Source: Nilaparvata lugens
Taxonomy: Eukaryota; Arthropoda; Insecta; Hemiptera; Delphacidae
DNA: 64,000 nt
Reading direction: 5' to 3'
NCBI RefSeq assembly: GCF_014356525.2
Contig: NC_052505.1
Coordinates: forward strand, 46,959,969-47,023,968
Of the stretch, positions 1 to 64,000 are shown piece by piece (the stretch's first letter is position 1; each line of letters starts with the position of its first letter). Position numbers and translations under genes: made by a program. Under the pieces are notes generated by a model that had not been told where the DNA came from, ran no database searches, and worked only from the letters and a program-made list of their open reading frames with translations.

Positions 1-1500
1 ACTCTGAGTGCCGGGGAAACAAGAAGGGGAAACGGCAGTTGTTAAACAGGTGCGGTTGTGCGAGAGGGGTGAAGGTGTGAGCTGTGATTGCGGCTGCAAC
101 TAGATTCTCAAACAGCGAGCAGCAATAAAAGCGGCGCGCAACTGTAGAGCTGTGGCAGCGTTTTACAGCGGCCGGAATTATTCAGCTTCAAGCAGGAAGA
201 CGTAAACGTTGATGGAGTAGCTGTGTTCTTTAAAAGAGTATAAAGAGCTGTAAAGAAATTGTGCTGGGTGACAGGTTGGGTGGGTCAGGGGTTGGAGGGG
301 GGTACTACTCTAGAGGACAGTGGCACTTGAACGTGCTGCCTGCATTGGATTACGCACACTGCGGCAGCACCCTTTCACACTCCTAGCGGAACTGCTTTCA
401 CGACAAACCCATGTGCCTCGAATCTTTAGACCTATCAACACTACTAAAACTTTCTCCCTTCCTTCATTTACTCTCCAAGTTCTTTCTCTCTTTTCCAGGT
501 AGCATTCCATGATTCCACTTTTCCTCCATTTTCAGTTTCCCTTCTCCTGATTTACCTCAGTTCCACTATCTTCTCCACTTTCTGCTTTCTCTTCTAAAAT
601 TATTCTTCATGATCCACTTATATAATTTATAATATACTAATATATTCTTTATTCTTTATACTCCATACTCTCAACTCATATTGAAAATGTTCTTAAATAT
701 TCTGCAATTATTTGATTCATTATTTATATATTTTTAATCTATAACATTCCTGTCTATTCCTTTTTTACTTACTTTATACATTCTTCCTTATAAAACGATG
801 TCTTCCTCATCCACAATTAGTTAGTTCTGTCACCGTTCTTATCTCAATCTCTGTTCCTTTTTGTCTCCCATTTTTCCAGTCTCCAATGTCAGTACTTTTG
901 AAAAACTCTTCCCTCTAAACTATTGTCCTCCCTCATTTCATCGACTCTTTTCTCTTTCAGTCTGTTTCTTCATATCTCATCACCTTTAACTCATCAAGCT
1001 TCTCCACAATCAAAAAATTTTCCCTTTCTCTAATCTTCCTTTGTATATGCTTCTTTCTCCAATATGGATATGTCTATTATCTATCTCTTTCACTCCCTAT
1101 CATACTTTCTTCTATCTAGCTTGTCTCCAACCACCTCCTTTTCCTCCCCGTACTTTCACATCCTCTCCTGGTCATTTTCTTACTTCATTTTTCTTCTCTG
1201 AACAACTCCTTTTAAAACTGTTCCATCTTTCTCTGCACGACCTTCTTCTTCACAGACGTTTTTTTTCGCATGTAGCACTTGTACCTGCCTGTATAGAGCC
1301 TGCCGTCTTCTAAGCCCTCCACTGATCCCTGGCTTTTTGCTCATGATACCTCCTCCTCGTCCACCTTCCCATCCCCACATCAACACTGCCAACTTCAAAC
1401 CTGGCACGTGCAAAACCATTTCCCTGTCTAATTTCGGCTTTTATTTGTCTGATTCTAATTTCTCGCTCTAACAGATCGAGGGAGATACAAAAAGTTGACA
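1..1500. other. Non-coding; GC-richer start then pyrimidine-biased tract
   Basis: Positions 1-420 are richer in G and C than the rest of the 5' third of the window. From about 430 to 1440 the + strand is strongly enriched in C and T, with many short TCTTTCTC-like runs. I find no ORF with recognisable domains and no convincing splice pairs. The short open frames here reflect the skewed composition. It could be an intron or upstream flank of a host gene, but nothing in the sequence decides that. Confidence 0.5.
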
Positions 1501-4500
1501 TGGACACATGAAAAAATGCGCCTTGAATCGCGTTCGTAATCGAACAAGTAAGTGATGCACTGTTGTGAGAAAATTAATAGTTGTAATACATTCGATTATA
1601 GACTTACGGCTCAAATTTAGATAATTGAGTGTGAATTCCATGATGAATTCACTCTGAATATGAAATACAAAGTACCTATTTTACTTGAAAGGCATTCACA
1701 GCATAAATGATAGAATTTTTTGTTTGCTCCGTTCTCACTAGATCTTCTTGCAAGGAAGCCATCTACAAGATGCCTGAAACTCGAAGACTGAGGAATAGAC
1801 TGCCACTCCTGATTGGTTACAGGAGCAAAATGACAGTGAATTTTCGATCAATTATATCATCAATAATATTTGTAGAGTGGCAACAATTTTATTCAAGCTA
1901 AGTAGTAGCCAATTTCATTGACTTTACACTGACTGACAGTATTGACTGTATACGGACTGTACACTTTCTTTGGACAAAGCCTGTCTTATTAGTAGCATGA
2001 TAGGATTGAAAGCTTGTTGAATGGATATCCAGATCATTATGTTCTATTTTGAAAATGATCGAAGATTTTCAAAAATTGGTCGATGATATCAATGAAATTA
2101 TTCTCCAATAAACTTTTTTTTTGTGTAATCCACTCTATTCAATGTCTGCAAACCGATCTCCTTCTCCAATGCATTCGAAACTAAACTACCAAACATTTCT
2201 AGTCGCCGACTCCGTGTTAATCCAGAATGTGACACTACATTGCCAGAGCGATAATAATTCAACCTGTTTTTTCCACACCAACATTATTCGAGTCCGTTGT
2301 CATTTCGCAGAAATTTATCTCCCAAAAACATATTCGTTGTGATTAGTTCCACTTCACTGGCTCTCTCTCTTGATGGTGATGGTTGTATATCGCTTTCTGC
2401 ACAACAAACCAGAACAATATACAAGTATATAGTCCAGTCGTAGTCGAGGACGACTCAGCTAAAATATATAGCTGATTGCCGTCTCTGCAGACCGCATTAG
2501 TCGACTGTGGGAATATCTCCTGCCTGCTCCCTCCTATCTTTCCAAAAACTCCGCCTGAGGGAAGAGAATCATTCTCTTGTGCGTGAAAAGTTCACCAGTG
2601 CTTTTTCTTCGATTTTATGAGGAACTAGCAACTTTTGCACTCAAGTGGGTAACTAAAATTCAGCGGGCGTACCCCGGAGATTCGTAAAACTCTTCCCAGC
2701 TGAATATCTTATTATCTCTTAATGCTAGATCACGCAAGTAGTCATGTTTTGGCTCGATAGTTTTGTTTAGATTTCTTCTATGTATAATCTATAACCGATT
2801 ACTATCCTATTATCAGGATTGGAACACGTTTCTTGTGAAAGTTCAATTATGTATTACTGTTTCAATACTGTATTGCAAGAACTTTAGTCTTAAAACATAA
2901 TATTATATTAACATAATTATCAAACATACATTAGGATTATGATAGTAGATCTACAACGGAGATACAATCAACAAATTCCAATCTACTTCATCCCGTTGAC
3001 TATTCACGAAATCAATTACATCAGCATGCCATAGAATCATCCAGTTCAAAGGGAGCTTATCTCGTGGGAGCAAGAGGGAGACTGAATGATGTGACAAAAA
3101 CGAGAGACTACTCGTTCATTGCTGTTTGGTCAACTGAAAAGAGCGATAAATTGATTAATCTGATTGATGGAATTATTCAATTTACCGATTAGATTCGAGA
3201 TGGATTGAGTTTTTTCAAGATGAACATTGCTATCGTGCCCATTTGTTACCAGGGTGCATTTGAGAATGCTACTTGAAAGAACAAAATTCGAAAAGTAAAA
3301 TTGACTCTTGAATATTGAACTTTTGACTCTGGTATAAATAGAATTGGGCCCACTCCTACGATGTTCATTGCTTTTAATAAACTCTAACCATGTGTTATTA
3401 TAAACATTTTGAAAACAATCAACCATTATCTAGAAATCAAACTTACTGAACTCTATTTTTTTTATAAATACATAACGTATAATTGGTTACTTTGGTGATT
3501 GCATATTGAATTCAAAAGTGAGATTCCATATTATCCATAGCCTGTTGACGTGAATCTTCAATTTAGTTAGATTTTTCAAATTGTATGCTAGTAAGTATAG
3601 AAGAAAAATAACCTATTCTATGCTAATTGTTAGAATAACAACTTTTGACCTCACACCAATGAACACGAAATTAAAAGGAGAAGGTGGTATATCTATCTCT
3701 TCTACTCACACCAATCACACCAATTAATGTTGCAGACTAGTTCTTATACATCTCAACTTAATCATCTGAAATATACTTTCATCACATCTCTTTTCGAATC
3801 CTCGGTTGGTTGGGAGCTTTACTGGACTCGTTCAGCCAAATACTCAGATCATTAGGCTACAATATAATATTATAATTTTTTTACTTATTGCAGCAACTAG
3901 TACTACGACCTAGAAACTTCAGAAAAATGACTTTTATATTTAACTTTAGGTTAATCAAACTCTCCTCAATTTCCTTCAATTATGAAAAAAAAATTCGTTA
4001 TTCAAAATCATGTCTCACTAAATATAGTGATAGTTATTTATTCAATTTGTATTGTGCTCTGTATTATACTGTAGAATAGAATTTAATTTGATTGAATTAT
4101 TTCTCATTTGATAAATTATGGAGAAGCAATGAACAGCTAATTACTCAAAACTTCTGTTTCTCCATTTTCTTATAAAATATTATACTATTTCATCTTATGA
4201 ATAGTCCGAATATCAGTTTCATTTTCAAATTTATATTCACATCAAATCATTCATTCTTGTAGATGCGTAGATAAGCGTGGCCCAATGCTTGTGACAAATG
4301 GGGCAGACTTTTAGGTCTGATACTACCCTTGTATGATACTGATAGCCTACCTTTTTCAGAATCGGTTGGAAAGTTTCAATTCAATCAATCATTGACCAGC
4401 TATCACGCTGGATAGATTTCGGAGAATTGGTTGACCCATTTGAATTGGTCTTCTTGCTCACATTAGATTTTCAGCACTGTTCTTTGTTTTGGCCAGCTTT

Positions 4501-4881
4501 TGAGATCAAATCTACTGGTTTTGATGAACTTTGGATAACTTTTGTAGTTCATAACCCACCAATGACTGTGGACCAATTCATCTTTCATTATCATATCTTT
4601 TATTTCCAATTTATTGCTGCTCAAATGAGCATCATTATCATCATTGAAAGATTTTTAAATTGTTTTTAGATGTATAAAAAGATAAACTTCTAGATTAAAT
4701 GAGACTTTGAATCCATTTTCACAAACTATTAATGATTTTTGTGAAACTGCTTTTCATTTTTATCAAGTGGGTATTGAATAGGTTGAATTCAATAAAATCG
4801 TAGAATGTTTGAAACACGCAGATGTATAATTGTTTTTTTTTTGTGTAGTTGAGAAGTTGATATTGTGGTGATTATTCATAT
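1501..4881. other. AT-rich non-coding DNA
   Basis: About 3.4 kb of AT-rich sequence with stop codons in every frame. I see no recognisable protein domain, RNA gene or clear repeat. Small open frames are under 100 codons and have no family resemblance. Confidence 0.6.
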
Positions 4882-5059
4882 TGAATGAAAAAGACTAAGG
4901 AATTGTCAAAAAAACACTGATTTATTGATAATTAGAAAGACCGGTTTCGGTTTAAACTCCGTTTATCAGAGATTGACAATGGTGTGATAACCGAAACCGG
5001 TCTTTCTAATTATCAATAAATCAGTGTTTTTTTGACAATTTCTTAGTCTTTTTCATTCA
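4882..5059. mobile_element. Palindromic MITE-like element with 71-bp inverted arms
   Basis: Left arm 4882-4952 and right arm 4989-5059 are reverse complements with one mismatch seen by eye, around a 36-bp loop (4953-4988). The arms contain ACCGGTTTCGG / CCGAAACCGG next to the loop. The whole unit would fold as one long hairpin. This is the structure of a foldback or MITE insertion. I do not see an unambiguous target duplication, and the family is not identified. Confidence 0.8.
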
Positions 5060-6760
5060 GTATAATTTTATCTTATTTTCATTACATAACTGATGCGGCG
5101 ATAGCTTAATTATTTCAATTTAAAATTAGACTACTCATGAGAATGAATATTACTATAGTATGGTTGGATAATTTACAATTTTTGAAGTTATTCAGACATG
5201 AACCAATGAATCATTTTCTGCTTCTTCTGCAATGAGCGATATCATGATATCATGATTTACATGTTTGTCCCAGTGCCAACGGATACTTGTCTGACGTATC
5301 AAAGTAGTATTGTCCTCTCGATCTGGAAATAATTTAGCTCTATTAGAATAATCATATAGAAAAATGACAGAAGTATTCGAGTTCAGAATCACTCTTTTCA
5401 TCTCTCTTTTCAGAATCACATTGATCCTATATGAATACTGCTTGGTGTAATCCGTGTATTACAACAAAAAAGTATCTTTCGATGATTTATTCTAATTTGA
5501 TTCACTGTAGTTGAAATATTCATTTCAATAATATAATATTTCAATCAATGTAACATGTAGATCAACTGAACATTTTCACAGAATTCAGACATTTTCACGA
5601 AACATTCTATTTCAGGTAAAAATTAATTGAATCCTCATTGACTATTAATAATTATTGAAATATTGACATTCGGGTTGAAGAAACGAGACGAGGCCTCACC
5701 TATTGTTATTGAATTTGGATATTTTCGGGGTTTTTGTTATAGCTTCCACTCCGAGGAATATTTTGGTGGTCCAGACTGGTTACTTAAAGGCAATTTCAGT
5801 TGTAAACCAGTGGTAGCATACAGTGATTGGATAGCCCAGATCGGTAGCGCGGTCCCGTCTTGTCTCTTTTACCCATGAGAGGAACCTACCGGTAATGCTT
5901 TGTTTTATCTTGTATACATCTCATGTTTGTATTTTTATCTAGTGATTCGTATAAATTATATAAACACGTTTTACTGAGCTTATAACGTCATTCGCTAATC
6001 ATTTATTACATTGACTTGATTGTTGGATAGCTCTCACGTCAAAAGATTGGATGCATAATCCTGAAACTATTTATCATCATTATTACGGATTATGCTTGAG
6101 AAATATTTTGATGAACATGCTTTTAACTCACGTGCTGTTCACATATTCTCCCAGGCGGACCCACTCCCTCCCTCCCGAACTGCTGCAACATTCTCCCTCG
6201 TAGTCAATCAGCGATCCACACTTGTAGCCATAAAAACCAATTTCCGAAAAGATTGACTACATCTCAACTGCTCTCACATGATGGCAACTTGTATCTGTTT
6301 CAACATAAAAAAGACTGATTTTAATTTTGACGCATCTTCTCATCCCTTATCAAGAAATTAGTATACTGTAGAAAGGGGAGTAATAATACAAATCAAGAAT
6401 GATTCACAATCATGAGCAACTACTTATATTCAACTGCTTTTATTGAAATTTTATCAAGTTAGTACTTGGTGTGTTGAAAGTGAGTCGCAGGATACACGTT
6501 CTCTCTCTCTCTCTCTTCTTGGTTATGTCGAGTGAGTAAACGTGTGTCAGTTCGGCTCCGTCTTCTAACAGATATTTCGTAGGGTTATACAGTTCAATTC
6601 ACTTCAAATTATACATCTAGTTATTCAGTTTGTCGAGCTAAATTCAATAGTGAAATTATATTTTTGACTCACACTCTTTTTATTTATCTTGAAAAAACAT
6701 TCCTAATTCTTCAGTCTACCTTCTCGACTGTAAAAGTGTAAATCCACCTAACAGTACACG
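5060..6760. other. Non-coding DNA with short (CT)n run
   Basis: There is no supported gene. A (CT)n microsatellite lies near 6501-6517. The last ~200 bases before 6761 could be the 5' untranslated part of the LINE that follows, but no boundary is visible. Confidence 0.45.
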
Positions 6761-8150
6761 ATGGTTCGACTGAACAGAGGCACGCCGAAGAATGAGGTCA
6801 ATGCTCCGAAGCCAGGGCCAGCTATTTCTGGATCACTGTCTGAAGAGACCCTCCGAATTATTTGATAGCAAATCGAGGAATCTGTGCATCATGCCGTTTC
6901 TATGGCTGTGAAGTCTATTTTTGAGGAACTTCAGGCATTGAAGGAGGAGAACAAACAGCTGCACGATAGAATTCGTGAGCTAGAGGTGTCTTGTCACCTG
7001 AAGGTCGACGACCTCGAGCAATACGGGCGCCGACATTCAATACGTATTTTTGGGATCCCGGAGAGCGACAAAGAAGACATGGACCTGCTGGCGCTTGATG
7101 TCTTCAACAAGAAGCTAAACGTGCCCGTGACTCTGGCGTATGTCAACCGCTCGCATCGCGTTGGAAGGCGTCAACCACCTCAACAAGGGCAAGCGAAACC
7201 CAAGGTTTGGTTTGAATCCTATTTATTAGGTAGGAAACAATGTGTATCTGTCGGTGACAAAAAGTCAACTTGGAAAAACGTTATGCATGTACCACAAGGT
7301 TCAATTTTAAACCCTCTCCTCTTCACTTTGTATGCTGATGACCTTTCTTCCATTATCAAATCCTCCAGTTTCCATACTTATGCAGACGACCTTCAAATCT
7401 ATTCAAGCTGTCCCATAACAAAAATTAATGAAACAGTTGGAATAATGAATCAGGATATCAATTCGATAGTGGAATGGACAAGGAAAAAGGGCCTTAAGTT
7501 TAATCCCATCAAAACACAACCCATTATAATTGGATATTCTCGTCTTTTAAACAATATTGACCTTGAATCGATTCACAAAATTAGTGTAGACGGTAATGAC
7601 ATTCCTTACTGTAGCTCAGTTAAAAACTTGGGCATTATTATGAATAATACTCTTGACTGGTCAGAACAAGTGAACAAAACTTGTAAAAAGGTATTCTCAG
7701 CCATGCATGCATTGAAGAAAATGCACGATATCCTCCCTAAAAACATTAAATTATTATTGGTTCAATCTCTCATCTTCCCACATTTAATGTATTGTAATTC
7801 TGTTCTTAACGATATGCAAGTCACTCTGAATGATAAACTACAGCGTTTCCAAAATTATTGTCTATGTTTCGTCTACTCTCTCCAACGTCATGATCATATC
7901 ACCCCAGCCCACATTGCTAGTTCAACATTAAAGCTTCTCGATCAGAGGCTTTTTCGAATAGTCAAGCTTGTTAGAGATATCTTGAAATACGGTAATCCGA
8001 ACTATTTTAAAGATGATTTCAAATTTTTCTCTGGAGTTAGGAGACAAATACACTTCCTGTTTCTATCAGGTCTATCGAGAGCCGAGTGAGCTTCATCCTG
8101 ACTTTAAAAAAACATATTTTGGAACAAATGACTGAAACTGTCCGGCCCTA
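6761..8150 (+). pseudogene. Internally deleted LINE: ORF1 fused to RT C-terminal half
   Basis: An ATG at 6761 opens a frame that begins like a LINE ORF1, but it meets adjacent TGA and TAG stops at 6863-6868. The same frame then runs open to 8089. It first encodes a coiled coil and a nucleic-acid-binding ORF1 segment (LEQYGRRHSIRIFGIPE, typical of L1/CR1-type ORF1 proteins). At about 7200 it changes abruptly to reverse-transcriptase sequence with VPQGS, a YADD box (HTYADDLQIY) and the thumb region. The endonuclease, the N-terminal RT and the end of ORF1 are missing. After a frameshift near 8045 the normal RT C-terminus (LPVSIRSIESR) continues in another frame to a stop near 8150. This is a dead copy of a Jockey/CR1-superfamily non-LTR retrotransposon with a large internal deletion. 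Confidence 0.85.
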
Positions 8151-8224
8151 GAACGATCACATGACAACCATCCCTCACCCATTCCACCAATATAAACCTT
8201 TAAACCATGTTATAGAACGAATTA

Positions 8225-8228
<4 letters not shown>

Positions 8229-8290
<62 letters not shown>
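8229..8290. repeat. (AT)n microsatellite
   Basis: About 60 bp of nearly uninterrupted TA dinucleotides, inside the 3' untranslated part of the preceding LINE. Confidence 0.95.
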
Positions 8291-8295
<5 letters not shown>

Positions 8296-8528
8296 AACTC
8301 ATGTTATTTCAATTATCCACTGCATACTGCTGTATATTACTGAAAGTGTTGATAACCCTGATCTACTTTCAGCCTACTTCATTTCATTAATCAATTATTT
8401 GATCTTATCTACCTATATAATTATTTTACTTTATCAATTTTTTTCTCTTTAATATTCATATTGATTAAAACTTTTACAATATTTCCATTAATAAATAAAT
8501 CCTTAGTTTAAATAACGAAATTAACGTT

Positions 8529-9403
8529 TTGGTAGAGAGTTAGTGGGGAGGATATTTTAATATTCTTCCGAAGAATGGACATTGATATGTCTAAAGCTCC
8601 GCCAATTTATGTAGATGCATAACAATATGATTATTATCTATAGTTATTTTATTACAAATTGCTTTTTCATATCATATGCAGTTCAATAATTAATTTCTTA
8701 GTCTATATTATGTGAATTCATCTATAATTTTGCTGTATTGTAAGCTATTGTATATAAGTGTATAAGCCAGTATATATTGTAATCTACATAAATAAAGTAC
8801 TCAATCAATCAATCTCTTGGTAGAGAGTTACTGGGAGGGGTATTGTTAATATTCTTTCCAAAGAATGGACATTGATATGTCTAAAGCTCCGCCAATTTAT
8901 GTAGATGCATAACAATATGATTATTATCTATAGTTATTTTATTACAAATTGCTTTTTCATATCATATGCAGTTCAATAATTAATTTCTTAGTCTATATTA
9001 TGTGAATTCATCTATAATTTTGCTGTATTGTAAGCTATTGTATATAAGTGTATAAGCCAGTATATATTGTAATCTACATAAATAAAGTACTCAATCAATC
9101 AATCTCTTGGTAGAGAGTTACTGGGAGGGGTATTGTTAATATTCTTTCCAAAGAATGGACATTGATATGTCCGAAGCTCTGCCAATTTTTGCAGATGCAT
9201 TACAATATTATCTTGTATAGTTATTCCAAATCGATTTTCTCTTTAAATCATTGTACAGTTCAATAATTAATTTCTAAGTTTATGCTATGTAAACTCATCT
9301 AAGACTTTGCTGTATTGTAAGCTTTTGTATGAGTGTATAAGCCATTATATTATATTGTAATCTAAATAAATAAAGTACTCAATCAAATCAAATCGAATCT
9401 CTC
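8529..9403 (+). repeat. Three tandem copies of a ~290-bp LINE 3' end
   Basis: Units start at 8529, 8817 and 9107 with TTGGTAGAGAGTTA, giving periods of 288 and 290. Each ends with AATAAAGTACTCAATCAATC-type tails. Units 1 and 2 are nearly identical over most of their length; unit 3 is more diverged and its tail is AATCAAATCAAATC. Repeated AATAAA and tetranucleotide tails are what a non-LTR 3' terminus looks like. The array follows the LINE remnant ending near 8150, so it is probably that family's 3' UTR present three times. Confidence 0.85.
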
Positions 9404-9670
9404 TTTAATTTGAGTCCGGATACATAATGTTTTTAGTCCGAGTTTCTGTGCCGTGCTGTAAACATGTAACAGTGAATAAAATATATTTTTAAAAACACAT
9501 TTTCTAGTTCAATTAACATAATTATTCGGTTCAATTAACACATCTGATTTCTGACGTAATTATTGCATCCGGTTCATCTTCAAACTTAGAAGAGATCATA
9601 TCACTAACCTCTTTTTTCCAGCAACAACATGTGCCAAAGCTCAAACATATGAGGGAGTATAATCTATCTA
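9404..9670. other. AT-rich spacer
   Basis: Short non-coding stretch between the tandem LINE tails and the next repeat cluster. Nothing recognisable. Confidence 0.4.
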
Positions 9671-10378
9671 TCTATACTTATAAAATTATTATCTCACTGA
9701 CTCACTGATTACGAGTTCTAGAAAACTACTGGACGGATTGCAACAAAACTTTAAATATAGCTTCCTTATAAGTCCTAGGTGCTCACTAAGAAATCTCTTG
9801 GCGATATTTTAGTATAGAACTATTAGGTTGGCACAAAGTTGAAGATTAAAATGCATTTATCGCGGAAAAATTGATTGAGCACTGCTATTTCAATCAGAGC
9901 TATTCCTGAGAATATTATATTATTATTTATTTTCCAGTCACTTCATAATGGCATCATTTATAGCCAAAACATGTCGTGTTGAATAATATTTTAAAAAGGG
10001 TTATCAGATTTATAAATATTAGAATATAAATATGAGAATAAATATTCTTATTTCCATCCCTGGGAGTATAGATAATTTGTATCTTTCATAAAACAAACTT
10101 TTATGACGGGAGTTCTATCAATTGATCCTATTCTATCAAGACTAATTTTCTTTGTATATCTGACAGATCGCGTGAACAGCTTAAAAAACAATTTCGTTGA
10201 AATTTTAATTATTAAGTATGATGAATGGAGGGTATTTTTAGAACTTCAGAAGTGACCGTTGTAGAATCTGTGTGCAAAGAATGAGGAAATTCGGCCAGAA
10301 TTTAACTTGACGAAAGAAAGGGGTTATTCATAACGGCCAAATAGCTGTTGTTGCTTTTCCTAATGTAAAAATATCTCC

Positions 10379-11375
10379 CATAGAAGTAAGGCGCTTTTAT
10401 CATGAATCAATTATTCCCAAACATTAGTTGTGTTACCAAAGAAAATAGAAGGTAGCTTTCGATAAGAATATGCATAACAGTTCGTTGATATTCATTTGAA
10501 ATTGTCAGTGTACCTCATTAATAGCATCAATGCTCCCCATTCAAATAATGCTGACACATTGATGTAATCTCATTGAATGAAATCATAATCATTGAAGTCA
10601 ATTATACTAAGCGAACAATTTCTGTTCAAATATGTGTGTTTGCGGATATGTATGTATGTCTGACGAATCTCGAAAACGACTCTAACATTTTTTTATTGAA
10701 TCAGAAATAGAGTACGTTTACGATAAAAAATTATTCTGGAACAGGTCTCAACTCTGGGAAAAATCGCTGAAAGCTCTTTCAGAAAGGATTATTGGTCCCT
10801 CAATTAGCAGCTGATCTAAAAATGTTTCCATACTCTGTTGAAAACGTGAGGAAGAAAGTGTGAGCAAGTGAGAAAGATTATAATAGCTGTAGTTGAGTTA
10901 CCAAATTTAGTGATCTTATTTTAAAACATTGCAGTATTCATGGAACATCTAGAAGAATAGGTACAGAAAGTGACCGGCTGATAGCAAAATAAATTTGAAA
11001 TCGATCTCTCCAAATATATGGTAGTTGAATTGATGTTTATTGTGAGGTGATAGAAATTAGAAATGCGACTAATTTCTCCAGCTTCTATTGTATTGGTTCC
11101 TCTGTTGCTCTATGTTTCTACACAGCCATGGCCTTGAGAGAGCCAGGTGTCCTGTCTGTTAATTCCTAATCCGGACTAAATATCACGAGAACCAATCAGA
11201 GAAGCCTTCTATTAAAAAAAACCCTGCTCTGATTGGTTCTCATGGAATTCAATCATGATTGAAATTCAACAGGCTTTTGAGCTACTGGACCTGATATATT
11301 CATGTTTCAAAATCAGCTAAAAACTATATCGAAAAAAACATAATATTCCATCAGCTGGTCCTATTTCCTTTCATC
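10379..11375 (+). repeat. ~1-kb duplicated block, copy A
   Basis: This copy starts in TAGAAGTAAGGCGC and runs to CCTATTTCCTTTC. It matches 12295-13408 over most of its length with moderate divergence. It shares the segment around ATTCCCAAACATT, the AGTATTCATGGAA segment, the CTCTGTTGCTCTATG segment and the end of the block. Relative to copy B it has a ~270-bp insert (about 10606-10875) that belongs to the AGCGARCAATTTCTGT family and lacks the MITE found in copy B. Confidence 0.75.
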
Positions 11376-11382
11376 CTAAACG

Positions 11383-12040
11383 AGCAATTTCTGTTAATAT
11401 GTTTAGATGTTCAGATGTTTGGATGTTTAGATATTCAGATGTTTATATGTTTGTATTTCACCGGATCTCGAAAACGGATTTAACGATTCTCACGAAATTC
11501 ATAGCATAGTAGGTTTATAATATAAAAATTCGTTTGCACTAGGTCTCGTCTCTGGGAAAACTCGCTGAAGGACATTGAAAGGATAAATATTTTCTATCCT
11601 TGGAAAAACAGCTGACAATAATTATCTCGTCGTCTGTTGATGATGGAAGTAAGTAAGCAAGTTCATGTGTGTGAGTGTGTGGGACTGTGTCAAAATTATG
11701 ACTCAGCTGTTGAACTTTTGTAATCATTCAATCAGGTACTTAGTGCCGGTTGCAAAAAAGCCGGATCATTTCCAATCCTGATAAATTCCAGTAGATCCAT
11801 CTTTTTGAAATGGTATTCTCTGATTTGGTTCACGCGAAATTAATCAGGATTAAAACTCAACCGGCCTTTGTGTAACCGGGTGAGGGAAACTTTTGCATTC
11901 CTCTAAGAATTAATCTTAATCTATTGTGATTAGATAGAACATTTCTCTATGAACTATGAATGATATTATAATTTCTTCTTTCGTAATAAATTTTTTAATG
12001 CTTTTGTACTTCAGAGCAAAGCTCGGTCCCCGATATTGCT
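11383..12040 (+). mobile_element. Dispersed repeat, GAGCAATTTCTGT family, copy 1
   Basis: Starts at GAGCAATTTCTGT and ends near AGCAAAGCTCGGTCCCCGAT. A second copy lies at 13493-14156, and a partial 5' copy starts near 10611. The start, the ACTAGGTCTC segment and the 3' terminus are shared. The terminus resembles those of Helitron-like elements, but CTRR is not evident. A 134-bp MITE at 11746-11879 is nested inside. Confidence 0.6.
11746..11879. mobile_element. 134-bp MITE with CCGGTTGCA-type inverted ends
   Basis: The left end CCGGTTGCAAAAAAGCCGG pairs with the right end CCGGCCTTTGTGTAACCGG with three mismatches. Internal arms (AATCCTGAT / ATCAGGATT) extend the fold. It interrupts the surrounding repeat relative to the copy at 13493-14156. 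Confidence 0.7.
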
Positions 12041-12177
12041 GATGTCATTACATGACACAAGACAAACCTATTGATATTTATATTAATGAATCAAAAGAGT
12101 AGATATAAAATGGTGTCTCTGGGACAACATGCACCAGAATTCTCCAACTAACCTAACCCAACTTAGGAAAAAATTCT

Positions 12178-12217
12178 CAACCTAACCTAACCTAACAAGC
12201 CTAACCTAACCTAACAT
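12178..12217. repeat. Interstitial (CCTAA)n telomere-type run
   Basis: Two short blocks of CCTAA repeats, interrupted by AAGC, with two more CTAACCTAACC-like pieces just upstream at 12149-12160. (TTAGG)n is the telomere repeat of most insects. The run is short and internal. Confidence 0.85.
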
Positions 12218-12291
12218 CAAGGTCAAGGTCATTAAGGTCAAGGTCAAGGTCAAGGTCGAAGTCAAGGTCAAGGTCAAGGTCAAGGTCAAGA
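12218..12291. repeat. (AAGGTC)n hexamer array
   Basis: About eleven near-perfect AAGGTC units directly after the CCTAA run. Each junction reads TCAAGGTCA, the extended half-site recognised by monomeric nuclear receptors of the FTZ-F1/NR5A and ERR types. The tandem array is seen; any binding role is inference. Confidence 0.9.
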
Positions 12292-12294
12292 CTA

Positions 12295-13408
12295 ATAGAA
12301 GTGAGACACTTTTCCCATGAATCAATTATTCCCAAACATTGATTGTTTGTTCTAAAAATATTGGAGAATATGCATAATAGTTCGTTGACTGTCAGTATTC
12401 CTCATTAATAGCATCAATGCTCCCCATTAAAACAATGCTGACACATTGATGTGAATCTTACTATAATTTGGTTACTTTAGATCTGATGAAGATAATAATG
12501 TTGATGATCGCTACTGTTTCAATTTTATTTCAATCATGTTTGACATTTTTGCTTTTGATGCCAGCTGTTACTATTTTGTGAAATAAGCTCTCATTGAATG
12601 AAATCATAATCATTGAAGTCAATTATACCATAGAGAAACAATAGCGTAAGTAGATATCCCATGGTATAGGGCGTTTATGTTGCAACTTTTACTGTTAACT
12701 CAAGCCGATTACTGTCGATTATTGTTGATTTTTACTGTTTTGACCGGGTAAGAGTGTATGAACGGCACAATATGAGAGACTACCAGCGTCATAAAGCTTC
12801 ACAGGGAAGAACTATGTGGGCTATCGGCTTGAGATAACAGTAAAAGTTGCGACATAAACGCCCTATGCCATGGGATCTACTTATGCTATTGTTTCTCTAT
12901 GATTATACTGAGAAAGCAATAGCTGTAGTTGAGTCAACAAATTTGGCGACCTAATTAATTCAAAACATAACAGTATTCATGGAATATCTGGAAGAATATA
13001 TTCAGAAAGTGACCAGATTATAGCAAGATAAATTTAAAATCAATCTCTCCAAACATATGGTAGTTGAATGTAATGTTTATTGTGAGGTGATAGAAATGAG
13101 ACTGATTTCTTCAGCTTCTGTTGTATTGGTTCCTCTGTTGCTCTATGTTTGTATGCAGCCATGGCCTTGAAAGAGCCAATCGCACTGTCTGTTAATTCAT
13201 TATCCGGACCAATTACCAGAAGAACTAATTAGAGAAGCCTTCAATTGAAAAAAAAACCCTGCTCTGATTAATTCTCATGAAATTCAATCCTGATTGAAAT
13301 TGAACAGGCTTTTGTGCTATTGGGCCTGATATTTTCATGTTTCAATATCAGCTAAAAAGTAAATAAAAAAAAAACATAATATTCCATCAGCTGCTCCTAT
13401 TTCCTTTC
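12295..13408 (+). repeat. ~1-kb duplicated block, copy B
   Basis: Counterpart of 10379-11375, roughly 1.9 kb downstream in the same orientation. It contains about 130 bp (around 12470-12595) that copy A lacks, and a MITE at 12629-12901 that is absent from copy A, so the MITE arrived after duplication or was inherited by only one copy. Confidence 0.75.
12629..12901. mobile_element. 273-bp MITE with ~80-bp inverted repeats and ATTATAC duplication
   Basis: Left arm 12629-12709 and right arm 12823-12901 are inverted repeats with a few mismatches, beginning CATAGAGAAACAATAGC at both ends. The flanks are ATTATAC at 12622-12628 and again at 12902-12908. Copy A of the surrounding block (near 10600) has an uninterrupted CAATTATACTAAG, which supports 7 bp duplicated on insertion. 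There is no coding capacity. Confidence 0.9.
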
Positions 13409-13492
13409 TTGATGTCATTACATGACGCAAGACAAACCTATTGATATTGATAGATCACAATACTAAAGTTGTCAATCCTATTATATTAATTT

Positions 13493-14156
13493 GAGCAATT
13501 TCTGTATATGGTTATATGGTTATGTATGTCCAATGGATCTCCAAAACAGCTCTAAAGATTTTCATGAAATTTGGAACATAGTAGGTTTATGATATGAAAA
13601 ATCGATTGCACTAGGTCTCATCCCTGGAAAACTCGCTAACTCGCTGAAGAACATGAAAAGGATGATAATTATTCATTCTTGGAAAAACAGATGATAATTC
13701 TGTTGTCTGTCGATAACAGAAAATGTGAGTGCCTGTGTAGGAGAGAGATAGAATCATGTCCAGCTATTGAATCTAAAAATTTTAATCGACTTGATCAAAA
13801 TAATCTGATTTGTTGACATGATATGGTATATCAACCTAAAATAGAGTATATCATAATTTTCAAAGTTAATCATTATTTCACAGTTTCAAGTGATTAGTGA
13901 GTGTTTTTTGTTATTCAATTTGGTTTGTAAACAATCTAAATCGAAACTTTTCTGTTTTCAAATGTTTGGATTAAAATTGGATCTGAATTCAAGTGTATGG
14001 GACATTACCTACTTTTTGGACTATTTATACTGTAGAAATCGAAATTCGGAGAAGAAACAGTTTTGGGCTGTGCCTGTTAGTCCTTCCACAATCATTTTAA
14101 ATAATTGTGTTCTGTTTATCAATAAATAAACAACAAGCAAAGCTCGGTGCCCCTAT
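13493..14156 (+). mobile_element. Dispersed repeat, GAGCAATTTCTGT family, copy 2
   Basis: Starts TGAGCAATTTCTGTATATGG and ends near AGCAAAGCTCGGTGCCCC. It parallels 11383-12040, including the AACATAGTAGGTTTATGATA and ACTAGGTCTCATCCCTGG segments. It has no coding capacity; the short open frame at 13890-14129 has no family resemblance. Confidence 0.6.
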
Positions 14157-14910
14157 ATTTTAGATAGAAATTAAATTATGTTGTGTCATATGTTAGTTTA
14201 CATCCAAATTTTCATCCCTAAGCTTTTGGTTTCAAGCTAAGATCAAAGAAAGAAATCATATAATGGAATTCAATAATCAAAGTGATTGAATAAACTCTAT
14301 TCAGATTTATGCAAATTCATCCCACTTTATCATGATAGTAAAGCTTAGGACATAAGGAATCAGCCACAATAAATGTTATTCTAACTATTATGAATAGACT
14401 CTTTTGTATGAATGGACTTCCATGAAAGAAAGAATCAGTGGATTGGCTGCTTTCACACTTTTGTATAAGTGGAACAAAAATTAAGTGTCATGCCATGCCA
14501 AAAATTTTAGAATAGCAAGAGATCCATGGATACGAGAGTCATAAAATTACGAATCAACTTAATTTGGAATTCAATCTTCAATTGCATCAAGCAAAAGCAA
14601 AAATAACATGATCACTGCTAATTTGATAACTGTCAACAAGAAATATTAATTGCCAATGGATAAAGTCGAGGTCGACTCTTAAGCCCTGCCCAATATTCCA
14701 CAAAATTCGCTGCAATTGGACTACTATTCTACAGAGCAGTCCCAACACATCAATGATTATTCAAATGATTTGACTCAATAATTCTCATGTCAAGTTGTGG
14801 CCTAACCTCAAAAACGATTATAACAATTTTGATAGAATTTAGATTATAAATGTTACACAAAAATAATCTTATCTTTTAATTCCCGTAGCGAAGCACAGGT
14901 GCCCCGCTAG

Positions 14911-15746
14911 TATATTGTAATATTATGTATTTTTTGGAAGGATAAATTTCAATTCCAAAAACCACGATATTGTTATTCGACATCTATAATCTCTCTCAAA
15001 TTGTAACTTGAATGATTTCTTGTGTTCCAGATATCAAATCAGTAGCAAATAGTCCTGGTAGCAAATAGGTTTTGATGGTAGCAAATAGGGCTGGAGGCAA
15101 ATTTCAAACTCCTAAACAGCAAAAGATCTTCATTCTTCGTTATTTTGAACTTTTTGATTAGTTTGTAGCGAACAAGAGATATGCCTTTCAGCCTGGTTTA
15201 TTTGTCCGGGTGCTTTTGCAGCCACTGTTTCAGAAGAATTAGGGGTTTCAGAGTGAAATGGAAACGGATAAGGATCGAGGCAATGGAGTGAGAAACGAGA
15301 GGATAGTGGCTCAGAGATTGGCAATGAAGTCGGTGCTTGAGTTGCTCTCTTGGAATCAGATTTTTAGAAGGGGTGAGGGCGTAGCACCAAAATGGGAAGA
15401 TAAAAAACTTTGAACTCCGATGCGGAGATATATGTTCTCTGAGGAAAAGTTAGACTGTGCTGCACCCTTTCGCTTCCGAGTCAGTTCAACTCCTGGTCCA
15501 ATTTTGATTGTTCCTTCCAACAAGAAATTCATTCATCAGCCTCAACATTGTAATTAATCATTGAGTAGACAGACAATAATAATAATTATCATTCGGGATA
15601 GTAATAATGATAATCGGGAAATATAATTCTGGAAATTTTATTTCATTTTATACCTTTCTGTTGATGCCTGTGTGTTTTTGAAACCCTTCTATTTTATAAA
15701 TCTGAAATATATGAGATATATGAGATATCATAATATGATAGTAAAT
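14911..15746. other. Non-coding DNA
   Basis: I see no supported gene. There is a small local repetition of GGTAGCAAATA around 15045-15090. The rest is unique-looking AT-rich sequence. Confidence 0.45.
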
Positions 15747-17490
15747 CTACTTAGAATACTTAATTACGAATAAATTTTGGATAGACATTATTTTCAAATT
15801 TACATACAAAGGAAAAGAACTCTCTCTTACATTTTCAAACATTATCAATCTTATATAATGATTCTGGGTTATTCTTAACCTATTAATAATAGTTTTAAAA
15901 GTTCCACCCCAACATACCAAACTATACTGTAATTGAGAGTGTATGAGAGCATAATACAATGTTTTCATTAGCTGCTCATCGCAGATGCATCTCAGGAAGT
16001 AGAACTTTCTTATTGCTCTTCTAAAATTTACATGCAAATTTTGAATGTGAATTTTCCATGACATTTTCTCATCATAAGTTAAACCCAAGTACTTGAATGA
16101 CTTGACCTTTTCAATTTCTTCACAGTCACAATTATCACGATTGTCACAATTTTGTGTATGATACATAATTGGGCCTGCAAAATCGAATGCCTTGAAATCT
16201 AAATTGATATATTTTGTCTTTGCAACGTTTACTCTCATTCTATTTATTGTGCACCACTCTTGAAGGATTTTCAAGTCATAGATAATACTATTTTGTACAG
16301 TCTCTTTATTTTTATTGGAATAAAAAAAGGCAATATCGACAGCAAAAGCCTGAATGTGACCATGAAGGTTTTTTGTAAGCAAATCGTTGATAAATAAAAT
16401 AAATAAAATGAATAAAATAGCAGAGGATACGGATCCCTGAGGTACCCCGACAGTGACTGGAAGAGGCTCGCTGAGGCAGTTGCCCACTCTCACCCGCTGA
16501 TCCTTACCAGTCAGGAAGATGCGGAACCACCGCAACGCTAATCCCCTTATCCCAGCCGCTTCGAGCTTCATCAATAAAATTTCATGATTAATAAGATCAA
16601 AAGCTTTTGTAAAATCTACAAATAGCCCGGTTGTTCTATTGCCATTATTGAAACTAGAATAAATTAAGTTGGAAAAATTGAAAAGAGCATCTTCTGTCGA
16701 TTTTCGTCGTTGAAAACCATATTGGCTTTGGGAGAAAAATTCAATTTATTGAGATAATTAGCTAAACGCTTGATCATTAATTTTTCTAGAATTTTTGAAA
16801 AAACAGATAGTAGAGTAATAGGTCTATTATTATTCAATTTCAAAGAGTTGATTTTCTTATAGATTGGTGTGACAATACTTAGCTTTAATAAGTCAGGGAA
16901 AATTCCATCGTCAAAACTCAGGTTAAAAATATAGGTGAGGACGGGTGCAATATAAGGGGCGATCTTCTTAATCAAAAGCACGTTAAAGCTATCAAAACCA
17001 GATGACTTTTTATTTTTTAAACTGCATATCGTTATCAATATTTCGTCGATAGTTGTTGGCTCTATAAAGAAAGATTGACAGTGGTGATGCAGACCCAGGC
17101 CGAGAGAAGAAGGTGCGATATTATCAGGCTGTACAACATTCATGAGATAATTATTAACTTTATCAGCTACGCTTTGCGGTTCACAGTCTAATTCTCCGTT
17201 TTCCAACTCAACCTTATCAAATTTATTATTTCGGCATTCACCAGTTAAGCTGTTTATAAGTCTCTATTGCTTTCCTAGGTCGCCATCAGCACAACGAATA
17301 CTATTAGAATAATAACGTTTTTTAATGTAATCAAATTCAACTTTAAGTCTATCATAAAAATTTGTATAATAAGACATGAAAGCTAAATCATATGATCTTT
17401 TCTTTACTAGTGCATACAGTTCCTTCCTTTTCTCTATTTTCCTTAATAGGCTAATCGTCATCCAAGGGCTTAGGTTCTTAGCTCTAGCGA
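15747..17490 (-). pseudogene. 5'-truncated, frameshifted LINE reverse transcriptase
   Basis: Three open segments in different frames (17461-17264, 17206-16664, 16574-15747) together follow a non-LTR RT from just upstream of the fingers to the C-terminus. Recognisable pieces are the pre-RT segment ending RRYYSNSI, KNKKSSGFD, NNNRPITLL, GVPQGSV and the C-terminal CCHC-like segment with a KYLG motif. The FADD catalytic box is degraded to AVDI. The endonuclease and ORF1 are absent. The C-terminal half resembles the intact ORF2 at 23001-26012 (same C-x-C cluster before KYLG, same WGG motif), so it belongs to the same broad CR1/Jockey-like group. It is inactive. Confidence 0.88.
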
Positions 17491-17559
17491 GCTTTCTATT
17501 AGAGATAGTTTAATTTAAATTCTATTAGAAAGTTTTCAAATTGTTTTATTTGAAAAGCG

Positions 17560-18240
17560 GAAACTGTGGTACGGGAAATCTTTATTACAATATGAGAAGC
17601 GTTAACCAGCTACTATGTAGGACACCAAAGGTGAGCAGGGAAATTTTTAGGCACTCTCGTTTATGTACTTAGGACCTTATATTTACGATAAATTGCCAAT
17701 TGAATTGAGAAGGTGTGATTCCTATATTATCTTTTGTGAGAGAGCAAAGAGCTGGGAGTGCATGTTGAGCTAGCATTGTTCAACGGCACCATTCTCATAA
17801 AAATATTATTATTCAATTGAATCACTATTCCACTAAGGCATGTACGGTATTATATTAATTACATTATTTATTACATTTGAATGCATTTCATTTATTCCAG
17901 TTTTTGGTTTTCTGGGCTGTTTCAATTCATTTGTTTTTTATATCATGCGCTACAGGCAGTAGTTTCAGTATTGTTTTAGCAATCTTAATCACCTAGACTA
18001 GACTCACAGCTTTTATTTTTATTTTTTTTCATACAAGTTTATTTTTATTTTTATTATTTATTATTTAGGTTGATAATGTTTTTACCTTGTTAATAAATTA
18101 TACTTTGATTATCTGATCACACAACTGGATACGTGATCAGTATAATTTCCAAGATACTTTTTAATTTCTACTTTTGTAATTTGTAATTTGTAATTTGAGA
18201 ATGAATTCATCTATTCATTCATTCATTCATTCATTCAATA
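17560..18240 (+). pseudogene. 3' end of a plus-strand LINE: RT C-terminus and tail
   Basis: The frame around 17659-17774 reads LGPYIYDKLPIELRR and continues to a stop, which matches the usual C-terminus of Jockey/CR1 RT proteins (GP-x-hydrophobic-Y-x-LP-x-LR). It is followed by ~450 bp of AT-rich sequence ending in TTTGTAATTTG repeats and an (ATTC)n run at about 18212-18237, a typical LINE 3' tail. It lies head to head with the minus-strand fragment at 15747-17490. Confidence 0.7.
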
Positions 18241-20010
18241 TGACAACTCAATTCATGAATATATTTTGTAAGGTATCAAAATCTGATGGATGAATAAAAT
18301 CCCTACTTGAAAGAAATTTATAGGTCTAAGTGGAATAATAGGCTAATATCGCCAAATGCGATAACGTTTTTAAAGATTAGATAGTATCAGGTATCATGGC
18401 TAAATTTATAACGGCCGAATAGAAATGGGAATAATTTGCTACTTATATTATAGACTATTATATAAAGTATTGAAAATTTGAGGTTAGGCATAAAATATCT
18501 ATTGATCGGCGACATAATGATCGATTGAGTCGCATAACTTAAAATCTAGCCAGACACCTTGGCAGAAATTTATTGTAATTAAATGGTATGCAACTAGAGG
18601 AATTAAAAATGCACATGGCTAATTGTTATAGAGTGAGAAACAACCTATAATCATTAGAAAATTGTATTGCATGTAGAAAATGTACTAAAAACCCAAGATA
18701 GAAATAAATTAATGTATTAAGGAATTAGGAGGTTCGTAGGCCCATGTATACTGTAACAAATTTGCATGAACCAATCAAATGGTAGCAATTGATGGGCGGT
18801 AATAGTGAGCCGATTCAAATATATTTGTATATATTTCTATAAATGATAAGAGTTTATGAATTATTGTTGTTCAGTTTATGTATTGGATATGGCCCAAAGA
18901 CAGATATAATGTCAGATGGGTGACAAGTAATAATTTAATAGATTGGCACGAACTATTTGAGCCTTGAATGGCGTAGTAACGAATTATTTAAATTTTATGC
19001 AAATTTGCAAGTCGGAAATGAAAATTGTGAAAAAGAAAGTAGAACTTGCCCACTTGCCTGCCAACCACTATCATGGAATGTCACCAAAATTTATAGAGCA
19101 CAATATCTTTCACTGTACATTCATAATGACTTAAAGTTTAATCAAATTATTAATTTTCCATAAGACTTTGTGATGCTATAGTAAAGTGAAAGTCATTCAA
19201 ATATTTTTTAATCCCTTGGAAGAGACGATTTCGGCCACCAATAATCCAGGATAACCAGGAATTCGGATCACCATCAGCAACTTATAAAAAATCCAGCACG
19301 TGAGTGATAAATAGTTGAAATAAGAATAGGGCGCCCTCAGTGCTTCGATTGAAATAAGAAATAAAAGCTAGCTCGTCAGAAAGGTTTTAAAAAATCAAGA
19401 AATCAATAAAAATACTTGCGCAAGTCTTAAAAATGGTATAAGAAATATTTTATTGAATAGGAATGAGTCAATTTATATATCAAAGGATACACCAATTAAA
19501 AGAATATCAAGTTCTAAGCTAATAATACTAATGTTCACATGATCATTGATTTTATAATATAATTTGTGATAATATAATGTGGCTCTGGTTCATTGGATAA
19601 ATTGATTTGTCTATTTCCATCAGGTGCCGAATCTTGCACCTTATTTTTATTGGAAACTGTAGAAATTATTATATATTTAATTGTTGATTTATCAATTTAT
19701 CATGCTCTGATTTGGGAAGTTAATATATAAAGTAGGATTATCCAAATCGACAAGCAACAGCAAGTTGATGTCAGGACTGCGTGCAGACAAATGCATATGA
19801 TCAATGAAGTGAAAGGCACATAGTGAATTTTCGTGCTATAGAACTGGAAAATAGTACTGATCTGTGATATTTTATTTGATTTCGTTTCTTGTTTCATTGT
19901 ATATTTTGTTGCTCTATATATTTTCTATATTAATTTAACTTTGAGATTATTTGTTAAATATATGTATCAAATTTTTCATGGTGTACCATTCATTTTATTC
20001 CCCAATACCA
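18241..20010. other. AT-rich non-coding DNA
   Basis: About 1.8 kb with no recognisable gene or repeat family. Short open frames have no domain signature. Confidence 0.5.
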
Positions 20011-20226
20011 TGGGATCAGTTCTAGTCGAGACGCCGATGAGTGAACATCGTTATCGGTTCGCTCTAGCCTAGGTCTCCAGCCTGGCGTGCCGGTCGTTGT
20101 AATACGTTATCATGTACTCATATAACGAGTGTTTATACTAAAAGTTGAATCGTGATCTACTTTTTATTACTATTAAGCGTGTATAGTGTGGTCAGTGACT
20201 ATCAGAATATACAAACAACTTCTACG
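20011..20226 (+). promoter_or_regulatory. Probable 5' UTR / internal promoter region of the LINE
   Basis: Composition changes sharply near 20011 from AT-rich flank to more GC-rich sequence with CAGTTCTAGTCGAGACGCC at 20018-20036, about 200 bp before ORF1. Non-LTR elements carry an internal promoter at this place, and short motifs of this sort near the 5' end are common. The exact 5' end is inferred from the change in composition only. Confidence 0.4.
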
Positions 20227-21198
20227 ATGGGGTCTTGTTCCAAGTGTGCAAACAAAATCAAACATCAAAAAGATAGGCTTACGTGCTCAACCTGTAAATC
20301 AACTTTCCATATAAAATGTGTTAAAGTTGACTTCACGAAACTCGATAAGGATACGTGGAAATGCAACTCTTGTTTGGGTGAAGACTCGTCTGATTCCAGC
20401 CACAGTGATTCGCCGTTATCACAATCTAAAGACGCAATCCTTGCGTCCATAGCCAGTATGCGGACAAACATGGAAAAGCAGATAGGTGGAGTGGCCACTA
20501 ATGTAACTGACATTAAGAATGAACTAGTAGGTGTCAATAGCGCTATCAACAAAATGCAGGACACTCTCGCACTGCTTGCATCTGATAATGAATCACATAA
20601 GTCGGAGTTTTTGAAAATTAGGGAAGAAAATGACAAGCTGAAAAAGACTGTTCATCTTCTTGATGACAAAATCAAAGATATGGAACAGTTTAGCAGAAAA
20701 GACAACATAGAAATTACAGGTGTTCCGTACAACCTAGGTGAAGATTTATATGGTTTGTTGGACAGAATCGCTGCCGTTATTGATGTCAACTACAACATAA
20801 ACTTTATTTCAACCGTGCACCGCTTAGGCGTGACTAACGAACGTCCCAATCCACCTATAATTGTCAAGTTCATATCTAGAGACTACAAGTCTTCGTGGAT
20901 AGGAGCTGCACGGGCCAATCGCAAGAAACTGACAGCTGCTTCGCTATCCATCAACTGGCCCCCAACCTCTGTGTACGTCAACGAGCATCTTTCCCCAACC
21001 AACAAATTCATCCTGGGAAACGCGAAACGTCTCGTCCGCGAGAAAAAACTTGCAGCTGCATGGACAAGGGATTGCAGAATATACGTCAAGAAGTCTGCAG
21101 AGTCTGGTGCACCAATCACGCTGATCAAAACTATTCAGCAGATGGAGAACATCACGACAGATGCGTCGGTCAACGTCAGCGTCGACGCCTCGGGCTGA
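20227..21198 (+). CDS. LINE ORF1 protein: PHD finger, coiled coil, FP-like domain
   Basis: A 323-codon intact ORF. I start it at ATG 20227 (MGSCSKC); the in-frame sequence upstream has no ATG. Residues 4-49 form a PHD-type Cys4-His-Cys3 cluster (C4, C7, C20, C23, H28, C31, C46, C49). A heptad-rich helical segment covers roughly residues 85-165. The C-terminal part (MEQFSRKDNIEITGVP onward) resembles the baculovirus-FP/ORF1 nucleic-acid-binding domain found in many LINE ORF1 proteins. PHD-bearing ORF1 proteins are known in CR1/L2-type elements. Its role is to bind the element RNA and form the RNP. It probably pairs with the ORF2 at 23001, although the spacer is unusually long. The ORF is undamaged, which suggests a fairly young copy. 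Confidence 0.88.
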   Translation: MGSCSKCANKIKHQKDRLTCSTCKSTFHIKCVKVDFTKLDKDTWKCNSCLGEDSSDSSHSDSPLSQSKDAILASIASMRTNMEKQIGGVATNVTDIKNELVGVNSAINKMQDTLALLASDNESHKSEFLKIREENDKLKKTVHLLDDKIKDMEQFSRKDNIEITGVPYNLGEDLYGLLDRIAAVIDVNYNINFISTVHRLGVTNERPNPPIIVKFISRDYKSSWIGAARANRKKLTAASLSINWPPTSVYVNEHLSPTNKFILGNAKRLVREKKLAAAWTRDCRIYVKKSAESGAPITLIKTIQQMENITTDASVNVSVDASG

Positions 21199-21351
21199 GG
21201 ATGAGTACAACAATTATAATTTCTATACAATTAAACTGTGACTGGACTTTGGATTATGTTAAACTCTCACCTAGGATAAGAACTCTATTTGTTTTTTTTT
21301 CATCCTTCAAGTTATGAACTCAAATATCTAGGTTTTATTCTGATAGTCTAA

Positions 21352-21363
21352 TTATTATATATA

Positions 21364-21396
<33 letters not shown>

Positions 21397-21414
21397 ATGT
21401 ATATATATATATAT
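21352..21414. repeat. (TA)n/(TATG)n microsatellite
   Basis: Uninterrupted TA and TATG repeats. Confidence 0.95.
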
Positions 21415-21946
21415 TCTAATATCTATAATCATCTTAATATCTTCAACTCTATGACATTTTTTATAACAAAATAGAAGTGAATCACCCAGTTATTAGGCTA
21501 CACTATAAGTACATTAATATAGAAAAGCTACTTTTGAATGAAGAGAGTTGTTTCTACTTAGTTGTTGCGACTACTAAATAGCGGCAATCTGAGAATCGTA
21601 GATTGGAGAAGATACGGAACCAGACGTGGTTTGTTTTTCCGAACTTGAATTTACTAAAATATACGATATTATGATCTTATAAGGGACCTTCAATTTTCCA
21701 ATGTTCGCAATATTCACACAATTCTAGGTCATAGTAATTGCATTATTGTCGATATTCCTCTTTATACTATCATCAAGAAGTGTAGCGCCAACTATCTATG
21801 GCAGACAGATACAATATTTATATCAACCTCTCATGAATAGTTTCCCACGTTCCTACAGTAGAATTACTCAAAGTAATTCTGAGCCCAGTAGGCAATTTAG
21901 CTTCAATAATACAAATACAGCATATGCAGCATATGCAGCTTATGCA

Positions 21947-22007
21947 GGTATGTATGTGTATATATATATGTATGTATATGTATATGTATATATATATGTA
22001 TGTACGG
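21947..22007. repeat. (TATG)n/(TA)n microsatellite
   Basis: Second compound TATG/TA repeat in the ORF1-ORF2 spacer. Confidence 0.9.
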
Positions 22008-22446
22008 TATATGTATTCGTATGTGGCCTGCAGTTGAACGCTCTCACACTGCTGTTATATAGTTGGTGACTTGATTATAAAACGCTTAGTTAGGATGTAA
22101 ATATCATATCATTGTGTGAATGAATGAATAGCAATGTAAGCACTTACTGGTGCTACCCAGAGAGTAGCTCTCTCTTTCTATCCTCACTGGTGCTACCACA
22201 GCTCAATTAAGATTACTAAGCTTACTGTGTTTCACCAATATTGTAGGTTCAAATTCCACAAATGGATGAATTAATAACCATGAATAATATCGTAATGCCA
22301 TTAGTTTCTGATAGGCTATACATATTTTTTTTTTCTATGCCACACATATATAATACCAAACTTGTCTTAAACTTATGCATCGTAAATTTGTTTATCTTAA
22401 CATAGGTCATAGCTGAAATTATGATTGTTTACGTTGTTATGAATAG

Positions 22447-22690
22447 GTAAACATTTTATTTTAATTATTTTATTCACAATCACAATCATAATTAAAATAT
22501 GATTGGGAAAAGACAACAGGCATAGCCCAAAACTGTCTTCTCCCAAATTTTTTACAAATAAAAGTCTCCAAAAAGGAGGTTAGATTCCACTTTTCACTTC
22601 AAAAAGTCCAATTTACACTTCAAAACTAATGCCTAAACTAAAAATTTTAAATTTTGATATTTTAAAACTAATTAACATAGTCGAACTTAG
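22447..22690 (-). mobile_element. Probable 3' end of another LINE, minus strand
   Basis: Read on the minus strand, the segment contains TTTGGGAGAAGACAGTTTTG, then GATTGTGATTGTGAATAAAA and an A/T-rich tail. That looks like a polyadenylation signal at a retroposon 3' terminus. It has no coding capacity left. The assignment rests on this tail layout only. Confidence 0.4.
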
Positions 22691-23000
22691 TCTCTGTTGT
22701 GCAATGCAAGATGCATTGAAATTGCTTCAGAGTCAAGTTTGCAATCTGTGCTTGGGCTTTATTTTATCAGACCGCTGACCTATTCAAGCCTTCACTCTTT
22801 TTTGTTCAACATAATTTTCTTTTCATCTATGGGTTATTGTCATCTAAAAGAAAAACATAAAAATAGTAGTAACGCTTTTCTTCCTCTCCTGCTTTAACAT
22901 GTTAAATTAGTGAAACGAAATAGTTACATTTCTACTATAATAATTACTATAAATAACGGCTGTCACGTTGGGATGCCGATCATAAGGCACTAGAAGGTGG

Positions 23001-26000
23001 ATGATAAGAGAATCGTTTGATGAACTTGATGTATCTCTAATAAGATGCACAGAGTGTGCTGATATATTTGACTTTCATGGTAAATTTAGTAATAGAGATT
23101 CTATGGGAAACGGCAGTGGCATGGGCTTCTCGGTCATTCATCAGAACATACGTAGTTATAGACGTAACTTTGACGAATTTTCAACAGTATTACAGGGATT
23201 AGGGCATAAGTTTAACTGCATAATATTAACTGAGGCATGGCTTAACGACGACAGCCATCCAATTAACATTTCAGGTTACCATTCTTTTAGATCATTCAAT
23301 AATCTGAACCAGAGCGATGGGTTGGTGGTCTACATCGATGAAGGACTTCCAGTCACTTGCAATGAACTGGTACTGGGCGGTCTGGCCACCTGTCTCTCTC
23401 TCACCTTTACCTGGGCGGGGGCGGCATGCGAAATTCTAGCTGTCTACCGCAGCCCCAGCACTAATCTAACTACATTCATAAACGCGTTAAACGTATATTG
23501 CAATGAACAATCGCCAGGTGTCGTCCGAATTCTGGCAGGTGATTTCAATTGCGATACGTTGAATGTTGCCCCTGGCTCTGTTGAGGAGCATTATATCGAT
23601 ATTTTGAGTGACGCAGGATTTGTGCCCTGTATTGACAAGGTTACACGGCCGGCCAGCGGAACCTGTATTGACCACTTTTTTGTCAAGCTTCCGCGTTTCT
23701 TCAATGCATCTTCTGTTATTCTGCAGTCCTCGGTTACCGATCACTATGCTATTTGCTTGAATATATTATCGACAAAAACTCATAAGCCGCCTAATACAGA
23801 TAGAGTCATTATTAAAACAGACTGGAAAAAGGTGAGGAACACACTTTCTAGTCACAATTGGAATAGAGTCATTGAACAAAACAACGTTGACAATGCAACA
23901 GATATTTTCATTGAATCGGTACAAAACATAATTGCCGAAAAATCACATGAAGTAAAAGTTTCATCTAGAAATACTCAACTCAAACCATGGATAACTGCTG
24001 GACTAGTAAATTCTATTCGACATCGTGATAAACTCAGAAAAAAACTCAATAGACAACCATTTAACTATCTCCTTAGAAATGAGTTTACTCAATATAGAAA
24101 TATGCTACATTCAGCAATCAAGCGAGCCAAGTATAACTATTACAAAAACAAAGTTGAAGAAGCGACTGGTAACCCTAGAAAATTTTGGTCGGTTATAAAC
24201 GAAATCTCAGGTCGTATAGATAATAGTAAATCATTCCCCGTTAGTGCATTCTCCCGCCCTGGTGAAGTCATCGACTCTCAAAAAACTAAAGAAATTGCCA
24301 ACCAATTTAATCAATATTTTGCCAAAGTTGGGACAAACCTAGCAAATTCTATAATAACCCAGGATGCACCAGTAGTGAGAGATGATGAACATGCTGCGGA
24401 CTCTGAATTTCAACTGCAACCGGTCTCAAGGCAGGAATTGGAGGAGGTAGTGAAGAGTTTGAAAGGGCGATCAGCTCCAGGTTGTGATGGAATCCCTACT
24501 AGAGTGATTAAAAACAATATTGACATATTAATACATCCTATCCTACATATAGTCAATTTAAGCATTCTGGTTGGACACTTTCCTTGCGCTCTCAAAACAG
24601 CCAGAGTAATACCTATTTATAAATCAGGCCCCAAAGGCATATTCTCCAATTACAGACCTATTTCTTTGTTGGCAACATTATCTAAAATAATCGAAAAGTG
24701 TATAAAAATACAACTGACTAAGTATTTAAACGAGTACAATCTCATCTCCAACTCACAGTATGGTTTTCAAAAGTCCAAAAATACATCTGATACTCTTTTC
24801 AATATGTCTAGGGCTATCTCAAGTAGTATTAAATCAAGAAGAAAAGTACTGATAACCTTTTTGGACTTGGCAAAAGCCTTTGATACAGTTGACAGGAGAA
24901 TTTTAATAAAAAAACTTGAATCATTGGGGATAAAAAATATCTCTCTCCGATGGTTTAAGAGTTACTTTCACAATCGACAGCAATCAGTTTGCATAAATGG
25001 TGAAAATAGTGATAAAGAGAATGTTGAGTATGGGGTAGTCCAGGGAAGCACCCTTGGGCCACTGCTATTCCTAATCTATATCAACAATCTGTCAAAATTA
25101 GTAGTTGAAGGTGAGTTGTATCTGTTTGCTGATGACACAGCACTAGTGTCTACTGGGAGCACTTGGGAGGAGGCCTACATGAGTGCTTCAATTGATTTGT
25201 CAAAAATAAAGAACTGGTTTGATCACAATAGCCTTACAGTAAATGTGGAAAAAACGAAGTTTATGCCAATAGTTACAAGAAATCAAGCTGATCCAGGCTC
25301 TCTAATACTAACGATGCATTCTTGTAATAATCCCAGGTCTGCTGGATGTAATTGTAGTATGATTGAGCGCGTTGATCATTACAAATACCTGGGCGTTGTC
25401 TTGGATTCCAAGATGAGTTGGGTACAACATGTCCAGTGTGCTAAGAATAGGCTCAGAAAGCTGCTTCACGCATTTTCAGAGCTTAGTAATGTTCTGAGTG
25501 TGGATCAGTGCAAAGTAGTTTACTTTGCCTATGTCCAATCTATAATACTATATGGAATTCTAGCTTGGGGAGGGGCTTCCTCCTCAGTCATTGAGCCTCT
25601 CGCAGTCACCCAAAGATCAATTATAAAAACAATTTTAAAGAGAGACTTTAGATACCCAACAAGACAATTGTTTATCGAATTTCCCGTACTGAATGTTAGA
25701 CAACTTTTTATTAAATCCTTGTTGATCCACATAAAAAAATACAAAACTGAACTTCTGGGAGAAACAGTTAACCATAGCTACTCAACTCGCCACAGATCCA
25801 ATTACAGCTTTGAGATACCTCAGCTGACTCACGGCTCTGAATTGACAAATCCTTCATACCTGGCCCATGTCTTGTACAGAAATGTGCCAGGGGTGATTAG
25901 GGAAGCAGAGGCATTTAGTTTGGTAGTGTTTAGGAAGAGGGTGGACAGGTGGCTGTACCAGATTGGTTGGGAAGCTTCAGAAGAACTACTCCAATCTCGT

Positions 26001-26012
26001 TATGCTTGGTGA
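23001..26012 (+). CDS. LINE ORF2: AP-type endonuclease plus reverse transcriptase
   Basis: An intact 1003-codon ORF beginning at ATG 23001. The N-terminal ~250 residues form an exonuclease/endonuclease/phosphatase domain with HQN (N49), TEAW (E78), YRSPS, GDFN (D181, N183) and a TDH end motif (D247, H248). The RT follows with KGRSAPGCDGIP, NYRPISLL, FLDLAKAFDTV (D622), VVQGSTLGPLLF and FADD (D711, D712), then thumb and C-terminal region. All catalytic residues I can check are present. It nicks target DNA and copies element RNA at the nick (target-primed reverse transcription). The arrangement is that of the CR1/L2/Jockey superfamily. The C-terminal portion resembles the degenerate minus-strand copy at 15747-17490. 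The frame is unbroken, so this is a candidate active copy if its 5' half is intact. Confidence 0.93.
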   Translation: MIRESFDELDVSLIRCTECADIFDFHGKFSNRDSMGNGSGMGFSVIHQNIRSYRRNFDEFSTVLQGLGHKFNCIILTEAWLNDDSHPINISGYHSFRSFNNLNQSDGLVVYIDEGLPVTCNELVLGGLATCLSLTFTWAGAACEILAVYRSPSTNLTTFINALNVYCNEQSPGVVRILAGDFNCDTLNVAPGSVEEHYIDILSDAGFVPCIDKVTRPASGTCIDHFFVKLPRFFNASSVILQSSVTDHYAICLNILSTKTHKPPNTDRVIIKTDWKKVRNTLSSHNWNRVIEQNNVDNATDIFIESVQNIIAEKSHEVKVSSRNTQLKPWITAGLVNSIRHRDKLRKKLNRQPFNYLLRNEFTQYRNMLHSAIKRAKYNYYKNKVEEATGNPRKFWSVINEISGRIDNSKSFPVSAFSRPGEVIDSQKTKEIANQFNQYFAKVGTNLANSIITQDAPVVRDDEHAADSEFQLQPVSRQELEEVVKSLKGRSAPGCDGIPTRVIKNNIDILIHPILHIVNLSILVGHFPCALKTARVIPIYKSGPKGIFSNYRPISLLATLSKIIEKCIKIQLTKYLNEYNLISNSQYGFQKSKNTSDTLFNMSRAISSSIKSRRKVLITFLDLAKAFDTVDRRILIKKLESLGIKNISLRWFKSYFHNRQQSVCINGENSDKENVEYGVVQGSTLGPLLFLIYINNLSKLVVEGELYLFADDTALVSTGSTWEEAYMSASIDLSKIKNWFDHNSLTVNVEKTKFMPIVTRNQADPGSLILTMHSCNNPRSAGCNCSMIERVDHYKYLGVVLDSKMSWVQHVQCAKNRLRKLLHAFSELSNVLSVDQCKVVYFAYVQSIILYGILAWGGASSSVIEPLAVTQRSIIKTILKRDFRYPTRQLFIEFPVLNVRQLFIKSLLIHIKKYKTELLGETVNHSYSTRHRSNYSFEIPQLTHGSELTNPSYLAHVLYRNVPGVIREAEAFSLVVFRKRVDRWLYQIGWEASEELLQSRYAW

Positions 26013-26706
26013 CCAACACGACTTCAAGGTTTCCAGACAATTGATTGGTATTTATTTTATCATTGATATAACCGATTTGACTGTTTTGCCTTTCTGGTTT
26101 ATGCTTTTTTTTCATTCTCTCTTCTGAGAATTTCTGGAATCCCTGCCACTGCGGTCTTCAAAAAAATATTGTTATTTCTTCTTTATTTATTCTTTTATCA
26201 ATCAAGGTATTAAGTATACTTATTCCTACATACTCATTCTTAAATATACATCAGCACATATATTATCTATTTTATAATCAGAATATGAATTCAGGGCTAC
26301 TTCCTTGTATTTATAAAATAGAATTATAGTACCCTTTAAAATTCATAGAATGATAAAACAAGAATACAAATTGTAACTATTAGTTTCGGTGATCACACCA
26401 TGAATATTATATATTTGATAATGATACATTGGTTGATGATGAATAGTATCTTTCGCTCTCAACACAAACCCTGATAAATGTTATCTAGTGTGACTCACTT
26501 GAAACTGTCAGTATTCCATGTAAATGGAGGTTGGAGAAACAAGACGGGGCCGCGCTACCTGTACACTGGGCTATTGTTCCAAAAAGATTCATTCCTCTAT
26601 TGTCCACTGATTCCGCTTCATTGCCCTCATTAGAAACCCCGTGTGGTATCTTGAAGGCTCTTCTAGCTGGTAGCAGCAACTTATCTATTACTATGTACCT
26701 TATATA
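26013..26706. other. LINE 3' flank and spacer
   Basis: Non-coding sequence after ORF2. The LINE 3' terminus should lie in the first few hundred bases, but no clear tail or target duplication is visible. 26490-26680 is somewhat richer in GC and unexplained. Confidence 0.4.
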
Positions 26707-28787
26707 CAGAGTGATTCATAATGATGGTGAAATATTTTAATACGTGATAGTAGAGGTAAAAATAAGAAAAAAAGTTCATATAAACATATATCCATAAACG
26801 CTTCAATAGCGAGCTATACAGGGTGAAAGATTTCGTTTGAAATTCAGTTCCTCTGGTGAAATACACCGATGCTGAATTGTTTGGGGACTAGTTTTTGAAA
26901 AACTTATGCTGGATTCATATGAAAAATATCTAAAAAATTGAATAGAACTAGTCTTGGAGCTGTAGTGAGAGTAGTTTTTGAGAAAAAAGTTGAAATATGC
27001 AAAAAATCTAAGTAGAAAAACACAGACTTCTACGTTTGATGCCCAATAACTTTCTTTAATGACCAGTAAACAAATAATTCCTCCCCAATTTAATTCTGAA
27101 AAGAATGATGTAAGCTGTGTAAACTGAATTCAAATGAAAGTTGAATAAAATGTATTCTTATGTAATACATTACACCACAAAAATTTGCTGTTTTATGAGG
27201 AGAGAACTAATACTCATAGGTTGTAGCTGATTGCAAATAAAACATGGATTTTAATAACAGCTGTTCCAAAACAGCTGATATATCATATTTTAAATAAGAA
27301 AATATTTAAAAGAAATTATCAGCTGAAAATTATTTTCAGAAATATTTTAGCTCACTGTTGAACAAAAAAAAAAAAAAACTGTAAGTTAGGCCTACTGTAA
27401 CCGCGCTGTGTTTTTTGTTTAATCTATTAACCAGTTATTCGTAACCATTCCACTTTGCTTTTGTGTTAAGTGTCAACTTTTTAAAAAATTACTTATCTTA
27501 TTCTTAGGTAATCTTAGACATTATTCATACTCCGAATTAGCTGACATGCATTTAATGTATGGAATGGGACAGTACTGTAATAGTACTGAAGCAAGAAGTT
27601 TGTATCAAGAGAACTTTCCTAACCTATAGTATGTCTAAATTCAAGGTTTTTTGTCACTATTCATCAACGTCTGTCTAGAACAGATTCTTTGATATCCAAA
27701 GAGCACATTTATGCAGGCAGACACCGATCTACTATGACTGTTGAGTTAGAAGAACAAGTTCTTAACGAAATTTATGAACATCCAGAGAAGAGCACGAGAG
27801 AATTGTCAGTGCAGTTTAATGTCAATCAATCTAATATTTGGAGGATACCAAAAGAGCAACAATAACATCCATACCACCTCCATAAAGTTCAAACTCTATT
27901 GCCACGAGACTGTATTCCTGGTGCTGGTATTTGCCGATGGTTTTTAGAAAAACTTGTTAACCCAAACTTTTCAACAACCGTTTTATTTACTGACGAAACA
28001 TACTTTACAAGAACAGCTATCGTTAACGTCCACAACCAACATATTTGGGCAGCTGAGAATCCTCATGCCATCAATCCTAATCTTCCACAACATCAGTTTT
28101 CAGTAAACATTTGGGCAGAAATCATAAGAGATCATCTACTTCTGTTCGAGCTTCCTCCCAGGCTTAATGGCATAATCTACAAGTCTTTTGGTATAAGTTT
28201 AATGTCATTTAGATATGCTACTTTCATTTAAAAAAAACTTTTTATAAAAAACCGAATATTTTATTTGCAATCAGCTACAACTTATGAGTTATTAGTTCTC
28301 TCCTCATAAAACGGCAATTTTTTGTGGTGTAATGTACTACATAAGAATACATTTTATTCAACTTTCATCTGAATTTAGCTTACACAGCTTACATAATTCT
28401 TTTCAGAATTTATTTGTTTACCGGTCATTAAATAAATTTATTGGGCATCAAACGTAGAAGTCTGTGTTTTTCTACTTAGATTTTTTGCATATTTCAACTT
28501 TTTTCTCAAAAACTACTCACACTACAGCTTCCAGACTAGTTTTATTCAATTTTTCAAATATTTTTCCATATGAATCCAGCATAAGTTTTTCAAAAACTAG
28601 TCGCCAAACAATTCAGCATCGGTGTATTTCACAAGAGGAACTGAATTCCGGGCGAAATCTTTCACCCTGTATAGCTCGCTAATGAAGCGTTTATTGATAT
28701 ATGTTTTTGGATATATGAACTTTTTTTCTTATTTTTACCTCTACTATGAAGTATTAAAATATTTTACCATAAATATGAATCACCCTG
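26707..28787 (+). mobile_element. Tc1/mariner-like element with ~530-bp terminal inverted repeats
   Basis: The left arm 26707-27242 is the reverse complement of the right arm 28259-28787 with scattered mismatches and small indels. The outer ends read CAGAGTGATTCATA and, inverted, CAGGGTGATTCATA, and both are flanked by TATATA, consistent with TA target duplication. Terminal CAGGGTG-type ends and TA targets fit the IS630-Tc1-mariner superfamily. The central ~1 kb carries a broken transposase (27545-28231). TIRs of this length are unusual for the superfamily, where tens of bases are typical. Confidence 0.88.
27545..28231 (+). pseudogene. Broken DDE transposase (DUF4817/DDE_3 type)
   Basis: Translation shows an N-terminal helix-turn-helix region (MHLMYGMGQYCNSTEARSLY), a frameshift and stops near 27628-27640, then RFFVTIHQRLSR and a second HTH (AGRHRSTMTVELEEQVLNEI). 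An in-frame TAA follows at about 27863, then a DDE catalytic segment. That segment has the first acidic motif (VLFTDETYFTR) and the second (NIWAEIIRDHLL) with the HNQHIWAAENPHA signature between them. The frame stops at 28231 just before the right inverted repeat, so the third acidic residue is missing. It cannot encode an active enzyme. The family assignment follows from the motif order, which is typical of insect DUF4817-DDE_3 transposases. Confidence 0.82.
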
Positions 28788-29086
28788 TATATATATTACT
28801 TGTATTTTCTACAATTATTGAATCTAAATCAGTGATCAAGTACTTGTAATTGTATTATTCCCAATGAAACCCAACTTGCTCACAATAGCAATTCCACCCA
28901 TTATACCAATGCTGATGTTCGAATGGAAACATTGTTATAACTCCAACCTCTGCATGAGTGATACGAGAATAAATTATATCAATGTTCCCGAATTCTCTGG
29001 TATAGCTCTAATCATTGTTTTTTAGTTGCTCCGGCTCAATTTCCATCATCTACCTCACTTTCATGCTTCCTTCTATTGGATTTCAG
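28788..29086. other. Putative intron sequence upstream of the exon
   Basis: Non-coding. The last ~45 bases (29040-29086) are pyrimidine-rich and end in TTTCAG, a good splice acceptor. Confidence 0.45.
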
Positions 29087-29168
29087 ATGAAGAACACAAT
29101 GGAGGAGTGGCGAGTCGCTTTATTCGTCCTCCTTGCAGCTCTGGTGCCAAGATCTCTCCAAGATAAAG
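29087..29168 (+). CDS. Candidate host-gene exon encoding a signal peptide
   Basis: An 82-nt exon candidate with both splice signals. A pyrimidine tract plus TTTCAG immediately precedes ATG 29087, and AAAG|GTGAGTAA follows 29168. The frame encodes 27 codons: a charged start (MKNTMEEWR), a hydrophobic core (VALFVLLAALV) and a short polar end (PRSLQDK), which has the shape of a signal peptide. It leaves phase 1. An acceptor next to the ATG implies an untranslated upstream exon. The other two frames contain stops or no hydrophobic core. The product would be secreted or membrane-bound; I do not recognise the family, and the next exon is not evident in the window. This is the best evidence for a host gene here. 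Confidence 0.55.
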
Positions 29169-30736
29169 GTGAGTAATCCACCTTGATTCTATCAGCACTG
29201 TTCTACAGCATCAATCATCGATAATAAATTATGAGGTTTGACTTAGACCTATTTGCAAAACTATAGAGAGGAATTATCAAGATTCATCTTTCTCTATTAA
29301 TGTAGACTAATCGATTCTCATTCCACATCTTCACTACCCAATTTAACGAAAATATATAGTCTATTGCTATCATAGTATAATTATTATTAGCTCTATATTA
29401 GCATACTATCATGATTGCGAGTTCAGTGTTCCAGAATGGATTGAATAAAACGACTTGTAATTGCTAGTTTGCTCCTTTTTTATTGGGATTTCACTAGAAA
29501 TTGATATTATTTGTGTAAAAATATGAATCAGTTTATCATCACGTTCCAGATTCTAGTAAAGGAGAGGTTGTTACAATTTCAGGTCGTTCTTTGTTCAATA
29601 TGGTTATCCACCACACATTACATCGCTATTCGCTATGACATCCACACAGAGCTTGTCATTATAAATTTGATGTTGATTGAAGCTCATTGAGGAACAGAAA
29701 AGTTGGCATCCCAACCAACTAAAAACATAAGCTTTAAATTCATAGTTTCGAATTACTGAGTCCATGTTTTGTGATAGGCGGTAATGCTTCATTATAATTT
29801 CGGTAATTATTTCGAGGTCGCCTGCTGTTGAAGTAATTGAGTGAACTTGGTGACTGTGAACTTGAAAGGAAAATTTATGTCAAAATAATATTTTTGCGCC
29901 CTTAGAAGGAGAAGCGCGCGTTGACGTTTCTGAATTGAAAACAATGCGGCGCAGAAGAAAGCCGGGGCGTCCAAATAAATGCCAGAGCAATTAAACTGGC
30001 ACACTGGGACTGGGACTGCCAGTCGACCCTCGCAAAATTATGAGACCTCCTTGGAAATGTCTTCCATTATAGAGCAAAACGCGCCACGAATACGCTACGT
30101 GATCATTTTTAATGAGCTAGCTGTTAAAGATGGCAGTATTCAATTTGGATGAAAAAAATTCAATAGGAATAATAATTTATCTTTTCAATAATTCATATTG
30201 AAGAACAAAGTTCATGGTCATCCAAATATACTGTAATTATTGTGAAATGGAAGCATCATGAAATATGTTTCTATACGGCATTATTTGAGAAATCACAGTA
30301 AATTAAATCGCAGATACAAATTAACGAACTATTTTTTTTATCTCCGGCTTTTTGGTTTGGTCTACCACTTTGGCATTCCTGTGTCTGACTATCGACATTA
30401 TTTTGCTTAGTTGCATCAAGAATATCAGGCTAATCATCAACTACAAGTGCAGTTGTATTGTGCTCATGGAACTATGTGGGTCCTCAGTAGCTAATTATGT
30501 GACGTTTCCTCCGTCAGTGGTGGTCAGAAACTTGATTTTCCCTATGTTTTGCATGTTATCTATCACGTTCAGCAGGAAGTCTCTCTCAGGCTTTTTCACA
30601 CATATACGACACATTCAGCTCAGATGATTTTCTGTTCGTTTTCGGTAGATTCCGAAAAGTGTTAAACAGTAATTCGTTTTGAATTCGGTACCGAATGTAA
30701 ACCAAACAACAACAAACACCCCCTCGACACGAATAA
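29169..30736. other. Probable intron, no feature recognised
   Basis: AT-rich non-coding sequence after the candidate exon, with a GC-richer patch at about 29890-30010. No second exon could be supported. Confidence 0.4.
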
Positions 30737-32725
30737 GTTTTCGTCAGGTTTGATTCCGTTGCCAGGGAACAGCAAACTAATCTTCAACACACACTTGGTT
30801 CAGTTTCTGTTCCAACCAAACTGATTTTTTGGGAAGTGATATCTTGAAAAAAATCTGTCATCTGAAATGTAGAAATCCCAATTTATATGGTGAATTCATT
30901 TCAGCTGTTTCTTTATACTTTACAGAATTTGTAAAATCTAAACACCGCATGTATTTTGAAGGAAATTAATAAAAAATCAAATTATAACCGAACGAGAACC
31001 TAGAATGTATGAAAGTCTCATCCGTTTTCGACAAGAACAGAAACGAAAGCTGATCAGAGCCGTCGAAATGTGAAATAAGTCTCATCAAGTGTATGTTTTT
31101 GAACAATCAACATTATTTAATGAAATATTAATATTATGTGTAGCTTTCATCTTTAGGCCTATATCGGGAATGATTCACACATGAATTGAAAGATCATCTT
31201 CAATCACTATATACTCAATTTCAGTCTACAAATGTCATATATTTGAATAATTCGAACAACCTTCCAGTTCTGGAAAGGGTATAAGGGGTTAGCCAGGTTG
31301 CATCATCAATCAAATCACTCATCATACACATTTCATAAAGGGATTCCAACCATTAACCCGTTTATCAACCAATCACAAGACATAATGGAGTGGGGAGTGT
31401 GTCAGCGTAGGCGTGACCTTGTTGTGATTAGGATTTCTCTCTTCCAAACCAACCCTGAAAGTTCAAATGAATGAACCGAATTAGATAAAATAAATGAGAA
31501 TCGGTTGAAATAACGTAATTAGTCCTTGTTGTGAGGAATTAGGAAGATCAATGAATTATTCTCTAGTACAGTACTTCGTATATAGTAGATGCTATAAAGC
31601 CATGAAAAATCTCATAATCATAATAAAGTGGATGCAAAGTGGGCCCAGTTGTAATAATTGATATTTTGTAATAAGCATGTAAAGTTATGTACAAAATATG
31701 TATCAGCATGATCAGCGAGTGAGTATCGGTAATTTTTCGAATTTTTAAGGCAACTGGGAATTCCACAGCTCTATTGGCCAACGCGTTAGTCTGGGTTTTT
31801 CGGAATGCCTGGCATCGATATGGAGTGTTTAGGCCTGCATGCCACAACGAACATATCCATCCGGTTTGGCTCACAACGCTACACATCGCGTGTTTACTTT
31901 GAACGAATGAGAACGCGGCGAAAACACACGCGGGTGTGTTTTTGTATGTATTTATATTGTGAAGTGAATTCTACGTGAGCGTGAGGTGAGAGTCAGTTTT
32001 GGGTATTTGAAATTTCCAGCTAACTCTCAGATACTGCCTACTCAGTTTTACGCTCTCTGTTGGATCACATGCACTCACACACATTTTCCATACTATATAG
32101 GCTAACTGTTTTCCGTGGAAGAGATTCGTTGGGAAGAAAGGGAGTGAGTGATGGATCATATTTCTCAGTCATGAGGTAGTTTACTTTCACTAAACCTAAT
32201 CTCATTCCGGTCGTGTGTTGATGGGAAGGATATTGTTTCATGTCCTTCTCAGAGAGTCAACAATTAATCTTATTTGTAGAAACACCACCGATTTATATAG
32301 TTACATTATTTCATTCATATTCTAATATTATCAATATTCGAATTGAATTCCAATCTTCATTATGATCAATAATAATTCTTCATAATAATGTGTAAAATTC
32401 GATGAATAATTTAGCTATACTGTGATTTGATGTAAGTAGGTCTATGAGCCAGAATATATTGCGACATATCCCGATCTAATCTAATTTCACGAATTATTTC
32501 TCTTATCATGTTAAATTTTGGCTGAACTGATAATCAAGTATGAACAGAACTGACTAAGTATTACCATATTCTTTCTCGTTCTCTTCCATTGTTATAGAAA
32601 CATATCAGCACCCCTTATCAACGTATCTCAACGTTTTCAACTTCTTTTCATCCTTCAAATTTATATTCTCACACTTCGTCAATCTTCGATTTTTTTGTCA
32701 GCCACCATATTAAATGTCACTTTGT
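30737..32725 (+). repeat. 1.99-kb direct duplication, copy 1
   Basis: Starts GTTTTCGTCAGGTTTGATTC and ends in ATGTCACTTTGT. It matches 35432-37424 almost base for base; by eye I count about six substitutions and one 4-bp indel. It lacks LTR-like TG..CA ends and inverted ends. It contains open frames on the minus strand (31886-31563, 32159-31971), conserved in both copies only because the DNA is duplicated; no protein family is recognised. Confidence 0.93.
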
Positions 32726-33330
32726 CCCACACAGCACACTGATGTTTATAAAACGTTTAATAAACGTTATCTCTTAAACATTTGAAACGTTTAGACAACG
32801 TTGTATGTTGTTGGCCATAACGTTTTATAAACGTTTATTCAACCTTTAGTTTGGTACTGACCTTTACGTTTAATAAACATTTATTTAAACGTTGTATTCA
32901 ACATTTCGATAAACGTTATATCAACGCTTTGATAAACATTATAGTTAACTTTCAATAAACGTTATATCAACGTTTTGATAAACATTATATCAACGTTTTG
33001 AAAAACATTATATCAACGTTTTGATAAACATTATATCAACGTTTTGATAAACATTACAGTCAACATTTCAATAAACGTTTTGATGAACATTATAATCAAC
33101 CATTAGTTAAGCATTCGATTCTTTCCCAGGTAGCACAGAAACGTTGAAATAAAGTTAGAAACACGTAATACCTTAACGTTGAAAACACGAAAAAATGTCC
33201 GTCGTTTCCACATTATTTTCAACGTTGAATAATAGTTGAAAAAACATCGTGGTAACCATTATTTTCAACTATCAACAGACATTGAATTAGCCATACTTTT
33301 TAACCGGTACCTTATTAATTACATGATAAT
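32726..33330. repeat. AACGTT-rich region with 23-bp minisatellite
   Basis: From 32750 the sequence is built of AAACGTT / ATAAACATTATATCAACG variants. Between about 32899 and 33101 they form a regular array of ~8-9 units with a 23-bp period (CAACGTTTTGATAAACATTA plus TAT). A related but irregular AACGTTGAAA block follows to 33300. It could be the body of a non-autonomous transposon, but I see no firm ends. Confidence 0.75.
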
Positions 33331-33870
33331 ATTTCTAAAATCATTTGGAAAGAGATGAAAATACGAAATCATATTTCCATTTATTTACATATGATTTCAT
33401 GTAACAGAAATATTACCGTGCAATGCGGTACATTGGTAAGGTGAAATAAAAACACACAATAAAAACCATATTACTTCAATTTTGATCCACAAAAGTTATT
33501 ATGATGAAAGTTGTTTAAAAAACTGAGATGGTTACAACCAAATTACCATGGTATTTTAATATACTTTGCCATTGTATAGCTAAAATCTCAAAAATATTTT
33601 ATGTCTGTAAGAAACAGAACTTAAAACTATTATATATTATATTGAATGATGAAATACGAAATAAATATTTTTTCATTACCATGTTACAGTAAAACACTTT
33701 TATAAACTGCTTATCACACTACATCCAACCACTTTTTAATTTTAAAAACTGAATATACAAAAGTTATGTATACATTCAGAAAAAATGTTGACTGTAATTG
33801 GAATACCAATAAAAATTGCAATAGATACAGTATTGACATTTCAAAAAATCTGGAGTGGTGCACTCACACA
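33331..33870. other. AT-rich non-coding DNA
   Basis: No feature recognised. Confidence 0.4.
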
Positions 33871-34651
33871 ACTTTCCTTGCCGTTATGAAAAATGATAAC
33901 CAGACGGTAGTGTTCACGCGCATCTCAAGTCTACTATTCAAAGATCTGAGCCAGCTGGTGACAGGACAATAACGATGGAGACACATGATGTCTGCTATCT
34001 CTTCATAGTGAATGATAAATATAGAATCAACAGTTGCCAACAGTTTGCAAGTGAATAATCAATTTTTCTCGAATTTCGAGCTTATTTTCAATGTTATGAG
34101 AAAATGTTACTGAACATTAATTGTAGATTTTTATGCTCAATCTTTTCCACTTGAAAATTTTTGTTCAAATAATTGTATCTGAAGCCTGATTATTGAGAAT
34201 CTGAAATCAAACTTTGCATAGATGAGGCGGAACTCCTGAAATTTTCACAGATATGGGACTTGTGGCTGTTGATAGAGCTTAACAATGTCTATTTTAGGTA
34301 TAATTTAATCAGAATCGTTGGAGACGTTCACGAGAAAATCGCGAAAACCCTGTTTTTGACAATATTTTTGCCATTTTAGTCGTCATCTTGAATTAAATTT
34401 GATAGAAATAGTTTGTGTCAGATCCTTATATTGTAAAGACCTTAAGTTCCAAATTTCAAGTCACTCCGTTAATTGGGAGATGAGATATCGTGTAGGCTAC
34501 ACAGACACTCATACACACATACCAATACCCAAAAGCACTTTTTTGGACTCAGGGAACCTTGAAACGTATAGAGAAATTCATAAATTGGGGCACCTTAATT
34601 TTTTTTGGAAAGCAATACTTCCCTTACCTATGGTAATAGGGCAAGGAAAGT
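33871..34651. mobile_element. 781-bp non-autonomous element with 12-bp inverted ends
   Basis: ACTTTCCTTGCC at 33871-33882 is exactly inverted at 34640-34651 (GGCAAGGAAAGT). Just inside the right end is ACTTCCCTTACCTATGGTAA, which adds a local inverted motif. There is no transposase ORF. The sequence reads like a short DNA transposon, although no target duplication could be fixed. Confidence 0.55.
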
Positions 34652-35431
34652 AAAAATTGGTTTTGTTTTAGTAGAAGCACTAGCTGTATAGAACATGAAC
34701 CAAATGTAACAGAGATAATTATTTAGTATAGAATGAAGAGACTATAATCACAATTTGGCCATTTGTTTGAGAAGGCTAAATTATGGTAAAAGTTTGGTGG
34801 ATTTGAAAAAGCTAGCCAGCAATCAAAATGCTGAGAGAACAAATGGCCACAGTGTTATTATACAGTCTCTCTGTAGTGTGAAATAAAGAAGTGAATATTA
34901 AATGCATGAAAAGTCTGTATATTGTAAAATTATTACAAAAAAGATTATGGATGTTTGAGATTCTCTAAAAATTTACTTATTGGCACTTGGCCTAGTTACA
35001 TGTGATTGGGTGCTGGATCATTTCTCCGTTTTTCTCGACCTCCATCATGGTCTTTGGAGAGTCAAAACCAATTTTGGATTATTATATGGATTTCTTCATT
35101 TGGGGCACTGGAAGTAGACTTGATGTTCCACACTGCACCTGAAAACAAAAATTTATAACCCACTGTGAAAAACAATATTTAAATTGAAAACTGCCATGTA
35201 ATTTATATATATTTTTCCAGAAGAAAAATTTAGTGGGATTGAAGTTAGTAGAGATGTGATTTAGATGAGTTTGAGATGGGATATTATATATGAATATATA
35301 TACAGTTTGAGTCATATGTATTGGGAACCATTCAATAACTTGGAGACTATTGTGGATATTACTGTAACTTTCAGGATACTCTATACTCATTTAGTATCAT
35401 TTAGTAGTACTCATTTAGTAGTTATAAATAG
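34652..35431. other. Non-coding DNA
   Basis: No supported feature. Short TCATTTAGTA repeats lie at 35386-35420 immediately before the second copy of the large duplication. Confidence 0.4.
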
Positions 35432-37424
35432 GTTTTCGTCAGGTTTGATTCCGTTGCCAGGGAACAGCAAACTAATCTTCAACACACACTTGGTTCAGTT
35501 TCTGTTCCAACCAAACTGATTTTTTGGGAAGTGATATCTTGAAAAAAATCTGTCATCTGAAATGTAGAAATCCCAATTTATATGGTGAATTCATTTCAGC
35601 TGTTTCTTTATACTTTACAGAATTTGTAAAATCTAAACACCGCATGTATTTTGAAGGAAATTAATAAAAAATCAAATTATAACCGAACGAGAACCTAGAA
35701 TGTATGAAAGTCTCATCCGTTTTCGACAAGAACAGAAACGAAAGCCGATCAGAGCCGTCGAAATGTGAAATAAGTCTCATCAAGTGTATGTTTTTGAACA
35801 ATCAACATTATTTAATGAAATATTAATATTATGTGTAGCTTTCATCTTTAGGCCTATATCGGGAATGATTCACACATGAATTGAAAGATCATCTTCAATC
35901 ACTATATACTCAATTTCAGTCTACAAATGTCATATATTTGAATAATTCGAACAACCTTCCAGTTCTGGAAAGGGTATAAGGGGTTAGCCAGGTTGCATCA
36001 TCAATCAAATCACTCATCATACACATTTCATAAAGGGATTCCAACCATTAACCCGTTTATCAACCAATCACAAGACATAATGGAGTGGGGAGTGTGTCAG
36101 CGTAGGCGTGACCTTGTTGTGATTAGGATTTCTCTCTTCCAAACCAACCCTGAAAGTTCAAATGAATGAACCGAATTAGATAAAATAAATGAGAATCGGT
36201 TGAAATAACGTAATTAGTCCTTGTTGTGAGGAATTAGGAAGATCAATGAATTATTCTCTAGTACAGTACTTCGTATATAGTAGATGCTATAAAGCCATGA
36301 AAAATCTCATAATCATAATAAAGTGGATGCAAAGTGGGCCCAGTTGTAATAATTGATATTTTGTAATAAGCATATAAAGTTATGTACAAAATATGTATCA
36401 GCATGATCAGCGAGTGAGTATCGGTAATTTTTCGAATTTTTAAGGCAACTGGGAATTCCACAGCTCTATTGGCCAACGCGTTAGTCTGGGTTTTTCGGAA
36501 TGCCTGGCATCGATATGGAGTGTTTAGGCCTGCATGCCACAACGAACATATCCATCCGGTTTGGCTCACAACGCAACACATCGCGTGTTTACTTTGAACG
36601 AATGAGAACGCGGCGAAAACACACGCGGGTGTGTTTTTGTATGTATTTATATTGTGAAGTGAATTCTACGTGAGCGTGAGGTGAGAGTCAGTTTTGGGTA
36701 TTTGAAATTTCCAGCTAACTCTCAGATACTGCCTACTCAGTTTTACGCTCTCTGTTGGATCACATGCACTCACACACATTTTCCATACTATATAGGCTAA
36801 CTGTTTTCCGTGGAAGAGATTCGTTGGGAAGAAAGGGAGTGAGTGATGGATCATATTTCTCAGTCATGAGGTAGTTTACTTTCACTAAACCTAATCTCAT
36901 TCCGGTCGTGTGTTGATGGGAAGGATATTGTTTCATGTCCTTCTCAGAGAGTCAACAATTAATCTTATTTGTAGAAACACCACCGATTTATATAGTTACA
37001 TTATTTCATTCATATTCTAATATTATCAATATTCAAATTGAATTCCAATCTTCATTATGATCAATAATAATTCTTCATAATAATGTGTAAAATTCGATGA
37101 ATAATTTAGCTATACTGTGATTTGATGTAAGTAGGTCTATGAGCCAGAATATATTGCGACATATCCTGATCTAATCTAATTTCACGAATTATTTCTCTTA
37201 TCATGTTAAATTTTGGCTGAACTGATAATCAAGTATGAACAGAACTGACTAAGTATTACCATATTCTTTCTCGTTCTCTTCCATTGTTATAGAAACATAA
37301 TTATCAGCACCCCTTATCAACGTATCTCAACGTTTTCAACTTCTTTTCATCCTTCAAATTTATATTCTCACACTTCGTCAATCTTCGATTTCTTTGTCAG
37401 CCACCATATTAAATGTCACTTTGT
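35432..37424 (+). repeat. 1.99-kb direct duplication, copy 2
   Basis: Near-identical partner of 30737-32725, in direct orientation 4.7 kb downstream. A 4-bp AATT insertion at about 37300 accounts for the length difference. The sequence beyond the copy (37425 on) differs completely from that following copy 1. Confidence 0.93.
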
Positions 37425-39920
37425 AAGACAAACTGACACATTGTCTCTCTCACACTTCCCTCTTCAATTTTCTCACTAAAGCCGTCCTTAGACTCTCTCT
37501 CACTCTGTTGCTGAACTCTCTTTTTCCGCAGCCTCCTCTTCTCCAGCCATCGTCCCTCTCTCTTCTACTCTGTTGCGACCACTGTTGCCATCTCACTCAC
37601 AGTAAATGCTTTTGGCGGGATGTCGACCTACAAATGGGCCGAGCGTTGGCGTTGAGCCCCTGGCTGCACTGGGGTGTTACCGATCCCCCTTTCAATATCG
37701 CTTAGCGATACACTTTCATCCTTTATCAGATTAATTCGCCTGTATTTGCCGCTCTGCAAATTCCCTCCGTATTAATCAGTTTTATGCCCGCCGCCACCGA
37801 ATTGATTCACTGCTGTATTGAATTCTATTCGGAATAAATTGTTTCGCTGATCACTGTTGAGCTCTTTTTAAATACTACTTGCTTCGTTCAGCCTCACCTC
37901 CCCCCCACCACCAACCACCCTATCATCTCTTTTATTGAAAATAGCTATCATATTGTAGCTCCCCTCCCACCACTTGTTGGCTTGCTTTGATCTGATTTAT
38001 TTCAAACCCCTTAACCACCCCCCTCCCCACTATAATACGTGATTGACTTCATAAATTCGAAAATGATCGAGCCTGAATCTTTCATGAAACTGAACAACAT
38101 TATTCACATACAGTTTGATTGAGAGGATTGGCAAAATTATAGGTCTTCCATAATTGATCATGAGGATCAATCGTGTTACTGACTCGATTTAGAATTGCTT
38201 GATTTTGATGATGAGCAATAAAGTATGGCCGACCGTGAGAACATGATTTTCAACACATTCCAAATCACAATAAAATTCATTTGACATCCTCCAATTCAGA
38301 GTTGATGATTTTCAAATGTAATTTATTAACAAATGAGATAATGATACAACGAGAGTCAGAGCTTCAATTCTGAAAACCATTTTTTACATATTATTCCAAA
38401 TAAGTCAGAAACAATTCCTGCAAATGCATGTGTGCAGCCTCCCACTTCCCAAATAGAACCAATAAAATCAATATTTATAAGTTGTCACTGAAAATTGATT
38501 TCTTAATCACATTTGATATGACATTGAAAATTTTCCAGAATCTGTAATATTACTCCATCAATTTAATATTAAAGGATCCTTAGAATTTGAATAGGTGTAC
38601 TTTAATTTATTATTAATTTGAAATTATTTACTATGCAATGCATATTGCTGATCCTTCTCTCCAGAATAGCCATAGTCTGAGATAAAAAGAATCTATAAGA
38701 GAAATTGAAGAAATATATATTATAATCATCTATTTGAATATAATAATCATTAAAAATGAAAATAATCAATTTTGCAATTTCATAGTTGAACTATCTTGAA
38801 CATTTCTGTTTCATATCCCTATCCATAATGTTTGAATTGTGTAAATAATTTGTGTTCAATTTTGTAGTTTGATAAATTTATTGAATATTTGGAAACTCAG
38901 TTGAACAATCTATCAAAGTTGATAATAACAGAAAATCATGTTTTTGATTTGAAACCAGCAAGATTATTCTCATTATATTACAGGGGTATTGAGGAGATTA
39001 CACTGATTGGCCTCGCTTTTTTGTCAATGTCATGCTACAACAACATGACCTCACTGGTGTGCATTTAGCAGGTTGAAAAGTTTAGCTTGGAGCAATCTGT
39101 TACAGTAGCAAGCTGTAAGAAGGGCAACCGAGAGGTTAGCGATGTTTGTGTTTTCTCGCTGGCTGTCTCCGGGTTTTGTTCATGTAGGCTGCAAGCCAAG
39201 TTTTTGCATACTCTGAGGGTTGCGGTCAGTTACCGCAAGCCAGAAAACATCTGCAGGGGGTCTCCACTGCCGCTTTGCTCACTCCTCTACTCCTTTACTC
39301 ACTCGAATCCCTCACCTACTCAACCTCACACAACTCCCCCACCTACCGGCAACTTTGCTCGCTCTCATGCTTCGAAGGCGATTCGCCCTCGCTGCGGTTG
39401 TAATTTGTATCGCATCATCAACAAATTCATTTTTCATTACCAAACTCCACTAGTATTTCACTTGTACTATCGAACTAATTTATGTTGTATTTCCATTCAC
39501 ATCAGATAAGTGGTAATGGAGAATATATTCTTGGATATACTTTTTGAAGAGTGTACAGTTCTGTAGAGTGTTCATCTATGTAGATACAGAACAATATTAT
39601 GATAATATTATCTTGATTGAAATCTATTGCATTCCATCCTCATATATTCATTGATGTTTCAGCACATACCTTGTGAACTCATTGAATAACTTGTTATTCC
39701 ATCATGTAGTATCAAGGCTGAGCAGAAGGCTAAAAAAACTTTTCACTGGTGATTTTTCTCAAAGTTTTTCGATTTTAATACTATCAAGCTAAACGGAAAA
39801 CTTTTCTCAAGAAAATCTGTTTGCTGATCATTTCTTTCCAAGTTATGAGCGCGTAAAGTTTAAACTTTAGGATCAGATGATTTCAAATTCGGTAGGAGAT
39901 AAATTCATGAGATTTTAAGG
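37425..39920. other. Non-coding, with two GC-richer patches
   Basis: 37430-37720 is CT-rich then GC-rich, and 39060-39400 is GC-richer, with CpG dinucleotides that the surrounding DNA lacks. Either could be an untranslated exon or promoter, but I find no ORF with a recognisable domain and no matched splice pair. Confidence 0.35.
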
Positions 39921-40076
39921 ATATGGTATATGGTATATAGTATATAGTATGTAGTATGTAGTATATAGTATATAGTATATAATATATAGTATATAGTATA
40001 TAGTATATGGTATAAATAGTATAATAGTATATAGTATATTGTAGTATATGGTATATGAGGATATGGATATGGTCTA
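39921..40076. repeat. TATAG-type minisatellite
   Basis: About 155 bp of TATATAG/TATATGG repeats with small variations. Confidence 0.95.
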
Positions 40077-41430
40077 TGAAAAAACAAACATTTCCTGAAA
40101 ATATAAATTTTTTGGAAATTTATTCAATCCAATAAAGATGACCGAAAATAACTCCTAGTTGAGTTAATCTTGGTTATTTTGGCAAATTGAATATCTTTCT
40201 CAAAAATTGATATTATCGGGGAAATTTGTTTTATCAAATCAACAATACTATGTAGAATTTATCTAAAAAACTCCATGAATCTATCTTCTACCAAACTTGG
40301 AATGATCTGTCTCAAAAATTTAAACTTCAGGCAATCATATCTAAAAAAATGATCAGAAAAAAAATCCCGAAAAAACTTTTTTACTTTGATAGCTTGATAT
40401 AATACAAATGGAAAGACCACCAGCAGAAAGATGTTTCGCCTTTAGCACAGCCTATATGAGTTTTCAGATTGATCAATCAATGAATCTGATCTCCAAAGAG
40501 ATTGAAAGTATGATTGACTGGAAAGTTACTTTCTTCACTCAAATAAATTACATAATTTTATCTTGTAACTTCATCGTTATACTGTGATGTAATGTGAATT
40601 AGAATTGAGATAGTCAAACATTCATAAAAATTTCATCTTGTTGACTGCACTGGTTCAAATATACATTCATTTGTTGTGTAAGCTACAATAATTTTAATGA
40701 GAGGTTTTCCATTCGCTTTGCGAAACACAACGTCCCACACCATAAAACCTACATTTTATTTCACAGTCCTCGCAGGTTGAATAGTCGCTCACAATCGATA
40801 AACTTATTCGATAGGGAACTGTGCGACACTCAGCAGCAGTTTTATTGTGCAGTCGCTTGAAATGGCTTGGCGCTGCTAACTGCTAACCTGCTGGGCTGAG
40901 GGCTGTGGGCTGAGGTCTAGAAGCTGCAGCGTAGGCGGGCGCAGCGCACAGCAAACGAATCCCAAAGCTGAGAAAGTTTCATCAGTTAAAAAGTTGTCCG
41001 ATCGAGAAGGAGAATTTGGTCGACAGGATTTCTAAAATAAGTTACTTTTCCTTGGAAGCTGGATTTGTTTGACACTTTTGAACCTTTGAAGGACGCGATA
41101 AGTCAATATCGAGAGAAAACTCCGACTAACCATAAATTTGATGAGAGAAATGTCTAGCACGATGTTGAATGAGGACTCTACGACGATCTTAATCGAAATT
41201 GATTTTTTGTTGGTGTGTGAAGCAATCACACTTTCGGAATTCAAAGACTTCACTATTTAAACAACCCACTTTTGTTGACTAAGCTAGCTAGAACATCCAG
41301 AAGATTGTGATGGTACTACTCCAAGATCAATATTGCTTATTTCCATGATGTTTCAATTTATTATAATTATTATGGTTAACAACACATATTAATCCGCTAT
41401 TTCAGTATAATTAATTATATTACTTTTGTC
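40077..41430. other. Non-coding, GC-rich patch at 40780-40990
   Basis: Mostly AT-rich. 40780-40990 is GC- and CpG-rich (for example GCAGCGTAGGCGGGCGCAGC). It could be a promoter or untranslated exon, but no gene is attached to it here. Confidence 0.35.
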
Positions 41431-41485
41431 ATAGTCATACTCAGCTGTTTATAGTCATACTCAGCTGTTTATAGTCATAGTCAGC
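41431..41485. repeat. 20-bp tandem repeat, 2.75 units
   Basis: ATAGTCATACTCAGCTGTTT occurs twice in perfect tandem, with a third partial unit. Confidence 0.95.
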
Positions 41486-41817
41486 AGGAAAAAAAACACC
41501 TTTAGCGCTCCAGGTGAAAGTTTTGTCAACTTCTACAAAATTCCTGATTCGGAATTTGTAAACTAGGTTATGTTTATAGAATGCATGTAGTAACTTCAGC
41601 ACAAGCAGGTAATGTTTTCTATTTCTCAATTATTCTTCTCTAGATTATTGTGACAAAAAATAGTGTACGTTACTTGGGCGTGAATCTCTTTTGCAGTGCT
41701 CGAATGCAAAATTCTCGCCTGCAAAAGGCCCCTTCCCTTCCATGTGACGTAAGATACTATAAACTCTCAAAACAGCATAAAAACTCTGACTCCATGATTC
41801 TTATTATTACAGTTAGA

Positions 41818-42049
41818 CTAGCAAGAACCCGTGCTTCGCAAGGATCTATTTTAAAACGACAAAATGAAAACTTGTAATGAAATTTTGAAGAATTGAGAAT
41901 AGACCTATAACCATCCTTGGTTAATTAAGAATCTATAAGCAAAATTTCAAGTTAATTAGTCCAGTAGTTCAGACGTGATGATGCGTCAAACATAATTTTC
42001 CTATCCCGTACATGCATAAGCCAGCTTTAATTCATTTAATTATTATAGA
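41818..42049 (-). mobile_element. 232-bp non-autonomous Helitron
   Basis: On the minus strand it begins TCTATAATAATT (5' TC, preceded by A) and ends CCTTGCGAAGCACGGGTT...GCTAG followed by T. TC start, CTAG end and insertion between A and T are the Helitron rules. The 3' terminus resembles the one at 14881-14910. There is no coding capacity. Confidence 0.7.
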
Positions 42050-43202
42050 TATAGTTAACGACTGCAAGAGATAGGACTGTGGAACAGAATAGTGGTGAAA
42101 CTATGATAGCGCCAGAAGTGTCTCAAACACAATAGTAGGTACTACATGAACATTTTGAAAATGATTTGAAAAAATGTTGAAACAACAGAACTGAATCCTT
42201 ATCATTCTACCTTCATTTAGAGAGGCTTTTGTTTGAGCCGAATGGAAATCTATTTATAAAAAAATGAATGTCTGTTTGTGTGTTTGCTTGTATGTTTGTT
42301 TGTTCCCTGTAGACTTGACATAACGGCAGAAACTTTGAGAATATGTTGTGTGAATATTGGGGATGGTTTCTGAACAGAAATTTTAATAGGGGGGCTAATA
42401 ATAATTATTCATCAATCCATTTTACAGACATATGTTTTCGAAATTTTCGGCCGAGCGGCTACTGAAGAACGAAAAGATGATCATGATTCAAGATCATAAT
42501 TATTGTGATAATATGATTTAGCATCTAAAGTTACCAGCTGTTTTTCAGCGTTGAAAAAACACAGGCTCAATCACCAGGAATACTATAAATCTATGAGGGA
42601 CCAGTAAGCCATTAATTTTGAATAGTTTAATTACTTCCATTATGGACACTGGATACGTTATGGACAATCAATACGTATGAAATTCATTATCTACCGTACA
42701 GAATAAAAAATTTTTGATTGCAGTGACCCCGACTACTGTATTATGAATAACCATTCGGATCAAATATAAGGAATTACTCACATCTCTCATCAACTCGTAA
42801 TTTTTATTCACAAAATATTATCAAAAAATATATATCAAGTTATATTGAGTAAACTCACGGCTAGTACTCAAGTTTGTCTTTTTCTGGCCGTGCTACAAAT
42901 AAATGTAGGTATATGTTTGACATTCTGTTTCTGTGATCTTGTTGTCTATTAAGAAAGTTTTCAATGTGGTTTTTGATGGCAATAACATTTGGATTTGTAA
43001 AAAGAATTAACAACGAACACCTAACCAAAGAAAACCTTTGTGCTCTGTTCTAATTGGAGTGCATGTGACTCCATATACAGCTGATAGAAGGCGCAAACCG
43101 AACTGGCCAAGCATACAACAATGGAACAAACACGTGGCAAGCTCGAGCTCTCAATCAACGCAAAATCAATTCGATCAGCTAATTGATGAAATTGTTTTAA
43201 GC
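42050..43202. other. Non-coding; transposon-derived fragments likely
   Basis: The TCTATTTATAAAAAAATGAA segment followed by GTTTGT repeats near 42250-42310 has the look of a Helitron-type 5' end. No boundary was confirmed. Confidence 0.35.
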
Positions 43203-43441
43203 TTTCCAATGATAACAACATATGTTAGAATATCATGTGTCAATTATCTCAGTTCCATATGGAGTTCACCTTATCATAAGCTTACTTAATAGGATCCTTT
43301 TTCATCATTTGAAACCCTTAAAGGCAAAATATGTCAAAATCTGTTCTTAGTGCGCATTTAGCATGTTTGAAAAATATTTGTGCAAAGTTTCAAGTCTGTA
43401 GGCCAATTAGTTTGAGCTGTAGTGTGATTTTACATCAAAAT
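43203..43441 (+). repeat. Dispersed repeat, copy 1
   Basis: Runs from TTTCCAATGATAACAACATA to TACATCAAAAT. It matches 46539-46791 with moderate divergence (shared AATAGGATCCTTTTTCATC and GTGCAAAGTTTCAAGTCTGT). Confidence 0.75.
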
Positions 43442-46400
43442 AAACAGAATTTTCATAAACTGAAGATTTTTATTTAGCAGTCTCAAAAAACTGTTCTAGA
43501 TGAAAAATTAATAATACATGCCACGTGTAGGCTTATACATTGCATCAAGAAAACGAAGTTCAAAACTATGGTTTTCCTAAACATATTGTCAAATCCCAGC
43601 CTCTTGTTGAAGCGTCATGTGTCATAATCTTACTCCAAGGGGGGGGACACGGAAATATATAATTTGAATTGTATGACAAGGAACTAGGATTATAATCATT
43701 CAACCATAAGTACGATTGCCTCGTATGGTAGGTCTTACCTTGTGTTGGTGAATGTTGCAGCCTATTTTGCTTCGTAGAGAAGGGAGGACGTACAGTAAAA
43801 AAGTAATTGATAGTTGAAATGGTTAGATAAAATAAAATAATTAAACAATTATAGTACTTGAGGTTATGATTTAACGATAGGTAGTTGTAGGTTAGGTTGA
43901 CCAACCTTTGTTTAATCGGATTGTTGATATCACTTAAATCAGAGTATCTAAGCAGAATGACTGGTGTATGGATGGAACAGATTGAAAAAGTTAACTTGCT
44001 CAATAGAGGGTTTGGCGGTCTACAAATTTAGCCGAAGTAAGGGACCTGAGTTTCTAACTTAATGCTGTAGGTGGTTATAATATGGTGAGGTGGAATTAAA
44101 TTCAATTTAATAATAAAATGCAGTTCAACTTGAACCTGCTGAGTGTAAATTATGCTGTCACTAGGATCAGACAGAGATAGTAATTTTGGAGTGAACCTTT
44201 TCTCCAAATGATGACTAATATATCCAGAGTCCAATAATTGTGCCGTGATTTGGAAAGATATTAGACCGCATGAAACAACAGACAGAATGGCAAATCCATG
44301 CGAACCAAGCCTCTGATAAGTACTATAGGTTGTATGAAAGCAAAGTGCTGAACCAAAATAGTAAATATTTCGAGTACCGAGTTTAATTCTAATGCTGTCT
44401 AAGCGATCTACTACCTCTCTTTGCGATGTTGATCGGCTAATAATGTAGGATTCACTTCACCTCGGTGTGGTAGGCTGGTGGAAGTCGATTTATTATTTGA
44501 TTCTGCGGGATACTCTCAATAAAAAGATTTATTACTTGATAAGAAAATCGACCACCATTTACCATCAGAAGAAATAATAGTCTAATGATAGATACTATAC
44601 TCGCTAATGTCTGACTATGGCAGAACAGGATGTGTCCTGAATGATCAATGTGTGTCAGTCGAGAAAGAACGAATTTGGAGGTATAATGGAGTAAACCCAG
44701 TTTAATGAAACGGTAAAATGGATATATTCTGAAGGATATACTTTTACAACAAATTAATGAACAGATTATGCAAATTATAACTTTCAATAGATACAGAATG
44801 CAGATTGGTTGACAGCAGATTTGAATCTTTAAATTATAAATATTATATAAAAGGTTTGGTACTCTTCGATTAAACAAAATAAAATGGATAATAGCCCTTT
44901 GGAAAGGGTCATAAACTGAACTAGTTAAACAAGAAAAAACAAGTTAATATTAAATGGTGATTCAGAGAATAGAACAAATTAATAATTAAAATTATTCTCA
45001 GGGTGTGGTTTCGCCTGAGGAAAATAGACCTTTTGGCTAAGTACAGCTTGGATATTTAAATTTATTTAATACTAAGAGAATTAATTATGATAACTTTTGT
45101 ACCCTTAATACTATAGTCATGACTTTCTCAAATGGACGAATTTATACGCTGTACAATTTTCGCAGATTTATGGGGATCCCCTTTTATATATTCGAATAAC
45201 TTACGTAGACTTTTGTTTCCGTTTTTTGGTTTTCGAAATATATTCGGCCGTAGAATATATCGTTCCGGCTGGATCCTTTCACGTGGCGAAAAATGTTGAA
45301 CAGACTTCACTAATATAATTTCGGGGTTTATTTAAATGAAATTTAAAAATCTTAGTATCACAATTATTATAGGAACTTTGGAACAACTTTTTTAAAACAG
45401 AAAAACGAAGATTGAATTACATTAAACAGAAATTAAAGCTTTTGAACAATTAGGTACGTGGACTAGGTCTGCATCCTACTGATGATCCTTGCAGAATGGC
45501 CTAGAGTCTTCCTCTTCTAATTTTCACTTGAGTTTCTTCTTCTTATTTTATCTCGCCAAATTTACATATTAATTCGGGATTGGTCCGATTTTGTGACGTA
45601 ACCAATACGCTGAATGGGTGGTGTCACTGTGTCCAACTTTAAAGCTTTTAAATAGGGCGAAATTCCTGATTTTAAGTTGTTCCAAATTATCATTTAGTTT
45701 TTATAATTATAATAATACACAAATAAATAATAGAATTCGTCTATGATGCATTTAAAATTGACTTCGGTGGATAGCTAATGATTATAGAACATAGACATGC
45801 TTTTATAACATAAAGTAGACATAATATAAGAATATATATGCTTATAACAATAACGAACACGATAATAAATAAATATTTCTTCCTTTTTTTGTTTATATGG
45901 TTTTTTATATGCTAGAATATCGACCCTCAATCGTCATATATGGTTAAGCTAATTTGTCTATATATTTTTAACAAGTATATTTTTTTTGATAGTTCAATAA
46001 ATAAATATTCGGGCCTATTTGGCATAGAAATGAAAGTATAAAAATGAAAAAGTTAATAATATATAATTTTTATGATTGATCTTTGGTCGAACTGCCTTCT
46101 CAATTTGCTACTTGTTAACGAGTTAGCTTTGTTCTGTTTTAGGGTTATGTTTTTGTTTCAAAACTAACCTTCAAATATAATTTTACTGATCCAATCCATA
46201 AACATACAAACATATACGGGTTTTTCCATTGACAAATTTTTGAAAGGTATACAATTACTGATTTATTTATTTCCTGCTTTGTAGGTTAGATAACAGTCGT
46301 CTATCTACCTCAGATAAGATTGTATTGTTTTTACGGTAATAGAAATTATTTCGTTCTCATACTAGCCTATTAATGATAACAATTAATTTTCAAAACAATA

Positions 46401-46538
46401 CTTCTATTATAATAATAATGATATTATTAAACATATTTATTAATTATAAGAACAATATTATTGAGGTTGAGTGAAATCAGGTAGAAAGTAATAACAGAAC
46501 AGATGTTCATTTTGAATTTCTATCATATTATTTTGTTA
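43442..46538. other. 3.1 kb unexplained, with minus-strand open frames
   Basis: Four minus-strand open frames (44003-43566, 44234-44028, 44877-44452, 45310-45128) follow one another, but their translations are low-complexity AT-driven sequence without a domain I recognise. 45120-45310 is slightly GC-richer. I do not call a gene. Confidence 0.35.
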
Positions 46539-47099
46539 TTTCCAATGATTACAACATATGTTAGAATATCACATGTCAATAAATAAATTATCTAATTTCC
46601 ATATGGCACTCACCTTACCATGTTCATAACCTCACTTAATAGGATCCTTTTTCATCCTTTGAAACCCTTAGAGGCAAAATATCTCAAAATCCGTTCTTAG
46701 TGCGCGTCTAGCATGTTTGAAGAATATTTGTGCAAAGTTTCAAGTCTGTAGGACAATTAGTTTGAGCGGTAGTGTGATTTTACATCAAAATTTTCGAAAA
46801 ATGCCCTCTCCTGGACCCCCCTGTGCTACTGATCGAAATTTTTCTGCATAGATCTAATTTTTTTTCGTAGCTGAACAAAAAAGTTCCTCATGACTTTGCT
46901 GTGAAATGAGCGGTTAAAAAGTACAAAATTTTGGGGGGGCCTCAGCTCCCTCAGGGGGGCAAATTTCTGAAAATCCTTTCTTAGTGGATGTTTTCAGGCT
47001 ACCATAAACAATCGTGCAAAATTTCAAGTTTTTAGGCTCAGTAGTTTGGGCTGTGGTGTGATTTCAGTCTGTCGGGGCTTAGCCTTTTATAAGTATAGA
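46539..47099 (-). mobile_element. Dispersed repeat copy 2 with transposon-like terminus
   Basis: 46539-46791 matches 43203-43441. The segment continues through two further GTTTCAAG-type modules to 47099. On the minus strand that end reads TCTATACTTATAAAAGGCTA, similar to the proposed Helitron start at 9671. It is probably a decayed non-autonomous Helitron-like element. Confidence 0.5.
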
Positions 47100-48311
47100 G
47101 ATGAGAAATTCAAATTCAACATTTTTTTGGGCTGGTTCATGGAAATTACCGGTACTTGAGGGAAGTATATATTAGCAACTAAACAACTTATGATATCTTC
47201 ATCCATTGAACTAAGGCAGAGACACACGAGGCATTCCTTCAGACGAGTCGGATCAGCACGACGAAATAAGAAGTTCTCTGATTGACTGATTAGAGCTTCC
47301 TGTCCTGTTTTATCGTGCCGAATCGTCTGTGAAAACGCCTCGTGTGTTCCTAGCATTAATGCTATTAGAAACAAGAAACAGACTCTGTCTCAATCTGATT
47401 ATGAATGCACCACTTTGGTAAGTAGTGGAAATTAACTTATACAATGAGAATAGCTACTCAGTTGGTGATATCAAGTGGAAAACATCAATTTATTATTCAA
47501 GTAATGTTAATGGAGATTCGTTTCACGGATTTGTACTTTTAGTCGTTACTGGCCGCACACTCTGGTCGATGACGTAACTTTCCAGATGGAACTTGACCAT
47601 CTCACTGGGAATAGAGAGAGAGAGGGGATGGTGGAGGGGACCTTAAGAAATTTCATTAGTGGAACTTGCACAAGCTTCTCTGCAACTTGTCTCTTTCTCC
47701 AATACTCCCTCACTTACTAACATACAAAAAACTTATCCTCTCTTCTATCTCAGTAAGCCACTTACATCATTATAAAGGAGAAGGATAGAAGGAGAAGGTG
47801 AAGAACGATGTAACAAATTTCTTTCCTCACACGTCATTGGAACACGTGTGGAATTCTACTCATGGGCCACATTGCTGGCGAATAGAGGATGAGGGATTTG
47901 TGTGTTGGGAGAGGGGGGGCACAAACATCGTGCTACCTTGCAAATAAGAAATTCTTTGCTGAGAGATCAATTCAACTGCGTGGATGGCAAATGCATCAAC
48001 GTCAATGTCGTGCTCGTAGCAGTACCACTTTCAAGCACTCACTTATTGTGAGATTGGTTTGGTGGAGAGTAGCGAAGAATTCTCAGTCTGAATGTATGAA
48101 TGATTGGAACACTGGTTGGGTTCCATGTAGGAGAGCATCCAAGTCCAAGTTCAGTTTTTCCTATGCACTTGTGAGAATTCACCTTCAACTCGTCAAGGAT
48201 CTGTTCACAGGTTTGCAGGAGAATTGATATGAAATTTGAACCTTATACTCACCAACTAGAGACTTAACTTACATCTACTTGGAGTGGAAAATTGATAGAA
48301 TGAGTTTTCGA
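47100..48311. other. Non-coding DNA
   Basis: No supported feature. 47570-48000 is GC-richer, with GA-rich runs. Confidence 0.4.
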
Positions 48312-48499
48312 AAGCTGCGTTTACACCAAAGTTATTAACAAAATGTTCATTTTTTCGTCCTAATAGATTCTATTGGATTGAACGGAACAAGACAAACACA
48401 TATGCACATCATGTATATACTAAATTATGTTCAATCTAATAGAATGTATAAGGACGGAAAATAAACATTTTTCAAATAACTTTGGTGTAAACGCAGCTT
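48312..48499. mobile_element. 188-bp MITE with ~70-bp inverted arms
   Basis: Left arm 48312-48382 (AAGCTGCGTTTACACCAAAG...) and right arm 48429-48499 are inverted repeats with several mismatches around a ~45-bp loop. Each outer end contains AAGCTGCGTTTACACC. There is no coding capacity. Confidence 0.8.
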
Positions 48500-50789
48500 A
48501 AGAAACCACATTTATATCAATACCTTCAGATTTATTGAATAGCTCATAGCTCGAGGCGTGAGTGAACACTACTTATTGAACACTTCTTCATATCTTCAAC
48601 ACTTTCAACTATGAAATTCAATTATTCAGATTTGTGAAGCAATTTCTTCCGTTTGATTCATTAATATTTTTGACTGTGAGAACCTTCGAAACAGTTTGAA
48701 TCCAGTTGCAATCTCAACATTCTTTGTTTTATCTTCAAACAGAAATTATACTATCAAAGTAAATTTGTCAAATGAGATCTGCAAAATATTCTTAAATGTA
48801 TATTTTTGCAAATTGCCTTCGTTACCAACTTATAGGCGCGAATAGATGGGCTTATTGTGGTGATACAACTTGTATTTGGGTGAAGGCTGTGTGTTCTGGT
48901 TCTGTTATTCTGGTGCGGTATTTGTTGGCAAGCGCCATAAACGGAGGCACAACGCACACCTTTGCCGAAAACAATTTAGACCCCAACTGCCCGCCATGGT
49001 AGGCTCACTACACAGGTCACATACAAACAAAACCCTTACATGCTGCCGCTGGCTTCTCGCATGTCGTTCACAAACATTTATGGAAAGACTTTCCCTAATC
49101 TTTGACTCGCCTCACTAAACACAGCAATAGTTTTTCTCTCACTGCGCCTACCCGCACATGCACACACACGCTTCATGACGATCATTTTCTTCTCGTTCAG
49201 CTCAGCTAGCTACGTTTATCATCAATTATGTCTCAATTTTCTCTTATCACGTGCTTACACTCTGGTATGGAATATAAACAGTGTTGATCTGTACAAAGAA
49301 GTCAAATATCCATTTTGGTCAGTTATAATTGGGATGTGGAAGAAATGCGATTCTTGGAAAATTGAATTGTATGCTTAGAAAAGAGATTCGAGTGAGAAGG
49401 ATGATAATACGATCGATAGAAAATTCACAAGGGTTGTGCAGAATTCTCAGAAAGCCGTTTTTTCATTGATTCTTGCATTTGGAACGAGATATGATCTGCT
49501 CGAACAAACATACCTAAAATTCCTTTGTGTTGTTCTCACGACTTTGGAGCCATTCGTTTAGGCCTATAACGTCCCCATCAGCACGATTCAGTTATATTAT
49601 TAAATGGGTCATCAATTCAACATATACGGTAATGAGAAAAAGTTTTTCAGAGCAATCCTCTCCCAAGTTAAAACGAGAAACAACAGCACACTTTTAAAAA
49701 TATCTTGTTCATTCGAGAAAAATGAATCATTTGAGATCATTAATTGCTGGAAAAGGACTGACTATGAATTGAGCAATGAATAATTTCAAGCAATTTCCGA
49801 ATAGATCATTAAGATAGATGTTCTGAGTTCAATGCTGATTAAAAGATTTTTCGCTCCATGCTGCATATCTTTTAGGATAGAATAACCATGATTGTAATGA
49901 TACGATCGTCTCTACCCTTGCTGTAGAAACCATTTCCATATCGACAAACTTGAAGTGACAACCACTTATAAAGTGTTTCAGATCTATCTTGGAGTAATAA
50001 TAATTTTAAAATATGGTGAGATAATGTTCATCACTCACAACTGACCTGCGAGTGATAGCACGACACTTTTGTCATTAAGAACTTGAAGTAACATGCTGCT
50101 TCTCAGAAAAAAACGTTTGAAAAATAATAATATTTTGAGCGCAAAAAGTGCACGAAAGTGTGTATTAACACTTGGATGGATTATTAGTGCCGTGAGGAGG
50201 AGTTTGGAGGAGTGAGAAGGAGTAAGCGAGCCGATGTTTATGAGTGGAACGTGGAACCTGCACAGTTAGGCGGACCATTAAGGGTTGCGAAGGATGCCGT
50301 GTATATGGAACGATATTTCACAGCCAGTGTCTTTACTGTAGCAAGTCTATATTAGTTTTAGCTCAAGGCATCAGAAATGTTATCTTCATGCATGGAAAGC
50401 GACCCATATTACTTCCGCCACACTCCGCGTGAGCATTATACACCCTAATCACCAACATCATCATCACCGCCATCATCATCATCATCACCATCCTCTCTAC
50501 GATGCTCTTCTCACTAACTGTCCAAAGTGTAAGAAAAAACTCGAAATTTTCGCTGACAAAAAGTTCTCAACTTTTCGACGATAAAAAGCGCTTCGTGTGT
50601 GCGACAATCGCGATATCATGCAATGCAAATGTAGGCCACTACCTCTCAGGGGAAAGTTCTAACAGAGCGCCCCGGGATTGTGGTGTAGTGTGTAAGTGGA
50701 TGGTGCTACTTCAAGTGTTTTAAGCATAACATAATAGCGGATTGCGAAAATATCAGATTGAAAGAGTGAAGACATATCATCAATTGAAA
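48500..50789. other. Non-coding, several GC-richer patches
   Basis: Patches at 48850-49150 and 50200-50440 have more G and C than their surroundings and short open frames, but no recognisable domains. A (CAT)n-like run occurs at 50455-50493. Confidence 0.35.
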
Positions 50790-50829
50790 ATGCGTCAAGT
50801 TACATTGGGAATTTGGGCTATGTTTGTTG
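50790..50829 (+). CDS. Weak candidate first coding exon (signal-peptide-like)
   Basis: An ATG at 50790 in good context (GAAAATG) opens a frame of 13 codons (MRQVTLGIWAMFV) that ends at a possible donor, TTG|GTAGGAAA. The residues are hydrophobic like the start of a signal peptide, and GC-richer sequence lies upstream (50590-50700). The donor is a moderate match only and no downstream exon is seen, so this remains a suggestion. Confidence 0.25.
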
Positions 50830-51929
50830 GTAGGAAATCATTTACTACATGTATTCCAATAATAATTATAGTTCCGATACTACTTGATGCTCATCAATAG
50901 TATTCTGAATTTTTCTATTCTTCATTCAATGCAAATCATGTAAGTTATCTAATTTATCCCCTGACCGCACTGTACTCTACGCCAGCAAATAAATAATTGA
51001 GATCAAGGATCAAAATAATAGAATTAATGTGAGATTCATGAACAAAAACAGCGTAATAGATAATCGGGAAAAATATGTTTTAAACTCCGATGAGATTTGT
51101 TGATGTGCTCAAAAAATGGTTTTAGCTATTCTGCAGTCTCTTATTCATTGACTCAACAATGATCCATTCTGATTCAGCCAATGTACTGTATCCATTGTAC
51201 AAAGCCTTTTTTCATGCCGAGTTCTATATGGGAGGTAGTTAATCTTCTATTGGATTATTGGTTTTTATTTTTGATCGTGTTTTTCATTAGTAAACATGAA
51301 CCTCACTCAGTAGTTGCACGATCCGAGTCCAGTGAATTTGAGAAATGAATGCTTTGTTTAGTTTCTCACACCCAGAGTAATCACCAAACTATAACTGCTA
51401 GTAGTTAATGTTTCGCTTGCCAAGTGCAAGCGCTCGCTTGTACTGAGCTAACTTCCCAAGGAAACCGCTTCAACTTTCTATGTTTTGATAATTAAAACTG
51501 TCATGGCACCTGATATACGATTCAGGTCATGAATTCAACTCGGCACAAATTCATAACTTTTGACAATAAAATGTCATTCTTCATAATTTATTAACCGAAT
51601 TTGCATTGTTCCATAGTGCATCACACTCGTGTCGGGCTGGCACTGGAGGGTCTGTCACTCACACCATGTGCACCTTGTGCAAATAGAATGGAAAAATGGA
51701 AAATCGCCATCCAAGATCACCAATTAGACATGTTGGTTGCCATGGCAAAATTGTAACGAGCTATAAATTTTCGGCTTTAAATTTATTGTCTAAATTCAAT
51801 ATTTCTAAATTTGACTTAGTGGTTTTGTGTATTGTTTCGGTTTTGTATATGTTTGGACTTTTTAACATCAAATTGAACTTTATTCCGAAGTGAATAGTGT
51901 AAATTTAAAGTATTGTGCTCACTATAACC
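50830..51929. other. Non-coding DNA
   Basis: No supported feature. Confidence 0.4.
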
Positions 51930-52036
51930 TTAGTGTCAGGTTTCCCATTAGGGAACTTTGGACTATATACGGCGAGGTGGAACTACCCTTGGGTCTCCCC
52001 ACCATTCAAAGCCATACGCTAATAATAATAATAATA

Positions 52037-52074
<38 letters not shown>
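51930..52074 (+). mobile_element. LINE 3' end with (AAT)n tail
   Basis: About 90 bp of GC-richer sequence holding the inverted pair GGTGG / CCACC (around 51977-52003) is followed by CATACGCT and a 54-bp (AAT)n run at 52021-52074. A structured 3' end plus a (TAA)n tail is typical of some insect non-LTR retrotransposons. No coding part remains. Confidence 0.5.
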
Positions 52075-52784
52075 TTGATGAAATTATTTTTGATCTATAT
52101 GTATCCACAAAACCATTTCAACTGATTAGGGATTAATCCCATTGATAATGTTGAGAACCACATATCATTCTATTATTTTGGATTATTCATACTCTCAATG
52201 TCATCAATTCAGATATATCAAGTCTCAAGTGAGAGCCTTTTCTTTGATTTCTTCGTAGTGGATCAATCAAAACGAATTTTTTTTCCAAACAAAAAATATC
52301 AAAGACTAGTGAAGTCCTTGTGTGATCTGGAAAAAGAATGGATCTCCCATAGCAAATATTATTTCTGTAGAATGTGGTACAATCAATAATTTATGTGAAA
52401 GTGATTTCAAATGTTGAAAATTTTCCTCAAGTCCCAGTTCAATTCATGCTTCACATAGTTTTGCTTAACCGGAAATTCTCCCAGAAAAATACGTGAATTC
52501 CTGAAACAATAATTATGATTAGTAAAGGTTTGAAAGAGAACGTTGACAACAAATAAGGCGAAACCTCTTACTTTGATAACAGAGTAGACAAGTTGATAAG
52601 GAGTAATCGTAAGCATGAGACAATAACAATTATCTTCTTCAAACGACTGAAGGTTAATATTACTATGGGATGTGGAAAACATTATTTGGTGAAGATTCAC
52701 CATACAGTACGTGATATGAGCATCAATCCAAGAATGATAAGTTTTCTTAAAATCAAATGTGGGTCTTAAACTGAGCTGTAAAAT
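52075..52784. other. Non-coding flank of the LTR element
   Basis: No supported feature. Confidence 0.4.
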
Positions 52785-53282
52785 AAGTTGTCACGATGTA
52801 TATCGTAACTAGAGAAAGGCATTGAATTTAGGGCTCATTTATTCGACGCTCGGCTATCTTTCATAGAATCTGAGGGGTCAACGTTCAAGCCAGCCACTGG
52901 CCTACCGCTCAGCGTTGCTGCGCATCCTCTCTCCCCTCCCTCTCGGTCACTGAGGGAGGCTCGAAAAAGGCCAGCAAGAGGCAGTCGGGTTCGGAGAGCC
53001 AAGTCGAGCGGTCGAGAGAGGTGAGAAGGAAGCAGCGAGCAGCTAGCAACGTCACAGTACACCCGTACTACGTGAACTCCGATTTCTTCAGCTACCGGGA
53101 GTTGTGTCGAGGCTAAAGTTGATTAGCCTCTCACACAGTGAACTCCACTGCTCTACACTCGTTTGGGGCGAGTGTTAAACGACACTTAACCTGTTTGGAC
53201 GACGGGTTGCCAGTTTCGACCAACGACAACACGTCAGGTTTGGTCGAAACCTGACTCCCCATTGGTAGGCCACCAGTGGGGC

Positions 53283-53650
53283 ATCGAGGCGAGATAGGAC
53301 ATCCAGAAAGGTCAGGAAAGACCTTTCCCGCAACTCCGCGGACGATCCGGACCCCAGGAGGACAGCTAGTGCCCGGCCAGTAGGACTTAGGAAAGTCCAG
53401 AGTGCTGGCCGCCGCAGCGCACCGGTCCAGTGCGGGATCGCAAGAGGACGTCTGGGAAGGCCAGGAAAAGCCTTTCCCGCAACTCCGCGGACGATCCGGA
53501 CCCCAGGAGGACAGCTGGTGCCCGGCAAGTAGGACTTAGGAAAGTCCAGAGCGCGAGCCGCCGCAGCGCACTAATCCAGTGCGGGATCGCAAGAGGACGT
53601 CTGGGAAGGCCAGGGAAGGCCTTTACCAGAGCTCCGCAACCAACCCGGAC
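53283..53650 (+). repeat. 149-bp tandem repeat in 5' LTR, 3 units
   Basis: The marker GCGGGATCG occurs at 53432 and 53581, with a diverged first unit before it. Each unit contains CGCAC, seven bases, then GTGCG, a short hairpin. The length is not a multiple of three, so the open frames across it are not coding. Confidence 0.9.
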
Positions 53651-53764
53651 CCCGGGAAGACACCCGGTGCCCGAGGACTAAGACTTAGTCCCGACACGAA
53701 GCCCTTTCTCACGACTAACACCGCAAGGTTCCTGTTCCCTTCTTTCCGCGACCAACCCTGTTTG

Positions 53765-53782
53765 GCAGTGCGAAAGCACGGC
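53765..53782 (+). other. Single GNRA-hairpin 18-mer in the 5' LTR
   Basis: GCAGTGCGAAAGCACGGC, identical to the commonest unit of the array at 59454-61612. Stem GTGC/GCAC with GAAA loop, then an A/G mismatch and GC/GC outer pairs. The 3' LTR carries the same 18-mer at 63597-63614. Confidence 0.9.
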
Positions 53783-53991
53783 CCCTCTTTCCTAAAAGAG
53801 GGAAACATTTCTCCAAAGCACTCAAAACCCTGTTTCAACCCCCAACCCGAACGAGGGTGGTTGACGGACGCCCCACCAAGACTCCCGTCCCCTGCCGCGG
53901 CCCTCCCCAGTCGCCGACTGAGTTTAGCCGGCCCAGAGCGACACTGGGAACTCTGATAGAGAAAGGTGTGGGCAAAAATCTACTCAGAAGA

Positions 53992-54012
53992 TTGGCACAC
54001 GAACGTGGGGCC
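53992..54012 (+). promoter_or_regulatory. Probable primer-binding site
   Basis: TGGCACACGAACGTGGGGC starts three or four bases after the 5' LTR. The second half (AACGTGGGGC) matches the sequence complementary to the 3' part of tRNA-Lys; the first half departs from it. This is the expected position for the tRNA primer of minus-strand synthesis. Confidence 0.55.
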
Positions 54013-54036
54013 CAAGGCAGGAGGAGTAAAGCAGCA

Positions 54037-56652
54037 ATGAGTGCAGAAGAGAAATGTAATCGCGCCGGAGAAGACCAGGAGGCGCGAGAGGATAACAGCG
54101 ATCCAGGAGTGTCCTGGATTTACAAACTCCACCGGAATGAAGCAGTGGATCTAGCAGCATCAGCAGGGCTACCTACAACAGGTACCATGGCAGAGCTCAG
54201 GAGAGCTCTTGTCGAAAACCACCGGAGGACAATGGTGGAGGCCGCCGGTCTAAACAGGATCGGTGGCGGAGCTGGCACAGGTCAGGAAGAGGAAGGAGCT
54301 GCAGCTTTGTGGCCACCAGTCGCGGAGGCCACTGCATGTTCCAGACTGGAAGAAATACCCAAGGAGACGTCTCCAGAGTTTGATGGAGACTCCAGCAACT
54401 CCTGGGTGTACAGAGTGCACGATCAAGGCTTGATTGATCTACTACTCGACTCAGTGCTGACAGATAGCACAAGTACGAGCCTGAGGAGGGCTCTACTGGA
54501 GCAACGACAGCGGATTGTTGCGATGCTCCCCGTTCTGGATAATGGGGAGGAGGCGCTTCGTCGAAGAGCGCGAAGGCCAGCACCAGTTAGCGAGGAGGCA
54601 GAGCCTGCACTGGTGAGGCCGGAGATGCCGGAGAGGCATAATAACATGCCTAGGCATGTGTTGAGGTCACCTACCAGGTCAGCGGTGCCTGCTACATCCT
54701 GTATGGACCCGGGTGCCGTGTGTGACAAGGTTCGAGGGTGGCGGCTCTCATATGATGGGAGTGGAGATGCTCCAAGTTTTATGGAGCGGCTCGAGGAGCT
54801 GCAACAAGCATATGGCTTGTCTGGCAGACAGTTATTTCCAGCGCTACCTGAAATGTTAGCGGGGAAATGTTCCTTATGGATGAGGAATAGGAGAGAACAG
54901 TGGAGACACTGGGACGATTTCCTGAGAGACTTTCGGTCTCGTTACTATCCACCTACTTATGTGGAGGATCTTGAGAATGAAATTCTCGACAGGCGGCAGA
55001 AAGAAGGCGAGCTCATAGACGACTATGTTGAGGAGCTGCTAACGCTGATGAGGAGAAGAGGTGGTTTTTCAGAGAGTAGCCAGGTACAGAGATTGTACAA
55101 AAATCTTTTACCACGCTACAAGCTCTACATCAGGGAGGCTGAAGTGTACACCACCGACGACTTGCTACACTTAGCGAGGCAATATGAACGAATTAAATTC
55201 GAGGAGAAGAGTGCTCAACAGAGACAACGAGCTGTGAAGCAGGAGGAGGTGAGGAAGCAGACCAAGCCTCGACAGGAGACGACTACTACACAGCGCCGGA
55301 GTGAACAACCTCCAGAAGGCCCCGTGTGTTGGCAGTGCAAGAAGGTGGGACACTGGAGATCAGAGTGTCCGGAGGTTTCACTCTGCTCAAAGTGCGGGAA
55401 GCCACGACCAAATTGTTCCTGTGAGAGAGAGCAGAAGAAGACTTCTGATAAAACAGCTGGGGTTAAAACAAGGCTTCAAATCCAGCTAGAGCCAGAGCTC
55501 CAGGATGACAACCGTCTTTTCACTACAGTGGAAATAGGAAGCAGACAGTATAGTGCTCTTCTCGACACAGGAGCAGAGTCCAACTATATTAGCTCTAAAG
55601 CTTTTAATAGTTTGGAAGCAGTGGAACGAGAGCCTGTGCAGCGCGGCGCTGTTATGGCTAACGGAGCGGCTGCACGACTGCGAGGTGGTGTTATAACCAA
55701 CCTGAAAATTGGCAGAATATCCCTATCAACAACACTCACAATAATGGATGGGCTTTCTCCAGATATTCTGCTTGGTATGGAGTTTCTCCGTGAGCACCGG
55801 GTGAAAATAGACCCCTATTCCCGGTCAGTGGAATGGGATCCTCATCTCGTCAAAAAGCACATTGGAGACGATATTTCCACTCCAAAAGTGGGAAAAGGAG
55901 CTGTCAACTCGAGGCTGGCTACTGTTAAAACCCAGCCTGACATAGGGAGGTCAAGGAAGCCACCTGGAATTATTCCTGTGAAGAAGCAGGAGAAGAAGAA
56001 ATTTCCTCAAGTCCAGAAACACGTAGGAGCCGTGTGGAAGACTGGAAAAGAGGAATTTCTTTCTCAGAAAATTTCTCCAGCCCGTGGAAAGTTCATTTGC
56101 TGGCACTGTAAACGAGCTGGGCACTGGAGGTTCAACTGTCCGGAAAAGCTGTACCGGAGGCGGAAGAAGGAGGATAATTTTCAGCAAGGAGCTGGAGATA
56201 ATCGTCGAGCAGTGCAGTCTAGAAGACTGCCGGTGCTGGAAACTACACTCAAAGTAGTTTCAGATATTGGAGACAAGAATTATAATGCCAACCGGTATTA
56301 TAATTGGAAAAGGAGGACAAGGAAGGTGAATTCTGGACAGCTAGTCTACAGGAAGGAGTGTCACCTGTCCTCGGGTGCTAATCAGCTTGCCGCGAAGTTA
56401 GCGCCGGAATTTTCTGGCCCATATGAGGTCGAGGAAATGTTGAGTGCCGGTAAGAGGTTTACTGTGCACGAGAAGGGCACCAAGCTCCAGCCACACCTGC
56501 CCGAAGATGAGGAAGAGGATGGTGATGGAGCAGTTGCGGAAAAGGTGGACGGAATTCGAGCGGATGGACAGCAGGAGGCCGAGCGAGTCTATAGAGGGTC
56601 GCTGCCTATCCGGAGGATGGGATACCAGAGAGGTGTCACGCGCCGCCAATAA
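54037..56652 (+). CDS. Gag-protease-integrase-tail fusion polyprotein lacking RT
   Basis: An 871-codon ORF from ATG 54037, the first ATG after the PBS; the same frame is open into the LTR but has no better start. The Gag core spans roughly residues 249-385 (MERLEELQQAY to the ARQYERIKF segment). A first CCHC knuckle is at C431-C434-H439-C444, followed by a Cys-rich CSKCGKPRPNCSC. The aspartic protease has catalytic D510-T-G-A and the second hydrophobic-Gly motif near 577-583 (ILLGMEF). A second CCHC knuckle is at C688-C691-H696-C701. The C-terminus (around 730-815) resembles the integrase C-terminal GPY/F module (GPYEV at 794-798). RT, RNase H and the integrase catalytic core are absent, and the frame is intact across the presumed deletion. 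It could assemble particles and cut itself but cannot copy RNA. Confidence 0.88.
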   Translation: MSAEEKCNRAGEDQEAREDNSDPGVSWIYKLHRNEAVDLAASAGLPTTGTMAELRRALVENHRRTMVEAAGLNRIGGGAGTGQEEEGAAALWPPVAEATACSRLEEIPKETSPEFDGDSSNSWVYRVHDQGLIDLLLDSVLTDSTSTSLRRALLEQRQRIVAMLPVLDNGEEALRRRARRPAPVSEEAEPALVRPEMPERHNNMPRHVLRSPTRSAVPATSCMDPGAVCDKVRGWRLSYDGSGDAPSFMERLEELQQAYGLSGRQLFPALPEMLAGKCSLWMRNRREQWRHWDDFLRDFRSRYYPPTYVEDLENEILDRRQKEGELIDDYVEELLTLMRRRGGFSESSQVQRLYKNLLPRYKLYIREAEVYTTDDLLHLARQYERIKFEEKSAQQRQRAVKQEEVRKQTKPRQETTTTQRRSEQPPEGPVCWQCKKVGHWRSECPEVSLCSKCGKPRPNCSCEREQKKTSDKTAGVKTRLQIQLEPELQDDNRLFTTVEIGSRQYSALLDTGAESNYISSKAFNSLEAVEREPVQRGAVMANGAAARLRGGVITNLKIGRISLSTTLTIMDGLSPDILLGMEFLREHRVKIDPYSRSVEWDPHLVKKHIGDDISTPKVGKGAVNSRLATVKTQPDIGRSRKPPGIIPVKKQEKKKFPQVQKHVGAVWKTGKEEFLSQKISPARGKFICWHCKRAGHWRFNCPEKLYRRRKKEDNFQQGAGDNRRAVQSRRLPVLETTLKVVSDIGDKNYNANRYYNWKRRTRKVNSGQLVYRKECHLSSGANQLAAKLAPEFSGPYEVEEMLSAGKRFTVHEKGTKLQPHLPEDEEEDGDGAVAEKVDGIRADGQQEAERVYRGSLPIRRMGYQRGVTRRQ

Positions 56653-57853
56653 GGAGGTAAGAGGCGAGAAGGGGTGAATATCATAGAGTTCAATCATATC
56701 ACAGCTTTAGAGCTATTTTTGATTCATAAATTATCCCATTTAAAATGAGGAAATTAAATTTTGTTGTCAAAGACAAAATTGCATAGAAATTGAAGAAAAT
56801 TAATTCAGAATTATTAGCACGAATTTATTAGCCGAATTTTGAAAATTAATAGCATTAGCACGATTCCGAAAATAATGAAAATATTAAAAGACTGACATAT
56901 TATTGTTATTGAAAGAAATTGGTCAATAGTTTATTAAAAGGAAACAGCATATTCCGTTTAATTTTTCTCATAAAATAGAGTTCTACTTAAACTAAATGGC
57001 AACTCAACCATTACAGTTTAATTAATATAATCAGTCATAAAGCACTGGCTGAATTAAATGGAAAAAAATTATTATTGACAAATTAATGCGTTTCTTTTGA
57101 TCTGAAGGCAATCCCAATAATTTCAGATTGAAATTTATTTACAATATTAAGATGTGACCAAGCAAGGATAATCAAGAAAATTTTCTACAGTCTATGACTA
57201 GTTAATAACAGCTAAAATCGATTCCAACTAGACTAAATTTTCTTGATCGGTATATTACCGATATTGTTGTAACCAGGTACAGGTTAACAAACAAAACTTG
57301 CAGTAGCTTGTTTTCTACTTGCCATAAATAGTTGATGGCGAAATGAGTGGATAGAGAATATTAGAAAATATTATAGATCAGTATGATCCGAATAATATTT
57401 TAACCATGAGGTAATGGTTATAATAATTGAAATCATTTAATGAAGCTGGTGGTAATTGCTTTAATCCGTGTAAAGTGTTACGATGCAGTTAATTAACAGA
57501 CGTTATTATACTGTGGGATAAAAGTGAATTACGTTGCAATTAATTATTCATGTGGAATGAATAAATTGCGTTTGATTGTGAGTCGAGATGTACTACAATC
57601 GGGGGTTATTAGCTTCAGATTATGATTAAATTTTCTAATATTTCACTTGAAAATAAAGTCGGAGGACTTACTATAAATTGGAATAAAATAATTATTATTT
57701 CAATTGGAATTAATTCTATGTTGGATCGAAAAGTTGTTTGTGCTGTGCTGTGCAGATAAGATAAACATTATCTCAACTGGCTAACTGCTATCGCCAAGCT
57801 TCTAGTCTGTAGAAGAGAATTACTTCTCCTTTTCAATAACAATTTATAAAATA
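56653..57853. other. AT-rich 3' non-coding region of the LTR element
   Basis: Stops occur in all frames. A good 5' splice-site match (GAG|GTAAGA) lies at 56656/56657, four bases after the stop codon. Otherwise I see no pol-like sequence. Confidence 0.6.
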
Positions 57854-59075
57854 GAATTCATGTGAATTCTAGTTTTTCCAGATATTCTACTGTTATTGAG
57901 TCAGTCTGTGTTTGATCGTGCTATTGTTAGTTTGGAATTAGATCACGTCTCGAGAGTGAATCTAATTTTTACTCAGCCTACCATCATGAGTTTATTGACG
58001 GTGCATTAATTCATTCAATTATTACTTTTTGTGCTGATTGTTGTGATTATTTTTCGGAAAATCAATATTTACTGAGTGTGAATTAATTAACAGCTGTTGT
58101 GTCATTATACACGCCTTGTGTGAATAATTACTTTGAAAAAGTAAATTAAGATTTATTTCGGGGTGAAATAAGTCTTGAAGTGAGAAAGAGAGATTGAGCA
58201 ATAAATGTTCACTGATTGTGAATTAATTAGCAGATGTTATCTGTTATAATAAACACACTGTCATTTATATCCAATGGATGGTTACTTTGCATAAGTAAAT
58301 CATGTGATTGATTTCATTATTGAAATGAACAGTGAGAAGTGGAATATTGAGTTGAAATTTATAGTTTCGATTTTATTATTGTGATATAGTGAGAAGGCTG
58401 TAATCCTCATAACAGATCGAAAATGAATTATTATTTCGACCACATTTAATTGTGATATAAAATAGAATTCATGTGAATTCTAGTTTTTCCAGATATTCTA
58501 CTGTTATTGAGTCAGTCTGTGTTTGATCGTGCTATTGTTAGTTTGGAATTAGATCACGTCTCGAGAGTGAATCTAATTTTTACTCAGCCTACCATCATGA
58601 GTTTATTGACGGTGCATTAATTCATTCAATTATTACTATTTGTGCTGATTGTTGTGATTATTTTTCGGAAAATCAATATTTACTGAGTGTGAATTAATTA
58701 ACAGCTGTTGTGTCATTATACACGCCTTGTGTGAATAATTACTTTGAAAAAGTAAATTAAGATTTATTTCGGGGTGAAATAAGTCTTGAAGTGAGAAAGA
58801 GAGATTGAGCAATAAATGTTCACTGATTGTGAATTAATTAGCAGATGTTATCTGTTATAATAAACACACTGTCATTTATATCCAATGGATGGTTACTTTG
58901 CATAAGTAAATCATGTGATTGATTTCATTATTGAAATGAACAGTGAGAAGTGGAATATTGAGTTGAAATTTATAGTTTCGATTTTATTATTGTGATATAG
59001 TGAGAAGGCTGAGATCCTCATAACAGATCGAAAATGAATTATTATTTCGACCACATTTAATTGTGATATAAAATC
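57854..59075 (+). repeat. 611-bp tandem duplication
   Basis: Unit 1 is 57854-58464 and unit 2 is 58465 to about 59075, each starting GAATTCATGTGAATTCTAG. They are nearly identical; differences I see include T/A near 58026/58637 and TAA/AGA near 58401/59011. Confidence 0.93.
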
Positions 59076-59342
59076 GAAATATGTGGTGTAACATCACAAC
59101 TAGTGGCTTCATGTCAACCATATAATTCAGTATTCCTCATCATATTATCATCTCTCATATTTTATTGTGAACAATAAGTTGCTGATACACTGAACTAACT
59201 GAGAGTATCCATCACTCTGACACTTGGTAATTTTCCTGGACTCCAATTCACCTCTATCAACTTCTGCCTCCTGTGAAGTGGTACATTGTTGTGTATCACG
59301 TTTCTTCTTGAGGATGGGGACTGCAACTTGAGTCTACTTCCT

Positions 59343-59453
59343 CGACGAGCTCCTGGAATTATTGGAGCTGTATCTCAGCTGACTATTGCTGAGACCACGA
59401 CGAGTTCCTGGTCGTGTTGGAGATTCATCCCAGCTGTCTGATGCTGGAAGTTA
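59343..59453 (+). repeat. Imperfect ~55-bp tandem pair before the hairpin array
   Basis: Two units start CGACGAGCTCCTGG and CGACGAGTTCCTGG and end GCTGAGA / GCTGGAA. They lie directly upstream of the first hairpin. Confidence 0.7.
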
Positions 59454-60315
59454 GGCAGTGTGAAAACACGGCCATGCAGGGCGAAAGCCCGGCACATGCA
59501 GTGCGCAAGCACGGCGAAGCAAGGCAGTGTGAAAACACGGCCATGCAGGGCGAAAGCCCGGCACATGCAGTGCGCAAGCACGGCGAAGCAAGGCAGTGTG
59601 AAAACACGGCCATGCAGGGCGAAAGCCCGGCACATGCAGTGCGCAAGCACGGCGAAGCAAGGCAGTGTGAAAGCACGGCCATGCAGGGCGAAAGCCGGCA
59701 CATGCAGTGCGCAAGCACGGCGAAGCAAGGCAGTGTGAAAACACGGCATGCAGGGCGAAAGCCCGGCACATGCAGTGCGCAAGCACGGCGACTCATACGG
59801 CGTCCTCGGCAGTGTGGAAACACGGCAACTCTGCAGTGCGGGAGCACGGCGTCCTTTTCGCGATGCGAAAGCATAGCGTTCCTGGCAGTGCGGAAGCACG
59901 GCGCTCCGGGCAGTGCGAAAGCACGGCGCTTCTTGCAGTGCGAAAGCACGGCATTCCTTTGGCAGTGCGAAAGCACCGCGTCCTTATTTTTGCAGTGCGA
60001 AAGCACGGCGCTTCTTGCAGTGCGAAAGCACGGCGTCCCCCATCGCAGTGCGCAAGCACGGCATGCAGGGCGAAAGCCCGGCCCGCAGGGCGAAAGCCCG
60101 GCAAAGGTAGTGCGCGAGCTTGACCAAGGCAGTGTGGGAACACGGCAGCCAGATTGCGAGCTCGTCCGAACGTCGTGCGCAAGCATGACACATCGGTCAG
60201 TGAGTGTCTGGATTGTCATTACGCGGACGCACACCTTCGCGGTGTGGGAACACCGCGGCAGTGTGAAAACACGGCACGCAGTGCGCAAGCACGGCCCGCA
60301 GGGCGAAAGCCCGGC

Positions 60316-60411
60316 GATTTGTTTCTGTGTTTGTGTGTTTCTGTGTTTTTTGTGTTTCTGTGTTTTTTGTGTTTCTGTGTTTTTTGTGTGTTTTGTGTAC
60401 CCTGTGTTGTC
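60316..60411 (+). repeat. TG/T-rich tract inside the hairpin array
   Basis: Repeats of TTTCTGTGTTTTTTGTG separate two blocks of hairpins. Confidence 0.9.
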
Positions 60412-60782
60412 CCTCCTGGCAGTGCGAGAGCACGGCGCTCTTACCTGCAGTGCGACAGCACGGCGTCCTTCTGCAGTGTGAAAACACGGCGACTCGGCAG
60501 TGCGAAAGCACGGCGTCCATTTATGTACAGTGCGAAGCACGACACTTCCCGGCAGTGTCCTGCAAGTGTGACACGGCGCTCCCCGGCAGTGCGAAAGCAC
60601 GGCGCTCTCACCTGCAGTGCGGAAGCACGGCGTCCTGGGCAGTGCGGAAGCACGGCGACTCGGCAGTGCGAAAGCACCGCGTCCTTATTTTTGCAGTGCG
60701 AGAGCACGGCGACTCTTTGCAGTGCGGAAGCACGGCGGTCCTTTGCAGTGCGAAGCACGGCGTTTCCCTTGCAATGCTACTT

Positions 60783-60817
60783 AGGTTCTCAGAACCTGTC
60801 TGAGGTGTGTTCACCTC
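60783..60817 (+). other. Two non-GNRA hairpins in the array gap
   Basis: AGGTTC-TCA-GAACCT (60783-60797) and GAGGTG-TGTT-CACCTC (60802-60817) are perfect 6-bp stems side by side, different from the GNRA units around them. Confidence 0.75.
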
Positions 60818-61612
60818 GTTTTTTTTGTGTTACCCGCCCTTCCTGGCAGTGCGAGAGCACGGCGCTCTCATCTGCAGTGCGGAAGCACGGCGTCCTCGGC
60901 AGTGTGAAAACACGGCAACTCTGCAGTGCGGGAGCACGGCGTCCTTTTCGCGATGCGAAAGCATGGTGTTCCTGGCAGTGCGGAAGCACGGCGCCCCGGG
61001 CAGTGCGAAAGCACGGCATTCCTTTTGCAGTGCGAAAGCACCGCGTCCTTATTTTTGCAGTGCGAAAGCACGGCGTTTCTTGCAGTGCGAAAGCACGGCG
61101 TCCCCCCATCGCAGTGCGGAAGCACGGCGGCCTCTTGCAGTGTGCAAACACGGCGTCCCCCATCGCAGTGCGGAAGCACGGCGGTCCTTTGCAGTGCGAA
61201 AGCACGGCGTTTCTTGCAGTGCGAAAGCACGGCGTCCCCCATCGCAGTGCGGAAGCACGGCGGCCTCTTGCAGTGTGCAAACACGGCGTCCCCCATTGCA
61301 GTGCGGAAGCACGGCGGTCCTTTGCAGTGCGAAAGCACCGCGTCCTTATTTTTGCAGTGCGAAAGCACGGCGTCCCCCATCGCAGTGCGGAAGCACGGCG
61401 GCCTCTTGCAGTGTGCAAACACGGCGTCCCCCATTGCAGTGCGGAAGCACGGCGGTCCTTGCAGTGCGAAAGCACGGCGTTTCTTGCAGTGCGAAAGCAC
61501 GGCGTCCCCCATCGCAGTGCGGAAGCACGGCGGCCTCTTGCAGTGTGCAAACACGGCGGTCTCTTGCAGTGTGCGAACACGGCGTCTCAACGCAGTGCGA
61601 AAGCACGGCGCA

Positions 61613-61877
61613 GATCTTCAAGATCTTCTCTGAAGCTAGGCCTAGGATCTGGCCGGGTAGCTTGCTCATTTCTTCGGATGGTGCCGACGCATCACCACCG
61701 GTTGGCGAGGAACCAACCTGGCGCCCAGTTTATGTTCGGTCTATGTTGACCGGCGGAGAGGCGGCAGAATGTACTCAGGCATTTGGGACCTTCTGTCTGC
61801 CGTTTACCCCTTCCATCCTCACCCCCCCCTCTCCTCCCCCTCTCTTTTCCCCCCCCCTTCCCTTAGTAGGAACAGTG
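61613..61877 (+). other. 3' non-coding segment with polypyrimidine tract
   Basis: GC-rich sequence followed by an uninterrupted 43-base pyrimidine run at 61822-61864, 13 bases before the 3' LTR. A retrotransposon is expected to have a purine-rich tract here on the sense strand. I do not see one apart from the short AGTAGGAACAG. Confidence 0.8.
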
Positions 61878-62370
61878 TGTCACGATGTATATCGTAACTA
61901 GAGAAAGGCATTGAATTTAGGGCTCATTTATTCGACGCTCGGCTATCTTTCATAGAATCTGAGGGGTCAACGTTCAAGCCAGCCACTGGCCTACCGCTCA
62001 GCGTTGCTGCGCATCCTCTCTCCCCTCCCTCTCGGTCACTGAGGGAGGCTCGAGAAAGGCCAGCAAGAGGCAGTCGAGTTCGGAGAGCCAAGTCGAGCGG
62101 TCGAGAGAGGTGAGAAGGAAGCAGCGAGCAGCTAGCAACGTCACAGTACACCCGTACTACGTGAACTCCGATTTCTTCAGCGACCGGGAGTTGTGTCGAG
62201 GCTAAAGTTGATTAGCCTCTCACACAGTGAACTCCACTGCTCTACACTCGTTTGGGCGAGTGTTAAACGACACTTAACCTGTTTGGACGACGGGTTGCCA
62301 GTTTCGACTAACGACAACACGTCAGGTTTGGTCGAAACCTGACTCCCCATTGGTAGGCCACCAGTGGGGC

Positions 62371-63480
62371 ATCGAGGCGAGATAGGACATCCAGGAAGGT
62401 CAGGAAAGACCTTTCCCGCAACTCCGCGGACGATCCGGACCCCAGGAGGACAGCTAGTGCCCGGCCAGTAGGACTTAGGAAAGTCCAGAGTGCTGGCCGC
62501 CGCAGCGCACCGGTCCAGTGCGGGATCGCAAGAGGACGTCTAGGAAGGCCAGGAAAAGCCTTTCCCGCAACTCCGCGGACGATCCGGACCCCAGGAGGAC
62601 AGCTAGTGCCCGGCCAGTAGGACTTAGGAAAGTCCAGAGTGCTGGCCGCCGCAGCGCACCGGTCCAGTGCGGGATCGCAAGAGGACGTCCAGGAAGGCCA
62701 GGAAAAGCCTTTCCCGCAACTCCGCGGACGATCCGGACCCCAGGAGGACAGCTAGTGCCCGCCAGTAGGACTTAGGAAAGTCCAGAGTGCTGGCCGCCGC
62801 AGCGCACCGGTCCAGTGCGGGATCGCAAGAGGACGTCCAGGAAGGCCAGGAAAAGCCTTTCCCGCAACTCCGCGGACGATCCGGACCCCAGGAGGACAGC
62901 TAGTGCCCGGCCAGTAGGACTTAGGAAAGTCCAGAGTGCTGGCCGCCGCAGCGCACCGGTCCAGTGCGGGATCGCAAGAGGACGTCTGGGAAGGTGTGGA
63001 AAAACCTTTCCCGCAACTCCGCGGCCGATCCGGACCCCAGGAGGACAGCTGGTGCCCGGCCAGTGGGACTTAGGAGAGTCCAGAGTGCTGGCCGCCGCAG
63101 CGCACTAATCCAGTGCGGGATCGCAAGAGGACATCTGGGAAGGTGTGGAAAAACCTTTCCCGCAACTCCGCGGCCGATCCGGACCCCAGGAGGACAGCTG
63201 GTGCCCGGCCAGTGGGACTTAGGAAAGTCCAGAGTGCTGGCCGCCGCAGCGCACTAATCCAGTGCGGGATCGCAAAAGGACATCTAGGAAGGTGTGGAAA
63301 AACCTTTCCCGCAACTCCGCGGCCGATCCGGACCCCAGGAGGACAGCTGGTGCCCGGCAAGTAGGACTTAGGGAAGTCCAGAGCGCGAGCCGCCGCAGCG
63401 CACTGATCCAGTGCGGAAGCGAAAGAGGACCTCTGGGAAGGCCAGGGAAGGCCTTTACCAGAGCTCCGCGTCCAACCCGG
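62371..63480 (+). repeat. 149-bp tandem repeat in 3' LTR, 8 units
   Basis: The unit marker GCGGGATCG (GCGGAAGCG in the last) occurs at 62520, 62669, 62817, 62966, 63115, 63264 and 63413, after a diverged first unit. Two subtypes exist: early units with GGCCAGGAAAAGCC and later units with GGTGTGGAAAAACC. Confidence 0.92.
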
Positions 63481-63596
63481 ACCCCGGGAAGACACCCGGT
63501 GCCCAAGGACTAAGACTTAGTCCCGACACGAAGCCTTTTCTCATGACTAACACCGCAAGGTTCCTGTTCCCTTCTTTCCGCGACCAACCCTGTTTG

Positions 63597-63614
63597 GCAG
63601 TGCGAAAGCACGGC
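63597..63614 (+). other. Single GNRA-hairpin 18-mer in the 3' LTR
   Basis: GCAGTGCGAAAGCACGGC, the same 18-mer as in the 5' LTR and in the internal array. Stem GTGC/GCAC, loop GAAA. Confidence 0.9.
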
Positions 63615-63824
63615 CCCTCTTTCCTAAAAGAGGGAAACATTTCTCCAAAGCACTCAAAACCCTGTTTCAACCCCCAACCCGAACGAGGGTGGTTGACGGA
63701 CGCCCCACCAAGACTCCCGTCCCCTGCCGCGGCCCTCCCCAGTCGCCGACTGAGTTTAGCCGGCCCAGAGCGACACTGGGAACTCTGATAGAGAAAGGTG
63801 TGGGCAATAATCTACTCAGAAAGT

Positions 63825-64000
63825 GGAAAATAACTTAAATTGATAACTGGTTAATTTAGGTTTTTCTATGTGGAAATTGGCCTAATACTTGTGCCTTTGC
63901 CTTTCAAAAGATAATAGATAAGATAATTTTGAATAAAATTTAGAATTTAGAAATAGGCCGACACATCTAGAAAATACCTGAGTCTATACCTAATTCATGC
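63825..64000. other. AT-rich flank
   Basis: Host flank after the LTR element. No feature. Confidence 0.5.

Follow-up and report, generated by a model that had tools for sequence, protein, structure and literature searches.

How animal LTR retrotransposons mark their own RNA for entry into particles is, to our knowledge, poorly known, and a locus in the genome of Nilaparvata lugens brings this question into focus. In the window, which is the whole stretch of 64,000 nucleotides that was analysed, the 3′ region of one retrotransposon carries dozens of short hairpins in tandem, nearly all of them closed by loops of the GNRA type. What do these hairpins do, and do they act as RNA, as DNA or as a coding repeat? 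A preliminary description of this DNA had read the array as constrained RNA structure and not as a plain satellite, an interpretation supported here by covariation that remains after removal of duplicates, by a tree-based null, by recurrence in relatives and by an excess of G-U pairs on the sense strand.

A Ty3/gypsy-type element and its hairpin array

The host of the array is a Ty3/gypsy-type element (Table 1) with two LTRs, a short target site duplication and a Ty3-type Gag accompanied by a zinc knuckle and an aspartic protease. In its gag open reading frame (ORF), the domains PF03732, PF00098 and PF13975 were matched above cut-off and PF19259 below its own, and the domain search found no reverse transcriptase (RT) or integrase match in this ORF. 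By eye, a second CCHC-like motif lies 3′ of the protease and is followed by an apparent integrase end, the middle of pol being absent. No Gag homologue was found at E ≤ 0.001 among 8000 candidates scored in the protein database. The primer-binding-site-like stretch is presumably of the tRNA-Lys type.

Table 1. Features of the element, in positions of the window
Feature	Positions	Strand	Basis
Ty3/gypsy-type LTR retrotransposon	52789-63820	+	LTRs, target site duplication, gag domains
Target site duplication AAGT (4 bp), left	52785-52788		LTR ends compared with other copies
5′ LTR, TGTCACG...CTCAGA, 1200 bases, ~2.5 copies of a 149-bp repeat	52789-53988	+	
Lone GTGC-GAAA-GCAC hairpin (array-type unit) in 5′ LTR	53765-53782	+	Hairpin search and covariance model
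Primer-binding-site-like stretch	53993-54011	+	Sequence only
ORF, 871 residues: Ty3-type Gag, CCHC knuckle, aspartic protease, apparent pol remnant	54037-56652	+	
AT-rich 3′ noncoding region, rich in short hairpins	56653-59453	+	
610-bp tandem duplication inside 3′ noncoding region	57845-58475 / 58456-59085	+	
69-bp higher-order repeat of three units (GTGT, GGGC, GTGC), 4.9 copies	59453-59791	+	
Tandem array of GNRA-type hairpins; 71 units in register, 74 with the covariance model	59455-61609	+ (element sense)	
Block of dissimilar hairpins, matched in position in relatives; block of the tree test	60104-60256	+	
Spacer, 265 bases, array to 3′ LTR	61613-61877	+	
3′ LTR, 1943 bases, ~7.5 copies of the 149-bp repeat	61878-63820	+	
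Lone GTGC-GAAA-GCAC hairpin (array-type unit) in 3′ LTR	63597-63614	+	Hairpin search and covariance model
Target site duplication AAGT (4 bp), right	63821-63824		LTR ends compared with other copies

The window copy looks young, and its LTRs differ at 4 of 506 aligned sites before the 149-bp repeats; a second LTR-LTR stretch, in which 13 of 486 sites differ, lies partly within the repeats and is therefore not strictly comparable. The LTRs differ in length mainly through the number of these repeats (53308-53673 versus 62384-63494), although an LTR pair should begin identical. The first 218 bases of the spacer recur with 99-100% identity at 40 listed places (40 of 355 candidates scored). A purine tract would be expected just 5′ of the 3′ LTR; instead, there is an uninterrupted 43-base pyrimidine run (61822-61864). 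Elsewhere, the window holds two 2-kb direct repeats (30732-32725 and 35427-37424), 99.4% identical and 4.7 kb apart, which are perhaps the LTRs of another element, about nine copies of a 23-bp tandem repeat (32876-33091), and an open frame of 1003 residues (23001-26012) that by eye resembles a LINE endonuclease and reverse transcriptase.

Within 59454-61612, a search for 4-bp stems closed by G..A loops counted 73 hairpins, two of which are register-shifted duplicates, leaving 71 in-register units with 70 GNRA loops and one GACA; a similarity scan blind to pairing likewise returned 71. A covariance model built from 68 distinct units, and so trained partly on the array's own units, gave 76 matches in the window at E ≤ 1; the array accounts for 74 of them and each LTR for one, with no other match in the window and none on its minus strand. 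In the remaining 61.8 kb of the plus strand, there are 37 GNRA hairpins with 4-bp stems, both LTR copies included. The count of about 70 GNRA hairpins in the 3′ region of a retrotransposon, with which the preliminary description began, is thus borne out on the sense strand of the element, and its 4-bp tetraloop stems are present; the real stem, by contrast, has six pairs around an A.G mismatch, the full unit being GC-A-GTGC[GNRA]GCAC-G-GC. The three compensated stem changes it had named (GTGT/ACAC, GGGC/GCCC and ATGC/GCAT) all occur in the window array, as does its G-U intermediate near 59666, in the unit at 59662-59679. Near 60320-60398, GT-rich sequence interrupts the array. Rfam has no match within the array, and its single match in 52500-64000, outside the array, is sub-threshold; the GAAA receptor motif CCTAAG is absent from the whole element.

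Arrays across the genome

In the genome as searched (1.085 Gb, 6870 contigs), the commonest unit has 3415 exact matches, 1688 forward and 1727 reverse, and its pattern read backwards has none. A pattern that sets the unit in LTR context and leaves the loop free matches 559 times, and among the 100 such matches listed, 92 have GNRA loops, seven AAAA and one TAAA. Arrays were present in 39 of 39 copies sampled through the spacer, with 21-145 units each, these numbers being minima for arrays that run into the end of the retrieved sequence. For the analysis of units, 41 arrays were assembled from the window, 38 of the 39 other spacer-listed places (C2610 left out) and the copies L049 and L050, which had been chosen for holding matches and are therefore not counted in the sample for array presence. 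Viral contigs contained no array when searched, and their two matches, one lone unit each, are read as chance.

A scan by similarity alone recovered 3490 units of 149 distinct kinds from the 41 arrays; a few of these, in L030, L049 and L050, are solitary and lie outside an array. GNRA loops are found in 3430 of these units, the closing pair is C-G or U-A in 3462, as in GNRA tetraloops, and the A.G mismatch is retained in 3015, while U at the second loop base occurs in only two. The spacers between units are of 220 kinds, so that spacing varies far more than the hairpin itself. Unit number is highly labile. The earlier impression that loops vary only as GNRA allows, with one GACA exception, fits the great majority of loops but has to be loosened, since GACA recurs in 26 units of 24 of the 41 arrays and a G-to-A change at the first loop position is common in older copies.

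The same copies bear on a coding origin, to which we give only a very slight chance. Long open frames span parts of the array, one frame is open across the entire array in five of the 41 copies (L012, L017, L023, L024 and L032), and sense stop triplets stand at about half the dinucleotide expectation (898 versus 1724). However, the other 36 copies, the window included, have no frame open throughout, TGA lies in every GTGTGAAA unit, unit lengths shift the frame, and antisense stop triplets are below expectation as well (1245 versus 1895), as unit composition alone would give. For these 41 copies, a coding array was rejected, with the reservations that the open frames impose.

The array is common to pol-bearing and pol-less layouts. 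Upstream of it, pol-type sequence is found, for example, in L012, L018, L037 and L050, and the AT-rich layout of the window in L013-L017 and L024-L026; the upstream sequence of L027 matches neither. Large arrays had been thought to be confined to pol-less copies, a supposition dropped because integrase matches lie upstream of large arrays in L019, L022, L035, L036, L037 and L040, with open frames of 1842 residues containing integrase near L022 and L040. That a derivative lacking RT and integrase keeps the array would be expected if the array is needed in cis, and may alternatively result from linkage by descent.

Stem pairing among distinct units and in relatives

Since repeats copy one another, pairing has to be judged among distinct units, and there it persists. 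The four core pairs are intact in 121 of the 149 distinct alleles, against a shuffle mean of 79.5 and a maximum of 93 in 5000 shuffles. With relatives included, 94.7% of cells are paired in the 92 units with three or more occurrences (87.1% shuffled, maximum 89.9%) and 88.7% in all 500 distinct units (83.1% shuffled, maximum 84.2%). A selection of 68 units gave 96.8% against 89.0% shuffled, and at most 50.7% when slid; it was obtained from the 92 by dropping 21 tail units and three others, one with a broken stem, and, as this favours pairing, all 92 and all 500 were recounted. These shuffles ignore relatedness among units. Broken stems are found in one of 30 widespread alleles (in at least five arrays) and in 24 of 87 private ones (p=0.004). 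The corresponding contrast for loop breakage, 2/30 versus 12/87, is not significant (p=0.51) and lends nothing to the loop rule that had been proposed; moreover, rare single-step changes often fall at the two CpG sites of the unit, which weakens any argument from loops.

A diverged relative, L051, is 71.5% identical over a gag stretch and contains RT, RNaseH and integrase pieces in the Ty3/gypsy order (RVT_1 score 28.6 versus a cut-off of 29.6), with a decayed array 3′ of pol. A 301-base piece of it recurs at other places in the genome at 71-91% identity, plus one 32-base match; relatives at 71-73% identity may in part be older copies of the main family. The set of relatives comprises L051 and 37 of 40 other rows (L055-L091), C5:31618918, its 32-base partner and C6510 being left out. 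At least four sense GNRA hairpins are found in 37 of these 38 loci, with none in L085, and GNRA makes up 751 of 1301 tetraloop hairpins on the sense strand and 12 of 1090 on the antisense strand. Among the 419 distinct units of the relatives, pairing is in excess at positions 5-14 (385 versus 260 shuffled) and 7-12 (388 versus 369 shuffled, maximum 381), and no better than in shuffles at 1-18, 2-17, 4-15 and 6-13. GNRA is kept in 849 of 1060 units, losses being mostly G-to-A at the first loop base, and unusual compensated units such as GCTGTGT-GTGA-ACACAGC and GCAGAGC-GCAA-GCTCTGT also occur.

Shared ancestry was taken into account in an alignment block of 225 columns and 46 distinct sequences, in which hairpins are compared at matching positions. 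A home-made scan of all column pairs, similar to R-scape, was not significant (best E 0.48) and was dominated by clade splits. When the stem pairs alone were considered, those with changes in both columns had 730 paired cells against a tree-null mean of 663, a value reached by one of 2000 simulations; this test used six of the seven hairpins in the block, with pairs taken from the unit structure after the alignment had been inspected. Three single stem pairs gave p=0.017, 0.026 and 0.040, the remaining ones not being significant. In four variants, which brought in the seventh hairpin or kept one block per locus (37 sequences), the observed value was again reached by 0 or 1 of 2000 simulations, although whole-unit exchange between arrays could inflate covariation in this test. 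The evidence for compensatory change beyond shared ancestry is thus mixed, with an excess for the unit stem pairs and no significant pair in the all-pairs scan.

Hairpin excess and strand asymmetry beyond the array

Short hairpins with perfect stems are more numerous than in dinucleotide shuffles, with 11 versus 2.2 in the 5′ LTR, 13 versus 3.9 in the gag ORF, 15 versus 6.2 in the 3′ noncoding region and 21 versus 4.5 in the L012 post-pol region, L012 being another copy of the element. A LINE ORF used as control shows no excess (5 versus 5.8), and three host stretches are mildly above shuffles (11 versus 7.6, 11 versus 9.1 and 8 versus 5.2). The gag ORF also stands out against 200 synonymous-codon shuffles, with 13 perfect hairpins versus 4.9 (maximum 11), 10 G-U stems versus 2.1 (maximum 6) and one A-C stem versus 1.9.

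A G-U pair of the sense strand corresponds to A-C on the opposite strand, so that the two counts distinguish the strands. In the 3′ LTR, gag and the 3′ noncoding region together, there are 21 G-U stems where 4.6 are expected, and four A-C stems where 5.2 are expected. Over five element stretches that include L051 and L094, an outgroup from a family with 61% integrase identity, the numbers are 30 versus 10.4 for G-U and 16 versus 10.8 for A-C, the G-U excess being absent from the old copy L051 (G-U 7, A-C 7) and from the outgroup (2 versus 5). At seven parameter settings with 60 shuffles, applied to the 5′ LTR, gag, the 3′ noncoding region and the L012 post-pol region, G-U stems lay above all 60 shuffles in 7/7 settings and A-C stems in none; one setting gave 36 and 11 observed, with 13.1 and 12.2 expected. 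Neither is in excess in six host stretches. An excess of sense G-U without one of A-C therefore favours selection on RNA over palindrome-making mutation or a DNA site.

Against this evidence, a purely mutational origin is improbable. The unit would be amplified by slippage and unequal exchange, and its pairing restored when the polymerase switches template at an imperfect palindrome, with no function involved; this accords with the very labile unit number, with the likely replacement of whole units, with an LTR pair of 2.5 and 7.5 repeats in one element, with antisense folding close to sense folding in most element segments, and with the four of six stem pairs that in relatives show no excess pairing over shuffles. 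However, palindrome correction is strand-symmetric, yet G-U exceeds A-C only in the element and only on the sense strand; the A.G mismatch should vanish, yet most units keep it; and stems are broken in private alleles, rarely in widespread ones.

Structure at the DNA level, in the form of cDNA mini-hairpins that pause reverse transcription or of an insulator-like duplex array bound by protein, is decidedly improbable. The units contain GCGAAAGC, which we take to be a very stable DNA mini-hairpin, and GNA triloops, which are stable in DNA, account for 68 of the 72 three-base loops; four-base loops nevertheless dominate, with 3367 units. GNRA in RNA needs A or G at the third loop base, and A or G stands there in nearly all units. 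Moreover, the loops differ between strands, and the G-U asymmetry favours RNA. A gypsy-type insulator was rejected, as the Su(Hw) motif, with at most one mismatch, has 18 matches in the window versus 16.6 expected and none in the array.

Computed folding finds structure in much, but not all, of the element. Local folding of gag against 40 synonymous-codon shuffles gives z of -13.5 sense and -6.2 antisense, compared with -2.2 and 0.0 for the LINE control. In windowed folds (20 shuffles), z is -6.8 for the LTR, -7.5 for gag, -5.7 for the 3′ noncoding region and -3.7 for the array, with similar antisense values, and on the sense strand of six control stretches it ranges from -0.9 to 2.2; seven further host stretches range from -2.6 to 0.8. 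The L012 post-pol region gives -3.9 sense and -5.0 antisense, its pol-coding end has no local structure (z -0.7), and L051 and L094 have weaker folding signals than the window element. Folded at whole length, a 300-base array piece gives -1.87 sense and 0.10 antisense, and a 231-base block piece -3.03; in an unconstrained fold, 30 of the 71 array units form locally at P>0.5. The Vienna energy is identical for GNRA and GAYA loops, so the energy model does not explain the loop rule; such a rule, provided it is real, would speak for recognition more than for stability.

The same RNA structure could serve another purpose: the hairpins that crowd the transcript might stabilize it, aid its nuclear export or shield it from small-RNA silencing, the array being merely the part that was amplified most. 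We consider this somewhat unlikely, though it would explain both the hairpin excess beyond the array, in the 5′ LTR, gag, the 3′ noncoding region and the L012 post-pol region, and the strong local folding of LTR, gag and 3′ region relative to the six controls. It leaves unexplained why one 18-nt GNRA unit with a retained A.G mismatch was amplified and why a unit of the array type sits in the LTR, and the pol-coding end of L012 is unstructured.

A putative packaging platform in genomic RNA

The array probably acts at the RNA level, because the signal lies on the sense strand, is spread over relatives and is recorded in the stems. Its task is less certain. The reading we tentatively prefer, at a little under an even chance, is that of a cis-acting element of genomic RNA, a putative multivalent signal for Gag binding and hence packaging; this task is singled out because the element has its own zinc-knuckle Gag, each LTR carries one unit, and pol-less copies retain the array. 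Under this proposal, unit number would shift rapidly through gain and loss of repeats while selection on the sense RNA would keep stems paired and loops mostly GNRA. The units would be repeated docking sites for the element's own zinc-knuckle Gag, and RNA bearing dozens of them would be selected into particles. The LTR unit upstream of gag would become part of the 5′ leader if transcription begins 5′ of it, and pol-less copies would keep LTRs and array, as borrowing a partner's machinery would require. On the other side, whole-unit exchange can imitate covariation, pol-less copies may simply have inherited the array, and the 3′ position of the array counts against a packaging role, known signals being described at the 5′ end.

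A bolder version, which we think unlikely, sees the hairpin polymer as a multivalent tag by which genomic RNA is identified, its loop code differing between families, with GNRA here and CAG-type loops in a related family. In 3 kb of the outgroup L094, starting 1 kb after integrase, there is no sense-strand GNRA hairpin and no covariance-model match, whereas in its presumed LTR (1-2130) the 31 hairpin loops include 11 with CAG, carried by unrelated stems, versus 1.9 shuffled (maximum 5 of 60), a lead only, from one locus, noticed post hoc, with five of the 11 being tandem copies. The number of hairpins there is not raised (31 versus 28.1). If the tag existed, autonomous elements would compete with pol-less ones for Gag via array length.

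Whatever its task, the array is a candidate RNA mark with up to 145 repeats, whose natural arrays vary in length and sequence and whose diverged relatives are natural variants. With this variation, in vitro assays could directly address valency, the loop rule and any competition of autonomous with pol-less elements. Should the excess of sense hairpins over LTR, gag and 3′ region prove general, much retrotransposon RNA would be under structural selection.

Comparison with known systems

The preliminary description knew of no element with such a tandem array, and a literature search by titles and abstract openings, in which subscription journals are thinly covered, likewise found no counterpart. 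The gypsy insulator, which consists of repeated Su(Hw) sites in duplex DNA free of hairpin constraint, is also a tandem array of a short motif within a gypsy-type element, but it differs from the window array in that its sites are duplex DNA and its motif is absent from the array. RNA viruses possess ordered RNA structure at genome scale, and the element shares with them an excess of local structure over coding and noncoding parts; here, by contrast, the hairpins are short and separate, and one unit is amplified in tandem. With Ty3/gypsy elements (Metaviridae), the window element has in common a Ty3-type gag, the CCHC knuckle, the protease and the 4-bp target site duplication, together with the RT-RNaseH-integrase order in the relative L051, whereas the 3′ hairpin array, the internal LTR repeats and the missing pol set it apart. 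There is also a general resemblance to the packaging and dimerization hairpins of retroviruses and Ty elements, which are likewise short sense hairpins near the ends of genomic RNA in elements with a CCHC Gag. Ty1, Ty3 and HIV-1 are described as having their packaging sequences in the 5′ end of the RNA (PMC11381356), whereas the putative signal proposed here consists of 21-145 tandem copies in the 3′ region.
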